DNA of 43,099 nucleotides from Nitrospiria bacterium. Lineage in GTDB: Bacteria > Nitrospirota > UBA9217. The stretch spans positions 1-43,099 of the forward strand of contig CAKKPG010000089.1 of NCBI GenBank assembly GCA_919901555.1, read 5' to 3'. The translations under genes were made by a program, and so were the position numbers. Positions 1-43,099 of this stretch are shown here, piece by piece; the stretch's first letter is position 1, and every line of letters starts with the position of its first letter. Below the pieces are notes generated by a model. It saw only the letters and a list, made by a program, of their open reading frames with translations. It searched no databases and was not told the DNA's origin.

Positions 1-1
1 C

Positions 2-517
2 TTCGTACTGATGGGATGGGCCGGAACGCTTGTCAAAGGCGCGGCAACCCAGCTTGCGCCGGCGCTGCAGAGTGGATGGATATGGGTCCATATCATCGGG
101 GCTGCAACAGGGTTCGGCGCGGTCCTGACAGCGGCGGGCCTGGGGTTGATGTATCTGCTCAAAGAGAAAAAATCCGGCGGGATTTACGATAAGCTTCCTG
201 AGCTGCAAGCCCTTGATAACCTCAGTTACCGGTTCGTTGCCGGAGGGTTCATCATGTACGGGCTCATGATCGTATCCGGCGCCTTCTGGTCGAACCAGGT
301 GAAGGGCAACTACTGGGCCTGGGACCCCGTGGAGGTCTGGTCTCTGGTTTCATGGCTTACCTACGGGATCTATTTGCACCTGCGGATAACCTTCGGCTGG
401 CGCGGCAAAAAGCTCGCATGGTACGCTCTCATAGCCATGGCAGCAATGATCATCAGTTATTGGGGCATTCCTTTTACCTTTGAAACGTTCCATAAGGGAT
501 TCCGCATTGAACATTAA
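2..517 (+). CDS. ccsA: CcsA/ResC-like cytochrome c assembly protein, 5' truncated by window edge
   Basis: This is the C-terminal part of a polytopic membrane protein of the CcsA/CcmC/ResC haem-handling family. The frame is open to the window edge, and the ATG at 11 is probably internal. The family signature WAWDPVEVWSL (tryptophan-rich haem-binding WWD-type loop) is at about 345 bases from the left edge, followed by hydrophobic helices and a conserved-looking SYWGIPFTFE stretch near the end. Family members work with CcsB/Ccs1 to bring haem to apocytochromes c on the outer face of the membrane, so the organism probably makes c-type cytochromes. About 170 residues are visible, against roughly 250-300 for a whole protein. 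It is followed by a 66-base gap holding short direct repeats of the GCTGATnnCTGAA type, then the radical SAM gene. Confidence 0.85.
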   Translation, partial: FVLMGWAGTLVKGAATQLAPALQSGWIWVHIIGAATGFGAVLTAAGLGLMYLLKEKKSGGIYDKLPELQALDNLSYRFVAGGFIMYGLMIVSGAFWSNQVKGNYWAWDPVEVWSLVSWLTYGIYLHLRITFGWRGKKLAWYALIAMAAMIISYWGIPFTFETFHKGFRIEH

Positions 518-583
518 AGAAGCCATCAGCGGTCGGTGAAAACTGAAGACGGATCGCTGATTACTGAAAGCTGATTTTATTTA

Positions 584-1927
584 ATGAAACTCTGCATTAT
601 CAAGCCTCCCCTGCCGTTCGGCTGGACTCCGGTGGCGCCGCCGATCCTTGAGTATCTGGCGGCGCTTACCCGCAGGGCGGATCCGAACATCGAGATCGAG
701 CTCATCAGCGCCAGCGCAATGCCGAATGCCTTCGAGACGCTGGAGTGCGACCTGGCAGCCATCAGCCTTCTGACACCCACGTCCGTTCCCGGATACCGGA
801 TCGCGGAAAAGCTGCGAAAGAGGGGTATTAAGGTCGTGTTCGGGGGCATGCATGCCTCCGCCATGCCCGAGGAGGCCAAGTCCCACGGGGATGCGGTGGT
901 GATCGGGGAGGCTGAATCAGTATGGCCCGAAGTGCTGCGTGATTTCCAGGCAAACCGGCTGAAGCCGTTTTATAAAGGCGAGCAGCTCGAGTTGAATGAT
1001 CTGCCAACCCCGCTGTATGGGCTCTTGCAAGGCAAGCGCAAGCACCAGTTCCGTATCGTAAACACGTCACGCGGCTGCCCCTACAACTGCGCGTTCTGTT
1101 CCGTCAAACCTTTTTGGGGCGCAAAGATCCGCTTCCGTCCCATTGACCACGTGGTGCGCGATGTCGTCGCCATACCCGAAAAGATGTACATCAACGGCGA
1201 CGAGAACATCTGGTGGACCGGCAAGGAGCAGCGGGCCATAGACATGTTCTCGGCGCTCAAGGGAAGCCGCAAGAAGTGGATGGGCTTCGGCAGCCTTCGC
1301 CCGGTCCTGTCGCCCGCGGGGAAACGGATGCTGAACGCGGCCCGTGAGAGCGGCATGCTGACCGTGTGGGTGGGCTGGGACGCCATGACGGACGAAGGGC
1401 TCAAGGCCTACGGCGCCGACGGCAAGATCGGCGTTGACCGAGAGGCCGCGGTGCGCACGATCAAGGACCACGGTATAGACGTATCACTATTCTATATGCT
1501 CGGCGGCCGCGGGGATTCCCTGGATGATTTCAAGCGGTCCGTGGAGTTGGCGGAGCGGCTGGGAGTAAGCATGCATCCGTCACTTGTGGTCCCGTATCCG
1601 GGGACCAGGCTTCGCCGGCAGTATGAACCCTATCTCTACAAGGACCTGGGGTGGGAGTACTATACCGGCGCATACGCGCTGTTCGAGCATCCGGATCCGG
1701 CAATGACGCCCGAGGTTCGGGAGGAACAGTTCTACGAAACCTCGCTTGAAGTGCTGCGTCTTGGGAGAGTGTTGCGGCACATGCTGAAGATCCCGCGAGC
1801 GGGTTTTCCTCATGCTCACATCATTTCGCTTATGTCCCAGATCCCGGTGCGGCATGGTTTCAAGATAGCTTATGAAAAATGGAAGGCCTCGAAGAATGAG
1901 GTGCGTCAAAAAAGGCGCGTCGCCTGA
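584..1927 (+). CDS. B12-binding domain radical SAM protein
   Basis: A 447-residue protein with an N-terminal cobalamin-binding-like Rossmann domain (about residues 1-140, with an FGGMHAS and GEAE stretch typical of this family) and a radical SAM domain. The CxxxCxxC cluster motif reads SRGCPYNCAFC at about residues 162-172 and would bind a 4Fe-4S cluster and S-adenosylmethionine. The family carries out methylations, cyclisations and other difficult C-H chemistry; the substrate cannot be read from the sequence. The start at 584 places the typical KLCIIKPPLPFG strand at the N-terminus. No strong Shine-Dalgarno site is visible. It lies 23 bases upstream of a LuxE-like acyl-activating gene on the same strand, so the two are probably co-transcribed and may act on the same product. 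Confidence 0.85.
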   Translation: MKLCIIKPPLPFGWTPVAPPILEYLAALTRRADPNIEIELISASAMPNAFETLECDLAAISLLTPTSVPGYRIAEKLRKRGIKVVFGGMHASAMPEEAKSHGDAVVIGEAESVWPEVLRDFQANRLKPFYKGEQLELNDLPTPLYGLLQGKRKHQFRIVNTSRGCPYNCAFCSVKPFWGAKIRFRPIDHVVRDVVAIPEKMYINGDENIWWTGKEQRAIDMFSALKGSRKKWMGFGSLRPVLSPAGKRMLNAARESGMLTVWVGWDAMTDEGLKAYGADGKIGVDREAAVRTIKDHGIDVSLFYMLGGRGDSLDDFKRSVELAERLGVSMHPSLVVPYPGTRLRRQYEPYLYKDLGWEYYTGAYALFEHPDPAMTPEVREEQFYETSLEVLRLGRVLRHMLKIPRAGFPHAHIISLMSQIPVRHGFKIAYEKWKASKNEVRQKRRVA

Positions 1928-1950
1928 GAGAGCCGGATGAAGGAGCGATT

Positions 1951-3453
1951 ATGTCAACCGCTGAAAACGAGCGTCATCGTCTGACCGAGGATGTCCTCAA
2001 ATTCATCGAGGCGGGCGTGGATTCCGAGATCCCGGATTTCAATGATTACTGCCTTCGGATGTTCGCGCTTCACTATGAGGTGAACGCCATATTCCGCGAG
2101 TTTTGCGATGCCAAGAAGGTGCGGCCCGGCGACATCTCGCATTGGAAAGATGTCCCCCTGGTGTACAATGACGTCTTTAAAACGCATCTCGTGGCGTCTT
2201 TTCCATTGGAAAAATCGGTGATGGCCTGCCTCACGGGAGGGACCACCAGCCTTACCCAGCGGGGACGCATCTTCCGCGATGAGGACGGCAAGCGCCTTGT
2301 GTTCGCGGCGAACCGGATGATGACCGGAGCCTACCTCTTTCCCGATTTTACAGAGGGCAAGCGCTGCCGCATCCTGATCCTCGCACCGAGTCCGGAGCTC
2401 GCCCCGTCCATGGGCATGGCCATCGGCATTGACCAGACTCGCCAAGCCTTCGGCACGCCCGACAGCATGTTCCTGCTCGGGAAGTCCGGGATCGACGTCA
2501 ACGCCCTGATCAAGGCCCTTCGTGAGTCTGAAGCGACCGGCGTGCCGGTTGCGCTCATCGGCGCGACATCGGCGTTCGTCTACTTTTTCCAGGCGTGCAG
2601 GAGAAAGAAGATGAAGTTCCGTCTTCCGTCGGGAAGCAGGATATGCGACGGAGGAGGATACCGCGGCAGGTTTGGGGTAGTGACGCGGGACGATTACTAT
2701 GAAATGGTGCAGGAGATTCTCGGCATACCGAACTCGCATTGCGTCAATGTCCTGGGCGAGGCAGAGACGGCCACCAACCTGTTCGACGATTCCCTGCGCC
2801 GCTGCGTGAAGGGCCAGCCCCCGCGCAAGCGGACAAGACCGGTGCCGCCGTGGTCGCGCGTTCTGGCCATGAGCATTGACGATCTCAAGCCGCTGCCGGA
2901 CGGCGAGGTCGGCCTCCTCGCGCATTGGGACCTGGCGAACGTGCCGACGGTGCTGGCGGTCATCACGGACAACCTCGGCTATACCACCGGCCATGGACGC
3001 GGGTGCGAAATGGTCGGCCGGGCCAAGATCGAGGGCGGCAAGGTCTCGCCATTGCCCGACGAAGAGCGCACCGCGGGCGCCATGGGCGACACGGCGATCT
3101 TCCGTATGCTGGAGCGGTACGTGAACTTCTCGATCGAGCTGAAGATGCTGACCGCCAAGGACCCGAAGATAGCGCCGAGCGTGCGCGAGGAGATCGAGGC
3201 CCGGCCGGGATCGGTCGCGTCCTGCCCGCAGGTTGTTGACGAGATCCTCGTCGCACAGGCTGATGCAGAGGCGGCCCAGTTGCGGGACGATGCTTTAAAT
3301 GCGTTTAAAGACCAGACCGAGCGGCCGCTCGATTGGTACAAGAGCGAGGCGGACAAACAGGTTCTGGCGGACCATCCTGCAGGCCTTCGGTCTGAGAAAT
3401 CGGGGCCGAAGAGGACCAAGACGGCTACGATGGTGAAGAAAAGCAAAAAATGA
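1951..3453 (+). CDS. LuxE/PaaK-like acyl-activating (acyl-protein synthetase) enzyme
   Basis: A 500-residue protein resembling the LuxE acyl-protein synthetase and phenylacetate-CoA ligase branch of adenylate-forming enzymes. Visible landmarks are the phosphate-loop-like CLTGGTTSLTQRG (about residue 95), a GEAETATNLFDD segment (about residue 270) and a TTGHGRGCEMVGRAKIEGG segment typical of the end of the AMP-binding domain (about residue 347). LuxE-type enzymes activate a fatty acid as acyl-AMP and hold it as a protein thioester. Start codon 1951 follows a good ribosome site (GAAGGAG). The last ~50 residues are Lys-rich. Its position between two B12 radical SAM genes suggests a shared pathway on a lipid or acyl substrate, which is inference only. 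Confidence 0.75.
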   Translation: MSTAENERHRLTEDVLKFIEAGVDSEIPDFNDYCLRMFALHYEVNAIFREFCDAKKVRPGDISHWKDVPLVYNDVFKTHLVASFPLEKSVMACLTGGTTSLTQRGRIFRDEDGKRLVFAANRMMTGAYLFPDFTEGKRCRILILAPSPELAPSMGMAIGIDQTRQAFGTPDSMFLLGKSGIDVNALIKALRESEATGVPVALIGATSAFVYFFQACRRKKMKFRLPSGSRICDGGGYRGRFGVVTRDDYYEMVQEILGIPNSHCVNVLGEAETATNLFDDSLRRCVKGQPPRKRTRPVPPWSRVLAMSIDDLKPLPDGEVGLLAHWDLANVPTVLAVITDNLGYTTGHGRGCEMVGRAKIEGGKVSPLPDEERTAGAMGDTAIFRMLERYVNFSIELKMLTAKDPKIAPSVREEIEARPGSVASCPQVVDEILVAQADAEAAQLRDDALNAFKDQTERPLDWYKSEADKQVLADHPAGLRSEKSGPKRTKTATMVKKSKK

Positions 3454-3473
3454 CAGAGGGTCGGCGGCAGAAT

Positions 3474-3827
3474 ATGAAAAAAGCCTTCATCATCTTCATC
3501 GGCTTTCTACATGACTTTGCAGCAGGGTGCTGGGGTGCAACGGTCCTGGCCGTGTACTGGGTGGACCTTGAGGCGGCGCAACGGCAAGACCTGAAACCGC
3601 TTCTCGACGGACTGGAGCGGCGGTTTTTCTGGGGGGGTATCGCCTGTGTCGCACTTGTGCTGCTCGCGGGAGTGGGAAGAACGTTCACCTATGCCCTGAT
3701 CGGCACCGTGTACGGAGAGCAGTCCGAGCCGCTCCGCAGGAGGATGCTGATCGTGAAGCATGCCGTTCTGTTCACGGTCTTCGGTGCGGGGACATGGTGG
3801 CAATACGCGATGGCGTTCTCACGATAG
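3474..3827 (+). CDS. small membrane protein of unknown function
   Basis: A 117-residue protein with three predicted hydrophobic segments: FIIFIGFLHDFAAGCWG near the N-terminus, GGIACVALVLLAGVG in the middle, and VLFTVFGAGTWW near the end. Histidines in the first and last helix regions (FLHDF, VKHAV) could bind haem, but this is only a suggestion. I chose ATG 3474 because the hydrophobic N-terminus begins MKKAF and a GAGGG lies upstream. An alternative ATG at 3450 overlaps the stop of the LuxE-like gene as ATGA and would add eight polar residues. It is probably the last gene of the 584-3827 transcription unit. Confidence 0.6.
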   Translation: MKKAFIIFIGFLHDFAAGCWGATVLAVYWVDLEAAQRQDLKPLLDGLERRFFWGGIACVALVLLAGVGRTFTYALIGTVYGEQSEPLRRRMLIVKHAVLFTVFGAGTWWQYAMAFSR

Positions 3828-3857
3828 CATTGGCCGGGGTAAACCTGAGATTTCTTT

Positions 3858-3886
3858 TTGACTTACCAACGAATATTGATTAGGAT
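3858..3886 (+). promoter_or_regulatory. sigma70-like promoter for the second radical SAM gene
   Basis: TTGACT at 3858-3863 and TAGGAT at 3881-3886 are separated by 17 bases, close to the consensus. The start codon at 3900 lies only 13 bases past the -10 box, so the 5' leader would be very short and no Shine-Dalgarno sequence fits into it. This suggests that the 3900 gene has its own promoter and is not simply part of the upstream operon. Confidence 0.6.
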
Positions 3887-3899
3887 ATCACCTTAAAAT

Positions 3900-5351
3900 A
3901 TGAAAAAGCACGGAAAGATACTCCTTATTACCCCACCCTACCACTCCGGCGTGGTCGAGTCCGCCGGCGTCTGGCTGAACGTCGCCTTTGTCTATCTCGC
4001 CGGCAGCCTCAGGCAGGCGGGCCATGAGCCCGTGATCTACGATGCCATGAGCCACTGGCATACTTACGACGATATCCGGAAGCGGATCGAGGCGGAGAAA
4101 CCGGATGTGGTCGGCACGACGGCGTTTACCGCCGAGATCGTGGACGCCCTTAAAGTCCTGAAGCTTGCGAAAGAGATAAATCCCCGCATCACCACGGTCA
4201 TTGGGAACGTCCATCCCACCTACTGCTACGACGAGATCCTGGCAAGTCCGGACAACCCCGTGGATTATGTCGTCATGGGGGAGGGCGAACAGACCCTCGT
4301 TGAACTCGTGGACTGCCTGTCCGCGGGCGGCGACCCGGGCAAGGTCCGGTCGATCGCGTTTTCCCGGGACGGCAAGGTCATGGTCACGCCGCCCCGGCCG
4401 TTTATCCACGACCTCGACAGCCTTCCCCTGGCCTGGGACCTCGTTGACTGGCCGATCTACACCTACAAGCCGATGAAGGACTCTGTGCTGGCCATTGTCA
4501 GCACATCGCGGGGTTGCAGCCAGAAATGCAGTTTCTGTTCGCAGCAGCTGTTTTGGAAGCGCCACTGGCGGGGGAGGAGCGCCGAGAACGTTGTGATGGA
4601 ACTGGAACACCTGCGGGATGCCTACGGTGTGAACGTGGTGATGTTCGCCGACGAGACGCCGACCCTTGACCGAAAGCGGTGGGAAGAGATCCTTGATCTG
4701 CTCATTGAGCGGAAGGTCGGCACCAAGATTCTGATGGAGACCCGGGTGGACGACATCATCCGGGACGAGGACATCATGGACAAGTATCGGCTTGCTCACA
4801 TCGACCATATTTATGTCGGCGTGGAGGCCACGACCCAGGCGACGCTCGACTCCTTTAACAAGAACATCAAGGTGGAGGACTCGAAACGGGCGCTTGACCT
4901 GATCAATGCCCAGGACATCGTGTCCGAGACCTCTTTCGTTCTGGGCATGCCCGATGACACACCCGAAAGCATGGCGAAGACCCTCGAGCTGGCGAAGTAC
5001 TACAATCCAGACATGGCATTCTTTCTGGCCATCGCGCCGTGGCCCTATTCCGAGATATATCCCAGCCTCAAAGAGCATGTTGAGGTAAAGGACTACAGCC
5101 GGTACAATCTTGTCGAACCGGTCATAAAACCCAAAAATATGACTCTCCAGGAAGTGCAGGATTGGCTGGGGAATGCCTCGCGGGAGTTCTTCACTCACAA
5201 GATGAATACGCTCGACACCATGAGCCCGAAGAAGCGGGAGTTCATGATCAAGGTCATCCATATCATTGCCACCAGCTCCTACCTCGCGAAGACCATGAAG
5301 GGCTCCATGCCCCACGATGTAAAACGGATGCTCGAAAAAATAAGATCCTAA
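3900..5351 (+). CDS. B12-binding domain radical SAM protein (BchE-like family)
   Basis: A 483-residue protein with a cobalamin-binding-type N-terminal domain (LLITPPYHSG at the start, GNVHPTYCYDEIL and MGEGEQTLVELVD at about residues 100-140) and a radical SAM core. The cluster motif is TSRGCSQKCSFCSQQ at about residues 202-216. The middle MFADETPTLDRKRWEE and the YVGVEATTQATLDSFNKN stretch are typical of the BchE/Mg-protoporphyrin cyclase-like and P-methylase-like superfamily. The C-terminal ~100 residues form a helical extension. The reaction is unknown. It has its own near-consensus promoter and faces ubiE convergently across a hairpin at 5389-5429. Confidence 0.85.
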   Translation: MKKHGKILLITPPYHSGVVESAGVWLNVAFVYLAGSLRQAGHEPVIYDAMSHWHTYDDIRKRIEAEKPDVVGTTAFTAEIVDALKVLKLAKEINPRITTVIGNVHPTYCYDEILASPDNPVDYVVMGEGEQTLVELVDCLSAGGDPGKVRSIAFSRDGKVMVTPPRPFIHDLDSLPLAWDLVDWPIYTYKPMKDSVLAIVSTSRGCSQKCSFCSQQLFWKRHWRGRSAENVVMELEHLRDAYGVNVVMFADETPTLDRKRWEEILDLLIERKVGTKILMETRVDDIIRDEDIMDKYRLAHIDHIYVGVEATTQATLDSFNKNIKVEDSKRALDLINAQDIVSETSFVLGMPDDTPESMAKTLELAKYYNPDMAFFLAIAPWPYSEIYPSLKEHVEVKDYSRYNLVEPVIKPKNMTLQEVQDWLGNASREFFTHKMNTLDTMSPKKREFMIKVIHIIATSSYLAKTMKGSMPHDVKRMLEKIRS

Positions 5352-5388
5352 GTCCCGGAGCAGTGCGGAGGCACGGAGAAATAAGCAA

Positions 5389-5429
5389 AGGGCATGGAGC
5401 AGAGTGTAAAAGCCTATGCCCCATGCCCT
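5389..5429. terminator. hairpin between convergent genes, possible terminator
   Basis: The 9-bp arms AGGGCATGG (5389-5397) and CCATGCCCT (5421-5429) form a perfect stem with a 23-base loop. A GTTTTTA stretch follows shortly afterwards on the + strand. The hairpin sits between the end of the radical SAM gene (5351) and the end of ubiE (5460), so it may terminate one or both. The loop is long and the T-run weak. Confidence 0.4.
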
Positions 5430-5459
5430 CTGTGGAGTTTTTATCTGTGCTCGTGCTTA

Positions 5460-6176
5460 CTAAGACTTGACGGCGGTGAATACGGTGGCGATGCCGAGGC
5501 TCATGGGATGGACCTGCACGTTCGTGAAGCCGCAGTGCCTGATAACACGGGTGAACTCGCTGGGAGGATAGAAGGTTTCGATGGAGTCCGGCAAATATGA
5601 ATAGGGGGCCGTTGTTTTCATGAAGAACTTCGAAATGAACGGCATGACCTTGAAGACATACCACGAGTAGAACGGCAGAAACCATTTGCTGTAAGGCCTG
5701 GTGAGTTCGAGACAGACGAACCTGCCGCCCGGCTTGAGCACGCGCTTCACCTCTTTGAGAGCGGCCGTCGTATCCGGGATGTTCCTCATCCCGAAACCCA
5801 CGGTCGCGAGATCAAAGGAATTGTCGGGGTAGAGGATCTCCTTTGCGTCACAGAGGGCGAAGGATACGTTTTTGGGGCGTCGGTTCATCCGCTTCTTCAC
5901 TTTTTCCCTGGCGAGCTCGAGCATGTTTTCGCAGAAGTCTATGCCGGTGAGCGACCCCTGCGGCCCGATTTTCCTTATAAGCGGAACAGCCATGTCGCCC
6001 GTGCCGGTACAGATGTCCAGGATCTTGTCATCGGCCTTGATCCCCGAGAGGGAGACGGCCCTCCTCCGCCATATATGGCAAATCCCGAAGCTGAACAGGG
6101 AAGTGAGAAAATCGAGATGGGGCGCTGTTATGGTAAAAATATTTCTTATGAAGATGTCTTTCTGAGTGGTTGTCAT
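5460..6176 (-). CDS. ubiE: demethylmenaquinone/ubiquinone C-methyltransferase UbiE/MenG
   Basis: A 238-residue class I SAM-dependent methyltransferase. The SAM-binding motif DICTGTGDMAVPL is at about residue 54. The family-specific GFGMRNIPD and VLKPGGRFVCLELTRP motifs follow at about residues 125-160, and a DSIETFYPP stretch sits in the C-terminal third. UbiE/MenG performs the final C-methylation of menaquinone or the ring methylation of ubiquinone. In an anaerobe with this gene content menaquinone is the likelier product, linking to the respiratory chain suggested by the CcsA fragment. The length is normal for the family. It is transcribed alone on the minus strand. Confidence 0.93.
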   Translation of the reverse strand: MTTTQKDIFIRNIFTITAPHLDFLTSLFSFGICHIWRRRAVSLSGIKADDKILDICTGTGDMAVPLIRKIGPQGSLTGIDFCENMLELAREKVKKRMNRRPKNVSFALCDAKEILYPDNSFDLATVGFGMRNIPDTTAALKEVKRVLKPGGRFVCLELTRPYSKWFLPFYSWYVFKVMPFISKFFMKTTAPYSYLPDSIETFYPPSEFTRVIRHCGFTNVQVHPMSLGIATVFTAVKS

Positions 6177-6266
6177 AATTGATCGGAAATGTTCGGCCTT
6201 TCAGCATTCTGTTAAATTTCCGTACAATTATACCACATAATTTGCCGTAGTCTACATTTATTATTT

Positions 6267-6453
6267 GTAACTACTCAGGTCAGCCACTTCGCTTCGGCGC
6301 AAGGCGCGCCAGCGTGCTCTTGCCCTTCACGCTGTCGGTACCCGTACCCGCAGCGCTTTCGCTGCGCACGCGCTGTTTTGGCTGAAGCGGCGCTGCCATG
6401 ACGGTCACAGCGCTTTTTTGCGCCTGTGCTCAGCGGCAGACCTGAGTAGTTAC
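6267..6453. mobile_element. MITE-like intergenic element with terminal inverted repeats
   Basis: The ends GTAACTACTCAGGTC (6267-6281) and GACCTGAGTAGTTAC (6439-6453) are perfect 15-bp inverted repeats, with similarity running about 7 bases further in. The 157 bases between them are GC-rich, rich in further short palindromes and code for nothing. A half copy occurs at 7448-7475. The right end lies only 9 bases before the start of the 6462 gene and may supply part of its promoter (TACTAT at 6451). Confidence 0.7.
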
Positions 6454-6461
6454 TATTATTT

Positions 6462-6806
6462 ATGAAAAAGAAACCCAAGGAGCCGGCCGTCCCTGTAGAA
6501 ACGAGCGACACCGTTCGTCATGCGATCCTTTTCGCTCTTGAAGCAGGTCCGCGTTCCGCCCGAGAGATCTCGGCGGAGGTTTCGATCTCGGAGCGCGAAG
6601 TATACGATCACCTCGAACACGTCAGAAAAACAGTTGCGAAAAGCAACAGGCGCCTCGTCGTGGCGCCTGCGGAGTGCAGAAAGTGCGGGTTCGTATTCGA
6701 GAAGAGGGCGCGCCTCAAAAAGCCGGGTAAGTGTCCGGTCTGCCGGGGTGAGTCCATCGCCGATCCGCTCTTCTCGATCAGCAATGAGCGCGGCAAGACC
6801 GGCTGA
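6462..6806 (+). CDS. winged-helix and zinc-ribbon DNA-binding protein
   Basis: A 114-residue protein. Residues ~20-65 look like a winged helix-turn-helix (RHAILFALEAGPRSAREISAEVSISEREVYDHLEHV, cited in part). Residues ~70-100 form a zinc ribbon with two CxxC pairs (CRKC and CPVC). Similar two-domain proteins in archaea and some bacteria are annotated as predicted transcription regulators. The SD region is replaced by the end of the MITE-like element, and no ribosome site is visible, so the transcript may be leaderless. The target is unknown. The GC-rich codon use matches the surrounding core genes. Confidence 0.75.
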   Translation: MKKKPKEPAVPVETSDTVRHAILFALEAGPRSAREISAEVSISEREVYDHLEHVRKTVAKSNRRLVVAPAECRKCGFVFEKRARLKKPGKCPVCRGESIADPLFSISNERGKTG

Positions 6807-6842
6807 CGCGCAAGGAAACCCTTCTTTAAGGCAGCGCGATTG

Positions 6843-7430
6843 TTACTCCTTCTTCTTCCCATGGAACAGCTCGCTCCCGGCGCCGGGGTAGACCTTCCAT
6901 TCCTTTTTGGAGGTTGGTCGTTCCACTGCCGGCCATTTTTCGAACCGGGGCTCCGCGCCTTCCCGCGCCGCTTCAACGGGCGCGCGGTCGGACATGACGG
7001 GATTTTTTCGTACATCAATGCCTTCCACGGCATGGCTGAACTCGATGGCGATGCCGTTGGGGTCATAGGCGTAGATGGAATGGATGAAGCCGTGGTCGAT
7101 CACCTCGGAGACCCAGAAGTCCGCTGCCGCGAGCTTGTCCTTGAGCTCCCAGAGGTCGTCCTCGGTCTCCACGCCGAAGGAGACGTGATCGAAGATGTAC
7201 GCCCCCTTCACCGGCCGGCCATGTTCTTTTTCTTCCGCCGGCTCGACGTCCGGCCACTCGAAGAAGGCGATCATGTCCCTGTCGGATATCTGGAAGAAGT
7301 AATGACGATAGCCGGGCTGGCCGAGCCCCGCCACGAGCCGCATGCCCAGCAGGTCTCTCCAGAAACGGATGGTCCCGTCCATGTCCCCGGTGGCCATGGC
7401 AAGATGGTTGACGCCGTTGAACGCTATCAT
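6843..7430 (-). CDS. VOC superfamily (glyoxalase/dioxygenase-like) protein
   Basis: A 195-residue protein with two beta-alpha-beta-beta-beta units typical of the vicinal oxygen chelate fold. The first begins GVNHLAMATGDMDGTIRFWRD and the second contains FDHVSFGVETEDD. The metal ligands would be His in NHLAM (about residue 8), His in DHVSF (about residue 81) and Glu in IAIEFSH (about residue 132), a set also seen in extradiol dioxygenase-like and glyoxalase proteins. A charged, probably disordered tail of about 60 residues follows. Substrate unknown. The upstream side carries the half-copy of the 6267-6453 repeat. Confidence 0.8.
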   Translation of the reverse strand: MIAFNGVNHLAMATGDMDGTIRFWRDLLGMRLVAGLGQPGYRHYFFQISDRDMIAFFEWPDVEPAEEKEHGRPVKGAYIFDHVSFGVETEDDLWELKDKLAAADFWVSEVIDHGFIHSIYAYDPNGIAIEFSHAVEGIDVRKNPVMSDRAPVEAAREGAEPRFEKWPAVERPTSKKEWKVYPGAGSELFHGKKKE

Positions 7431-7447
7431 GAATACCTCCGTGAATG

Positions 7448-7475
7448 GTAACTACTCAGGTCAGCCGCTTCGCAT
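7448..7475. repeat. half copy of the 6267-6453 inverted-repeat element
   Basis: The sequence GTAACTACTCAGGTC, followed by AGCCGCTTCGC, repeats the left end of the element at 6267-6290, but no right end is found nearby. This points to a decayed or one-ended copy. Confidence 0.6.
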
Positions 7476-7517
7476 CTTCCTATCTTCGAGTTTCTCCTCT
7501 GCGGCAGAAAATCCTTA

Positions 7518-8846
7518 TCATTCTACCACAACACCGAATCGTTTCAGAAGGGATATCCCCGCGTCCAGGGTCTCGTGGACGGTCCTGCGCTTTATCTCCT
7601 GGTTCACGAACTCCTGCTCGAAGGCCCCGGCGAGGTCGAGCATCTGTTTGTCGGAGTCGGTCATGCCGTCCCTTCCCACGATGGCTTCGAGCCTGCGGAG
7701 GTCCCTTCCCTTGGCGTAGTATTTATACAGGAGGTTCGAGACCTTTCGATGGTCTTCCCGCGTGTGTCCGGCGCCGATTCCGTGCTGCATCAGGCGTGAC
7801 AGGCTCGGCAGCACGTCCACGGGCGGGAAGATGCCCTTCCGGTGCAGGTCGCGGGAGAGCACGATCTGGCCTTCCGTGATGTAGCCGGTGAGGTCCGGGA
7901 TGGGATGGGTGATGTCGTCCTCGGGCATGGTCAGCACCGGCAGCATGGTCACCGATCCGGCAAGTCCCTTGACCTTCCCGGCGCGCTCGTAGAGCGAGGC
8001 GAGGTCCGAATACATGTATCCCGGGTAGCCCCGTCGGCCCGGCAGCTCCTCCCGCGCCGTCGAGACCTCCCGCAGGGCGTCGCAGTAGTTCGTCATGTCC
8101 GTGATGACCACGAGCACGTCAATGCCGAGCTCGAAGGCGAGATACTCCGACACGGTGAGGGCGAACCGGGGCGTGAGCAGCCGCTCCATGACCGGGTCGT
8201 CGGCCATGTTCACGAAGGCCACGAACCCCGTGCGCATCTCCTGGAGCACGGTTCGGTAAAAGGAATACTCCCGGAAGGTGAGCCCCAGGGCGGCGAAGAC
8301 CACCACGAACCGTTTGGTCTCGTCCGCGAGCCGTGCGTTTCGCAGGATGCCGGCGGCCATCTCCTTTGACGGGAGGCCGGCGGCGGAAAAGATGGGCAGT
8401 TTCTGCCCCTTGACAAGGGTGTTCAGCCCGTCGATGCAAGAGAACCCCGTTTCGATGAACTCCTCGGGCCGGGCCCGCGCCGAAGGGTTGATGGGGAAGC
8501 CCGTGATGGGCGATTGCTTCTCGGGGATGAACAGGGGCATGCCGTCCATGGGCAGGAACGAGCCGTTGAAGACCCGGCCGATGATGTCCGGGGAGAGGGG
8601 CGCAAGCTTCACGGTCTCGCTGAAGATGATGGACGAGTTCTCCACGTCGAGGCCGCGGGTATCGCCGTAGACCTGGATCAGCACTGTCTCGCCGTCGATC
8701 TTCAGGACCTCGCCGTCCATCCGCCTGTTGTCGGGATAGACGATCCTGACCATCTCTCCGATGCGGGCGCTGAAGACCTTGTCAACGAAGACCAGCGGTC
8801 CGCCGATGGAGGAGATGGTCCGGTATATGTGCTCGGAAAGGCGCAT
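7518..8846 (-). CDS. atpB: A/V-type ATP synthase subunit B
   Basis: A protein of about 442 residues, the regulatory non-catalytic subunit of the A/V-type ATPase head. It starts with the family-typical GGPLVFVDKV, then shows GRVFNGSFLPMDG. The degenerate nucleotide region FSAAGLPSKEMAA replaces the P-loop, as in all B subunits. SEYLAFELGIDVLVVITDMTNYCDALREVS and GYPGYMYSDLASLYERAG follow. I placed the start at ATG 8846 (MRLSEHIYR). A longer frame to 8888 runs into an AT-rich intergenic repeat and adds residues not seen in the family. It is the last gene of the minus-strand ATPase operon. Confidence 0.93.
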   Translation of the reverse strand: MRLSEHIYRTISSIGGPLVFVDKVFSARIGEMVRIVYPDNRRMDGEVLKIDGETVLIQVYGDTRGLDVENSSIIFSETVKLAPLSPDIIGRVFNGSFLPMDGMPLFIPEKQSPITGFPINPSARARPEEFIETGFSCIDGLNTLVKGQKLPIFSAAGLPSKEMAAGILRNARLADETKRFVVVFAALGLTFREYSFYRTVLQEMRTGFVAFVNMADDPVMERLLTPRFALTVSEYLAFELGIDVLVVITDMTNYCDALREVSTAREELPGRRGYPGYMYSDLASLYERAGKVKGLAGSVTMLPVLTMPEDDITHPIPDLTGYITEGQIVLSRDLHRKGIFPPVDVLPSLSRLMQHGIGAGHTREDHRKVSNLLYKYYAKGRDLRRLEAIVGRDGMTDSDKQMLDLAGAFEQEFVNQEIKRRTVHETLDAGISLLKRFGVVVE

Positions 8847-8859
8847 AGTGAAAATAAAA

Positions 8860-8936
8860 TAAGTCAAAATGAAAAAGGCAAAATGCAAAATGCAAATTGG
8901 AAAGGTCTCTCATTTTGAATTTTGACTTTTGTATTC
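8860..8936. repeat. AT-rich intergenic repeat between atpA and atpB
   Basis: A stretch of AAAATGCAAAATGCAAATTGG, in part, and its near inverted counterpart CATTTTGAATTTTGAC and TTCATTTTGCATTC could form a weak hairpin. The same style of AATTGTAAATTG repeat occurs at 19385-19480 and 39524-39560, so these are dispersed intergenic repeats. Confidence 0.45.
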
Positions 8937-8937
8937 T

Positions 8938-10599
8938 TCATTTTGCATTCAAAGATGTCTTCACCGCCTCCTCCAGCAGGACCCCCTGTTTCAGTTTCTC
9001 CGACGCGGCTGCGTGGAATTCCACGATCGCCCCGATCCGGTCGATGGTCTTGTCCGGCGGCGAGAAGGCGTCCTCGGTGTAGGCATTCTGGCCGAGGAAC
9101 TCCGTGCGCACCCGCTCGGCAACCTGCATGAGCAATCGGTCAGCGTCCTGCAGCCCCTCGATGCCCACGAGCTCCGTCACCTCCCGGAGCGACTCTTCCC
9201 GCCGCAGGACCTCCCGGCACTTCTGCTTCAGCTCTTCCCAGCGGGGAGAGACCTTCTCCCTGAAATGCGGCGCCAGTTCCTTCTCGTACAGCGAGTAGCT
9301 CTGGAACCAGTTTATGGCCGGGAAGTGCCTGCGGTGGGCCAGTGACGTGTCGAGCATCAGGAACGCGCCGGCGGTCCGCAGGCAGGCCTGGGTCACGGGC
9401 TCCGTGAGGTCGCCTCCGGGAGGGGACACGGAGAGGATCATGCTGAGCGAGCCGAGCTCTCCCGAGAGCGTCTCGACCACTCCGGCGCGCTCGAAGAAGC
9501 TCGACAGCCGGGACGCGAGGTACGTGGGGTAGCCCTCCTCGCCGGGCATTTCCTCGAGGGACGATGATATCTCCCGGAGCGCCTCGGCCCACCGCGACAG
9601 GCTGTCCGCCAGGAGCAGCACGTGGTAGCCCATGTCGCGATAGTACTCCGCCATGGTCACGGCGGTGTAGATCGACGCCTCCCGGGCCGCCACGGGCATG
9701 TTCGACGTGTTCACCACGAACACCGTCCGCTCCGTGAGCTTCCTGCCGGACCAGGGATCGGTAAGCGTCACAAACTCCTCCAGCATCTCGGCCATTTCGT
9801 TTCCCCGCTCGCCGCACCCCACATAGACCACGATCTCCACGTCCGCGAACTTGGCAATGGACTGCTCCAGGATGGTCTTGCCCGTGCCGAACCCGCCGGG
9901 AAAGACGGCGGTCCCTCCCCGGGAGAGCGGGAAGAGCATGTCGATGGACCGCTGGCCGGTGATGAGGGGCTCACGCGATGGAAGCTTGCGCCGGATCGGC
10001 CGCGGCGTCCTGACGGGCCACTCGGTGCAGCCCACCATATCCCTTCCGCCGTCCAATTCCCCCAGGGAATCATTCAAACTGAAATCGCCGTCGATGATCC
10101 GGAGAATGGCGCCGTCATAGTGGCTCAGGAAGTAGTGCTTGAAAGGTCCTTCCTCTACATATCCCAGCCGTTCGCCCATCCGCACCGCGTCGCCCGGCTT
10201 CTTCAAGGGATGGAAACGCCATTGCTTCATATAGTCCAGGGCATAGAGTTCCTTCCCGGTGGTGATGAAGGGACCGGTCTCTTCCCGGAGCCGTTCCAGG
10301 GGACGCTGCAGACCGTCGAACATGCCCGCCAGCAGCCCGGGGCCGAGCCGGACCGTGAGCGGATTGCCCGTACCCTTCACCGGCTCGCCCATGCCGAGGC
10401 CGCGGGTGTCTTCATAGACCTGGATGATCGCGCCGGGGCCCTCAAGTCTTACCACCTCGCCGGTGAGCATGGCCCTTCCTACGTAGACCCGGTCGTAGAG
10501 TTTCAGCCCCTGCATGTCCACGGTCACCGTAGGGCCCGATATGCCTTTAATGTGTCCGACGTTGTGTTCGCTGCTGTGTTCGGTTCTCTGAACGGTCAT
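8938..10599 (-). CDS. atpA: A/V-type ATP synthase catalytic subunit A
   Basis: The catalytic subunit, about 553 residues. The P-loop reads GGFGTGKT (family usually GAFGSGKT) and is followed by YVGCGERGNEMAEML. Other landmarks are the A-specific non-homologous region with GMFDGLQRPL and the RPIRRKLPSREPLITGQRSIDMLFPLSRG segment, cited in part. The downstream NTSNMPVAAREASIYTAV and SLSRWAEALREIS match family motifs. It hydrolyses or makes ATP on the cytoplasmic head. The start at ATG 10599 (MTVQR) overlaps the end of atpF by 4 bases, which argues for coupled translation. A longer in-frame extension to 10713 overlaps atpF heavily and is not family-like. Confidence 0.94.
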   Translation of the reverse strand: MTVQRTEHSSEHNVGHIKGISGPTVTVDMQGLKLYDRVYVGRAMLTGEVVRLEGPGAIIQVYEDTRGLGMGEPVKGTGNPLTVRLGPGLLAGMFDGLQRPLERLREETGPFITTGKELYALDYMKQWRFHPLKKPGDAVRMGERLGYVEEGPFKHYFLSHYDGAILRIIDGDFSLNDSLGELDGGRDMVGCTEWPVRTPRPIRRKLPSREPLITGQRSIDMLFPLSRGGTAVFPGGFGTGKTILEQSIAKFADVEIVVYVGCGERGNEMAEMLEEFVTLTDPWSGRKLTERTVFVVNTSNMPVAAREASIYTAVTMAEYYRDMGYHVLLLADSLSRWAEALREISSSLEEMPGEEGYPTYLASRLSSFFERAGVVETLSGELGSLSMILSVSPPGGDLTEPVTQACLRTAGAFLMLDTSLAHRRHFPAINWFQSYSLYEKELAPHFREKVSPRWEELKQKCREVLRREESLREVTELVGIEGLQDADRLLMQVAERVRTEFLGQNAYTEDAFSPPDKTIDRIGAIVEFHAAASEKLKQGVLLEEAVKTSLNAK

Positions 10600-10916
10600 A
10601 CCTTCAACCTCACGTGGTATCCTATGGCTCTGCGGATGAGCGCCAGGGCGTAATCCTCGGCAGCCGCTCCCTTCCGCTCCGGCGCGGGCAGGAAGAGCAG
10701 GATCCCATGCCATTTTTTCTCCAGCTCCCGCAGCCGTGCCTCGTTCACGCCCTGCCGGAGGCGCTCATCGATGACGATCAGGCCGATGTTTTCATCAGCC
10801 ATAAAGGTTCTGACCATATCGTCTGCCGTCCGTTCCGTTGCCGTGTGCTGGGCCACGCCCGCGAGCTGGAACCCGAATTCCCCGTCAGGGGGTGTGAGGA
10901 AGACGATTTTCTTCAC
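10596..10916 (-). CDS. atpF: A/V-type ATP synthase subunit F
   Basis: A 106-residue subunit F, a central stalk component that contacts subunit D. It begins KKIVFLTPPDGEFGFQLAGV and contains MADENIGLIVIDERL, the usual Rossmann-like strand and loop of this family. The start is a GTG at 10916 that overlaps the TGA of atpC (GTGA), with an AGGAG site just upstream. The alternative longer frame to 11000 has no family support. The length is normal for the family. Confidence 0.88.
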   Translation of the reverse strand: MKKIVFLTPPDGEFGFQLAGVAQHTATERTADDMVRTFMADENIGLIVIDERLRQGVNEARLRELEKKWHGILLFLPAPERKGAAAEDYALALIRRAIGYHVRLKV

Positions 10917-11878
10917 GACAGGATCTCCTGGGAGACGAGCTCCCGGTCCATATCCCGGCCGGCGAGGATGGCGCTCAGGTTTCTGGCCTCGATGAAGCAC
11001 TGCCAGAGGTACTGGAGGATCCGCCCTATTTCCGATGCCGTCCGCGCCTCCTTCTTGAGGAGCCGAGTCATCCCCTCGATCAGGGCATGCTCCACGCTCG
11101 TGGGGGTGATGATCTCCGGCGCCGTCCCCGTGAGCCGGGCGATCAGATCGCTCGCCCCCTCCCCTGTTCTGCTGCCCGCGGCCTGGGTCAAGACCGGTTC
11201 CTCGATTGTTCCGCCGCGAAGAAAGAGGGGACGGTCCTTCATGGTCCAGCGCTGGTGCTTGTAGAGGCTCATGATGTTCCGCATGTCGATCAGCCGCCGG
11301 AAGAAGCCGCGCATGATCGGGTGCAGCGGCGAGCGGACGGTGTGTTCGAGGCAGGTGTCGGTGATGTGCTGCTCCACGGCGCCCAGGCCGCCCCGTAGAA
11401 AGAGGTCTTCCAGCCCGGAAAACCGCGGGGACATGACGATCAAGACGCGCTCGACCTCCGGCAGTACCGCAGGAACGTCGGGAAGATCGCGGAGCGTCGT
11501 TTTGACCGTCTTCGCGAGCAAGCTTGCGAGCAGGACCTCCTGCAAGCGTTTTTCATCGTTTCCCCGTTTGTAGCGGAGTGCGAGGAACAGGGTGCGCAGT
11601 TCCTGGTGCGTGAAAAAGGGCTTGAAGATGCGGCGCAGCGCGCTGTTCATCTGCAAATAGACCCACTCATACTCCCGGGCGAGCCGCTGCCACGGAATGT
11701 CCTCCGCCCGCGCCGCGATGATGTTCCGGTACCCTGTGGCGGCGAGCGATGCCAGGGGATCAGGGGAGAAAATCAGGGCGTCCCAGTCCCTCAGGAACGC
11801 GGCCGACCGCCCCTGGATGCGCGCCACGAGGTACTCGGTGGGGTAGCCGCCGTCTTCGATTTTCCGCAAGAGTTCCAT
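10913..11878 (-). CDS. atpC: A/V-type ATP synthase subunit C (V-type d-like)
   Basis: A 321-residue, largely helical, Arg- and Leu-rich protein matching the archaeal/V-type C (d) subunit that links the rotating central stalk to the proteolipid ring. Recognisable segments include YLVARIQGRSAAFLRDWD at the N-terminus, RTLFLALRYKRGND in the middle and FIEARNLSAILAGRDMDRE near the C-terminus (the last resembles the NLRLILRGK-type end of the family). The TGA overlaps the GTG of atpF. The gene starts just after the nested palindrome at 11890-12142, which separates it from the D-H-I-K-E half of the locus. Confidence 0.85.
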   Translation of the reverse strand: MELLRKIEDGGYPTEYLVARIQGRSAAFLRDWDALIFSPDPLASLAATGYRNIIAARAEDIPWQRLAREYEWVYLQMNSALRRIFKPFFTHQELRTLFLALRYKRGNDEKRLQEVLLASLLAKTVKTTLRDLPDVPAVLPEVERVLIVMSPRFSGLEDLFLRGGLGAVEQHITDTCLEHTVRSPLHPIMRGFFRRLIDMRNIMSLYKHQRWTMKDRPLFLRGGTIEEPVLTQAAGSRTGEGASDLIARLTGTAPEIITPTSVEHALIEGMTRLLKKEARTASEIGRILQYLWQCFIEARNLSAILAGRDMDRELVSQEILS

Positions 11879-11889
11879 AGTTGATGGTC

Positions 11890-12142
11890 TCGTAAAAAGT
11901 CATTTTTTAACCGCAGAGACGCGGAGGCACGGAGAAAAGCTCCTAACAGGTCGCTGAAAACGTATTTTCAGGTGTCATCCTGAACGAAGTGAAGGATCTC
12001 AAGTATTTGGAAAGACGAGATTCTTCGCTGCGCTCAGAATGACAGTTACTATGTTTTCTGAAGTTTTTCAGCAGCCTGCTAAATTTCAATACGTTCTTCT
12101 CAGCGTCTCAGCGCCTCAGCGGTGAATTTTTGGTTTTTACGA
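11890..12142. repeat. triple nested palindrome inside the ATPase operon
   Basis: Three pairs of inverted arms are nested around one centre. The outer pair is CGTAAAAA with CGCAGAGACGCGGAGGCAC on the left, against a GAGACGCTGAG-type partner and TTTTTACG on the right. The middle pair is ACAGGTCGCTGAAAA against TTTTCAGCAGCCTG. The inner pair is two 28-base arms, 11973-12000 and 12017-12044, of the widespread TCATTCTGAGCGAAGCGAAG type. It lies between atpE and atpC, codes for nothing, and would fold into a long hairpin in the operon mRNA. Confidence 0.75.
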
Positions 12143-12147
12143 CTGCA

Positions 12148-12747
12148 TCATATTTGATTACGTTGACGATCTTCATGCTCCGTCTCGACACTCTTTTCCA
12201 GTTCCCGGATCAGTCCGGGGAGGATCTTCGGCCACGACCGTTCCAATCTTGTTTCAAAGGTATTGACGACCCGGATCTTTCCATCCCTGTCCGACACCTC
12301 AAGTCCTCCAATGATCGTGCCGTCCGGAACGATCTCGGCGCCGGGGAAATGGGTCTTCGCCATATCCGCATCAGCGGGGTTCACCCGCGCGACCGCCCAG
12401 GGGTGTTGCGGCAGCTCGCGGACCAGGGCGGCGAAGGTCTCTGCGTATTGGTCAGTCCGGAGCTGGGCGATTGAGGCCCGGGCGAGACGCGCCATCCGGT
12501 CGGAGAGCTCCTGCTCAGCCCGGAGCCTTATTGCGCGCGCGCATGCAGCGGCTTCCGACAGCACTTCGCCGGCCACGTCGGCGACGGCTTTGGATTGCTC
12601 CTGATCGTGCTCCGCACGGATGCGCTCGATCTCCCTGGCCGCCTTCGTGCGGAGGGCTTTCGCCTCGGTCTCCGCCTCTTGCCGGATCGCCCGGATTTTT
12701 TCTTCTCCCTCGGAACGGAGGGCCTCGATCAACTCCCGGTAGCCCAT
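12148..12747 (-). CDS. atpE: A/V-type ATP synthase subunit E
   Basis: A 199-residue peripheral-stalk subunit. The N-terminal ~110 residues are a long charged helix rich in Ala, Glu, Arg and Lys, suited to the coiled coil with the G/H subunit. The C-terminal globular part contains the family-like GGLEVSDRDGKIRVVNTFETRLE around residues 145-168. The start codon is one base past the stop of atpK. The ribosome site would lie inside the end of atpK. It anchors the catalytic head to subunit I together with the coiled-coil protein at 14844-15191. Confidence 0.88.
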   Translation of the reverse strand: MGYRELIEALRSEGEEKIRAIRQEAETEAKALRTKAAREIERIRAEHDQEQSKAVADVAGEVLSEAAACARAIRLRAEQELSDRMARLARASIAQLRTDQYAETFAALVRELPQHPWAVARVNPADADMAKTHFPGAEIVPDGTIIGGLEVSDRDGKIRVVNTFETRLERSWPKILPGLIRELEKSVETEHEDRQRNQI

Positions 12748-12748
12748 G

Positions 12749-12973
12749 CTATTTTACCGTCAGGAGGATCATGGTGGCGATGACGAAGCCGAGGATCACC
12801 ATGGTCTCCGGGATGGCCAGCAGGATGATGATGGTGCCGCTCAACTCGGGTTTTTCCGCCAGGGCGCCGGCCCCAGCCGCTCCGATCTTTGACTGCGCCC
12901 ACGCCGTGGCAAAGGCAGGGAGCCCGATGGACAGCGCTGCTGCAAAGGCGATGAGTACTTTTTGCATTTCCAT
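12749..12973 (-). CDS. atpK: A/V-type ATP synthase subunit K (proteolipid c ring)
   Basis: A 74-residue protein with two hydrophobic helices separated by a Gly/Ala-rich polar loop. The second helix carries LLAIPETMVILGFVIATMIL, where the Glu in PET is the ion-binding carboxylate. At about 8 kDa with one hairpin it resembles F-type c subunits and short bacterial/archaeal V-type rings more than the 16-kDa double-hairpin form of Enterococcus. The PET-type site lacks an obvious set of extra Na+ ligands, so proton coupling is likelier, but this cannot be settled by eye. A strong ribosome site, AAGGAGG, lies upstream and overlaps the end of atpI. Confidence 0.9.
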   Translation of the reverse strand: MEMQKVLIAFAAALSIGLPAFATAWAQSKIGAAGAGALAEKPELSGTIIILLAIPETMVILGFVIATMILLTVK

Positions 12974-12985
12974 ACGTTATCCTCC

Positions 12986-14869
12986 TTAATGGCCCCGGCT
13001 CAGGGGCTCGAATTTCTTTCCCCCGTATTCCAGAAACTTGCTGAAGAACTCCACATACTGGAGCCGGAGGGAGTGAATCGTGGGCGCCAGGATGCCGAGC
13101 AGGATGTTCAGCACATGGAGCAGGCCCCCCACGATCACGCCCACGACGATATCTCCCGTCAAGCCGGCCAGCTCGTTCGCCACGAAGGCGAGCAGCACCG
13201 AAGTGAGGCCGATGGCCATGATCCTGGCATAGGAGATGATGTTGCCCACGCTCTTGAGCAGTTCCAGCGGCGCCAGCAGCCCGCCCGTAAAGAGCAGCAG
13301 GGGTGTCACGAACAGGATCGCAATGACGATGGGCCGCGTCATCAATACCATAAAGGGCACGTAGAGCGAGGCGACGGCGGCCACCAGGCAGAGGATGATG
13401 AACAGCGTAGCCAGCTTGAAGATCGCCTCTTTCCGCATCTTTCGCCTGAAGGCGGAGAACGCCCCGAGGAGGAGCCCCAGGGCCACGTGCGCCACGCCCA
13501 AGGCGATGGCGAAGATGAGCATGGGCAGGATGGCCGTGCTCCGTTCGACGATGATCGGTTTGAGGCCGACCAGCCGATGGCCGAGGTCGCCGAAGAACTC
13601 GCCGTAGAGAAAACCGAAGATGATGGAATTCAGGGACGCGACGCGCAGGATCCTGCCGGCATCGGCGACGTTCCGTTGCTTTCGGAACCGCGTGAGCAGA
13701 ATGAACGACAGGATTACGAGGACGATGCCGTAGCCGGCGTCGCCCAGGATGATGCCGAACAGGACAGGGAAGAAGACGCCGATAAAGGGCGTCGGATCAT
13801 AGGACGTGTACCGCGGCAGAGGCAGGAGCCGGGAGAACAGTTCGAAAGGTTTGAAGTACGCCCTGTTCCTGAGCACCACGGGCACGTGCTCCAGGTCTTC
13901 CTCGCGGATTTCCTTTTCCTCCACCACCATCTGCATGCCGAAGGAGGCCGCCAGCTGGCTCCGGAGCCTGGGCACGTCATCGGACGGCATCCATCCATGC
14001 ATGGAGAAGCACATCTTGGTCTCGAAGACCGAGGCCGTGGTCCGCAGCAGCGAGAGCCGCTCATCGATCCAGTCCCGCACGGCGATGTAGAGGGGCGTCC
14101 ACCGCAGGCAAAGCTCAGCCAGTTCGGCATCCACCGTTCGGATCCGGGCGGCCAACTCCTCCGTCCGCTTTTTGATGTAGACGATCTTTTCCGGAAACGA
14201 AAGGCGGCCGAAGGACGGGGGGAAGTCCAGCTCCGGGATATGCTCGTCGCTCAGCGCTTTTCTCACCTTGTCTGAAAAGTCCTTGCCCAGCGTGATCAGG
14301 CCGACGGTGGCGCCGTCCTCGGCAACAGCGGTAAGCAGCTCAAATTTCCAGTCCGTGAGCCGCGACAGCACCTCCCGCAGGCGCCCCACAGCCGCCGGGT
14401 CCTTGATGGTGAGGCCGATGAAATCCAGGTCAGGAGTTTCGAGCGCGCCGGTGAACAGCGTTCCCAATGTCTTCAGGAAGGCGGTGTGCCGCCCCAATTC
14501 CGACAGCTCTTTCTGGAGCGTCTCTTTTTGCCGGCGGAGGCCCCGGCAGACCTCCAGGTGCTTGTCGATGGTGTAGGAAACGGTGTCGATGATGGAGACG
14601 GGATTGATGTAACTTTTTCTGACCGTGAGTTTAGGCAGGTGCGAGAGGAGTTCGTCCAGTTTCAGCCTGAGGCTTTCGAGAAAGAGGCGCTCCGAGAGCG
14701 TCTTCTCGTCCAGGAGAAAGCCCCGGACGTGCTCTTCCACGCCTTTTTCGATGAAGCCGCCGGCGTCCCGTTCTATCTGCAGCACTCCCGTCGCCTGGAT
14801 CAGGGAGAGCGCGTCCTGGATCCGCGCCTTGGGGCCGACAATTTCAACTTTTGACATCCGGACGATCAT
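12986..14869 (-). CDS. atpI: A/V-type ATP synthase subunit I (membrane a subunit)
   Basis: A 627-residue protein with the two-part layout of the family: a soluble helical N-terminal half (about residues 1-340) and a C-terminal half with several membrane helices. The membrane part begins around YTSYDPTPFIGVFFPVLFG and contains FGFLYGEFFGDL and ISYARIMAIGLTSVLLAFV, which carries the conserved Arg that faces the proteolipid ring. The end is HSLRLQYVEFFSKFLEYGGKKFEPL, in part, as is usual for the family. The start overlaps the end of the 14844 gene by 26 bases. MSKVEIVG at 14857 is an alternative start. Confidence 0.92.
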   Translation of the reverse strand: MIVRMSKVEIVGPKARIQDALSLIQATGVLQIERDAGGFIEKGVEEHVRGFLLDEKTLSERLFLESLRLKLDELLSHLPKLTVRKSYINPVSIIDTVSYTIDKHLEVCRGLRRQKETLQKELSELGRHTAFLKTLGTLFTGALETPDLDFIGLTIKDPAAVGRLREVLSRLTDWKFELLTAVAEDGATVGLITLGKDFSDKVRKALSDEHIPELDFPPSFGRLSFPEKIVYIKKRTEELAARIRTVDAELAELCLRWTPLYIAVRDWIDERLSLLRTTASVFETKMCFSMHGWMPSDDVPRLRSQLAASFGMQMVVEEKEIREEDLEHVPVVLRNRAYFKPFELFSRLLPLPRYTSYDPTPFIGVFFPVLFGIILGDAGYGIVLVILSFILLTRFRKQRNVADAGRILRVASLNSIIFGFLYGEFFGDLGHRLVGLKPIIVERSTAILPMLIFAIALGVAHVALGLLLGAFSAFRRKMRKEAIFKLATLFIILCLVAAVASLYVPFMVLMTRPIVIAILFVTPLLLFTGGLLAPLELLKSVGNIISYARIMAIGLTSVLLAFVANELAGLTGDIVVGVIVGGLLHVLNILLGILAPTIHSLRLQYVEFFSKFLEYGGKKFEPLSRGH

Positions 14870-15191
14870 GACGGTCTGCTCCCGGAAGAACGCGGTGGAT
14901 CTGTTGTGCCATGATCTGTTGGAGCCGCGTATCGCTCGGGGCGGCCAGCTCTTCCGCCTGACGCTCTGTTCGGCGCAGGAGTTCCGTGGCCCGGGCCTCT
15001 GCCTCGGCCTTTGCCGTCACCATGGTTGCGGCGGATTCTGCCCGAAGACGCTCCGCCTCTTCCGCCACCGACTGCGCGGCCTCCGCCTTGACCCCGTCGA
15101 TCCGTTCACGGGCCTTCTTCCGTTCGGCCTCGATCCGTGCCTGGATCTCCTGCTCCGCTTCGATTACGGCGCCCAGTACGCTCGCGTCCAC
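14844..15191 (-). CDS. atpH: A/V-type ATP synthase subunit H/G-like coiled-coil protein
   Basis: A 115-residue protein that is almost entirely one long amphipathic helix rich in Ala, Glu, Arg and Lys (IEAEQEIQARIEAERKKARE at the start). This matches the G/H peripheral stalk subunits that pair with subunit E. Sequence identity between family members is always low, so the call rests on composition, length and position between atpD and atpI. Its end overlaps atpI, consistent with translational coupling. Confidence 0.75.
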   Translation of the reverse strand: MDASVLGAVIEAEQEIQARIEAERKKARERIDGVKAEAAQSVAEEAERLRAESAATMVTAKAEAEARATELLRRTERQAEELAAPSDTRLQQIMAQQIHRVLPGADRHDRPDVKS

Positions 15192-15198
15192 GGCCCTG

Positions 15199-15819
15199 TC
15201 AATCCTCCTTGAACCGTTTCAACCGGTAGAATGCCTCCCGCTCCCGCTCGCTGATGTAGTGGGCGATGGACCGGATCTGCATTGCCACGTCGGGAAGGAC
15301 CCTTTCCTCCAGCACGCGGATCCGCCTGGTGGTGCGCAGGATCTCGTCACCCAGCCGCTTGATCTTGCTTTCGTAGGCCGCGATCTGGAGCATGGCGTCG
15401 AGGATTTTCTCGAAGAGCGTGATGGACTCTTCCACGTGCGGCGTGGTGGACCGCCAGTCATAGCCCCGCTCCTCCGGCTTCCGGAGGGGCGTCTCGTGAT
15501 ACTCGATGTCGCGGTAGGCGAGGCCCCAGACGCTCTTTACGGTGATGTTCACCGGGAAGTCCCGCCGGGTGAGGGCCGTGAGCGACTCCAGCCCCCCATT
15601 CCGCTCCAGCCCGCGGCTGAGCGCGAGCTCGGCGAGGGCCCGGGCATAGGTCTTTCTGATCTCCTCACGGGACCGGAGGAAGGGGAGTGTGGCGGCCAGG
15701 AATTCCCTGATGAGCGCCTGCCGCCTGGCCTTCAAGATGGCGATGCTGTTGAAGACAGACCGGTGCTTTTCTCTTAACAGGAGCAGGTTCGTCCGCGTGG
15801 GATGGACGGTCGTCATCAT
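15199..15819 (-). CDS. atpD: A/V-type ATP synthase subunit D
   Basis: A 206-residue central rotor shaft protein. The N-terminal PTRTNLLLLREKHRSVFNS is the family signature (usually PTRxxLLxLKxRL). Long helices follow at both ends, and the C-terminal part contains RLGDEILRTTRRIRVLE. It is the first gene of the minus-strand operon here, whereas D is usually at or near the end of archaeal and bacterial A/V-type loci. The start at 15819 (MMTTVHPTRTN) is preceded by a GAGAG site. The upstream region holds the second MITE-like element. Confidence 0.92.
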   Translation of the reverse strand: MMTTVHPTRTNLLLLREKHRSVFNSIAILKARRQALIREFLAATLPFLRSREEIRKTYARALAELALSRGLERNGGLESLTALTRRDFPVNITVKSVWGLAYRDIEYHETPLRKPEERGYDWRSTTPHVEESITLFEKILDAMLQIAAYESKIKRLGDEILRTTRRIRVLEERVLPDVAMQIRSIAHYISEREREAFYRLKRFKED

Positions 15820-15910
15820 AATCTCTCAAGGGGTGCGCAGTGAAGGTGAATTGCAACACAAACATGCGTTATTTTTAGTATATCACAAAGGGGAAGCCGC
15901 TTCAGTGTGC

Positions 15911-16138
15911 GTAATCCTTCAGCTACGGGGGCAGCAGCCCTTTCGCTCTGCCGCGCAAGCGTGCACATTGGGCAATGGCTGCACAAGGATATCCGTCCTG
16001 TCCCCGCAGCACGTACGCTTCGCACGTGCCTGCTTTGGGACAAGTGGTTTTATCATGATTTGCGGGGCACTGAAAAGCGCGTCTATCTCTCAAGGGCTGC
16101 TACCCCCTGCTCATTTATCCCCGTAACTGAAGGATTAC
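15911..16138. mobile_element. second MITE-like element with 20-bp terminal inverted repeats
   Basis: The ends GTAATCCTTCAGCTACGGGG (15911-15930) and CCCCGTAACTGAAGGATTAC (16119-16138) match in 19 of 20 positions as inverted repeats. A second inner pair, GCAGCAGCCC and GGGCTGCTACC, extends the palindrome with an offset. The ~190 bases between contain further palindromes and no gene. The element differs in sequence from the one at 6267-6453 but has the same overall architecture. Confidence 0.7.
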
Positions 16139-16177
16139 CCGTGTGCTAACATTCCTGTTGACACCGGAGTTTAGAAT

Positions 16178-16591
16178 ATGGATAATTCCAGCGGCATGCA
16201 GACGGAAGAGATGAAACAGATGCTCATTGAATACATGGAAAAGGGCTTTCTTGAGAACATTATTGCCCTGTTCAAGACCGAGCCCTCTCTCTACGGGTTC
16301 ATTCCCGATATGCTCGGGCAGGACAATATGAGGGTGAGGCTGGGAACCGCGGCCCTCGTAGAGGAGCTTATCCAGGGCCATGGGCCGGAATTGAGGGCCA
16401 TCGTGCCGCTTCTGACCCGGCTCTTGAAGCATGAAAATCCCACGGTGAAGGGCGATGCCGCATACGTGCTCGGGATCATTAAAGACCCCGCGGCCGGAGG
16501 GGCCCTCACGGAAATGTTGAATGATGAAAATGCCGCGGTTCGGGAGAGCGCCCGGGAAGCGCTCCAGGAGCTCGGCGCCCCGGAGAAATAA
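16178..16591 (+). CDS. HEAT-repeat protein
   Basis: A 137-residue, mostly helical protein. From about residue 45 it contains alpha-helical HEAT/PBS-lyase-type repeats with the pattern of MRVRLGTAALVEELI, NPTVKGDAAYVLGII and AAVRESAREALQELG. Such repeats form protein-binding solenoids and occur in regulators and in phycocyanobilin lyase relatives. The specific partner is unknown. No strong Shine-Dalgarno site is visible. It is convergent with the 16675 gene across a terminator hairpin. Confidence 0.8.
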   Translation: MDNSSGMQTEEMKQMLIEYMEKGFLENIIALFKTEPSLYGFIPDMLGQDNMRVRLGTAALVEELIQGHGPELRAIVPLLTRLLKHENPTVKGDAAYVLGIIKDPAAGGALTEMLNDENAAVRESAREALQELGAPEK

Positions 16592-16595
16592 AAAA

Positions 16596-16620
16596 AGGCA
16601 GGCGATTTGTTCGCCTGCCT
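16596..16620 (-). terminator. intrinsic terminator for the minus-strand secreted-protein gene
   Basis: A perfect 10-bp stem (AGGCAGGCGA and TCGCCTGCCT) has a 5-base loop. On the minus strand it is followed by a run of seven T (16595 downward), so it terminates transcription coming from the 16887 promoter side. It also ends the convergent HEAT gene region. Confidence 0.8.
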
Positions 16621-16674
16621 GCATGATAATAGACCAATTTTTTGCTGATATCGATGAAATAGTGGTATGAAAGG

Positions 16675-16887
16675 TTACTTCGCCGGAGTTGCGGGAGTCG
16701 CCGTCGGGGCCTTCTCCTCAGCCTTCTTCTCCATTTTCTTGGCCTTCTTGGCCTTCTTCTTGGCCGGGGCCTTCTCCTCAGCCTTCTTCTCGGCCGGGGC
16801 CGGAGCCGCCTTCTCCTGCTGGGCAACCGCTACGCCCAGCGAGAGTGCAAACATCATCGCCGTCAGGATCGCTACGATCTTCTTCAT
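16675..16887 (-). CDS. small Lys/Ala-rich exported protein
   Basis: A 70-residue protein with a clear signal peptide (MKKIVAILTAMMFALSLGVAVAQ, cited in part, with a likely cleavage after AVA). The mature part of about 47 residues is almost only Lys, Ala, Glu and Pro, with internal duplication of EKKAEEKAPAKKK-type units; the DNA shows the duplication too. It resembles histone H1-like or low-complexity periplasmic proteins. The function is unknown. It ends at a strong terminator, which supports it as a real, separately transcribed gene. Confidence 0.65.
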   Translation of the reverse strand: MKKIVAILTAMMFALSLGVAVAQQEKAAPAPAEKKAEEKAPAKKKAKKAKKMEKKAEEKAPTATPATPAK

Positions 16888-17084
16888 TCAATATCACCTC
16901 CGTTCATTTGATGGGATTTACCGCCGGTTCTTCGATATTTTGTCAAACCGGAAGTACGAATAATTTTAGCCGAATTGCCCTTCACTGTCAAGGCATTCGT
17001 TATTCGCTATAACCACTTGATTGTAAAAGCAAATAACATAATTTTCTTCTGCGCATCAGCGTTCAAACAATATGTTTTAGAACG

Positions 17085-17291
17085 TTAGCGCGCCGGTTTT
17101 GCGCCGATGAGCATGTCAGCGACCATGACGCCGACCAAAAAGACGATGCCCGTGATCCCGATGAGGGTGAGAAGGAAGTACAGCGTCTTTTTGGCGGCAG
17201 AGTCTTTCCGCGGCCTGATGGAACGGAAATAAACGAACACACTGAAGCCCAGGCCGGTGAAAAGGAAAAGCGTTTCAATCATGGGCCCCAT
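17085..17291 (-). CDS. small two-helix membrane protein
   Basis: A 68-residue protein with two hydrophobic segments, TLFLFTGLGFSVFVYF at the N-terminus and LLTLIGITGIVFLVGVMVADML at the C-terminal half, separated by a basic loop (RSIRPRKDSAAKK). No family is recognised. The ATG at 17291 could be replaced by the internal ATG at 17282 (MIETLF). It is divergent from the HD-domain gene. It may be real because its hydrophobic pattern is clean, but support is limited. Confidence 0.5.
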   Translation of the reverse strand: MGPMIETLFLFTGLGFSVFVYFRSIRPRKDSAAKKTLYFLLTLIGITGIVFLVGVMVADMLIGAKPAR

Positions 17292-17352
17292 GGTATCGCA
17301 GCGTGCGGCCGTCTGTCAACAGTGATTTTGCAGTGCTATCAGGATTTTTTAT

Positions 17353-17382
17353 TTGACACGGGACAGCATCTGCCTTTAAAAT
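17353..17382 (+). promoter_or_regulatory. sigma70-like promoter predicting a leaderless mRNA
   Basis: TTGACA (17353-17358) is a perfect -35 box, and TAAAAT (17377-17382) a near-consensus -10 box with an 18-base spacer. The ATG of the HD-domain gene starts at 17390, seven bases after the -10 box, so transcription would begin at or beside the A of ATG. No Shine-Dalgarno site is present. Confidence 0.65.
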
Positions 17383-17389
17383 TCAGTAT

Positions 17390-18370
17390 ATGCATCCCGA
17401 TTCGGAAATCGTTCAGGGCGGCCTTGTACTGCCTGTCGATGCGAGCGACGTCTATGGGAAGACGGTCGTCGAGGCAGGCACGGACGTAACTCCTGCAGTG
17501 CTCGCGGACGTTGCCGCCGCCGGACGGTTTGCGTCCACATGCCGCCTCAACTTGAAGGGCAGCCGGCTGCGGAAGGACATGGATGAACTGATCGGGCAGG
17601 GTCCCTATCCGGAGCTGTTCCCGCCGGGCAGGATCGACGATGTCCTCCGTATATACGACGACCTCAGGGTGCTCCCTGTTCTCTTCGAGGAATTTGAGTT
17701 CATGCGGACGAGGGACATCTATGTATACGAGCATGTACTCAGAACGGCGGCGCTTACGGCGTCCATGGCCATCGACCTGTACGGAAAGGACCGTGCGCCT
17801 CTCATCGGATACACGGCGCTGACCCACGACATCGGCATGGTTCGGTTGCCTGATGATGTCCTGAAACAGGACATCGGCGTGGACAGGCGGAAACGCAAGG
17901 TGCTCTATGGGCACACGATCGTGGGATACGTGCTGCTCACCTATTACCTGGGCAGCGCCCAGTTCGGCAACTGCCGCGTGGCGCTCGAGCATCATGAGCG
18001 GGGAAACGGCGTGGGCTATCCCCGGGGCATCAAACTACGGGACCAGATCATCGAGCTCATCGGCACGGCAGACGCCTTTGACGCGCTTCTGTCGGCGAGG
18101 CCGTTCCGGAAGGAACCCTTCGAACTGCGGGCGGCCCTGGACACGCTCTGGAACGAGGCGAAACTGGGGGTGCTGAACTCCGTGGCGGTGAAACTCCTCA
18201 TTGGGTACAGCCGCAGCCGGTATGAGGCGTTCGACGCCGGGCGGGTTATCGTTGCCGAGGAAACGCGGCGCCGGGCGCCGGCCGAGAATAACTATATCAA
18301 CTGGGCCGATTATCAGCACTATGAATGCGGCCTCACCGGGCAGGCCGCCGGAGCGAAAAAACAGGGCTGA
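17390..18370 (+). CDS. HD-domain (HD-GYP-like) phosphohydrolase
   Basis: A 326-residue protein. The central domain carries the metal-binding HD signature: His in YEHVLRTAAL (about residue 113), HD in LTHDIGMVRLPDD (about 144-145), a later HTIVGY, and EHHERGNGVGYPRG (about 203-216), the last resembling the HHExxDGxGYPxG motif of HD-GYP c-di-GMP phosphodiesterases with small changes. The N-terminal ~80 residues, beginning with a short beta-rich stretch, match the DUF3391-like or PilZ-adjacent regions seen before such domains. Likely role: c-di-GMP breakdown or related signalling. The neighbouring 18395 gene starts 24 bases after its stop and may be cotranscribed. Confidence 0.8.
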   Translation: MHPDSEIVQGGLVLPVDASDVYGKTVVEAGTDVTPAVLADVAAAGRFASTCRLNLKGSRLRKDMDELIGQGPYPELFPPGRIDDVLRIYDDLRVLPVLFEEFEFMRTRDIYVYEHVLRTAALTASMAIDLYGKDRAPLIGYTALTHDIGMVRLPDDVLKQDIGVDRRKRKVLYGHTIVGYVLLTYYLGSAQFGNCRVALEHHERGNGVGYPRGIKLRDQIIELIGTADAFDALLSARPFRKEPFELRAALDTLWNEAKLGVLNSVAVKLLIGYSRSRYEAFDAGRVIVAEETRRRAPAENNYINWADYQHYECGLTGQAAGAKKQG

Positions 18371-18394
18371 CCGCACTCGCGGCGGCGGTGGATT

Positions 18395-18793
18395 ATGAAC
18401 AGCGTAATTATCCTCCTTGTTGTCGTTCTCGCAGTGATTATTTATTTCCTTGCAGCTTCCGGTCGGCCGCCTGCTCCATCGGGGAAGGAGCAGGGCCGGC
18501 GAGGTGAAGGGGAATGGGAGTTTGGCGACGAGTGGAAACAGGGCTCGCCCGACGATGAAACTTCCGAAAAAGGCATTCAGTACGTAGAGGTCCTCCGGGG
18601 GGACACGGGCAGGGGGTTCGATGATTCCTCGATGATGGACCTTGTAAGCTATCTCGGCTCCCGCGGCGTCCGGGCAACGTACGACTCTTTTTCCATCGGC
18701 CTTGAGCCGGCGGCGATCAAGACCTACGCGCTCAAAGTCGAAGCAGGGAAAGAGGAAGAAGCAATGAAGAAGCTGGAAGAGAAATTATCATAA
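18395..18793 (+). CDS. single-pass membrane-anchored protein, DUF2007-like tail
   Basis: A 132-residue protein. Residues 1-22 form a hydrophobic anchor (NSVIILLVVVLAVIIYFLA). A polar linker rich in Gly, Glu and Asp follows. From about residue 65 there is a small alpha/beta domain (YVEVLRGDTGRGFDDSSMMD, and ALKVEAGKEEEAMKKLEEKL at the end) that resembles proteins annotated as putative signal-transducing DUF2007. The gene begins 24 bases after the HD-domain gene. Function unknown. Confidence 0.6.
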   Translation: MNSVIILLVVVLAVIIYFLAASGRPPAPSGKEQGRRGEGEWEFGDEWKQGSPDDETSEKGIQYVEVLRGDTGRGFDDSSMMDLVSYLGSRGVRATYDSFSIGLEPAAIKTYALKVEAGKEEEAMKKLEEKLS

Positions 18794-18905
18794 CGGGCCA
18801 AGGGGCCGGGGTCGGGGGTCAAGGAAACGGCATAATTTCGTGGCAGCGTGTTGCTTGACTCGTGCCCCATGCCTCCTGGCCCCATCTATTCACAAGGAGC
18901 ATCAC

Positions 18906-19379
18906 ATGTCGGAAGAGCTGGAGATGAAAGACCTGAACGAGTCGCTCGATGCGTACAAGTCGAAAATATCGCAGGTGAACAAGGCCACGCTCACGTGGGA
19001 CAAGGACCTTATCTTCGTCGGCAGGACCAACCGGGGATACGAGGTGGAGTATGACGCGCAGCAGCAGTGGGGCTGCTCTCCCACGGAGACGCTGCTCCTG
19101 AGCGTTGCCGGGTGCATGGGTATCGACATGGTGTCGTTCCTGAAAAAGATGAAAGTCGAAATCAAGTCCTACAAGATGGACATCGTCGGGGAGCGGAACC
19201 CCACGCCGCCCCAGTACTATACGGCCATCGAGATGATCATCGCCGTTGCGGGGTCAGGGCTTACGGCCAAGAAGGTCGAACGCGCCATCTCCCTTTCACA
19301 GGACAAGTACTGTTCCGTGTACCACTCCCTCAGAAAAGACATGAAGGTGAAGGTGGACTATACGTTTGAGAACGTGTGA
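18906..19379 (+). CDS. OsmC family peroxiredoxin-like protein
   Basis: A 157-residue OsmC/Ohr superfamily protein. The family-typical segment PTETLLLSVAGCMGIDMVSFLKK (cited in part) holds a cysteine at about residue 72. The second Cys of the OsmC pair sits in DKYCSVYHSL at about residue 140. These two are the peroxidatic and resolving cysteines in the family, which reduces organic hydroperoxides; many members of the YhfA-like group remain uncharacterised. Start codon 18906 follows AAGGAGC at an 8-base spacing. It fits with the nearby rubrerythrin as oxidative stress defence in an anaerobe. Confidence 0.85.
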   Translation: MSEELEMKDLNESLDAYKSKISQVNKATLTWDKDLIFVGRTNRGYEVEYDAQQQWGCSPTETLLLSVAGCMGIDMVSFLKKMKVEIKSYKMDIVGERNPTPPQYYTAIEMIIAVAGSGLTAKKVERAISLSQDKYCSVYHSLRKDMKVKVDYTFENV

Positions 19380-19384
19380 TACAA

Positions 19385-19480
19385 GTGAATTGTAAATTGC
19401 AAATTGTAAAGCGCAAATTTCAAATTGCGGGAACGTCGCCATCTTATACAATTTACAATTTGATATTTCCAATTTACAAT
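19385..19480. repeat. AT-rich inverted repeat (AATTGTAAATTG family)
   Basis: The left side has AATTGTAAATTGCAAATTG and the right side ACAATTTACAATTTG, giving arms that can pair across about 40 bases. The same core appears at 8860-8936 and 39524-39560. It lies between OsmC and the PLD gene. Confidence 0.5.
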
Positions 19481-19500
19481 GTTTTTATCGCCCCTATCCT

Positions 19501-20628
19501 ATGACCACCATTCGTCTCCTTAAAAACGGTGTAGAAGCATTCCCGGCTATGTTCGATGCCATTGACCGCGCCGCGTCGTGCATCGCCGTGGAGATGTACA
19601 TCTTTGCAGACGATGAAACCGGCAGGGAATTCAGAGACCGTCTCATTACGGCGGCAAAGAAGGGCGTGCGGGTCAAGGTGCTGGTGGATGCGCTGGGATC
19701 CTGGCCGCTTTCCGATTCGTTCTGGGACGAGCTTCGCAAGGCCGGCGGCAGGGTGCGCAGATTCCGTCCTCAGACAAAAGGATTTCTGCTGTTTCGCAAC
19801 CATCGCAAGCTCCTCCTCGTTGATGACCGCATCGCATACGTCGGCGGGATCAATATTGCGGACGAGTATTACCGCGGGGACCGCGGAGAGCTTCCCTGGC
19901 GCGACAACGCACTTGAGATATCCGGAATTGATGTAGCTCGGCTCCGACGCTCTTTTTCCAGAATGTGGGCGCGTGCAAACCTCCCGCTGCGCAGGATGGT
20001 GCTCCGGCTTCGCGGCGACGGCTGGGCGAAAGGCGCTGAGGAGAACACAATAGGCTTTCTGGAAAGCGGGCCGGAAAACCTGGTTCGGCCGATACGGAGA
20101 GCATACCGCCGGCTCATCCATAATGCGCATACAAGCATTGACCTTGCCATGAGCTATTTCTATCCTCACGGAAGCGTGATCCGTGCGCTCAAGGGGGCAG
20201 TGAAGCGAGGGGTGCGCGTGCGGCTCTTGGTCCCGCAAAAAAGCGACGTGCGGATCGCGCGGTGGGCCGCACGCGGGCTTTACGGCAGGCTGCTCCGGGC
20301 GGGGATCGAGGTCTGGGAATACACGCCTTCGATGATGCACGCAAAGCTCGCGATCGTTGATGATACCGTGGTCGCCGGATCGGCAAACCTCGACATCCGG
20401 AGCGGGAGGATCAATTACGAGCTCGTTGCCGTGGTGGCGGATCCGGAGCTCGCGGCGCGCGCACGGGCGGATTTCGACGCAGACCTGAAACAGGCGGAGC
20501 GCATCCACTTTTTAGAATGGAAGATGCGGCCCCTTATGCAAAAGATCAAAGAACGCATCAGCTACTGGCTCCTTGCCCGGCTGGACATCTTCTTTGCCAA
20601 GGCCGAGCTGGCGAGGAGGATGTGGTAG
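19501..20628 (+). CDS. cls: cardiolipin synthase-like phospholipase D family protein
   Basis: A 375-residue protein with two PLD (HKD) motifs. The first is [19 protein letters not shown] (about residues 100-118). The second is [20 protein letters not shown] (about residues 280-299). These are the paired catalytic His/Lys/Asp sites of the cardiolipin synthase/PLD superfamily, which join two phosphatidylglycerols or transfer phosphatidyl groups. Unlike typical ClsA it lacks two N-terminal membrane helices, as do ClsB-type proteins. A basic C-terminal tail may bind the membrane. It lies between two repeat blocks and is probably monocistronic. Confidence 0.85.
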
Positions 20629-20631
20629 GGG

Positions 20632-20735
<104 letters not shown>

Positions 20736-20749
20736 TAAAGGAGATTAGA

Positions 20750-21322
20750 ATGAAACTTAAAGGCACCAGGACCGAAAAAAACCTTCTCGCCGCGTTTGCC
20801 GGCGAGTCCCAGGCAAGGAACCGCTACACCTACTTCGCAAGCGTTGCGAAGAAAGAGGGGTACGAGCAGATCTCGGCCATTTTCCTCGAAACGGCCGAAA
20901 ATGAAAAGGAGCACGCCAAACGGTTCTTCAAGTTCCTCGAAGGGGGAATGGCGGAGTTTACCGCAACGTTCCCCGCCGGCAGGATCGGGACCACGGCGGA
21001 AAACCTGAAAGCTGCGGCAGAAGGGGAGAACGAGGAGTGGACCAAATTATACCCCGGTTTTGCCGACGTGGCCGATAGAGAAGGGTTCCCGGAAGCGGCT
21101 GCGGCGTTTCGCTCTATCTCAAAGGTCGAGGTCAAGCACGAGAATCGCTACCGGAAACTTCTGGAAAACGTAGAGAAGGACGCCGTTTTTAAGAAAGAAA
21201 AATCAGCGGTCTGGAAGTGCCGAAACTGCGGCTACCATCACGAGGCCGAGGGAGCGCCTGACGTCTGCCCCGCATGCCTGCACCCGACAAGCTACTTCGA
21301 ACTTTTGGCGGAGAATTATTAA
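20750..21322 (+). CDS. rbr: rubrerythrin
   Basis: A 190-residue rubrerythrin. The N-terminal ferritin-like four-helix domain has the first metal-ligand segment [14 protein letters not shown] and the second [16 protein letters not shown], plus later Glu/His ligands ([15 protein letters not shown]). The C-terminal rubredoxin-like domain has [12 protein letters not shown]-type and CPACLHP pairs (two CxxC). It reduces hydrogen peroxide in anaerobes using electrons from rubredoxin or NADH pathways. A good ribosome site (AAAGGAG) is eight bases before the ATG. Full family length. Confidence 0.95.
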
Positions 21323-21341
21323 TAACACGTTATTTTCTTTG

Positions 21342-21370
21342 TTGCAAACCGTCACCCGCGGTCGTATAAT
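21342..21370 (+). promoter_or_regulatory. sigma70-like promoter for the zinc-ribbon gene
   Basis: TTGCAA (21342-21347) and a perfect TATAAT (21365-21370) are 17 bases apart. The gene start at 21406 is about 29 bases past the predicted transcription start and has a GGGGGTG ribosome-like site, so this gene has a normal leader, in contrast to several others here. Confidence 0.65.
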
Positions 21371-21405
21371 ACATCGCCTTAATTTTATCGGGGGTGTTGA
21401 TTACC

Positions 21406-21708
21406 ATGTCTGAAATGGAATACAAAGTGAAAGAAGCGCCGACCTGCCCGCACTGCAAGTCGGTGATGGAGCAGATGGATTCACGGCACCTGGACTGGGG
21501 CCTGCCGTATTTATGGGTTTGTTTCAATAATAACTGCACGTTTTTCATGAAGGGCTGGAAGCACATGATGGAAAGCTACGGCCAGCTCGTTTCATACCGC
21601 TTCATGATCCAGCCGGACTCCGGCACGGTCGGCGTGATCCCGGCCTTCAGCCATGAATACCTGCACCAGCACGGGAAGCCGAGCAACCCGTACCTCGACG
21701 AAGAGTGA
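21406..21708 (+). CDS. small zinc-ribbon-like conserved protein
   Basis: A 100-residue protein. An N-terminal CPHC pair (about residue 14) and later a CFNNNC (about residue 39) could hold a zinc ion. The rest is aromatic-rich (GLPYLWVCF, MKGWKHMMESYGQLVSYRFM, cited in part). The start ATG 21406 (MSEMEYK) suits the ribosome site better than the GTG at 21394. It has its own promoter and a terminator at 21738. Conserved function unknown; no related pathway is visible next to it. Confidence 0.65.
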   Translation: MSEMEYKVKEAPTCPHCKSVMEQMDSRHLDWGLPYLWVCFNNNCTFFMKGWKHMMESYGQLVSYRFMIQPDSGTVGVIPAFSHEYLHQHGKPSNPYLDEE

Positions 21709-21737
21709 TATCGTATAGCGTACATAAATAACATTAC

Positions 21738-21772
21738 AAACCGTGGATTTATATACAGTCCGCGGTTTTTTT
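21738..21772 (+). terminator. intrinsic terminator after the zinc-ribbon gene
   Basis: The arms AAACCGTGGA (21738-21747) and TCCGCGGTTT (21759-21768) form a stem with one T-G pair, followed directly by a run of T to 21772. This marks the end of the conserved core section; the toxin-antitoxin zone starts right after it. Confidence 0.8.
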
Positions 21773-21801
21773 GTTCATAACACAAAACCATATTTACTTT
21801 C

Positions 21802-22059
21802 TTGACACGTCAAGAAATCCATTATCGCGCAAAAGTGAACGCGCTCGTAGACCTCGGACTTGGGTTCGCTGCCCGCACGCTGGAGAATCTGACAAAGACC
21901 GCGTTCAAGATGCAGGAGAAGTACGGTCTTCTCACGAATGACGCGGTGGTGCTGGCAGTGGCAATGCGGCTGAAAGCGGACGTTCTCGTGTCGAGCGATA
22001 AGGCATTCCATGGCGTGACTGAGGTTGCAGTTCATTATCCCACGGATTTGAGGCTGTAA
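21802..22059 (+). pseudogene. PIN-domain toxin, C-terminal fragment
   Basis: Only the second half of a VapC-like PIN domain is present. The diagnostic part is LLTNDAVVLAVAMRLKADVL followed by SSDKAFHGV, which carry the third and fourth acidic residues of the nuclease site. The first half, with the invariant N-terminal Asp, is missing, and a weak TTG is the only start. The fragment begins 30 bases after the terminator at 21738-21772, so the gene was probably cut by a rearrangement at this border. Confidence 0.65.
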
Positions 22060-22088
22060 GATTTATAACATTACAAGGAGGAGTTGCA

Positions 22089-22328
22089 ATGGCAACGATA
22101 TCTGATCGTATTACCGTTAATCCCGAAGTGTGTATGGGGCAGCCTACCATACGCGGCATGCGCATCACGGTCGCCTTTGTTCTCAAGTTGCTGGCCTCAG
22201 GCATGAGCCATGAGGAGATATTAAAGGCATATCCGGAGTTGGAGGAAGACGATATCAGGCAGTCCATGGAATATGCCGCATGGCTTGCAGGGGAATATCA
22301 TCGCCCCTTTCAGGCTCATGCCAAGTGA
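22089..22328 (+). CDS. DUF433 antitoxin-like protein
   Basis: A 79-residue DUF433 protein, a small helix-turn-helix family that acts as antitoxin or regulator. Signature segments are DRITVNPEVCMGQPTIRGMRI and LLASGMSHEEILKAYPELEEDDI, cited in part. A strong ribosome site (AAGGAGG) is nine bases upstream. The usual partner is a DUF5615 PIN-like toxin encoded directly downstream; here only the first ~15 codons of such a gene remain, so this is an orphan antitoxin. Confidence 0.85.
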   Translation: MATISDRITVNPEVCMGQPTIRGMRITVAFVLKLLASGMSHEEILKAYPELEEDDIRQSMEYAAWLAGEYHRPFQAHAK

Positions 22329-22333
22329 ACACC

Positions 22334-22391
22334 ATGAAGATAAAATTCATCGCGGACATGCATATTTCCCCTCTCACTACCGGCAGCCCGG
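22334..22391 (+). pseudogene. DUF5615-type PIN-like toxin, N-terminal stub
   Basis: The first codons MKIKFIADMHISPL match the start of DUF5615/Mut7-C-like toxins (usually KFLxDxxLxP). The similarity ends after about 15 residues, and the frame runs into the next, unrelated gene. The start overlaps the region just after the DUF433 stop, as in intact pairs. The toxin has been deleted while the antitoxin was kept. Confidence 0.5.
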
Positions 22392-22640
22392 ATGAAAGAA
22401 ATCGCCGCCGCGTATCTCGATGCGGAAGAGGCGATCCAGTTCGGTCCCGCCGCGGGAGTGGCAATTACGAAAAAGGACCTGTTCCACCTGGCGCCCGCCG
22501 TGTGTATCAAGTTCAGGGGCATGGAACGATCGAATAAGAATATCAAGAAAGTCACCGAAACCGCCCTGAGCAGCTATGTCGCAACGCTGGATACCACGCC
22601 TGAGGCCATGGCGGACCCGCTGCCGGTCGTCCGCTTTGTC
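22392..22640 (+). pseudogene. antitoxin-like gene, 5' fragment split by the HigBA segment
   Basis: The first ~76 codons of an unrecognised acidic protein (starts MKEIAAAYLDAEEAIQFG). It continues normally to YVATLDTTPEAMADP and then runs into unrelated sequence. The matching 3' part lies at 23524-23880 and begins with the same YVATLDTAPEAMADP, in frame. Joining the two at the shared 47-bp repeat gives a continuous ~179-residue protein. As the 3' part overlaps a PIN toxin gene by one base, this protein was probably that toxin's antitoxin or partner. Confidence 0.65.
22574..22620. repeat. 47-bp direct repeat, copy 1, left border of HigBA segment
   Basis: Identical to 23523-23569 except for one base (ACG against GCG). 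The two copies bracket about 900 bases that contain higBA and split the antitoxin-like gene. Confidence 0.85.
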
Positions 22641-22658
22641 GAAATTCCGATATTCCAA

Positions 22659-22696
22659 TTGACAACTGTAACGTGACGCGTTATAATTTGTCACGT
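22659..22696 (+). promoter_or_regulatory. higBA promoter with overlapping operator
   Basis: A near-perfect promoter: TTGACA at 22659-22664, 17-base spacer, TATAAT at 22682-22687. The palindrome ACGTGAC (22671-22677) and GTCACGT (22690-22696) is centred on the -10 box with a 12-base gap, the expected place for a HigA repressor to block RNA polymerase. The GTG of higB begins at 22695, inside the right arm, so the mRNA would start at or next to the start codon. Confidence 0.75.
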
Positions 22697-22976
22697 GATA
22701 AAGACATTTTCAGATAAGCATACGTATGAATTCTATATCACCGGCAAGTCCAAGCGTTTGCCGGCTGATTTGCTGAAACGCGCTATGCGTCGGCTGGAGT
22801 ATGTCAACCTTGCAACAAGTCTTGATGACTTGAAGGTTCCTCCAAGCAACCGGCTCCACGCGTTGAAAGACGACCGAGAGGGTCAACATTCCGTTTCAGT
22901 TAACGACCAATGGCGCATATGCTTTCGATTCAAAGACGGCGATGCTTACGATGTCGAAATAACTGATTATCATTAG
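22695..22976 (+). CDS. higB: HigB-like toxin (RelE superfamily)
   Basis: A 93-residue RelE/HigB-1 toxin, a ribosome-dependent mRNA interferase in characterised relatives. Key features are the N-terminal IKTFSDKHTYEFYITGKSKR, the VPPSNRLHALKDDREGQHSVSV segment (cited in part) and the C-terminal DQWRICFRFKDGDAYDVEITDYH, which carries the basic and aromatic residues of the active face. The start is GTG at 22695, judged by the family N-terminus. It is the first gene of a reverse-order (toxin first) TA operon, 11 bases ahead of higA. It looks intact, unlike its neighbours. Confidence 0.9.
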   Translation: MIKTFSDKHTYEFYITGKSKRLPADLLKRAMRRLEYVNLATSLDDLKVPPSNRLHALKDDREGQHSVSVNDQWRICFRFKDGDAYDVEITDYH

Positions 22977-22987
22977 AGAGGTGCATT

Positions 22988-23302
22988 ATGGCAATCGCAA
23001 ATACAGTGGTACGAACCGTGAAACCGACTCATCCCGGAGAAATGCTTCGTGAAGATTTCATGCCTGATTTCGGGCTCACCGCGGCAAGTCTCGCCGAGGC
23101 CCTTGGCGTCTCCCGTCAAACGATCAACGAGATATTGCGAGAGCGGAGAGCGATTTCACCGGCAATGGCGCTGCTGCTGTCGCGCCTTTTCGGGAACACG
23201 CCGGAGTTTTGGCTCAATGCCCAGCGTACGGTGGATCTTTGGGAGGCAAAGAAGCGTCAGGAAAAGAAGCTCAGACGTATACAGCCATTGAACGCCGCTT
23301 GA
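22988..23302 (+). CDS. higA: HigA antitoxin (XRE-type)
   Basis: A 104-residue antitoxin of the HigA family. It starts with the family pattern KPTHPGEMLREDFMPDFGLT and has an XRE helix-turn-helix (LAEALGVSRQTINEILRERR) followed by ALLLSRLFGNTPEFWLNAQ. The C-terminal basic tail is typical. It neutralises HigB and represses the operon through the palindrome at 22671-22696. A ribosome site (GAGAGG) lies just before the ATG. The pair lies between two 47-bp direct repeats inside a split gene. Confidence 0.92.
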   Translation: MAIANTVVRTVKPTHPGEMLREDFMPDFGLTAASLAEALGVSRQTINEILRERRAISPAMALLLSRLFGNTPEFWLNAQRTVDLWEAKKRQEKKLRRIQPLNAA

Positions 23303-23522
23303 TTGGGTTTGTATGGCTGATCGCTATTTAACAGAACCGATGGATCAAGCTGGCATCGGCTTTTCCCGTCAGTCCTACGATTACGAACAGCCGCGGCATT
23401 AATCAGACGGATTGGATCAAAATTGATCGGAAGACCTATGATTTGTGCATTGATCCGCGGGATTATTGACCAAGAAAGTCTTGTGATATATTTTCAGTTT
23501 GGGCTTGAAAGAAGGCGTGGCA
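23303..23522. other. non-coding remnant between higA and the repeat
   Basis: About 220 bases with no convincing gene. It holds a short open stretch (reading TDWIKIDRKTYDLCIDPRDY in one frame) that may be the tail of a lost gene. A weak promoter-like pair (TTGACC at 23465, TATTTT at 23488, 17-base spacer) points towards the second antitoxin fragment. Confidence 0.35.
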
Positions 23523-23569
23523 CTATGTCGCAACGCTGGATACCGCGCCTGAGGCCATGGCGGACCCGC
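23523..23569. repeat. 47-bp direct repeat, copy 2, right border of HigBA segment
   Basis: Second copy of 22574-22620, with one mismatch. It is in the same reading frame of the split antitoxin-like gene as copy 1, so recombination between the copies would excise higBA and restore an intact frame. Confidence 0.85.
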
Positions 23570-23880
23570 AGATGGCGTTTGCGTTCTGCTACATTGCGAG
23601 TCATTTTGGACTGGGACTTTTGACCGACGAAGAGGCGACCGGCATATTGGAATATGTTGAGGATGAACTCGGAGAGGAAATCGGGACAGGTGAGGGCAGG
23701 TCATTCTGGCAATCAGTCTCGTTGGAAGAACTCGCGGAAGAACAGGGCGTCGAGCCGGTGTCGGCGCCTGAAGAGGTATTCGCTCTTTGGCCCGCTGGTG
23801 ACGATCCGGATGACTTGCTGAATTTTGTTCTCCATGATCGCGGCGCACGGAGAAAACCGGCCGCCGGAGGGAATGCCTGA
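23524..23880 (+). pseudogene. antitoxin-like gene, 3' fragment
   Basis: About 118 codons continuing the protein begun at 22392. After the shared YVATLDTAPEAMADP it reads QMAFAFCYIASHFGLGLL and then an acidic, Glu-rich region ending RRKPAAGGNA. An internal ATG at 23557 could still start a 107-residue product. Its stop overlaps the ATG of the PIN gene by one base (TGATGG), the coupling expected for an antitoxin-toxin pair. No family is recognised with certainty. Confidence 0.6.
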
Positions 23881-24116
23881 TGGATGCCGTTCTGCTCGAC
23901 ACGACAGTGGTGAGCCTTCTGCATCCGAAGAAAAAAGGCAACCCGCTTCGCGCCAGGTATGAGGCGCACATGACCGGGAAGGTTCTCGCCCTGAGCTTTC
24001 AGAGTGTTGCCGAGCTATGGTCGTGGGCGGGTGTCCGACCTGAGATGGCATGGAGTTACGGCCCTGATGGGTTTCACTGGGCAGGCTTTTACCTTGCCTT
24101 TTCGATATATTTGTAA
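23880..24116 (+). pseudogene. VapC-like PIN-domain toxin, N-terminal fragment
   Basis: The first ~50 residues are a PIN N-terminus: MDAVLLDTTVVSLLHP has the first catalytic Asp, and SFQSVAELWSWA carries the next acidic residue (Glu). After that the sequence leaves the family and stops at residue 78; intact VapC proteins are about 130 residues. The fragment is directly followed by a HEPN fragment with no start, which suggests that one deletion joined the two. Confidence 0.7.
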
Positions 24117-24416
24117 TATTCTGGAATACAGATAACCATACGACCGGATGAACAAAAAACGGCCGTCTACGTCAAGAACGTTGACGCCAACATTCCGTTT
24201 ACGCATGATCTCACAAACATAGCGGTGAAATCGGGTCTGCGGCTTTCTGAAGAACAAAAAGATCTCCTGGACGCGGTGACCGCGTTCAACATAAAAGCCA
24301 GATATCCCGATTATAAAAGCAGGTTTTACAGAAAGGCCACAAAAAGATTCACGGAAAACTACCTTGGGCAAATAAAGGATTTCAGAAAATGGCTCGTAAA
24401 GAAAATAAAAGAGTAA
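24117..24416 (+). pseudogene. HEPN-domain protein, lacking its N-terminus
   Basis: The frame is open from 24117 with no usable start. The C-terminal ~90 residues fit HEPN proteins: TAVYVKNVDANIPFTHDLTNIA, LRLSEEQKDLLDAVTAFNIKARYPDY, and a basic RKATKRFTENYLGQIKDFRKWLVKKIKE tail, each cited in part. The first helices, which pack the dimer, are gone. It overlaps the MNT gene by 28 bases, the normal HEPN-MNT arrangement in which HEPN is the toxic RNase and MNT the antidote. Confidence 0.7.
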
Positions 24417-24712
24417 TTCTTGGGAAGATAAAAGAGTATGTCGCGGTGCTGCGGGAAAATGGTGTCAAGGTGTGGCGGCTGTACCTTTTCGGCTCCTATG
24501 CCTCGGGCGCCGCGGCAGCGCACAGCGACATCGATCTCGCCGTCTTTTTGAACAAAGCCGATATCGACGGCTTCCGTGAAGATTTGAAGCTCATGCGCCT
24601 CAGAAGAAAAGTCGATCTTCGCATAGAGCCGCATGCGTTCGCGCGCACGGATTTCAAGCAGCCGGACCCTTTTATCAAGGAGATCGTGGCCAAGGGCATG
24701 CGGATTGTTTAG
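24389..24712 (+). CDS. mntA: MNT-type nucleotidyltransferase antitoxin
   Basis: A 107-residue minimal nucleotidyltransferase. The motif GSYASGAAAAHSDIDLAVFL (about residues 35-54) has the GSxxxG plus SDxDL arrangement of the superfamily, and KVDLRIEPHAF provides the third acidic residue. Characterised MNT antitoxins AMPylate and silence HEPN toxins. Here the HEPN partner has lost its N-terminus, so the antitoxin is likely an orphan. The start lies inside the HEPN coding region (overlap 28 bases). Confidence 0.85.
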   Translation: MARKENKRVILGKIKEYVAVLRENGVKVWRLYLFGSYASGAAAAHSDIDLAVFLNKADIDGFREDLKLMRLRRKVDLRIEPHAFARTDFKQPDPFIKEIVAKGMRIV

Positions 24713-24773
24713 CGGGGCACCGGTACGCAGTATTGCATTCTCCGTGATGCCTATTCATCATGAACGTCAGCGC

Positions 24774-25221
24774 GAAGCCGGCTGGAAGTTCACCCCGTTA
24801 GAGCAACCTATCACACTATTATATATTACTGCCATATATAACAATCTGTAGACGATGACAATCAGGTTCATGGCAAGATGCTGTGGGTAATATGCCTTGA
24901 AGATAGCAATGATGAATAGAGATAAAATTCAAGCAGTTACCACGGAAAAGGCCACGGAATATCACGGATACAATAATGAATACCTTGTTACATGAAGAGT
25001 TGACGTATAAAATTATTAAGAAGGGTCTTTTGATTGTTCCGTGTAATTCCGTGAAAATCCGTGGTAAGCAAGTAGTAAAGGGTTTTCCCCGCGTCTCGGT
25101 GGTGAATCTGGACGTTAAGGGGCATAATGGCACCCATACTTTCGTGCCAAGAGCCGACAATTATTCACTGACTCAGGACGGAATTTTCTAACGGGGTGAA
25201 GCAATTCATCTTTGGCCGGCT
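24774..25221. mobile_element. ~450-bp element with inverted ends, carrying a GxxExxY stub
   Basis: The inner ends TTCACCCCGTTAGA (24789-24802) and TCTAACGGGGTGAA (25187-25200) are perfect 14-bp inverted repeats. Just outside, AGCCGGC (left) and GCCGGCT (right) pair too, with different spacing. Inside are two copies of an ACCACGGAAAA-type repeat in opposite orientations (about 24938 and 25041). No intact gene is present; the only coding trace is a GxxExxY start. Confidence 0.5.
24976..25014 (+). pseudogene. GxxExxY family protein, N-terminal stub
   Basis: The codons MNTLLHEELTYKII match the usual start of GxxExxY proteins. The similarity ends after about 13 residues; the following open frame to 25191 is low-complexity repeat DNA. 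GxxExxY genes elsewhere are often flanked by the same ACCACGGAA repeats, and these are present on both sides here. Confidence 0.45.
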
Positions 25222-25300
25222 TTTCTTTTCAGAGGACACATGTGGCAACGGTGGAAATTTCGGGGACGTCAAGGACAAAGAAACGACCCTATTTCGTCTC

Positions 25301-25382
25301 ATGTAATTGACGGGCTCTGTAAGCTGTTATAGAGGGCAGTCCGGCGCAGGACAATCCGCTATAAGCGGCAACGGGTTAAAGA
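25301..25382. repeat. dispersed ~77-bp repeat, copy 1
   Basis: Matches 27037-27113. The shared core is ATGTAATTGA, then GGGCTCTGTAAGCTGTTATA, with decreasing similarity afterwards (ACAATnCGCTATAnGCGG). Within each copy TGTTATAG and CTATAAGCGG could pair into an imperfect hairpin. The two copies bracket the RadC-like and dinD genes. Confidence 0.65.
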
Positions 25383-25389
25383 TTTTTCG

Positions 25390-25431
25390 ATGGCGAAAAA
25401 AAAGATAAAAGAGGAACAGGGATCATTATGA
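25390..25431 (+). CDS. possible 13-residue leader peptide before the RadC-like gene
   Basis: An ATG at 25390 opens a short frame, MAKKKIKEEQGSL, whose TGA overlaps the ATG of the RadC-like gene (ATGA at 25428-25431). The ribosome site for the larger gene (GAGGAACAGGG) lies inside this peptide. It could couple translation, but such short frames also arise by chance. Confidence 0.25.
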   Translation: MAKKKIKEEQGSL

Positions 25432-26039
25432 GAGTAAAGCTCACCAAAGCGCAAAGGATACGGGTACTCAATTCAGTCGATGTTTACGAGGTCATGCAGC
25501 GCATCCTGCTTCGCGAGAACAAGATCGACCGCAACAAGGAGCATTTCTGGGTCGTCTGCCTGTCCAACAGCAACAAGATCCTGCTGATCGAGCTGGTCAG
25601 CCTCGGCACCATGAAGAAAAGCCTCGTGGACCCCACGGAGGTGTTCAGCTTCGCGCTCCAGAAGCGGGCGGCCCAGTTGATCATGGTCCACAACCATCCG
25701 GGCGGGTCATTGCAGCCTTCGCCGGAGGACACGGACATAACCGACCGCATGTACCAGGTCGGCCTGTTTTTGGACCTCCCGGTGATCGATCATCTTATTA
25801 TCACGGAAAGAAAATTCTACAGCTTCAAGGACTCGGGGCTTCTCGCGGAGCTGAGCAAGAGCGAGAAGTATGTGCTCAAATACAAGAAGGAAGAGCAGCG
25901 GATAAGGAAAGAGGGCGAGAAAAAGGGTCTTTTGAAAAAAGCCGTTGAGATGGCGAGAGCTTTGAAGAAGAAAGGGATTGACATGAAGGTGATAGCCGAA
26001 GTTTCCAAACTGTCGATAAAGCAAATTGAAAAAATGTGA
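25428..26039 (+). CDS. RadC-like JAB-domain protein with Rpn-like C-terminus
   Basis: A 203-residue protein. The JAB/MPN domain (residues ~1-130) has the metal site MVHNHPGGSLQPSPEDTDITD, cited in part, where the HxHPxG...SxxD pattern gives the zinc ligands. This is the RadC family, often carried by mobile elements and defence islands, with proposed roles in DNA processing that remain unclear. The N-terminal helix-hairpin-helix seen in chromosomal RadC is absent. The C-terminal ~60 residues are Lys-rich and end VIAEVSKLSIKQIEKM, similar to tails of Rpn/PD-(D/E)XK transposase-like proteins. A good ribosome site precedes the ATG. Confidence 0.8.
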   Translation: MRVKLTKAQRIRVLNSVDVYEVMQRILLRENKIDRNKEHFWVVCLSNSNKILLIELVSLGTMKKSLVDPTEVFSFALQKRAAQLIMVHNHPGGSLQPSPEDTDITDRMYQVGLFLDLPVIDHLIITERKFYSFKDSGLLAELSKSEKYVLKYKKEEQRIRKEGEKKGLLKKAVEMARALKKKGIDMKVIAEVSKLSIKQIEKM

Positions 26040-26119
26040 ATCACGTCAGCGAAAAATAAACATGCTGTGAACCAACGTCCCCCGAGATGTTCACAATGGT
26101 TTTGAAGAGGAAGGCTTTC

Positions 26120-26745
26120 ATGAAAAAAGAGATTATTATATCGCTGAGCAAAACATTCGAGGAATCGGCGTATGAACAGGACGGTGTCGAATACTGGCTT
26201 GCTCGCGACCTTCAGGTTTTACTTGATTACAGCGAATGGCGCAACTTCGCACAGGTTATTGACAAGGCAAAAACCGCCAGTAAAAATGCTGGCCAGAATG
26301 TTTCCGACCATTTTGTTGATGTCAACAAAATGGTGGAACTTGGGTCAGGAGCTCAAAGAGAAGTTGATGATATAATGCTGACTCGCTACGCTTCTTATCT
26401 GATAGCGCAGAATGGTGATCCTCGTAAAGAACGGATAGCCTTTGCGCAGAGCTACTTCGCGCTCCAGACGCGCAAGCAGGAACTTCTGGAAGAGCGAATT
26501 GCGCTTACCGAACGTCTTCAGGCGAGGGAAAAGCTGGTTACCACCGAGACCGAGCTGTCCAAAATCATTTATGATCGCGGCGTCGATGGCCAAGGATTCG
26601 GGCGCATACGGAGCAAAGGAGATCAAGCGCTGTTCGGCGGTCATACGACGATAAAAAACTTGAGCGTCGCGTAAAAACGCATGATAAAAAGCTCGTTAAC
26701 GGCGCCCAAAAGCTCAAGAGCATTGACGGCGTCGATGAGCATTAG
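26120..26745 (+). pseudogene. dinD: DinD-like protein, frameshifted and internally deleted
   Basis: The first ~165 codons are a clear DinD: ATG 26120 follows GAGGAAGG, and GVEYWLARDLQVLLDYSEW, NVSDHFVDVNKMVELGSGAQREVDDIMLTRYASYL and IAQNGDPRK are family-defining (cited in part). E. coli DinD is an SOS-induced inhibitor of RecA filaments. After LFGGHTT the frame shifts. The next frame (26641-26745) reads DDKKLERRVKTHDKK, resembling the KKVERRL stretch near the usual C-terminus, so about 60-80 residues of the middle were deleted together with the frame change. The +0 frame ends at 26674 with seven unrelated residues. Confidence 0.75.
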
Positions 26746-26845
26746 TGAGGATATGGGGACAGGATATGGGGACAGGTCTTGAAATATAAGTATAAGAAAC
26801 TGCCTTTTCAAGACGCGACCCCAAATATTGCGACCCCAAATATTT
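26746..26845. repeat. GGGGACAG-type repeats, traces of a REP-associated transposase unit
   Basis: Two tandem GATATGGGGACAG units (26751-26777) face two tandem GCGACCCCAAATATT units (26815-26844), and GTCTTGAAA pairs with TTTTCAAGAC between them. Sequences of this type commonly border IS200-like (Y1) REP-associated tyrosine transposase genes. No transposase remains. Confidence 0.45.
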
Positions 26846-26849
26846 CGGC

Positions 26850-27042
26850 GAGTTGACTCCCGCGGGTTTTAAGAAGATGGTGTCGAAGATGGACGTTCTC
26901 ACAAAACTGGAGACTATTTACCCCGTAGTTGGAGCGATAAAACCTGTGATCTCCGACGAGCATACGCAACAACGGGGTCAAGCTGGAAGTCGCGGCTAAA
27001 GTTAGTGCTCAACGTCTCGCGGACGGCATTAAAAAAATGTAA
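26850..27042 (+). pseudogene. unrecognised gene remnant with a frameshift
   Basis: One frame (26850-26999) reads ELTPAGFKKMVSKMDVLTKL and continues YPVVGAIKPVISDE. Near 26965 the coding character moves to another frame, which ends VKLEVAAKVSAQRLADGIKKM and stops at 27042. The charged helical style suggests a real former gene, but I do not recognise the family. The stop codon coincides with the start of the 27037 repeat. Confidence 0.35.
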
Positions 27043-27113
27043 TTGATGGGCTCTGTAAGCTGTTATAGAAGCGAGTTCGGCTCAGTACAATGCGCTATAG
27101 GCGGTAGCGGAAA
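27037..27113. repeat. dispersed ~77-bp repeat, copy 2
   Basis: Second copy of 25301-25382, diverged in its right half. It lies immediately before the dndA-like gene and may mark the edge of the segment that holds the RadC-like and dinD genes. Confidence 0.65.
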
Positions 27114-27163
27114 GCATCAAAAACATCAACGTCCCGGAGTCCCGGAGTCGTGCTAAATTTATT

Positions 27164-28294
27164 ATGATTTACCTTGACCACAATGCGACGACGCCGGTGC
27201 TGCCGGAGGTACTGGAGGCGATGATGCCGTACCTCACGACGGAATGGGGCAATCCGTCGAGCGCGTACAAGTTCGGTGCGAAAGTGAAGTCGGTTATAGA
27301 GACAGCGCGGGAGCAAGTAGCGGCTTTGATCGGGGCACACCCGTTGGAGATCATCTTCACTTCTTGCGCAACGGAGAGCAACAACGCCGCGATTCACGCC
27401 ACGCTCAAGGCGAATCCAAACAAGCGGCACATCGTCACGTCGGCAGTCGAACATTCCTCGGTGCTGAACTATTGCATGGCGCTGGAAAAGGAGGGCTATC
27501 GCGTCACATACCTGCCCGTTGACCATGACGGCTTGCTGAAACTGGCCGACCTCGAAAACGCCATCGGGGATGAGACTTCCGTCGTCTCGCTGATGTGGGC
27601 GAACAATGAGACGGGTGTGTTGTTTCCCGTGAAGGAAATTGCTGAGATTTGCCGGTCACGCGGAGTGCCGTATCACTGCGACGCGGTGCAGGCGGCGGGT
27701 AAAATCGAGATGGATGTTCGGAAACTTCCAGTTGATTACCTATCGCTGACAGGTCACAAGTTTCATGCGCCGAAAGGAATTGGCGCGCTATACGTCCGCC
27801 GAAAAACTCCGTTCTCACCGCTGATTCACGGGGGCCACCAAGAGCGCAATCTGCGCGGTGGCACGGAGAGCGTCCCGCTGATTGTCGGCATCGGCAAAGC
27901 CGCCGAGGCGGCTCGCCGTCACTCGCCCGACTACGAAAAGAAAGTCCGGCCGTTGCGTGACAACTTGGAGGAAGGCATGTTGAGTTCCATTCCAAACACG
28001 GAACTGAACGGCCACAAGACGCAGCGGCTGGCCAACACGACCAACATTACCTTTCACGGAATCGAATCAGAAGCGCTGCTCATCCTCCTTGACCAGGAAG
28101 GCATCTGCGCCTCATCCGGCTCCGCCTGTCTTGCCGATTCCGACGAACCCTCGCACGTCATCAAAGCGATGAAGCCAGCATCGGCAGCCTCACGGCAGAT
28201 GATCCGCTTCTCTCTTGGGAAAGCCAATTCGGCAGCGGATATCAAAGCTACAGTGACTGCGGTTCAGCGAGTGACTGAGTTGCTCCGTGCATAG
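27164..28294 (+). CDS. dndA: cysteine desulfurase DndA/IscS-like
   Basis: A 376-residue class V PLP-dependent aminotransferase. It begins with the family pattern YLDHNATTPVLPEV. The PLP lysine is in SLTGHKFHAPKG (Lys199), and the mobile-loop cysteine that carries the persulfide is in SSGSACLADSDEPSHV (Cys322). It releases sulfur from cysteine and in Dnd systems feeds DndC. The short loop and NifS-type signature also fit housekeeping IscS, but the position next to dndC-dndD favours DndA. Unusually it lies on the opposite strand, converging with the dnd operon (20-base gap). No Shine-Dalgarno site is visible; TGCTAAATT lies just before the ATG. Confidence 0.88.
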   Translation: MIYLDHNATTPVLPEVLEAMMPYLTTEWGNPSSAYKFGAKVKSVIETAREQVAALIGAHPLEIIFTSCATESNNAAIHATLKANPNKRHIVTSAVEHSSVLNYCMALEKEGYRVTYLPVDHDGLLKLADLENAIGDETSVVSLMWANNETGVLFPVKEIAEICRSRGVPYHCDAVQAAGKIEMDVRKLPVDYLSLTGHKFHAPKGIGALYVRRKTPFSPLIHGGHQERNLRGGTESVPLIVGIGKAAEAARRHSPDYEKKVRPLRDNLEEGMLSSIPNTELNGHKTQRLANTTNITFHGIESEALLILLDQEGICASSGSACLADSDEPSHVIKAMKPASAASRQMIRFSLGKANSAADIKATVTAVQRVTELLRA

Positions 28295-28314
28295 CTCGAT
28301 GGTCAACTGGCTCG

Positions 28315-29313
28315 CTACGTAAAAATAGCTTCGGCGAAGGTGGGAAAGTACCGGTACAACTCAGCGTACCGCTTGATGTCGGAAGGTGGAACACCGGGAA
28401 GAGTTAAAGCAGCCGCTGCAGCTTGTGGAAGCTGGGCGTTCAGATGGCGCATCTCTTTCATAGTGAGGCAAGGCACTTCGATTACATATGGTTCTTCTCC
28501 AAAATGAACAAAGTTAAGCTCACCGAACGAGCAGGCATCGAACTTTTGTTGCTCGCCAGCCTCGATGAAAATTCCTCCAACTGTCAGTATCAATGCGCCA
28601 TCGCTATGAATAAAATTGAAAACCTGCCGATAAACTATCTTCTTTTCCGCTGGCACAAGGGAGTTCCTAGCTGAGAGGGCTTCCTCAATCCCGCTATGAA
28701 TCAACCTGCGCGAAATCTTCGCAAGCCCCTTGCCCCGAAGCTCGCTACCCGCAATCTCCGGGGGCACACTGTTGCCAACTCGCTTGCGAAATCCGCGCAG
28801 ACGATATTCGTCGAGATTAAATGGCAAGCCCGTGTCTGCGGTGTATTGTTGGCGCGTCGCTTCGTCGGGGTCACGCTCAACATGTGCATTCATAGAAACG
28901 ACCAGCACACTGCCTGAGCATGCTCTGGCGCATACTGAGGTAACATCGGACAACACCGCTTCGTCCAGTTTCACGTCGTAATCAAGCCACACAATTGTCT
29001 TTGCCTGCCAATCCAATTCGGGTAGCACTTCGGAGGCTGGGCGGCAATCGAGGCGCACGCATTTGTAGGGCTTATTGAACTGAAAGCATTCCTCAGCATA
29101 CGCATCTTTTTCGATGCTCAGCATGTCATTCATCCCAAGAGCGCGATGGAATAAATGAAAGTCGCTGAAGTAAATAGAGCCGAAGCCCACGTAGCGGTAC
29201 GTTTCGATTTTGCCGAACGGATAGAGGCGACGGAAGGCTTCACAAAGCATCTTTCGCTCGATTGCTTTTGCGGGACGCAGTGAGTAGTTGATCTGACGAT
29301 AGCTACCGGCCAT
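28315..29313 (-). CDS. Dnd-associated 332-residue protein, possible methyltransferase-like fold
   Basis: The last gene of the dnd operon. I do not recognise a named family. Residues ~38-150 look like a Rossmann alternation: YRYVGFGSIYFSDF (a glycine-rich first strand and loop), DMLSIEKD (second strand ending in an acidic residue), CVRLDCRPASEVLP, then TIVWLDYD (strand four, similar in place to the catalytic motif of methyltransferases) and GSVLVVSMNAH. This order suggests SAM or nucleotide binding, but is inference. The C-terminal ~150 residues are of unknown fold (VGGIFIEAGEQQKF, PYVIEVPCLTMKEMRHLN). Its ATG overlaps the stop of the GHKL gene by one base (TAATG), so the two are strongly coupled and probably form one functional unit. 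Confidence 0.6.
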   Translation of the reverse strand: MAGSYRQINYSLRPAKAIERKMLCEAFRRLYPFGKIETYRYVGFGSIYFSDFHLFHRALGMNDMLSIEKDAYAEECFQFNKPYKCVRLDCRPASEVLPELDWQAKTIVWLDYDVKLDEAVLSDVTSVCARACSGSVLVVSMNAHVERDPDEATRQQYTADTGLPFNLDEYRLRGFRKRVGNSVPPEIAGSELRGKGLAKISRRLIHSGIEEALSARNSLVPAEKKIVYRQVFNFIHSDGALILTVGGIFIEAGEQQKFDACSFGELNFVHFGEEPYVIEVPCLTMKEMRHLNAQLPQAAAAALTLPGVPPSDIKRYAELYRYFPTFAEAIFT

Positions 29314-30683
29314 TACTCTTCCCCCTCATACTTCATGAAATACTCAAAGGTTTTTTCGCCCACAGCAATGAACGTTTGGACCTTGAGAAGCTGCTTTGCT
29401 TTCTCAACCTCGACCAAGGGCTTGCTGTACTGAATCTTCTGCATCCTCGGTCCGGGGGGCATGGGGCTGGGTTGGGGAGCAACAAAAGTCGGGGTAACCG
29501 TAAGCGCGTCGGTTCGCTTAGCTTCCGCACTTTGAATCGCTTGGTCGAGAGTCCCATCTGTGCTATCCCCGCTTTCAAATGCCGCTCTTTCCTTGGCCAA
29601 GTTGGACAGAAACGTGAGGACAGGCTTGGAAATCTCAATCATCTCCTGCTGCACGTTCTTGTAAACGGGAGAATCTACGTCAACGCCCGTTTTCGTGGTC
29701 GTCCACGGCAGCAGAGCAGCATTATCTGAGTCGAAATAAGCGTAACCGCGGAAATACGCAAAGTCTGGATGGTATTGGCGCATGCCGTGTGCCTGTCCCC
29801 AGATTGTCGTTGCTGTCTGGTCGGCGCGTATCACCAGACGTCCGTTACAGAACACATACCAGCCGCCTTCGTGCAAGCTCCTTTCGGCAACACCCGCAAA
29901 AAGCTTCACTTTCACAGGTGGGCCCGGCTGCCCGTCGAGAACCGCACGGGGGTATGTCTTTTCTACATACGCAGGTTTCAACTTGTCCGACACGAATAGC
30001 AACTGAGGCTCATGGCGCAGTGGGATCGTGTTGACCGTAATCGCTAGTCCTCGATCCATGCTTAGTGCGTGAGCAAGGCTCATCTCCTGCTTCAATCGCG
30101 TTAGGAAATTATCCAGGGCAAAATTTTCAGCTACTGTGTCGTAGAGTTGGTTGATCTCAATACGTGTGCCGATTTCCTCAGGCGACACGTTGGTAAGGTT
30201 TTCCTCAACGTTGCGAAACTCAAAGTGCCATTCGTCCGCCTTTTCGGGTTCGCCCATTGCCTTCCACTGTTCAACATCAATGTCCATGTCGAACCGAGAT
30301 GAGCTCGTAGTGGAGTAAACAGTAAAGTGCCGTCCCAGCTTAAAGAAAGTGCGCTTCATTCCAACTCCGAATTGTCCCACCGAGCCAGGCGTCAGGGGAG
30401 CGTCCTTTGGGCGACCAAACCGGAACGCATAATTCCGCGCAATATCAACAGGAATGCCGCCGCAGTTGTCAGCTATCTTGAGATGGTTTCTGTCAAGTTC
30501 CACGCGAACCCAGAGGCCATTGAAGTCTCCGTTTGCTTGCATGCGCCTTGCGCCGTCGACCGAATTGTCCACCAAGTCTAGGATAGCGCGAGTGAGCGGT
30601 ATATCCCGCGTGAGCATGTAAATGAAGAACTCCTTGGTCGGTGAGGCATTGATGCGCTTTGGGTCTTGTGGAGTTTCTGGCAC
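29313..30683 (-). CDS. GHKL (Hsp90/MORC-like) ATPase in the dnd operon
   Basis: A 456-residue protein with an N-terminal Bergerat ATP-binding fold. The N box is ILDLVDNSVDGARR (Asn at about residue 40), the G1 box is IADNCGGIPVDIA (about 70-82), and the lid region is GQFGVGMKRTFFKLG (about 103-117). These match HATPase_c_3 proteins such as MORC, MutL-like and Hsp90-like ATPases, which close as ATP-driven clamps. The second half (about 240-456) includes a GWYVFCNGRLVI strand seen in transducer domains of this class and a helical tail rich in Lys and Gln. No nuclease motif is evident. It starts 14 bases after the DndE-HerA gene and overlaps the next by one base. Confidence 0.85.
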   Translation of the reverse strand: MPETPQDPKRINASPTKEFFIYMLTRDIPLTRAILDLVDNSVDGARRMQANGDFNGLWVRVELDRNHLKIADNCGGIPVDIARNYAFRFGRPKDAPLTPGSVGQFGVGMKRTFFKLGRHFTVYSTTSSSRFDMDIDVEQWKAMGEPEKADEWHFEFRNVEENLTNVSPEEIGTRIEINQLYDTVAENFALDNFLTRLKQEMSLAHALSMDRGLAITVNTIPLRHEPQLLFVSDKLKPAYVEKTYPRAVLDGQPGPPVKVKLFAGVAERSLHEGGWYVFCNGRLVIRADQTATTIWGQAHGMRQYHPDFAYFRGYAYFDSDNAALLPWTTTKTGVDVDSPVYKNVQQEMIEISKPVLTFLSNLAKERAAFESGDSTDGTLDQAIQSAEAKRTDALTVTPTFVAPQPSPMPPGPRMQKIQYSKPLVEVEKAKQLLKVQTFIAVGEKTFEYFMKYEGEE

Positions 30684-30697
30684 AGTTTAGCCTCCGG

Positions 30698-32179
30698 TTA
30701 TTTTCCTGCGTCCCGCCAGAATTGCCTCGCTGCGCCGGTGATGAGCTTACCTTGCAGGCGCAGGGCGGCTTCGGCTTTCTTGAGCTTCTGGTGAATGACG
30801 CTGCCGAGGATCAGCTTTTGATCGGCGGGACTCAGAGATTGCGGTGAAAAGTGAACGCCGCACTCGGCAAGCTCGGCGAAGTTTGTTTCGTTGGTGCCGG
30901 TGGTGAGGAACTTGTCGGCGTCCTGCGAGGCGAGCCAAACGGGAAAGCCCCACGAACGACCTTGCCGAGCGAGTGAGCTGAGCAGGCCAGCTTTGTGTTC
31001 CTTCGGCAGCAACAAGTGCGCTTCGTCCACGAACAGCACCATCTTGAGCGGCTGGATGCCGTTCTTGACGGCCAATTGCTGACTCAATTTTTTGATCAGA
31101 AAGTTCAGGATGAGGGCGACGGCCAGCGCTTTGGTGTCGCTGTCATTGCCGAACTCCTTGAAGTCCACCACCAGCGACCGGCTGAGCCACTGCTCCGGAC
31201 TAACGCCTTCCTGTGCCGGCGCGAACAGGTTGCAATCCACAATCCGCTTCACGATTGAAAGAGGCACGCCGGTCACGTCGTTCCGCTCCAACTCCGCGAG
31301 CAGGCTGTCGAAGTCTGGGGCTGATAGTTGCTGGTAGGCATCGCTCAAGGCTTGCTGCTGATTGGCGCCTAACTGCGGGGCGAATGCACGGATGAGCGAG
31401 GCTATCTCGTTTGCGATCTGGGCGTTCACCGCGGGATTCGGGTCCCGGTAAAGCGGGTTGATCGGCAGGGCCTGCCGGATTAGCCGCACATGCTGTGCCC
31501 CGGTCTGATCGAGAAAACGCTTCCGGTTCTCGCGCTGCTGCTTGTTAGTGGGGTCGTCTTCCAACTCGCCCTTCATGTCGAAAAACACGAAGCGGACACC
31601 GACATTGGATAGTTGCGCCAAAAGGTCGAGTGCGAGTTGGCTCTTTCCGGAACCGGGTTGGCCGGAAATCACCAATAGACCGTTAGATGTACCTGGCCCG
31701 TTGATGCTCCATTCAGGAGCGTCAATCAGCACTTTGAGTTTTACCTCTTCCTCAACGACCGGCATCGGCGGGACAGCTTTCAGACCGGCGGCACTACCAA
31801 ATTCAGCGTAGGTCAGTTTGAGCAACGCAGAGACGAAGTTGGCTTGGTCGTTGCCTGACTCCTCCCAAATCTGCTTCAGCCGCTGGCAGCCGAATTCGAA
31901 GTGACGCCGAAACTCCTGCCGATAGCCGCCTTCGTCAAGAGTTTGGCCCGCGCGGTGATTCAGGGCGGCATGCACAACATCTTTAAGTTCGTCGCCGACG
32001 ACTTGCTCATCGTTGAGCGTCACACCATTGGCGTCCTTGGGCTTAAATTCAGACGGCACACCTTCGCCCAAGGCGAGAAATAAGGCGGCTCGGCCTACCA
32101 CGGCCTGATTGCGCGCACCCACGCGTGAAAAAACGTTTTCGATGAACTCGCGAGCGGCGCTACTTGTGTCAAACTTCAT
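30698..32179 (-). CDS. DndE-like domain fused to a HerA/FtsK-type ATPase
   Basis: A 493-residue two-domain protein. Residues ~1-122 resemble DndE: an N-terminal helix, then VVGRAALFLALGEGVP, a polar loop (NGVTLNDEQVVGDELKDVVHAAL, in part), and YRQEFRRHFEFGCQRLKQIW, where DndE has its RxHLxRGxxxL stretch. After a linker comes a HerA-family P-loop ATPase with Walker A GQPGSGKS (173-180), a DMKGEL strand-two motif, Walker B MVLFVDEAHLLLP (about 380-392) and an RQGRSWGFPVWLASQ sensor-type motif. HerA/FtsK ATPases form hexamers that move along DNA. DndE normally binds nicked DNA as a separate ~110-residue protein and is otherwise absent here, so this fusion probably supplies both functions. Starts at ATG 32179, overlapping the 91-residue gene by 11 bases. 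Confidence 0.8.
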   Translation of the reverse strand: MKFDTSSAAREFIENVFSRVGARNQAVVGRAALFLALGEGVPSEFKPKDANGVTLNDEQVVGDELKDVVHAALNHRAGQTLDEGGYRQEFRRHFEFGCQRLKQIWEESGNDQANFVSALLKLTYAEFGSAAGLKAVPPMPVVEEEVKLKVLIDAPEWSINGPGTSNGLLVISGQPGSGKSQLALDLLAQLSNVGVRFVFFDMKGELEDDPTNKQQRENRKRFLDQTGAQHVRLIRQALPINPLYRDPNPAVNAQIANEIASLIRAFAPQLGANQQQALSDAYQQLSAPDFDSLLAELERNDVTGVPLSIVKRIVDCNLFAPAQEGVSPEQWLSRSLVVDFKEFGNDSDTKALAVALILNFLIKKLSQQLAVKNGIQPLKMVLFVDEAHLLLPKEHKAGLLSSLARQGRSWGFPVWLASQDADKFLTTGTNETNFAELAECGVHFSPQSLSPADQKLILGSVIHQKLKKAEAALRLQGKLITGAARQFWRDAGK

Positions 32180-32444
32180 AGGTGATCGCCTTTTCCCGCG
32201 TCTCGTTCTCCGCGCGCAGTCGCTGGTAGGCTTCGCGCGTTACGCGGAAATACTCCTCGTAGGTTGCGCGGTCAGCCTCCAGCATTTTTGCGGCTTTACG
32301 GGCGGCGTGGCGGAATTGAGCCCGTGTCTGCCAGTCCAAAGTGCTGTGAAAGATTTCCTCACGTATGATGTACTCGATCATCACCGCGTCCGCGGGACTG
32401 CATCCGGTGTCTTCGACAATCATCTCATCGTAATCAGCGCTCAT
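32169..32444 (-). CDS. small Dnd-associated protein of unknown function
   Basis: A 91-residue, mostly helical, charged protein (starts MSADYDEMIVEDTGCSPADA; contains EYIIREEIFHSTLDWQTRAQF). No catalytic motif is visible and it does not show the DndE pattern. A strong ribosome site (GGAGG) precedes the ATG. It lies between dndD and the DndE-HerA gene, 18 bases after the former and overlapping the latter by 11, so it is a true part of the operon. It could be an adaptor or a regulator of the complex. Confidence 0.65.
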   Translation of the reverse strand: MSADYDEMIVEDTGCSPADAVMIEYIIREEIFHSTLDWQTRAQFRHAARKAAKMLEADRATYEEYFRVTREAYQRLRAENETREKAITYEV

Positions 32445-32462
32445 GACTTTCCTCCAATGCGG

Positions 32463-34529
32463 TCATAAATCGTGACCAAAGTAATCGTTGGAAATGCGCA
32501 CTTCATAGTCGGTGCTCTCCGGTTTGCCGTGAGGGTGCAGCGTGTACACCCGCGCCAGCCGATCTCCGATGCGTTTGAACAGCGGGCCTTCCGGATCAAC
32601 TTCCGAGTTGGTCGTAAGAATGATGGATTGATGACCGCTGAGATAAAGCTGGTCGAGCGCGTTGGCACGAACCTCTTTATCGAGGCGAGCCAACGGCGTG
32701 TCCACCACGAGCGGCGGCACAAGCTTGGCCAATCGGCGCAGTGCCTCGTAGAACGCCAGCATGCGAACCTGCCGTTGACCAGCGGAGGTGTTGGTTTCCT
32801 CCCACGTAACGCGTTTGCCGTCGCGGCGAATGAGCAAGCACTGCCAGTGGCTGTCAAACTCCATTCCCAGGAACTCCCTCTTCCGTTCCGTGATTTCCGA
32901 CCACAGCTCGCCCACGTGCTCCGAAATTTTCTTCCGCATCCGGATAGCAGCGCGACTCCGGATTTCACCAGCCGCTTCGCGATAACGCGCCGCCAGTGAG
33001 GCAAGGCTTTGGCCTTTCTCGGCTTTCTCGACAATCTCCCGCTGATTAGTTTCCTGGCGCTTCAGTTCGCCAAGTTCGACATCGCGCCGCGAGACCTCCG
33101 CAGTAATCTCAGCGAGGCGCTTGGTGATTTGCTCTCGGTTGGAAATAAGTTCGCCGCGCTTCTGATGCAATTCTGTGCCGCGCTTAAAGGCCGCAGTGTT
33201 TTGCTGCATCTGCCTCAACTTTTGATCCAATTCGCGCAATTCGGCGTCCATCCGTTCGATGCTGACGCACATCTCGGCCAAGTCGCGCAACGAACCAGCA
33301 GCCGTGCCGAGGCGGGCGCGAATCTGGGCGCTCGTGTCGTTACGGTCAGCGACAAAAACCCGGTCGGGCATTCCATCGGGGGGCGGATGAAACAAACGGC
33401 GCAAGGCATCTTCGAGTCGTTTGATGTAAAACGCCTCGACGTCTGGTTGTAGCGCGAATTCTGACGGTGCGCTACCGAAAACGTCTTCTTTGACTTGAGG
33501 GATCTTCGGCTCAACGGTAGATTTTGCGCCTTCCCATTCACGCCGCCGTTCCTCTGAGAACAAGTAGTCGTGGAGTTCCTTGCGATATTTACCCAGCAGT
33601 GAAACGGGAATTGCCAACTCCCAAGCTCCGGTGAGCTTTGCCTCCAGGTCGGCCTTGATTTTGGTGAGTTCGTTCCGTCGTTCCTGTGCGCGTTGAAGCT
33701 CATCAGGATCAACCGCGCCAAGCGTCTTCAGGTCGTCCTCAACCTCTTGCAATTCCGCATCAACCTCATGCAAGTCCCGTTCGAGGCTATCCTGTTCCTT
33801 GCGGCGCGCTTTCAGATGCCCCTCAACTCGGAGCACATCAGCAGACAGGTCAGCGAGTTTCGTAGCTGGGTCGGAGCCGCTGGTTGAATTGAAAACGCGT
33901 GGAATCTTTTGCTGAATCAATCCTCGGAGATCATTTTCCAGTTCGCCGTAGGTCCACAGCCCCAAGATGCGGCTCACGCCCTCGACGATGTCTTGTTGCC
34001 CCAAGTTGATGCTTTGACTTCGCTCCGCATCGAAAAAGAAAAAGCGCGCCAGATGCCGTGGCAAGAATACATCGCGCAATTTTTGGATGACCTGTTCGTC
34101 CTCAATCAAGCCAGGTGTGTCCGAACGCTGAGCAGAAGAATGCCAAATGGGTGAAGAATTAGGGCGATGCCTGATTTCGCGCACTAACTCAACCCTACGG
34201 CTGCCACCGCTTTTGTCGTCGCGCAGTGAAACTGCGACTTTGAGACGGACAGTATCTTGGCCTTCAGCTTGCGCGCGTCGGTTTAGCGATCTGTCGAAAA
34301 GGAAACGGGTTGCATCTGAGCCGGTCTCGACACGCTTCAAGTCACCGACGCCGCTTTCACCGACAACGGCCAAATAGAGTGCCCTCAGGAGATGGGTTTT
34401 GCCCGCTCCGTTCTTTCCGCCAACCAGAACGCCGCAACGGCCTTCCAGGCTGCCGAAATTCAACGTGTGCTCGCCATAGAACGGGCCAAAATTTTCGAGC
34501 GTGAGCGAGTCGATATAGACTTCCGGCAT
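32463..34529 (-). CDS. dndD: DndD, SMC/Rad50-like ATPase of DNA phosphorothioation
   Basis: A 688-residue ABC-type ATPase. The N-terminal half has SLTLENFGPFYGEHTLNF and Walker A GGKNGAGKT (about 37-45). The ABC signature is NTSAGQRQVRM (about 580) and Walker B LVVDTPLARLDKE (about 607-620), followed by the switch region IILTTNSEVD. Between these lie several hundred residues of coiled coil with charged heptads. No CxxC zinc hook is seen. In Dnd systems DndD uses ATP for DNA opening or nicking, supporting sulfur insertion by DndC. The length is close to known DndD proteins (about 660-690). The start is one base after the stop of dndC. Confidence 0.92.
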   Translation of the reverse strand: MPEVYIDSLTLENFGPFYGEHTLNFGSLEGRCGVLVGGKNGAGKTHLLRALYLAVVGESGVGDLKRVETGSDATRFLFDRSLNRRAQAEGQDTVRLKVAVSLRDDKSGGSRRVELVREIRHRPNSSPIWHSSAQRSDTPGLIEDEQVIQKLRDVFLPRHLARFFFFDAERSQSINLGQQDIVEGVSRILGLWTYGELENDLRGLIQQKIPRVFNSTSGSDPATKLADLSADVLRVEGHLKARRKEQDSLERDLHEVDAELQEVEDDLKTLGAVDPDELQRAQERRNELTKIKADLEAKLTGAWELAIPVSLLGKYRKELHDYLFSEERRREWEGAKSTVEPKIPQVKEDVFGSAPSEFALQPDVEAFYIKRLEDALRRLFHPPPDGMPDRVFVADRNDTSAQIRARLGTAAGSLRDLAEMCVSIERMDAELRELDQKLRQMQQNTAAFKRGTELHQKRGELISNREQITKRLAEITAEVSRRDVELGELKRQETNQREIVEKAEKGQSLASLAARYREAAGEIRSRAAIRMRKKISEHVGELWSEITERKREFLGMEFDSHWQCLLIRRDGKRVTWEETNTSAGQRQVRMLAFYEALRRLAKLVPPLVVDTPLARLDKEVRANALDQLYLSGHQSIILTTNSEVDPEGPLFKRIGDRLARVYTLHPHGKPESTDYEVRISNDYFGHDL

Positions 34530-34530
34530 G

Positions 34531-35829
34531 TCAGCTTTTCGCTCCTGCGGTCTGGTTTTCCAAGTCGTCCTTCAGGATATTGAGCAAATCGTCGGGGAGG
34601 CCGTGGGCGCGGTGGCTTTCGCTGTATTCCTCGACCTTGGCGAGCATGCGACGCAACGTTTCGGCGTCGATGCCTTTCTCGCGGGCCACTTCTTCTTCCA
34701 TCTCACGCAGGCGGTTCAGTTCATTCAGGTCGGTGCTCATAATGACACCTCGTTGTTTGTTGACGATGCGGGCGACGCCGCGGCCGTCGTCAGGGTCGCG
34801 TGCCGCCTTCCACATCTGCTGGATAAGTAGGAGTTCCTCAGGGCTGATGAGTTGCAGGCCGACTTCCTCCTGTAGCGCCAACAATTGCTTCAGAAGCTCG
34901 CGCCGGGCCGGAATTAAGAGCGGGCCAGGACCGTCGTTGCCGTTCATGCGGCGGTTGTCGCGTTTGCCGTTGGCGGGGTCGCGGTAGAAAAGGAGTTTTT
35001 CGCGGAAATCAATCAGCTTCTCCATGCGTTCATCGCCGCTGGCGAGCAAGCCTTCACTGGTCTTGTCGCGGTCCACGACCGTGCACGTCCAGCAACCGAA
35101 GCGGCTGTTACCGCAGCTTGGCGTGCTGGTGTCGATTTGAATTGGACATTCGCCGTTGCTGGCGCTTGCGTAGAGTTTGTAGAGTGCGCGATTGTCTCCA
35201 CCCCAAGGATTGGGTTTCTGGAGCAAGTAGGCCCAGACTTCTTCAGTCGTCAGAAATTCGATCGGATTGGACACCCACACGCGGGGCAAATCGGGATGAC
35301 GGCACAACGCATTGCGCGTTTCACGACCGGCCATCGTCTGGGCGCGGGTAGCGCTTTCCTCGCGGCGCGCGCCCAGGTGGAGAATTGCCTCACCCCATTG
35401 ACCAAGGCGCTGCTGAACAAAGATGTTGACGGGATCGATCTTCATCCGCTGCGTGCACCAGCGAAAGACGCGGTTCGGCGGCGGATAGCCGCGGCCGATA
35501 ATGTTGACCCAAAATGATTCTTCCGTCGTGGGTTTCAAAAGGTTGACATCAATGTTGATGTCATTTTGCTGCGAGCACCGCTGCATTTGCCGCAGTGTGC
35601 CCTCTACCATCTCCACGATGGCCGGAATCTCCACGCGCGTGTCGGTGCAAACGACGGAGATTGGTTTTGTTCGTTCAGCAGGAGGCAGTGAGAGAGCGGC
35701 ATCAAACACAAGCGAGGCCAGCATCGTGCTGTCCTTGCCGCCGCTAAACCCAACTAGCCATGGCCGGTTGTCATCCAAATAGAGCTGGCGTAGGGATTTT
35801 TTGATATCTTGATATGCGGTGGCGACCAT
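34531..35829 (-). CDS. dndC: DndC, PAPS reductase-like sulfurtransferase of DNA phosphorothioation
   Basis: A 432-residue PAPS-reductase/ATP-pyrophosphatase family protein. The PP-loop is FSGGKDSTM (about 28-36). Cysteines that can hold the 4Fe-4S cluster are in FRWCTQRMK (about 126), GECPIQ (about 230) and SCGNSRFGCWTC (about 240-251). LHLGARREESATRAQTM and VSNPIEFLTTEEVWAYLL are also typical of DndC. It takes persulfide from DndA and exchanges sulfur for a non-bridging oxygen in DNA. First gene of the operon. The promoter at 35837-35866 puts the -10 box seven bases before the ATG. No DndB regulator is found upstream. Confidence 0.94.
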   Translation of the reverse strand: MVATAYQDIKKSLRQLYLDDNRPWLVGFSGGKDSTMLASLVFDAALSLPPAERTKPISVVCTDTRVEIPAIVEMVEGTLRQMQRCSQQNDINIDVNLLKPTTEESFWVNIIGRGYPPPNRVFRWCTQRMKIDPVNIFVQQRLGQWGEAILHLGARREESATRAQTMAGRETRNALCRHPDLPRVWVSNPIEFLTTEEVWAYLLQKPNPWGGDNRALYKLYASASNGECPIQIDTSTPSCGNSRFGCWTCTVVDRDKTSEGLLASGDERMEKLIDFREKLLFYRDPANGKRDNRRMNGNDGPGPLLIPARRELLKQLLALQEEVGLQLISPEELLLIQQMWKAARDPDDGRGVARIVNKQRGVIMSTDLNELNRLREMEEEVAREKGIDAETLRRMLAKVEEYSESHRAHGLPDDLLNILKDDLENQTAGAKS

Positions 35830-35836
35830 TCGAGTG

Positions 35837-35866
35837 AGTATACCTGCCTAATGTTTGTTTTCTCAA
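35837..35866 (-). promoter_or_regulatory. dndC promoter, predicted leaderless transcript
   Basis: On the minus strand TTGAGA (35866-35861) and TATACT (35842-35837) are 18 bases apart. The dndC ATG starts seven bases downstream (35829). No Shine-Dalgarno sequence exists between them. Confidence 0.55.
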
Positions 35867-35902
35867 ACCCTTTGCGTCTTGGCGCCTTTGCGTTGGGCCT
35901 TT
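35866..35902. repeat. CTTTGCGTCTTGGCG-type intergenic repeat
   Basis: AACCCTTTGCGTCTTGGCG and CCTTTGCGTTGGGCC form a pair of near direct repeats. It belongs to the same general family as the GCAGAGACGCGGAG repeats at 11919-11940 and 5361-5380. Confidence 0.45.
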
Positions 35903-35979
35903 TAAGGATAGAACAACGAATCGATGGAGTAGCCGCTGCGTTCGAGCAAGGTGCACAACCGGCGCAGGGCCTCGACATA

Positions 35980-36291
35980 GAAGTGCTGTTGAATAGAAGT
36001 GCTACTGTGCTGAATATAGTATGATAGATCAGCTTTCGTTGTCAAGGGGAAAATGGTACACTGAAGCCTTTAACCGACCTTTAGAGATATAACAGTTTAG
36101 CCCTTTTCATCGCAACAATACTCTGTCAGCCGACGAGACAGCTCAACCCGATTCTTCCCGCGACAGGCGAGGTCGGGGAACATCTTGGGGTCAGGTTTAT
36201 AATGTTTCACTTTCCACTTCTGCTGTGGTAATCTCGCCGCATGGCCCGTCCCCCTTACGAGCCTATAGGGGTCACTTCTCGATCCTTGAGC
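35980..36291. other. intergenic region with a REP-transposase-like trace
   Basis: No gene is supported. GGGGTCAGGTTTATAATG (from about 36189) and TAGGGGTCACTTC (from about 36266) are of the kind found near IS200-like (Y1) REP-associated transposases. A further GGGGTCAGGCATGAATC lies at 37149, on the far side of the group II intron, so the intron may have entered such a remnant. Confidence 0.35.
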
Positions 36292-36808
36292 GTGCCCAGC
36301 GAAGGGCCGCACACACTTGCGGGTGCAAGTCCCGCCATGGCAAAAAGCCAAAGCCATGTAGCTTGGATGGCAGGAGGTGAGGGAAACGTTGCCTTTTGAA
36401 GCCCATCGACAAAGCCCTGTATAGCAGGGTGAGCAAGTTTCCGGGTCGCAACGAAAGTGAACGTATACGTAGCCTCGTAAGAGACAACTCCACTGGCCGA
36501 GCTTCTTCAAGATAGGCGAAGGCAGCATTCTCTTACTGACCCTGGCTGTATCGTAAGAGGACAGTGGCGGGGTAGCAGCGACGACACGGAAAGACAGGTG
36601 TGCGGTCAACTGGGGAAGCCCTCCTCGCCCCTGACGGAAACGGCAGGAGCAAGGTAAGCCCTATAAGTCGTGAGACGAAGTGGGCCGAACGGCGAGAGGG
36701 TGGCGGACGAGCCCGTAGTAGCGATGATGGAGAGGACAACATAACCTCTTCGGAGCAAAGGGGCTCTGCTGTACTTATATCTTTCAACAAAACGTGAGGC
36801 AGGGAAGC

Positions 36809-36943
36809 ATGACAAACACTTCCATCAGTCTGCAAGAGCTGAGGCGAAAGATATACATCAAGGCGAAGGCTGATTCGGCTGGAAGCGGTGGAGTAGGAAT
36901 AAGAAATCCAATTTCATTTCCGAAAGCGGCACCAGAGCGATAG
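36809..36943 (+). pseudogene. ltrA: remnant of the group II intron-encoded protein (LtrA-like)
   Basis: A 44-codon frame beginning MTNTSISLQELRRKIYIKAK. This start matches the N-terminus of LtrA-like reverse transcriptase/maturases. After about 22 residues the similarity is lost and a stop follows. No reverse transcriptase motif (YADD) is present. It is preceded by an AGGCAGGGA ribosome-like site, as in intact introns. Confidence 0.7.
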
Positions 36944-36974
36944 GTCACATAACCCTTGATGCGAAGAGTGCAGG

Positions 36975-37008
36975 AAAGCCGTATGAGGGAAAACCTCACG
37001 TACGGTTT
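36975..37008 (+). ncRNA. group II intron domain V hairpin
   Basis: AAGCCGTATGAGG, a GAAAA loop and CCTCACGTACGGTT form the 34-base catalytic hairpin. AGCCGTATGAGG pairs with CCTCACGTACGGTT with the usual 2-base bulge (CG on the right arm), and the AGC triad is in its normal place. This is the most conserved and diagnostic part of group II introns. Confidence 0.88.
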
Positions 37009-37280
37009 GACGAGAAGGCGCTGGAGATAGGGTATGGTTGAGATCGTGTGACACTCTCAGAGGAAACGGAGAGAAACAGGGAACACAAACATCAACCTGT
37101 AGCCACTACGCCAGTGCTTTACTCTACCAAACATGAGCGGGCATCCGGGGTCAGGCATGAATCTGGAGTTATCAGCCCGTAGAAATCTATAAGGCCAGGA
37201 ACATCTCACCTATCCAGGAGGCATCCATGATCACCGTAAATTCGACGATTGCAAAATCGCTGTAGCAATATATGCCGTAT

Positions 37281-37363
37281 TCAACAAGCTATTCTTGTTA
37301 AAATCCACCCCTCGATAAACTTTCCACTTGCAATTAGTTTAAATTTCCGCTAATTTAACAAGT
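37281..37363 (+). promoter_or_regulatory. abiE promoter with candidate AbiEi operators
   Basis: TTGCAA (37328-37333) and TAATTT (37351-37356) are 17 bases apart, and the abiEi ATG starts seven bases later. Copies of TTAACAAG surround it: TCAACAAG at about 37281, its reverse CTTGTTAAA at 37294-37302 and TTTAACAAG at 37354-37362. AbiEi proteins repress their own operon by binding inverted repeats, so these are good operator candidates. Confidence 0.5.
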
Positions 37364-38161
37364 ATGGCTGGTGAAAAAGGCACTAAAATAAACCAACTTC
37401 TCAAGAAGTGGCCGTCAGGAACGGTTGCTGTACTGCGCTGGCTGGAAAAGCAGGGCGTGTATCAGCAGCTTGTGCATGAGTACGAGAAATCCGCCTGGAT
37501 ACTCCGCGTGGGCCAGGGCGCGTTTGCGAAATCCGGCGACAAAATAGACTGGCCGGGCGGGCTATTTGCGCTCCAGAATCAATTAGCCCTTCCCATATAT
37601 GCGGGCGGCAAGACAGCGCTCCAACTGCAGGGCTACGCGCATTTTCTTCCGTTGGGGAAAGGCGGTACGGTTTATCTTTTCGGCCCGGCCGAGACAAAGC
37701 TGCCTGCCTGGTTTACGCAATACCAATGGGGCCTGAATATCCGTTTTGCCTCAACACGTCTTTTTGCGGATGAAGCGTCCGTCGGGCTGACAACGCGGGA
37801 TATGGGAGCGTTCTCGATCAGGGTTTCGGCGCCTGAGCGGGCGATGATGGAAGTCCTGTATTTCGTGCCCAAGGAACAGTCGTACGAGGAAGCGCGGCTC
37901 CTGATGGAGGGGCTTTCGACGCCGCGCCTCAAGATAGTGCAGACCCTTCTCGAAAGCTGCACCTCCGTGAAGGTAAAACGTCTCTTTATGGTGCTGGCGG
38001 AAAGCTGTGGTCATGCCTGGGTCAGGAAGCTCGATGTATCAAAAGTGAATTTCGGCAAGGGCAGACGCATGCTTGTCAGGGGCGGAAGGCTCGACACGAA
38101 ATACAATATTTCGGTGCCAGAAGCGGGCGCCGGCCAAGGCGCACCTGGAAGGCGGGCATGA
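37364..38161 (+). CDS. abiEi: AbiEi-like antitoxin of a type IV toxin-antitoxin system
   Basis: A 265-residue AbiEi-family protein. Residues ~1-70 are a winged helix (INQLLKKWPSGTVAVLRWLEKQGVYQQLVHEYEKSAWI, in part). The rest is the AbiEi_3-type domain with LALPIYAGGKTALQLQGYAHFL and a C-terminal GRLDTKYNISVP strand. These proteins repress their operon and prevent toxicity of AbiEii. The stop overlaps the abiEii ATG by 4 bases (ATGA). It belongs to the defence island next to the dnd locus. It looks complete. Confidence 0.88.
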   Translation: MAGEKGTKINQLLKKWPSGTVAVLRWLEKQGVYQQLVHEYEKSAWILRVGQGAFAKSGDKIDWPGGLFALQNQLALPIYAGGKTALQLQGYAHFLPLGKGGTVYLFGPAETKLPAWFTQYQWGLNIRFASTRLFADEASVGLTTRDMGAFSIRVSAPERAMMEVLYFVPKEQSYEEARLLMEGLSTPRLKIVQTLLESCTSVKVKRLFMVLAESCGHAWVRKLDVSKVNFGKGRRMLVRGGRLDTKYNISVPEAGAGQGAPGRRA

Positions 38162-39078
38162 GAAAAAGCCCGTATTTCGAACAGGCCCTACTGATGCTTC
38201 GGGTCATCCCGCAAGTGACGGCTGAGGAGTGCTTTGCGCTCAAGGGCGGCACAGCTATCAATCTGTTTTTGCGCGACATGCCGCGTCTGTCCATCGATAT
38301 AGACCTGGCATATCTGCCTCTTGATGAAGAACGTGACAAGGCCCTCGCGAACATCGGCAAAGCGCTCACCCGCATTGCGGCGGCGATCAAGAAGGCGATG
38401 CCGGGAATCAAGATCCAGGAGAGCCGGGCGCATGGGTCAAAACTGATCAGCAAACTTGTCGTGGAGAACGGATCGACGAGGATAATAATCGAGCCGAATG
38501 AAGTGATCCGGGGAGCGGTTTGGGCGCCGGTGGAGCGTGAGTTGACAAAGCGCGCTGAGGAAACGTTCGAACTATCAGTCACGGCCAGGTCCCTCTCGAC
38601 CGCTGATCTATACGGTGGGAAGATTTGCGCGGCGCTTGACCGACAGCATCCTCGGGATCTTTTCGACATCAAGGTCCTTTTGGATAACGAAGGGATCACT
38701 GATAAAATACGAAAGACTTTTGTTGTGTATCTTGCAAGTCATGACCGGCCGATGAGCGAGTTGCTTGATCCTGCGCGGAAAGATGTACGGCAAACCTATG
38801 AAAGCGAGTTTGCCGGCTTGACGGCTGAGGATATCCGATACGAGGACCTTGTTGCGGCAAGAGAAACGCTGATTAAAACCCTGCGGCGGGATTTAACGGC
38901 TGCGGAAAAAGGTTTTCTCGTAGCTCTCAAGGAAGGACAGCCGAAGTGGGACCTTCTCGGATTAAAGGGGATAGAGAAGCTGCCTGCCATCCAGTGGAAA
39001 CTCATGAACATCCGGAAGATGAAAAAAGAAAAGCATGCTGCGGCAATTGAAAAGCTGAAAGCGAAGCTGGGGTTGTAG
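38158..39078 (+). CDS. abiEii: AbiEii-like nucleotidyltransferase toxin
   Basis: A 306-residue AbiEii/AbiGii-family nucleotidyltransferase toxin. The NTase core has LKGGTAINLFL (about 23-33), the acidic pair in LSIDIDLAYL (about 40-49) and later DLYGGKICAALDRQHPRDLFDIKVLL (in part), the conserved motif of the family. Characterised members use NTPs to modify tRNA, stopping growth when a phage infects. The product is intact, including a basic helical C-terminus. Translation is coupled to abiEi by a 4-base overlap. Confidence 0.9.
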   Translation: MRKSPYFEQALLMLRVIPQVTAEECFALKGGTAINLFLRDMPRLSIDIDLAYLPLDEERDKALANIGKALTRIAAAIKKAMPGIKIQESRAHGSKLISKLVVENGSTRIIIEPNEVIRGAVWAPVERELTKRAEETFELSVTARSLSTADLYGGKICAALDRQHPRDLFDIKVLLDNEGITDKIRKTFVVYLASHDRPMSELLDPARKDVRQTYESEFAGLTAEDIRYEDLVAARETLIKTLRRDLTAAEKGFLVALKEGQPKWDLLGLKGIEKLPAIQWKLMNIRKMKKEKHAAAIEKLKAKLGL

Positions 39079-39084
39079 AGCAAA

Positions 39085-39156
39085 AGGCTTATCAATTTAG
39101 GGCTGATTGTGCAGAAAGGGTCCGGGCGGGCGACCCACTATATTCTCAAGGAATAA
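39085..39156 (+). pseudogene. C-terminal stub of a winged-helix (AlbA_2/RecG-like) protein
   Basis: Twenty-three codons read RLINLGLIVQKGSGRATHYIL and stop at 39154-39156. This matches the final winged-helix of proteins of the divergent AAA-4/AlbA_2 (Schlafen-like) or Fic families, which end LxxLGLIxxxGxGRxTxYxL. The rest of the gene is missing. It begins just after abiEii and marks a deletion edge of the island. Confidence 0.5.
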
Positions 39157-39326
39157 TTTTACGTCAGATTTGCGTCCGATATGCTACTCGTTTCGTCAGA
39201 TCTTGCTATTGATGGTAGCAAAGATGCTAAGACAAGGTTTATTACCATGAGCCCGCATGGGGTCAGACTTAGAGGCAAGCAGCAAAGCACTGGAAGCATA
39301 ATCAATTAAGAAAAGGAGAAATGCCA
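39157..39326. other. intergenic region, no gene seen
   Basis: It contains a small hairpin (GCTATTGATGGTAGC) and another GGGGTCAGACTT trace near 39261. No coding support. Confidence 0.4.
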
Positions 39327-39509
39327 ATGGCAATGAAAGTTGAAATCAAGGACAATAAGCTTTATATCGAAATTGACCTGGAAACCCCGACCCCGTCGGC
39401 ATCCGGCAAAACCCTTGTCGTTGCAAGCACGAGGGGAAATGCCGTCACCACCGCCAAAGTAAACGACAAACCGGTCATTATCGGCCTGAATGCCTATATC
39501 AAACCCTAA
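39327..39509 (+). CDS. small hypothetical protein
   Basis: A 60-residue protein starting MAMKVEIKDNKLYIEIDLET and ending NDKPVIIGLNAYIKP. Alternating polar and hydrophobic residues suggest a small beta-rich protein. I do not recognise it. I chose the ATG at 39327 because it stands eight bases after AAAGGAG; the ATG at 39321 is too close. The good ribosome site supports expression. The 3' side has an AATTGTAAATTG repeat. Confidence 0.55.
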   Translation: MAMKVEIKDNKLYIEIDLETPTPSASGKTLVVASTRGNAVTTAKVNDKPVIIGLNAYIKP

Positions 39510-39523
39510 CCCGGACAAGCCGG

Positions 39524-39560
39524 AATTGCAAATTGTAAATTGTAAAATGTAAAGTGCAAA
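39524..39560. repeat. AATTGTAAATTG-family intergenic repeat
   Basis: Third example of the AT-rich repeat also found at 8860-8936 and 19385-19480. Here it replaces the start of the Bro-N pseudogene. Confidence 0.5.
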
Positions 39561-39981
39561 TTTAACTATCCATAGAGTATATGACGAGGAATCCGAAACA
39601 TGGTATTTCTCTGTGGTGGATATTATTCAGGCTTTGATTCAACAGCCCGATTACCAGACTTCGCGGAAGTACTGGAACAAGCTGAAGGAACGGCTGAAGA
39701 AGGAGGGAAGTCAAACGGTGACAAATTGTCACCGGTTGAAGCTGGTTGCTGAGGATGGCAAAATGCGGCTTACCGATGTCGCTGATCCTGAAACGCTTCT
39801 CCGTCTGATATAGTCCGTACCCAGCCCCAAGGCGGAGTCGATCAAATTATGGCTGGCAAAGGTCGGCTATGAACGGATGCAGGACATGGCGCGGGAATAC
39901 TGGCAACAGCATGGAAGAAGCGCAAAGTGGATTCAGCAGCGGATGATGGGGCAGGAGACCCGCAACAAGCTGACGGATTAA
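39553..39981 (+). pseudogene. Bro-N (phage antirepressor-like) gene with an amber stop and lost start
   Basis: The frame reads HRVYDEESETWYFSVVDIIQ, then RKYWNKLKERLKKEG, TNCHRLKLVAEDGKMRLTD and LLRLI before TAG at 39811-39813. The same frame then continues SVPSPKAESIKLWLAKVGYE and QQRMMGQETRNKLTD to a TAA at 39979. Family members read IQSIPSPKAE at this point, so the TAG probably replaces a CAG glutamine codon. About 25 residues after YERMQDM are missing, the C-terminus is cut short, and no start codon is found upstream of the repeat. Confidence 0.75.
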
Positions 39982-40202
39982 TAGAGGGAAGAGTTTGGGA
40001 AACCGCAGGTTGCTCAAAAGATAATCGTCTTCCTTTGCGGCGTCTACGGAAAGCCGGAGGCGGCCGGCCGAAGGTAGGGACGCGGAAAGACGACGGGAGA
40101 CGAGGAGATTGCGGATTTCGGGTTGCAGATTGCGGATTGAGGAATGAACGATACGGTGTGCGGAAGGGAAGATACCGTAAGACGGAAGGGGAGAGAACAC
40201 TC
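39982..40202. other. intergenic region with short repeats, no gene seen
   Basis: It contains GATTGCGGATTTCGGGTTGC and similar short imperfect repeats before the end of pyruvate kinase. No terminator is clear. Confidence 0.4.
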
Positions 40203-41642
40203 CTATCGCTGTTGTTTGGGTGATTCCAGGGTCTTCCCCTCTCCCACCCGGTGGATCTTCATCGTATTCGTGCTGCCGGCAACGCCCACGGGCACGCCGG
40301 CGGTGATGACGATCAGGTCGTGCGCCTTCGCGAGCTTCTGCCCCAGCATTTCCCGCTCCACACTGGCGATCATGTCGTCCGTCGTCTGCCGGGTCTTGAG
40401 GATGATCGGCGTCACGCCCCAGTAGAGTGACATTTTCCGCGCCACCCGTTCAAAGGGGGTCGGCGCGATGATGTCCGCTGCGGGACGGTGCTTCGAGACC
40501 AGCAGCGCCGTGGTGCCGGACTGGGTGAAGGTGACGATGGCCGCTGCCCGCTGCTCCTCGGCGGCGCGGCAGGCGGCGTGGGCGACGCTCTCGCCGATGT
40601 CGGCGATGTGCGGGTCCGCGGGCCGGGGCACGATGGACGTCTCGGCCTGCTCCGCGATCCTCGCCATCACCGCAACGGCTTGGACGGGATACTTGCCCAT
40701 GGCCGTTTCTCCGGAGAGCATGACGCAGTCCGTGCCGTCGAGGATGGCGTTGGCCACATCCGATGCTTCCGCCCGCGTAGGCTGGGGATTTTCGATCATG
40801 CTCTCGAGCATTTGCGTTGCCGTGATCACCGGCTTTTCCGCGCGGTTGCAGGCATGGATGATCTTCTTCTGGAGGAGAGGCACCTGCTCGGGCGACATCT
40901 CCACGCCCAGGTCCCCCCGCGCCACCATCACGCCGTCCGCCGCGCTGATGATAGCATCAAGGTTCTCTATGGCCTCGGGTTTTTCGATCTTGGCGATGAT
41001 GGGTGCGTCGCCGCCCAGGGCATGGAGGAACCGGCGGGCGTGCCTGATGTCATCGGCAGTCCGGACAAAGGAGAGGGCGACATAGTCCACGCCGTGCTCC
41101 ATGCCGAAAATGATGTCTTCCTTGTCCTTCTGCGTGAGCGAGGGGATGACGAGGCGCGCACCGGGGAGGTTGACGCCCTTCCTGCTCCTGAGCACGCCGC
41201 CGCGGGTTACCGTGCAGACGAGGCCGTTTCCCGCCCTCCGCAGGACCTTGAGCTCAAGCCTGCCGTCATCAAGAAGTATCCGGCCGCCCGGTCCCAGGTC
41301 CTTCGCGAGGCGGGAGTAGGTTATGGATATTTTCCGGCTTGTCCCGACGGCCTTCTGTGTCGTGACCGCTATGGCGTCTCCCCGCTTGAGCGTGACGCCG
41401 TCATTCTGCATGACCCCCACGCGCAGCTTGGGGCCCTGCAGGTCCTGAATGATCGCGATCTGTTTTCCGGCCTTCGCCGCCTCCCGGCGGATGAGCCTGA
41501 TGCGGTTGATATGGTCCTGCCGCTCGCCGTGGGAGAAATTGAGCCTTGCCGCGTCCATTCCGGCGCGGATGAGCTTTGCGATGACCGTCGACGAGCTCGA
41601 CGAAGGACCGATGGTGGCGATGATCTTGGTGCGCTTGGTCAT
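40203..41642 (-). CDS. pyk: pyruvate kinase
   Basis: A 479-residue pyruvate kinase, converting phosphoenolpyruvate and ADP to pyruvate and ATP. It begins RTKIIATIGPSSSSS. MDAARLNFSHG is the first active-site segment. IIAKIEKPEAIENLD carries the catalytic Lys, MVARGDLGVE the metal Glu and Asp region, and ATQMLESMIENPQPTRAEASDVANAI (in part) the family signature. The C-terminal domain has VTFTQSGTTALLVSKHRP, a segment of the usual regulatory site. Full length. It is flanked on both sides by repeat-rich intergenic DNA, back in core GC-rich sequence. Confidence 0.96.
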   Translation of the reverse strand: MTKRTKIIATIGPSSSSSTVIAKLIRAGMDAARLNFSHGERQDHINRIRLIRREAAKAGKQIAIIQDLQGPKLRVGVMQNDGVTLKRGDAIAVTTQKAVGTSRKISITYSRLAKDLGPGGRILLDDGRLELKVLRRAGNGLVCTVTRGGVLRSRKGVNLPGARLVIPSLTQKDKEDIIFGMEHGVDYVALSFVRTADDIRHARRFLHALGGDAPIIAKIEKPEAIENLDAIISAADGVMVARGDLGVEMSPEQVPLLQKKIIHACNRAEKPVITATQMLESMIENPQPTRAEASDVANAILDGTDCVMLSGETAMGKYPVQAVAVMARIAEQAETSIVPRPADPHIADIGESVAHAACRAAEEQRAAAIVTFTQSGTTALLVSKHRPAADIIAPTPFERVARKMSLYWGVTPIILKTRQTTDDMIASVEREMLGQKLAKAHDLIVITAGVPVGVAGSTNTMKIHRVGEGKTLESPKQQR

Positions 41643-41654
41643 GGGAACTCCTGA

Positions 41655-41812
41655 AGTTCAGTAGACAGGAGACAGTAAACAGTAGACAGTAGGTAGTAGG
41701 CAGGGGGCAGTAAGCAGAGCAAGACGAAACATATTCACCCGTATTCCGTCTACTGTATACTCCCTACCGTTTCTTCACCTGTATCCTGTCTACTGTATAC
41801 TACCTACTACTT
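41655..41812. repeat. heptamer repeat block and its inverted counterpart
   Basis: CAGTAGA/CAGTAGG-like units at 41659-41713 face GTCTACTGTATACTCC and GTCTACTGTATACTACC, with CTACTAC, at 41747-41812. The two halves can form a long hairpin between the pyk promoter side and the end of the DUF362 gene. The units are the same as at 20632-20735. Confidence 0.65.
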
Positions 41813-41814
41813 TC

Positions 41815-42939
41815 TCACGGTTCTATCCTCACCAACTCATATTTCTTCGTCCCCAGGCCGAGGCGTTCGGCCTCGTCGATCTGGAGCTGCATGGGCCGGG
41901 GGTTTATTTTAAACAGTATATCATCTCCGGGCTTGATTTGCGCCTCTTCCGCCGCGGACTGGGGCAGGGCAGGGGCGGCGCGGAGCATGTCCAGCGATGC
42001 CTGTTCGACGGCCACGAGGTCGTCGGAGATCATCATGCCCTGGTCCTGGATCACCGGCACGTCGGCAACGGGCATGCAGTCGCACTCGGGCTGTATCTGG
42101 AACAGGAAGTTGACGTAGACCACCTTTCCCTTCTTGAACGTCGAGAGCACCGCTGCCGCTGCCTCGGCCATGCTCTTCTGGAAGGTCTCGTCGTCCTGGG
42201 GCAGGGTGAGCGCGCCTTCCTGGCAGACACGGCTGCATCTGCCGCAGTGCCAGCAGTTCTTCTCATGGTAACTAAAGGTGCCATCCTTGAACTCGATGGA
42301 GTGAAGGGGGCAGACGTTCTTGCACTGCTCGCAGAAGGTGCAGAGCTCCGGGTTCCACTGAAGGCCCAGTTCCCCGTGGCAGTGCATTGCACCGCGGCCT
42401 TTTTTCCAGCCCTCCAGCCGGTGGCTGGAGCTTACGCAGCCCATGGCGAGGTTCTTGATCGCCCCGGCGTATCCTGCGTTGATATGGCCCTTGGTATGGG
42501 TGCAGACGACCATGGCGGGCGTATCGTGGATGGCCGAAGCAACGGCAATGTCGCCCAGGATGGGCCCGGCCTTCACGAGGATGCTGTCCCTGCCGTAAAG
42601 CCCGTCTGCAAGCACCACGGGAGCGCCGCAGGAGAGGTGGTTCAGGCCGTTCTGGTTCGCCACGTCGATGTAGTCCAGCCCCATGATCCGCACCGTGTCC
42701 GTGACAAAGGGTTTGGCGCCGGTTGCCTTGACTGCGTCCACGACCTTGCGGATCATGACCGGAGGAATGATGCGGAATGCGCCGTGGGAGCCCCAGTGCA
42801 TCTTGACCGCCACCCACTCGTCCTTGGTGAACCGTTCGGAGAACGTCATCTTCCCCAGCAGGGCCTCGAGCTTTCCGGGCACGCTGTGGTGATAGTCCCA
42901 CCTGAGGGTGCGGGCTGTGGAGAAATAGACTGTAGCCAT
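41815..42939 (-). CDS. DUF362 protein with two 4Fe-4S ferredoxin clusters
   Basis: A 374-residue protein. The DUF362 part covers most of the first 190 residues (VAVKMHWGSHGAFRIIPPVM, TDTVRIMGLDYIDVA, GHINAGYAGAIKNLAMG). Then come two ferredoxin-type motifs, CTFCEQCKNVCPLHS and CWHCGRCSRVCQEGA, with four cysteines each (about residues 196-245). Such proteins occur in anaerobes and are thought to be iron-sulfur electron carriers or cluster-related, without an assigned reaction. A further CDCMP stretch lies near residue 287. The ATG at 42939 starts MATVYF. A short gap separates it from the next partial gene. Confidence 0.85.
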   Translation of the reverse strand: MATVYFSTARTLRWDYHHSVPGKLEALLGKMTFSERFTKDEWVAVKMHWGSHGAFRIIPPVMIRKVVDAVKATGAKPFVTDTVRIMGLDYIDVANQNGLNHLSCGAPVVLADGLYGRDSILVKAGPILGDIAVASAIHDTPAMVVCTHTKGHINAGYAGAIKNLAMGCVSSSHRLEGWKKGRGAMHCHGELGLQWNPELCTFCEQCKNVCPLHSIEFKDGTFSYHEKNCWHCGRCSRVCQEGALTLPQDDETFQKSMAEAAAAVLSTFKKGKVVYVNFLFQIQPECDCMPVADVPVIQDQGMMISDDLVAVEQASLDMLRAAPALPQSAAEEAQIKPGDDILFKINPRPMQLQIDEAERLGLGTKKYELVRIEP

Positions 42940-43014
42940 GTTTTTCCTTACCGGGGAAAAGGTTTTATCCCGTCAGGCATCTGTTGATCCCGTTCGTGTA
43001 CATCCCGGGGCAAC

Positions 43015-43098
43015 TCAGTCCTTGAGCGTGCCGTCTTCCAACTGGCCCGAATCGAAGTAGATCGCCCGGTAATGCCTCTTGCCGTCATTCGCTTTGTA
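43015..43098 (-). CDS. C-terminal end of an unknown gene, cut by the window edge
   Basis: Twenty-seven codons on the minus strand read YKANDGKRHYRAIYFDSGQL and end LEDGTLKD before a TGA at 43015-43017. The frame is open to the edge. Too little is visible to assign a family. It would be upstream of, and possibly in one operon with, the DUF362 gene. Confidence 0.45.
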   Translation of the reverse strand, partial: YKANDGKRHYRAIYFDSGQLEDGTLKD

Positions 43099-43099
43099 A

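Follow-up and report, generated by a model that had tools for sequence, protein, structure and literature searches.

A predicted DNA phosphorothioation operon whose GHKL ATPase and methyltransferase-like genes form a separable cassette shared with cytosine methyltransferases

On balance, the operon described here is best read as a two-part self-labelling defence system, in which a core that would place phosphorothioates (PT) is joined to an interchangeable effector cassette that would act on unmarked DNA. The cassette consists of a MORC-like GHKL ATPase and a methyltransferase-like protein, MT35, and this pair is a separate, mobile unit. One defence module seems to serve different self-labels, because elsewhere the pair accompanies 5-methylcytosine (m5C). 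The operon lies in a 43,099-nucleotide stretch of DNA from a Nitrospiria bacterium, referred to below as the window. Its genes and the convergent neighbouring gene are as follows.

34531-35829, minus strand: dndC, PAPS-reductase-like sulfurtransferase of PT modification, 432 aa (TIGR03183, PADLOC DndC)
32463-34529, minus strand: dndD, ABC-type ATPase, 688 aa (PADLOC DndD/PbeC)
32169-32444, minus strand: p91, optional small 91-aa ORF between dndD and the fusion gene
30698-32179, minus strand: DndE::HerA fusion, DndE DNA-binding domain plus HerA/FtsK-type ATPase (PF08870, HerA/AAA_10)
29313-30683, minus strand: MORC-like GHKL ATPase, gene 1 of the putative effector cassette (PF13589)
28315-29313, minus strand: MT35, class I SAM-methyltransferase-like protein, 332 aa, gene 2 of the putative effector cassette (PF20553)
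27164-28294, plus strand: convergent dndA-like gene for a NifS-type cysteine desulfurase, the probable source of sulphur (TIGR03402, PADLOC DndA)

An ORF check of the window returned the six minus-strand genes with the positions and spacing given in the first-pass annotation, which had overlooked the convergent desulfurase gene. dndC and dndD are separated by 1 base and dndD and p91 by 18 bases; p91 overlaps the DndE::HerA gene by 11, a gap of 14 bases follows before the GHKL gene, and the GHKL and MT35 genes overlap by 1. When the operon was scanned for promoters and terminators, sites were no more numerous than in shuffles; one −35/−10-like pair lies directly ahead of dndC. An AbiE toxin-antitoxin pair is found near the operon.

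Profile searches and motif checks agreed with the earlier reading of a Dnd modification operon. DndC scored 387.7 bits against NCBIfam TIGR03183 (cut-off 290.4) and matched PADLOC DndC at E 5e-128, with the SGGKDS loop present. DndD matched the PADLOC DndD/PbeC models (E about 1e-60), its match to TIGR03185 being below cut-off; Walker A, the SAGQ signature and Walker B are present, and a CxC motif was not found in the protein. In the fusion, residues 3-103 correspond to Pfam DndE (PF08870) and residues from about 158 to 432 to HerA-type ATPases, with Walker A at 173, Walker B at 381-387 and RQGR at 405, so that HerA is indeed joined to DndE in one protein, encoded beside DndD. DndC, DndD and DndE therefore occur together, with DndE supplying the N-terminal portion of the fusion, and the cysteine desulfurase of a Dnd system is provided by the convergent NifS/DndA-type gene. 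The latter is just over the cut-off of NifS TIGR03402, below that of the NCBIfam DndA model, and DndA by PADLOC (E 2e-149). With this complement the core would be expected to make PT.

For the GHKL protein, a match to HATPase_c_3 (PF13589, E 4e-11) was obtained, and the GHKL (Bergerat) motifs are intact in the window protein and conserved across an alignment of 76 homologues. Its AF2 model (pLDDT 91.7) gave Foldseek matches to Hsp90, SMCHD1, MORC2, MORC3 and GyrB, and the nearest solved sequence is MORC4; the protein has the GHKL and S5 ATPase regions of MORC/paraMORC proteins. No sign of a nuclease was seen at its C-terminus, where a short tail is strongly conserved at two residues only, G442 and F446.

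MT35 is a full-length member of PF20553 (Methyltransf_35; 344 bits against a curated cut-off of 27, E 1e-102). Fourteen positions, including G43, G45, E68 and D111, are identical in 72 aligned sequences, and the SAM-binding glycines were found by motif check. The AF2 model (pLDDT 93.9) matched class I methyltransferases in Foldseek at TM-scores of about 0.3, values so low that only the Rossmann core can be said to be matched. A hidden nuclease in MT35 was rejected because the predicted fold is that of a class I methyltransferase. Fold and SAM-site residues together fit a catalytically active enzyme, for which DNA or a nucleic-acid-bound molecule is favoured as the putative target over a small metabolite.

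The known restriction arms of Dnd systems were then sought. As had been claimed, dndB (PF14072) was not found anywhere in the assembly, with positive controls. There was likewise no sign of DndFGH, as judged genome-wide from a search for DndH that had no positive control, and of the window proteins covered by the scan, HerA alone matched DndFGH models, its match being to part of DndH. Neither PbeA nor more than one ABC ATPase was found among ten window proteins scanned, so the PbeABCD combination of a PbeA helicase-nuclease, a second ABC ATPase and a DndE-like pair is not present there. GHKL and MT35 were rejected as Pbe or DndF/G/H proteins because neither window protein matched any PADLOC model; this agrees with the earlier view of an effector arm other than DndFGH, and sets it apart from Pbe as well. 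A separate endonuclease, as in Type II restriction-modification, was not recognised among the scanned proteins of the window operon or of a prophage cassette (L139, below). Some other GHKL–MT35 loci have an added HARE-Mrr enzyme.

A gene-neighbourhood survey showed that the window gene order recurs in five MAGs labelled Deltaproteobacteria, Acidobacteria and Verrucomicrobia (L021-L025), and is therefore not a chance arrangement. The convergent desulfurase has the identical placement in all five and in a further relative, L008, and is likely to be the dndA of the window operon. The 91-aa ORF is the variable element: p91 had no family match in profile searches, its only homologues are in L025 and in G001, which belongs to the same family, and it was not found in L008 or L021-L024. 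Since it is present among related operons only in the window and L025, p91 was rejected as a core component.

The first-pass annotation had proposed a single built-in complex; comparison with related loci supported this only in part, and not as an indivisible unit. L008 has a DndC-DndD-DndE::HerA core 75-78% identical to that of the window without GHKL–MT35, and no GHKL of the window protein's family was found in its genome. Among nine DndE::HerA fusions collected without GHKL as bait, the cassette is present at two. Core and cassette trees for the window operon type are in conflict (AU p 9e-13 and 2e-30), and the two histories are significantly different. One dedicated six-protein PT machine, with DndE::HerA, GHKL and MT35 co-evolved as a unit, would account for the gene order common to the five other MAGs, but is highly improbable given cores without cassette, cassettes without core, the conflicting trees and the optional p91.

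To see which genes the cassette accompanies, the collection was scanned with the GHKL protein as bait, since the MT35 alignment was too diverse, and the nearest 80 of 328 GHKL relatives were taken as the locus sample. At 78 of the 79 loci where both genes could be seen, they are neighbours on the same strand and either overlap or lie no more than 6 bases apart. The context is dndC at 38 of the 80 loci, an m5C methyltransferase at 32 and a PAPS-reductase-like gene alone at 3; of the other 7, 4 have other Dnd-associated genes and 3 are cut by contig ends. In loci other than that of the window, the pair is next to DndFGH (6) or to PbeA (14). Occurrence of the last three genes of the operon without dndC/dndD had been named at the outset as evidence against the first-pass reading: GHKL and MT35 do so occur, at the 32 loci with an m5C methyltransferase instead and on 73 of 75 viral contigs, and DndE::HerA does not in the loci read. 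On the GHKL tree, about 7 switches between PT (Dnd) and m5C context were counted, at least 4 of them forced by supported branches, compared with about 28 when labels were shuffled. Vsr was found at 18 of the 32 m5C loci and at none of the loci without m5C. The pair therefore tracks the presence of a mark and not m5C repair, and a role in m5C mismatch repair was rejected, Vsr being found in no Dnd locus and few phage loci.

Viral contigs carry the cassette as well. Of 75 with GHKL, 73 have an m5C methyltransferase, 69 have MT35 and 9 have Vsr. The prophage form comprises three genes (GHKL, MT35 and m5C methyltransferase) with no recognisable nuclease; in L139 these three (7938-11495) are the only genes separating a 344-aa portal-like gene from the next long gene of the phage, and the triad is 99.9% identical in two E. 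coli genomes. Hotspots of antiviral systems are a known feature of P2 phages (PMC9122126). The triad is also present in the inovirus PfAC20; its methyltransferase was listed as an incomplete system in an earlier report (PMC11878078), yet has the GHKL and MT35 genes directly upstream.

In the proposed two-part system, the convergent cysteine desulfurase would supply sulphur, which DndC would activate and then transfer. Scanning and binding of DNA would fall to the DndD ATPase and DndE, and the HerA ring attached to DndE would drive the machine along the DNA, so that PT is placed on the host genome. The GHKL protein, like the clamps of MORC, MutL and Hsp90, may close on DNA in an ATP-dependent manner and together with MT35 act on DNA without the mark. 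The pair would serve whichever modifier adjoins it, be it an m5C methyltransferase, DndCDE, DndCD-DndE::HerA or a lone PAPS-reductase-like protein. On the computed gene content, motifs, folds, near-constant pairing, varied modifiers, repeated partner change and prophage carriage, the pair would restrict foreign DNA, with the host protected by the mark, and is probably antiviral. Several observations weigh against the two-part defence reading. The DndFGH and PbeA systems beside which the pair is found at other loci have their own restriction arms, so the pair may be accessory to restriction rather than its effector. DndE::HerA cores are mostly without the pair, a nuclease was not recognised among the operon's proteins, and the Foldseek TM-scores of MT35 are low. 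A possible form of it, offered tentatively, is restriction that is indifferent to the mark and needs no nuclease, in which GHKL–MT35 would sense absent self (m5C on a base or PT in the backbone) and block the DNA through clamp and methylation.

Other readings are less probable. The pair could be an accessory of modification, the GHKL clamp loading or recycling the modifier or MT35 adding a second mark, with restriction elsewhere. The class I fold with invariant SAM-site residues and a position nearly always near a modifier, also beside loci with DndFGH or Pbe, fit such a helper, which we nonetheless judge unlikely: phage triads would be modification-only, window-type operons would be left without a restriction arm, and one and the same helper would be needed by DndCDE and by m5C methyltransferases, although their chemistries have nothing in common. 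Less likely still is abortive infection, in which loss of or tampering with the mark would free MT35, so that a tRNA, nucleotide or protein essential to the host is methylated and growth stops. Stand-alone suicide effectors have been proposed for Dnd neighbourhoods (PMC10853773), and the lack of a recognised nuclease, the resemblance of MT35 to a catalytic methyltransferase and the AbiE pair nearby are in keeping with this, but a constant DNA modifier and a DNA-clamp-like ATPase point to DNA as the molecule sensed.

A restriction arm is commonly regarded as specific for a single mark. In the present case a single pair of genes has switched several times between two chemically unrelated marks, which opens the question of how a defence module can recognise 'self' without recognising any particular modification. 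The pair is also a candidate partner for some of the m5C methyltransferases of phages and prophages that have been classed as orphans or as incomplete restriction-modification systems, such as that of PfAC20. Present defence finders probably miss GHKL–MT35, because MT35 matched no PADLOC model and the GHKL proteins tested gave no match or matched MzaB alone, weakly.

A DndE::HerA/FtsK fusion has been published as HerA clade 3 (Rakesh, Aravind and Krishnan 2024, PMC10853773, citing earlier work), and in that Dnd variant, as in the window, the PT operon encodes a DndE joined to HerA/FtsK next to an ABC ATPase of DndD type. The main text of that paper makes no mention of GHKL, gyrase, histidine kinase, MutL, MORC or HATPase, and a literature search on GHKL proteins in Dnd systems, or beside Dcm and an O-methyltransferase, found no published description of GHKL–MT35, as a PT-system partner or otherwise. 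The DndFGH and PbeABCD arms resemble the pair in being partners of DndCDE and can each share a locus with it, but have recognised nuclease domains (PMC10853773), whereas GHKL and MT35 are without sequence match to the PADLOC Dnd/Pbe models. MORC/paraMORC proteins (Iyer, Abhiman and Aravind 2008, PMC2292703) are GHKL and S5 ATPases encoded alongside cytosine methylases and Vsr in mobile restriction-modification operons, and DNA looping has been predicted as their activity; that article does not mention Dnd, and its passages covered here showed no MT35 partner. On a Microvirga plasmid (L006) the pair lies inside a DISARM operon, in support of a defence role, with an MmeI-type gene on one side of the GHKL and O-methyltransferase genes and drmA on the other, whereas the SNF2/DrmA helicases, DrmB and DrmC of DISARM are absent from the window operon. 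VcSduA, a GHKL ATPase with a Shedu nuclease, was shown to be anti-phage (PMC12137116), which likewise favours the defence reading; it carries its own PD-(D/E)xK nuclease, whereas the window GHKL protein has only its short C-terminal tail.

The six minus-strand open reading frames at 28315-35829 were reproduced with the positions and spacing of the first-pass annotation. In profile searches, DndC scored above its NCBIfam cut-off, and the other matches were to DndD, a DndE domain fused to a HerA-type ATPase (DndE::HerA), a GHKL ATPase, and a 332-residue PF20553 (Methyltransf_35) protein annotated as a putative O-methyltransferase, here MT35; the key motifs of the operon proteins were all found. 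The seventh gene of the set and the neighbouring genes are:

27164-28294, plus strand: cysteine desulfurase, convergent with the operon
37364-39078, plus strand: AbiEi/AbiEii type IV toxin-antitoxin pair, on the operon's upstream side
23557-26674, plus strand: further defence-island-like genes: a DinD-type BRO-N protein (match to PADLOC candidate PDC-S13) and, identified by eye, PIN-like, nucleotidyltransferase (MNT)-like and RadC-like ORFs

The desulfurase was narrowly above the NifS and below the DndA cut-off of NCBIfam, and was called DndA by PADLOC. The reported absence of dndB held for the whole assembly (96% complete) in a search whose controls were detected; DndH gave no match there in a search run without a positive control.

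The GHKL alignment was scanned against the GTDB genome collection, giving 328 relatives; the analysis continued with the best 80. Among these 80, five loci (L021-L025, from MAGs labelled Deltaproteobacteria, Blastocatellia, Verrucomicrobia and Acidobacteria) share the order DndC, DndD, DndE::HerA, GHKL, MT35 with a convergent desulfurase, and their five operon proteins are 52-82% identical to those of the window. The 91-residue ORF was present in just one of the five relatives. A homologue of this ORF was seen elsewhere in the host's family (L201, G001:C85:609-776), and the ORF may exist outside this operon. As the fusion was missing from all 20 sampled host relatives, 12 of them from the host's own family, lateral transfer is suggested.

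Genes in the 80 loci were labelled by custom profiles derived from window sequences and those of the relatives. Among these best 80 of 328, which are the top-scoring relatives of one query and so represent the surroundings of this GHKL rather than the whole family, dndC was found in 38, a 5-methylcytosine (m5C) methyltransferase in 32, a PAPS-reductase-like gene with no other Dnd genes in 3, and none of these in 7. Four of these seven (L057, L088, L091, L093) have Dnd-associated genes of other kinds (DndFGH, PbeA, HARE-Mrr, a DndD-like ATPase), and three (L052, L055, L076) lie close to contig ends. The m5C loci speak against GHKL and MT35 as fixed Dnd components. The fusion occurs in 14 loci (L099 and L100 being near-copies), PbeA in 14 and DndFGH parts in 6, with representatives of the last two labels confirmed by PADLOC. 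A HARE-HTH plus Mrr nuclease gene, its label confirmed by Pfam, is present at L099:5478-6269 and in nine more Dnd/Pbe loci, frequently immediately upstream of GHKL; Vsr, in 18 loci, is without exception alongside m5C. In 78 of the 79 loci where both genes are visible, MT35 directly follows GHKL, with an overlap or a gap of no more than 6 bases. Minimal triads of a PAPS-reductase-like gene, GHKL and MT35 were noted in Clostridia-type genomes (L061:8965-12261, L062:8989-12261, L068:299-3574), with no DndD or DndE recognised nearby. On the Microvirga plasmid pR24_2 (L006:1-17586), GHKL-MT35 lies within a DISARM operon in which Vsr and an m5C methyltransferase are also encoded.

In a phylogeny of 85 GHKL proteins, built by a quick tree search and including a few long-branched rows, the Dnd/m5C/PAPS label changes 7 times, compared with about 28-29 changes for shuffled labels; supported branches force at least 4 changes of the Dnd label. 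The window, L021-L025 and the Pbe-type L026 form a supported Dnd group (99) nested among m5C loci. The weakest label is that of Sinorhizobium L005, assigned m5C from a Dcm-like gene a few kilobases away.

The GHKL-MT35 cassette and the DndC-DndD-DndE::HerA core are separate, and their histories differ even inside this operon type. In L008, from the same phylum, the core is 75-78% identical to that of the window, with the desulfurase again convergent, a DndB-like gene downstream, and neither GHKL nor MT35 adjoining; no GHKL of this family was found in that genome. The fusion was also used as query, against the bias of a GHKL bait. The cassette adjoined one of three full fusions in genomes of the host's phylum (that of the window), one of five in 395 Bacteroidota genomes (where one fusion, picked for its cassette, was the search centre), and not the single fusion of a Methylorubrum megaplasmid: two of nine, both already known. 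The core tree groups L022 with L025 (100/100), whereas the cassette tree sets the window, L021 and L022 against L023-L025 (100/100). In AU tests, a grouping of the window with L021 and L022 was rejected for the core (p 9e-13), as was a pairing of the window with L023 for the cassette (p 2e-30); these groupings were picked after identities had been seen, so the p values are optimistic, and the likelihood gaps are large (274 and 453 units). The single built-in complex of the first-pass annotation is made very unlikely by the core without cassette in L008, the two-in-nine count and the conflicting trees.

A scan of viral contigs gave 75 loci, with m5C in 73, MT35 in 69 and Vsr in 9; an apparent DndC in L127 lies outside the cassette. 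One of these loci is:

L139:7938-11495: GHKL-MT35-m5C cassette of P2-like prophages, also in E. coli NZ_CP196708 and NZ_CM169495

In L139, GHKL, MT35 and the m5C methyltransferase are the sole genes between P2-type terminase/portal-like genes, recognised from size and sequence, and the next long phage gene. L139 DNA was found in 2 of 5,426 E. coli genomes, where the products of the triad are given as ATP-binding protein, O-methyltransferase and DNA cytosine methyltransferase. No nuclease was recognised in the three-gene cassette, PADLOC recognised neither its GHKL nor its MT35, and PHROGs lists both families as of unknown function. The triad also lies at one end of the filamentous Pseudomonas inovirus PfAC20 (L202:280-3711), whose methyltransferase is described by its authors (PMC11878078) as an incomplete defence (R-M) system.

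For MT35 (AF2 pLDDT 93.9), the best PDB matches were class I SAM methyltransferases (probability 1.00, TM ~0.3, the core alone being matched). Residues Y10, R13, K16, R20, Y41, G43, G45, D51, E68, N80, P82, W109, D111 and E287 are invariant in 72 of 72 aligned sequences. The GHKL model (pLDDT 91.7) matched Hsp90, SMCHD1, MORC2 with DNA, MORC3 and GyrB, with MORC4 the nearest solved sequence. No additional nuclease domain was seen in either structure.

DndACDE relatives insert phosphorothioate, and by analogy we infer that the window core does likewise. The cassette fits a module dependent on a neighbouring DNA mark, though on no particular one. Its carriage by temperate phages and a DISARM operon favours a defence role, with restriction as the simplest reading, in which the mark would label self and the ATPase clamp, together with MT35, would target unmarked DNA.

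In the main texts searched, no description was found of GHKL-MT35 as a shared partner of phosphorothioate systems and m5C methyltransferases, or of its repeated change of mark; the novelty of both is provisional. Two elements were already known: the fusion of DndE to HerA (PMC10853773), and the occurrence of MORC/paraMORC ATPases in R-M operons together with cytosine methylases and Vsr (PMC2292703).
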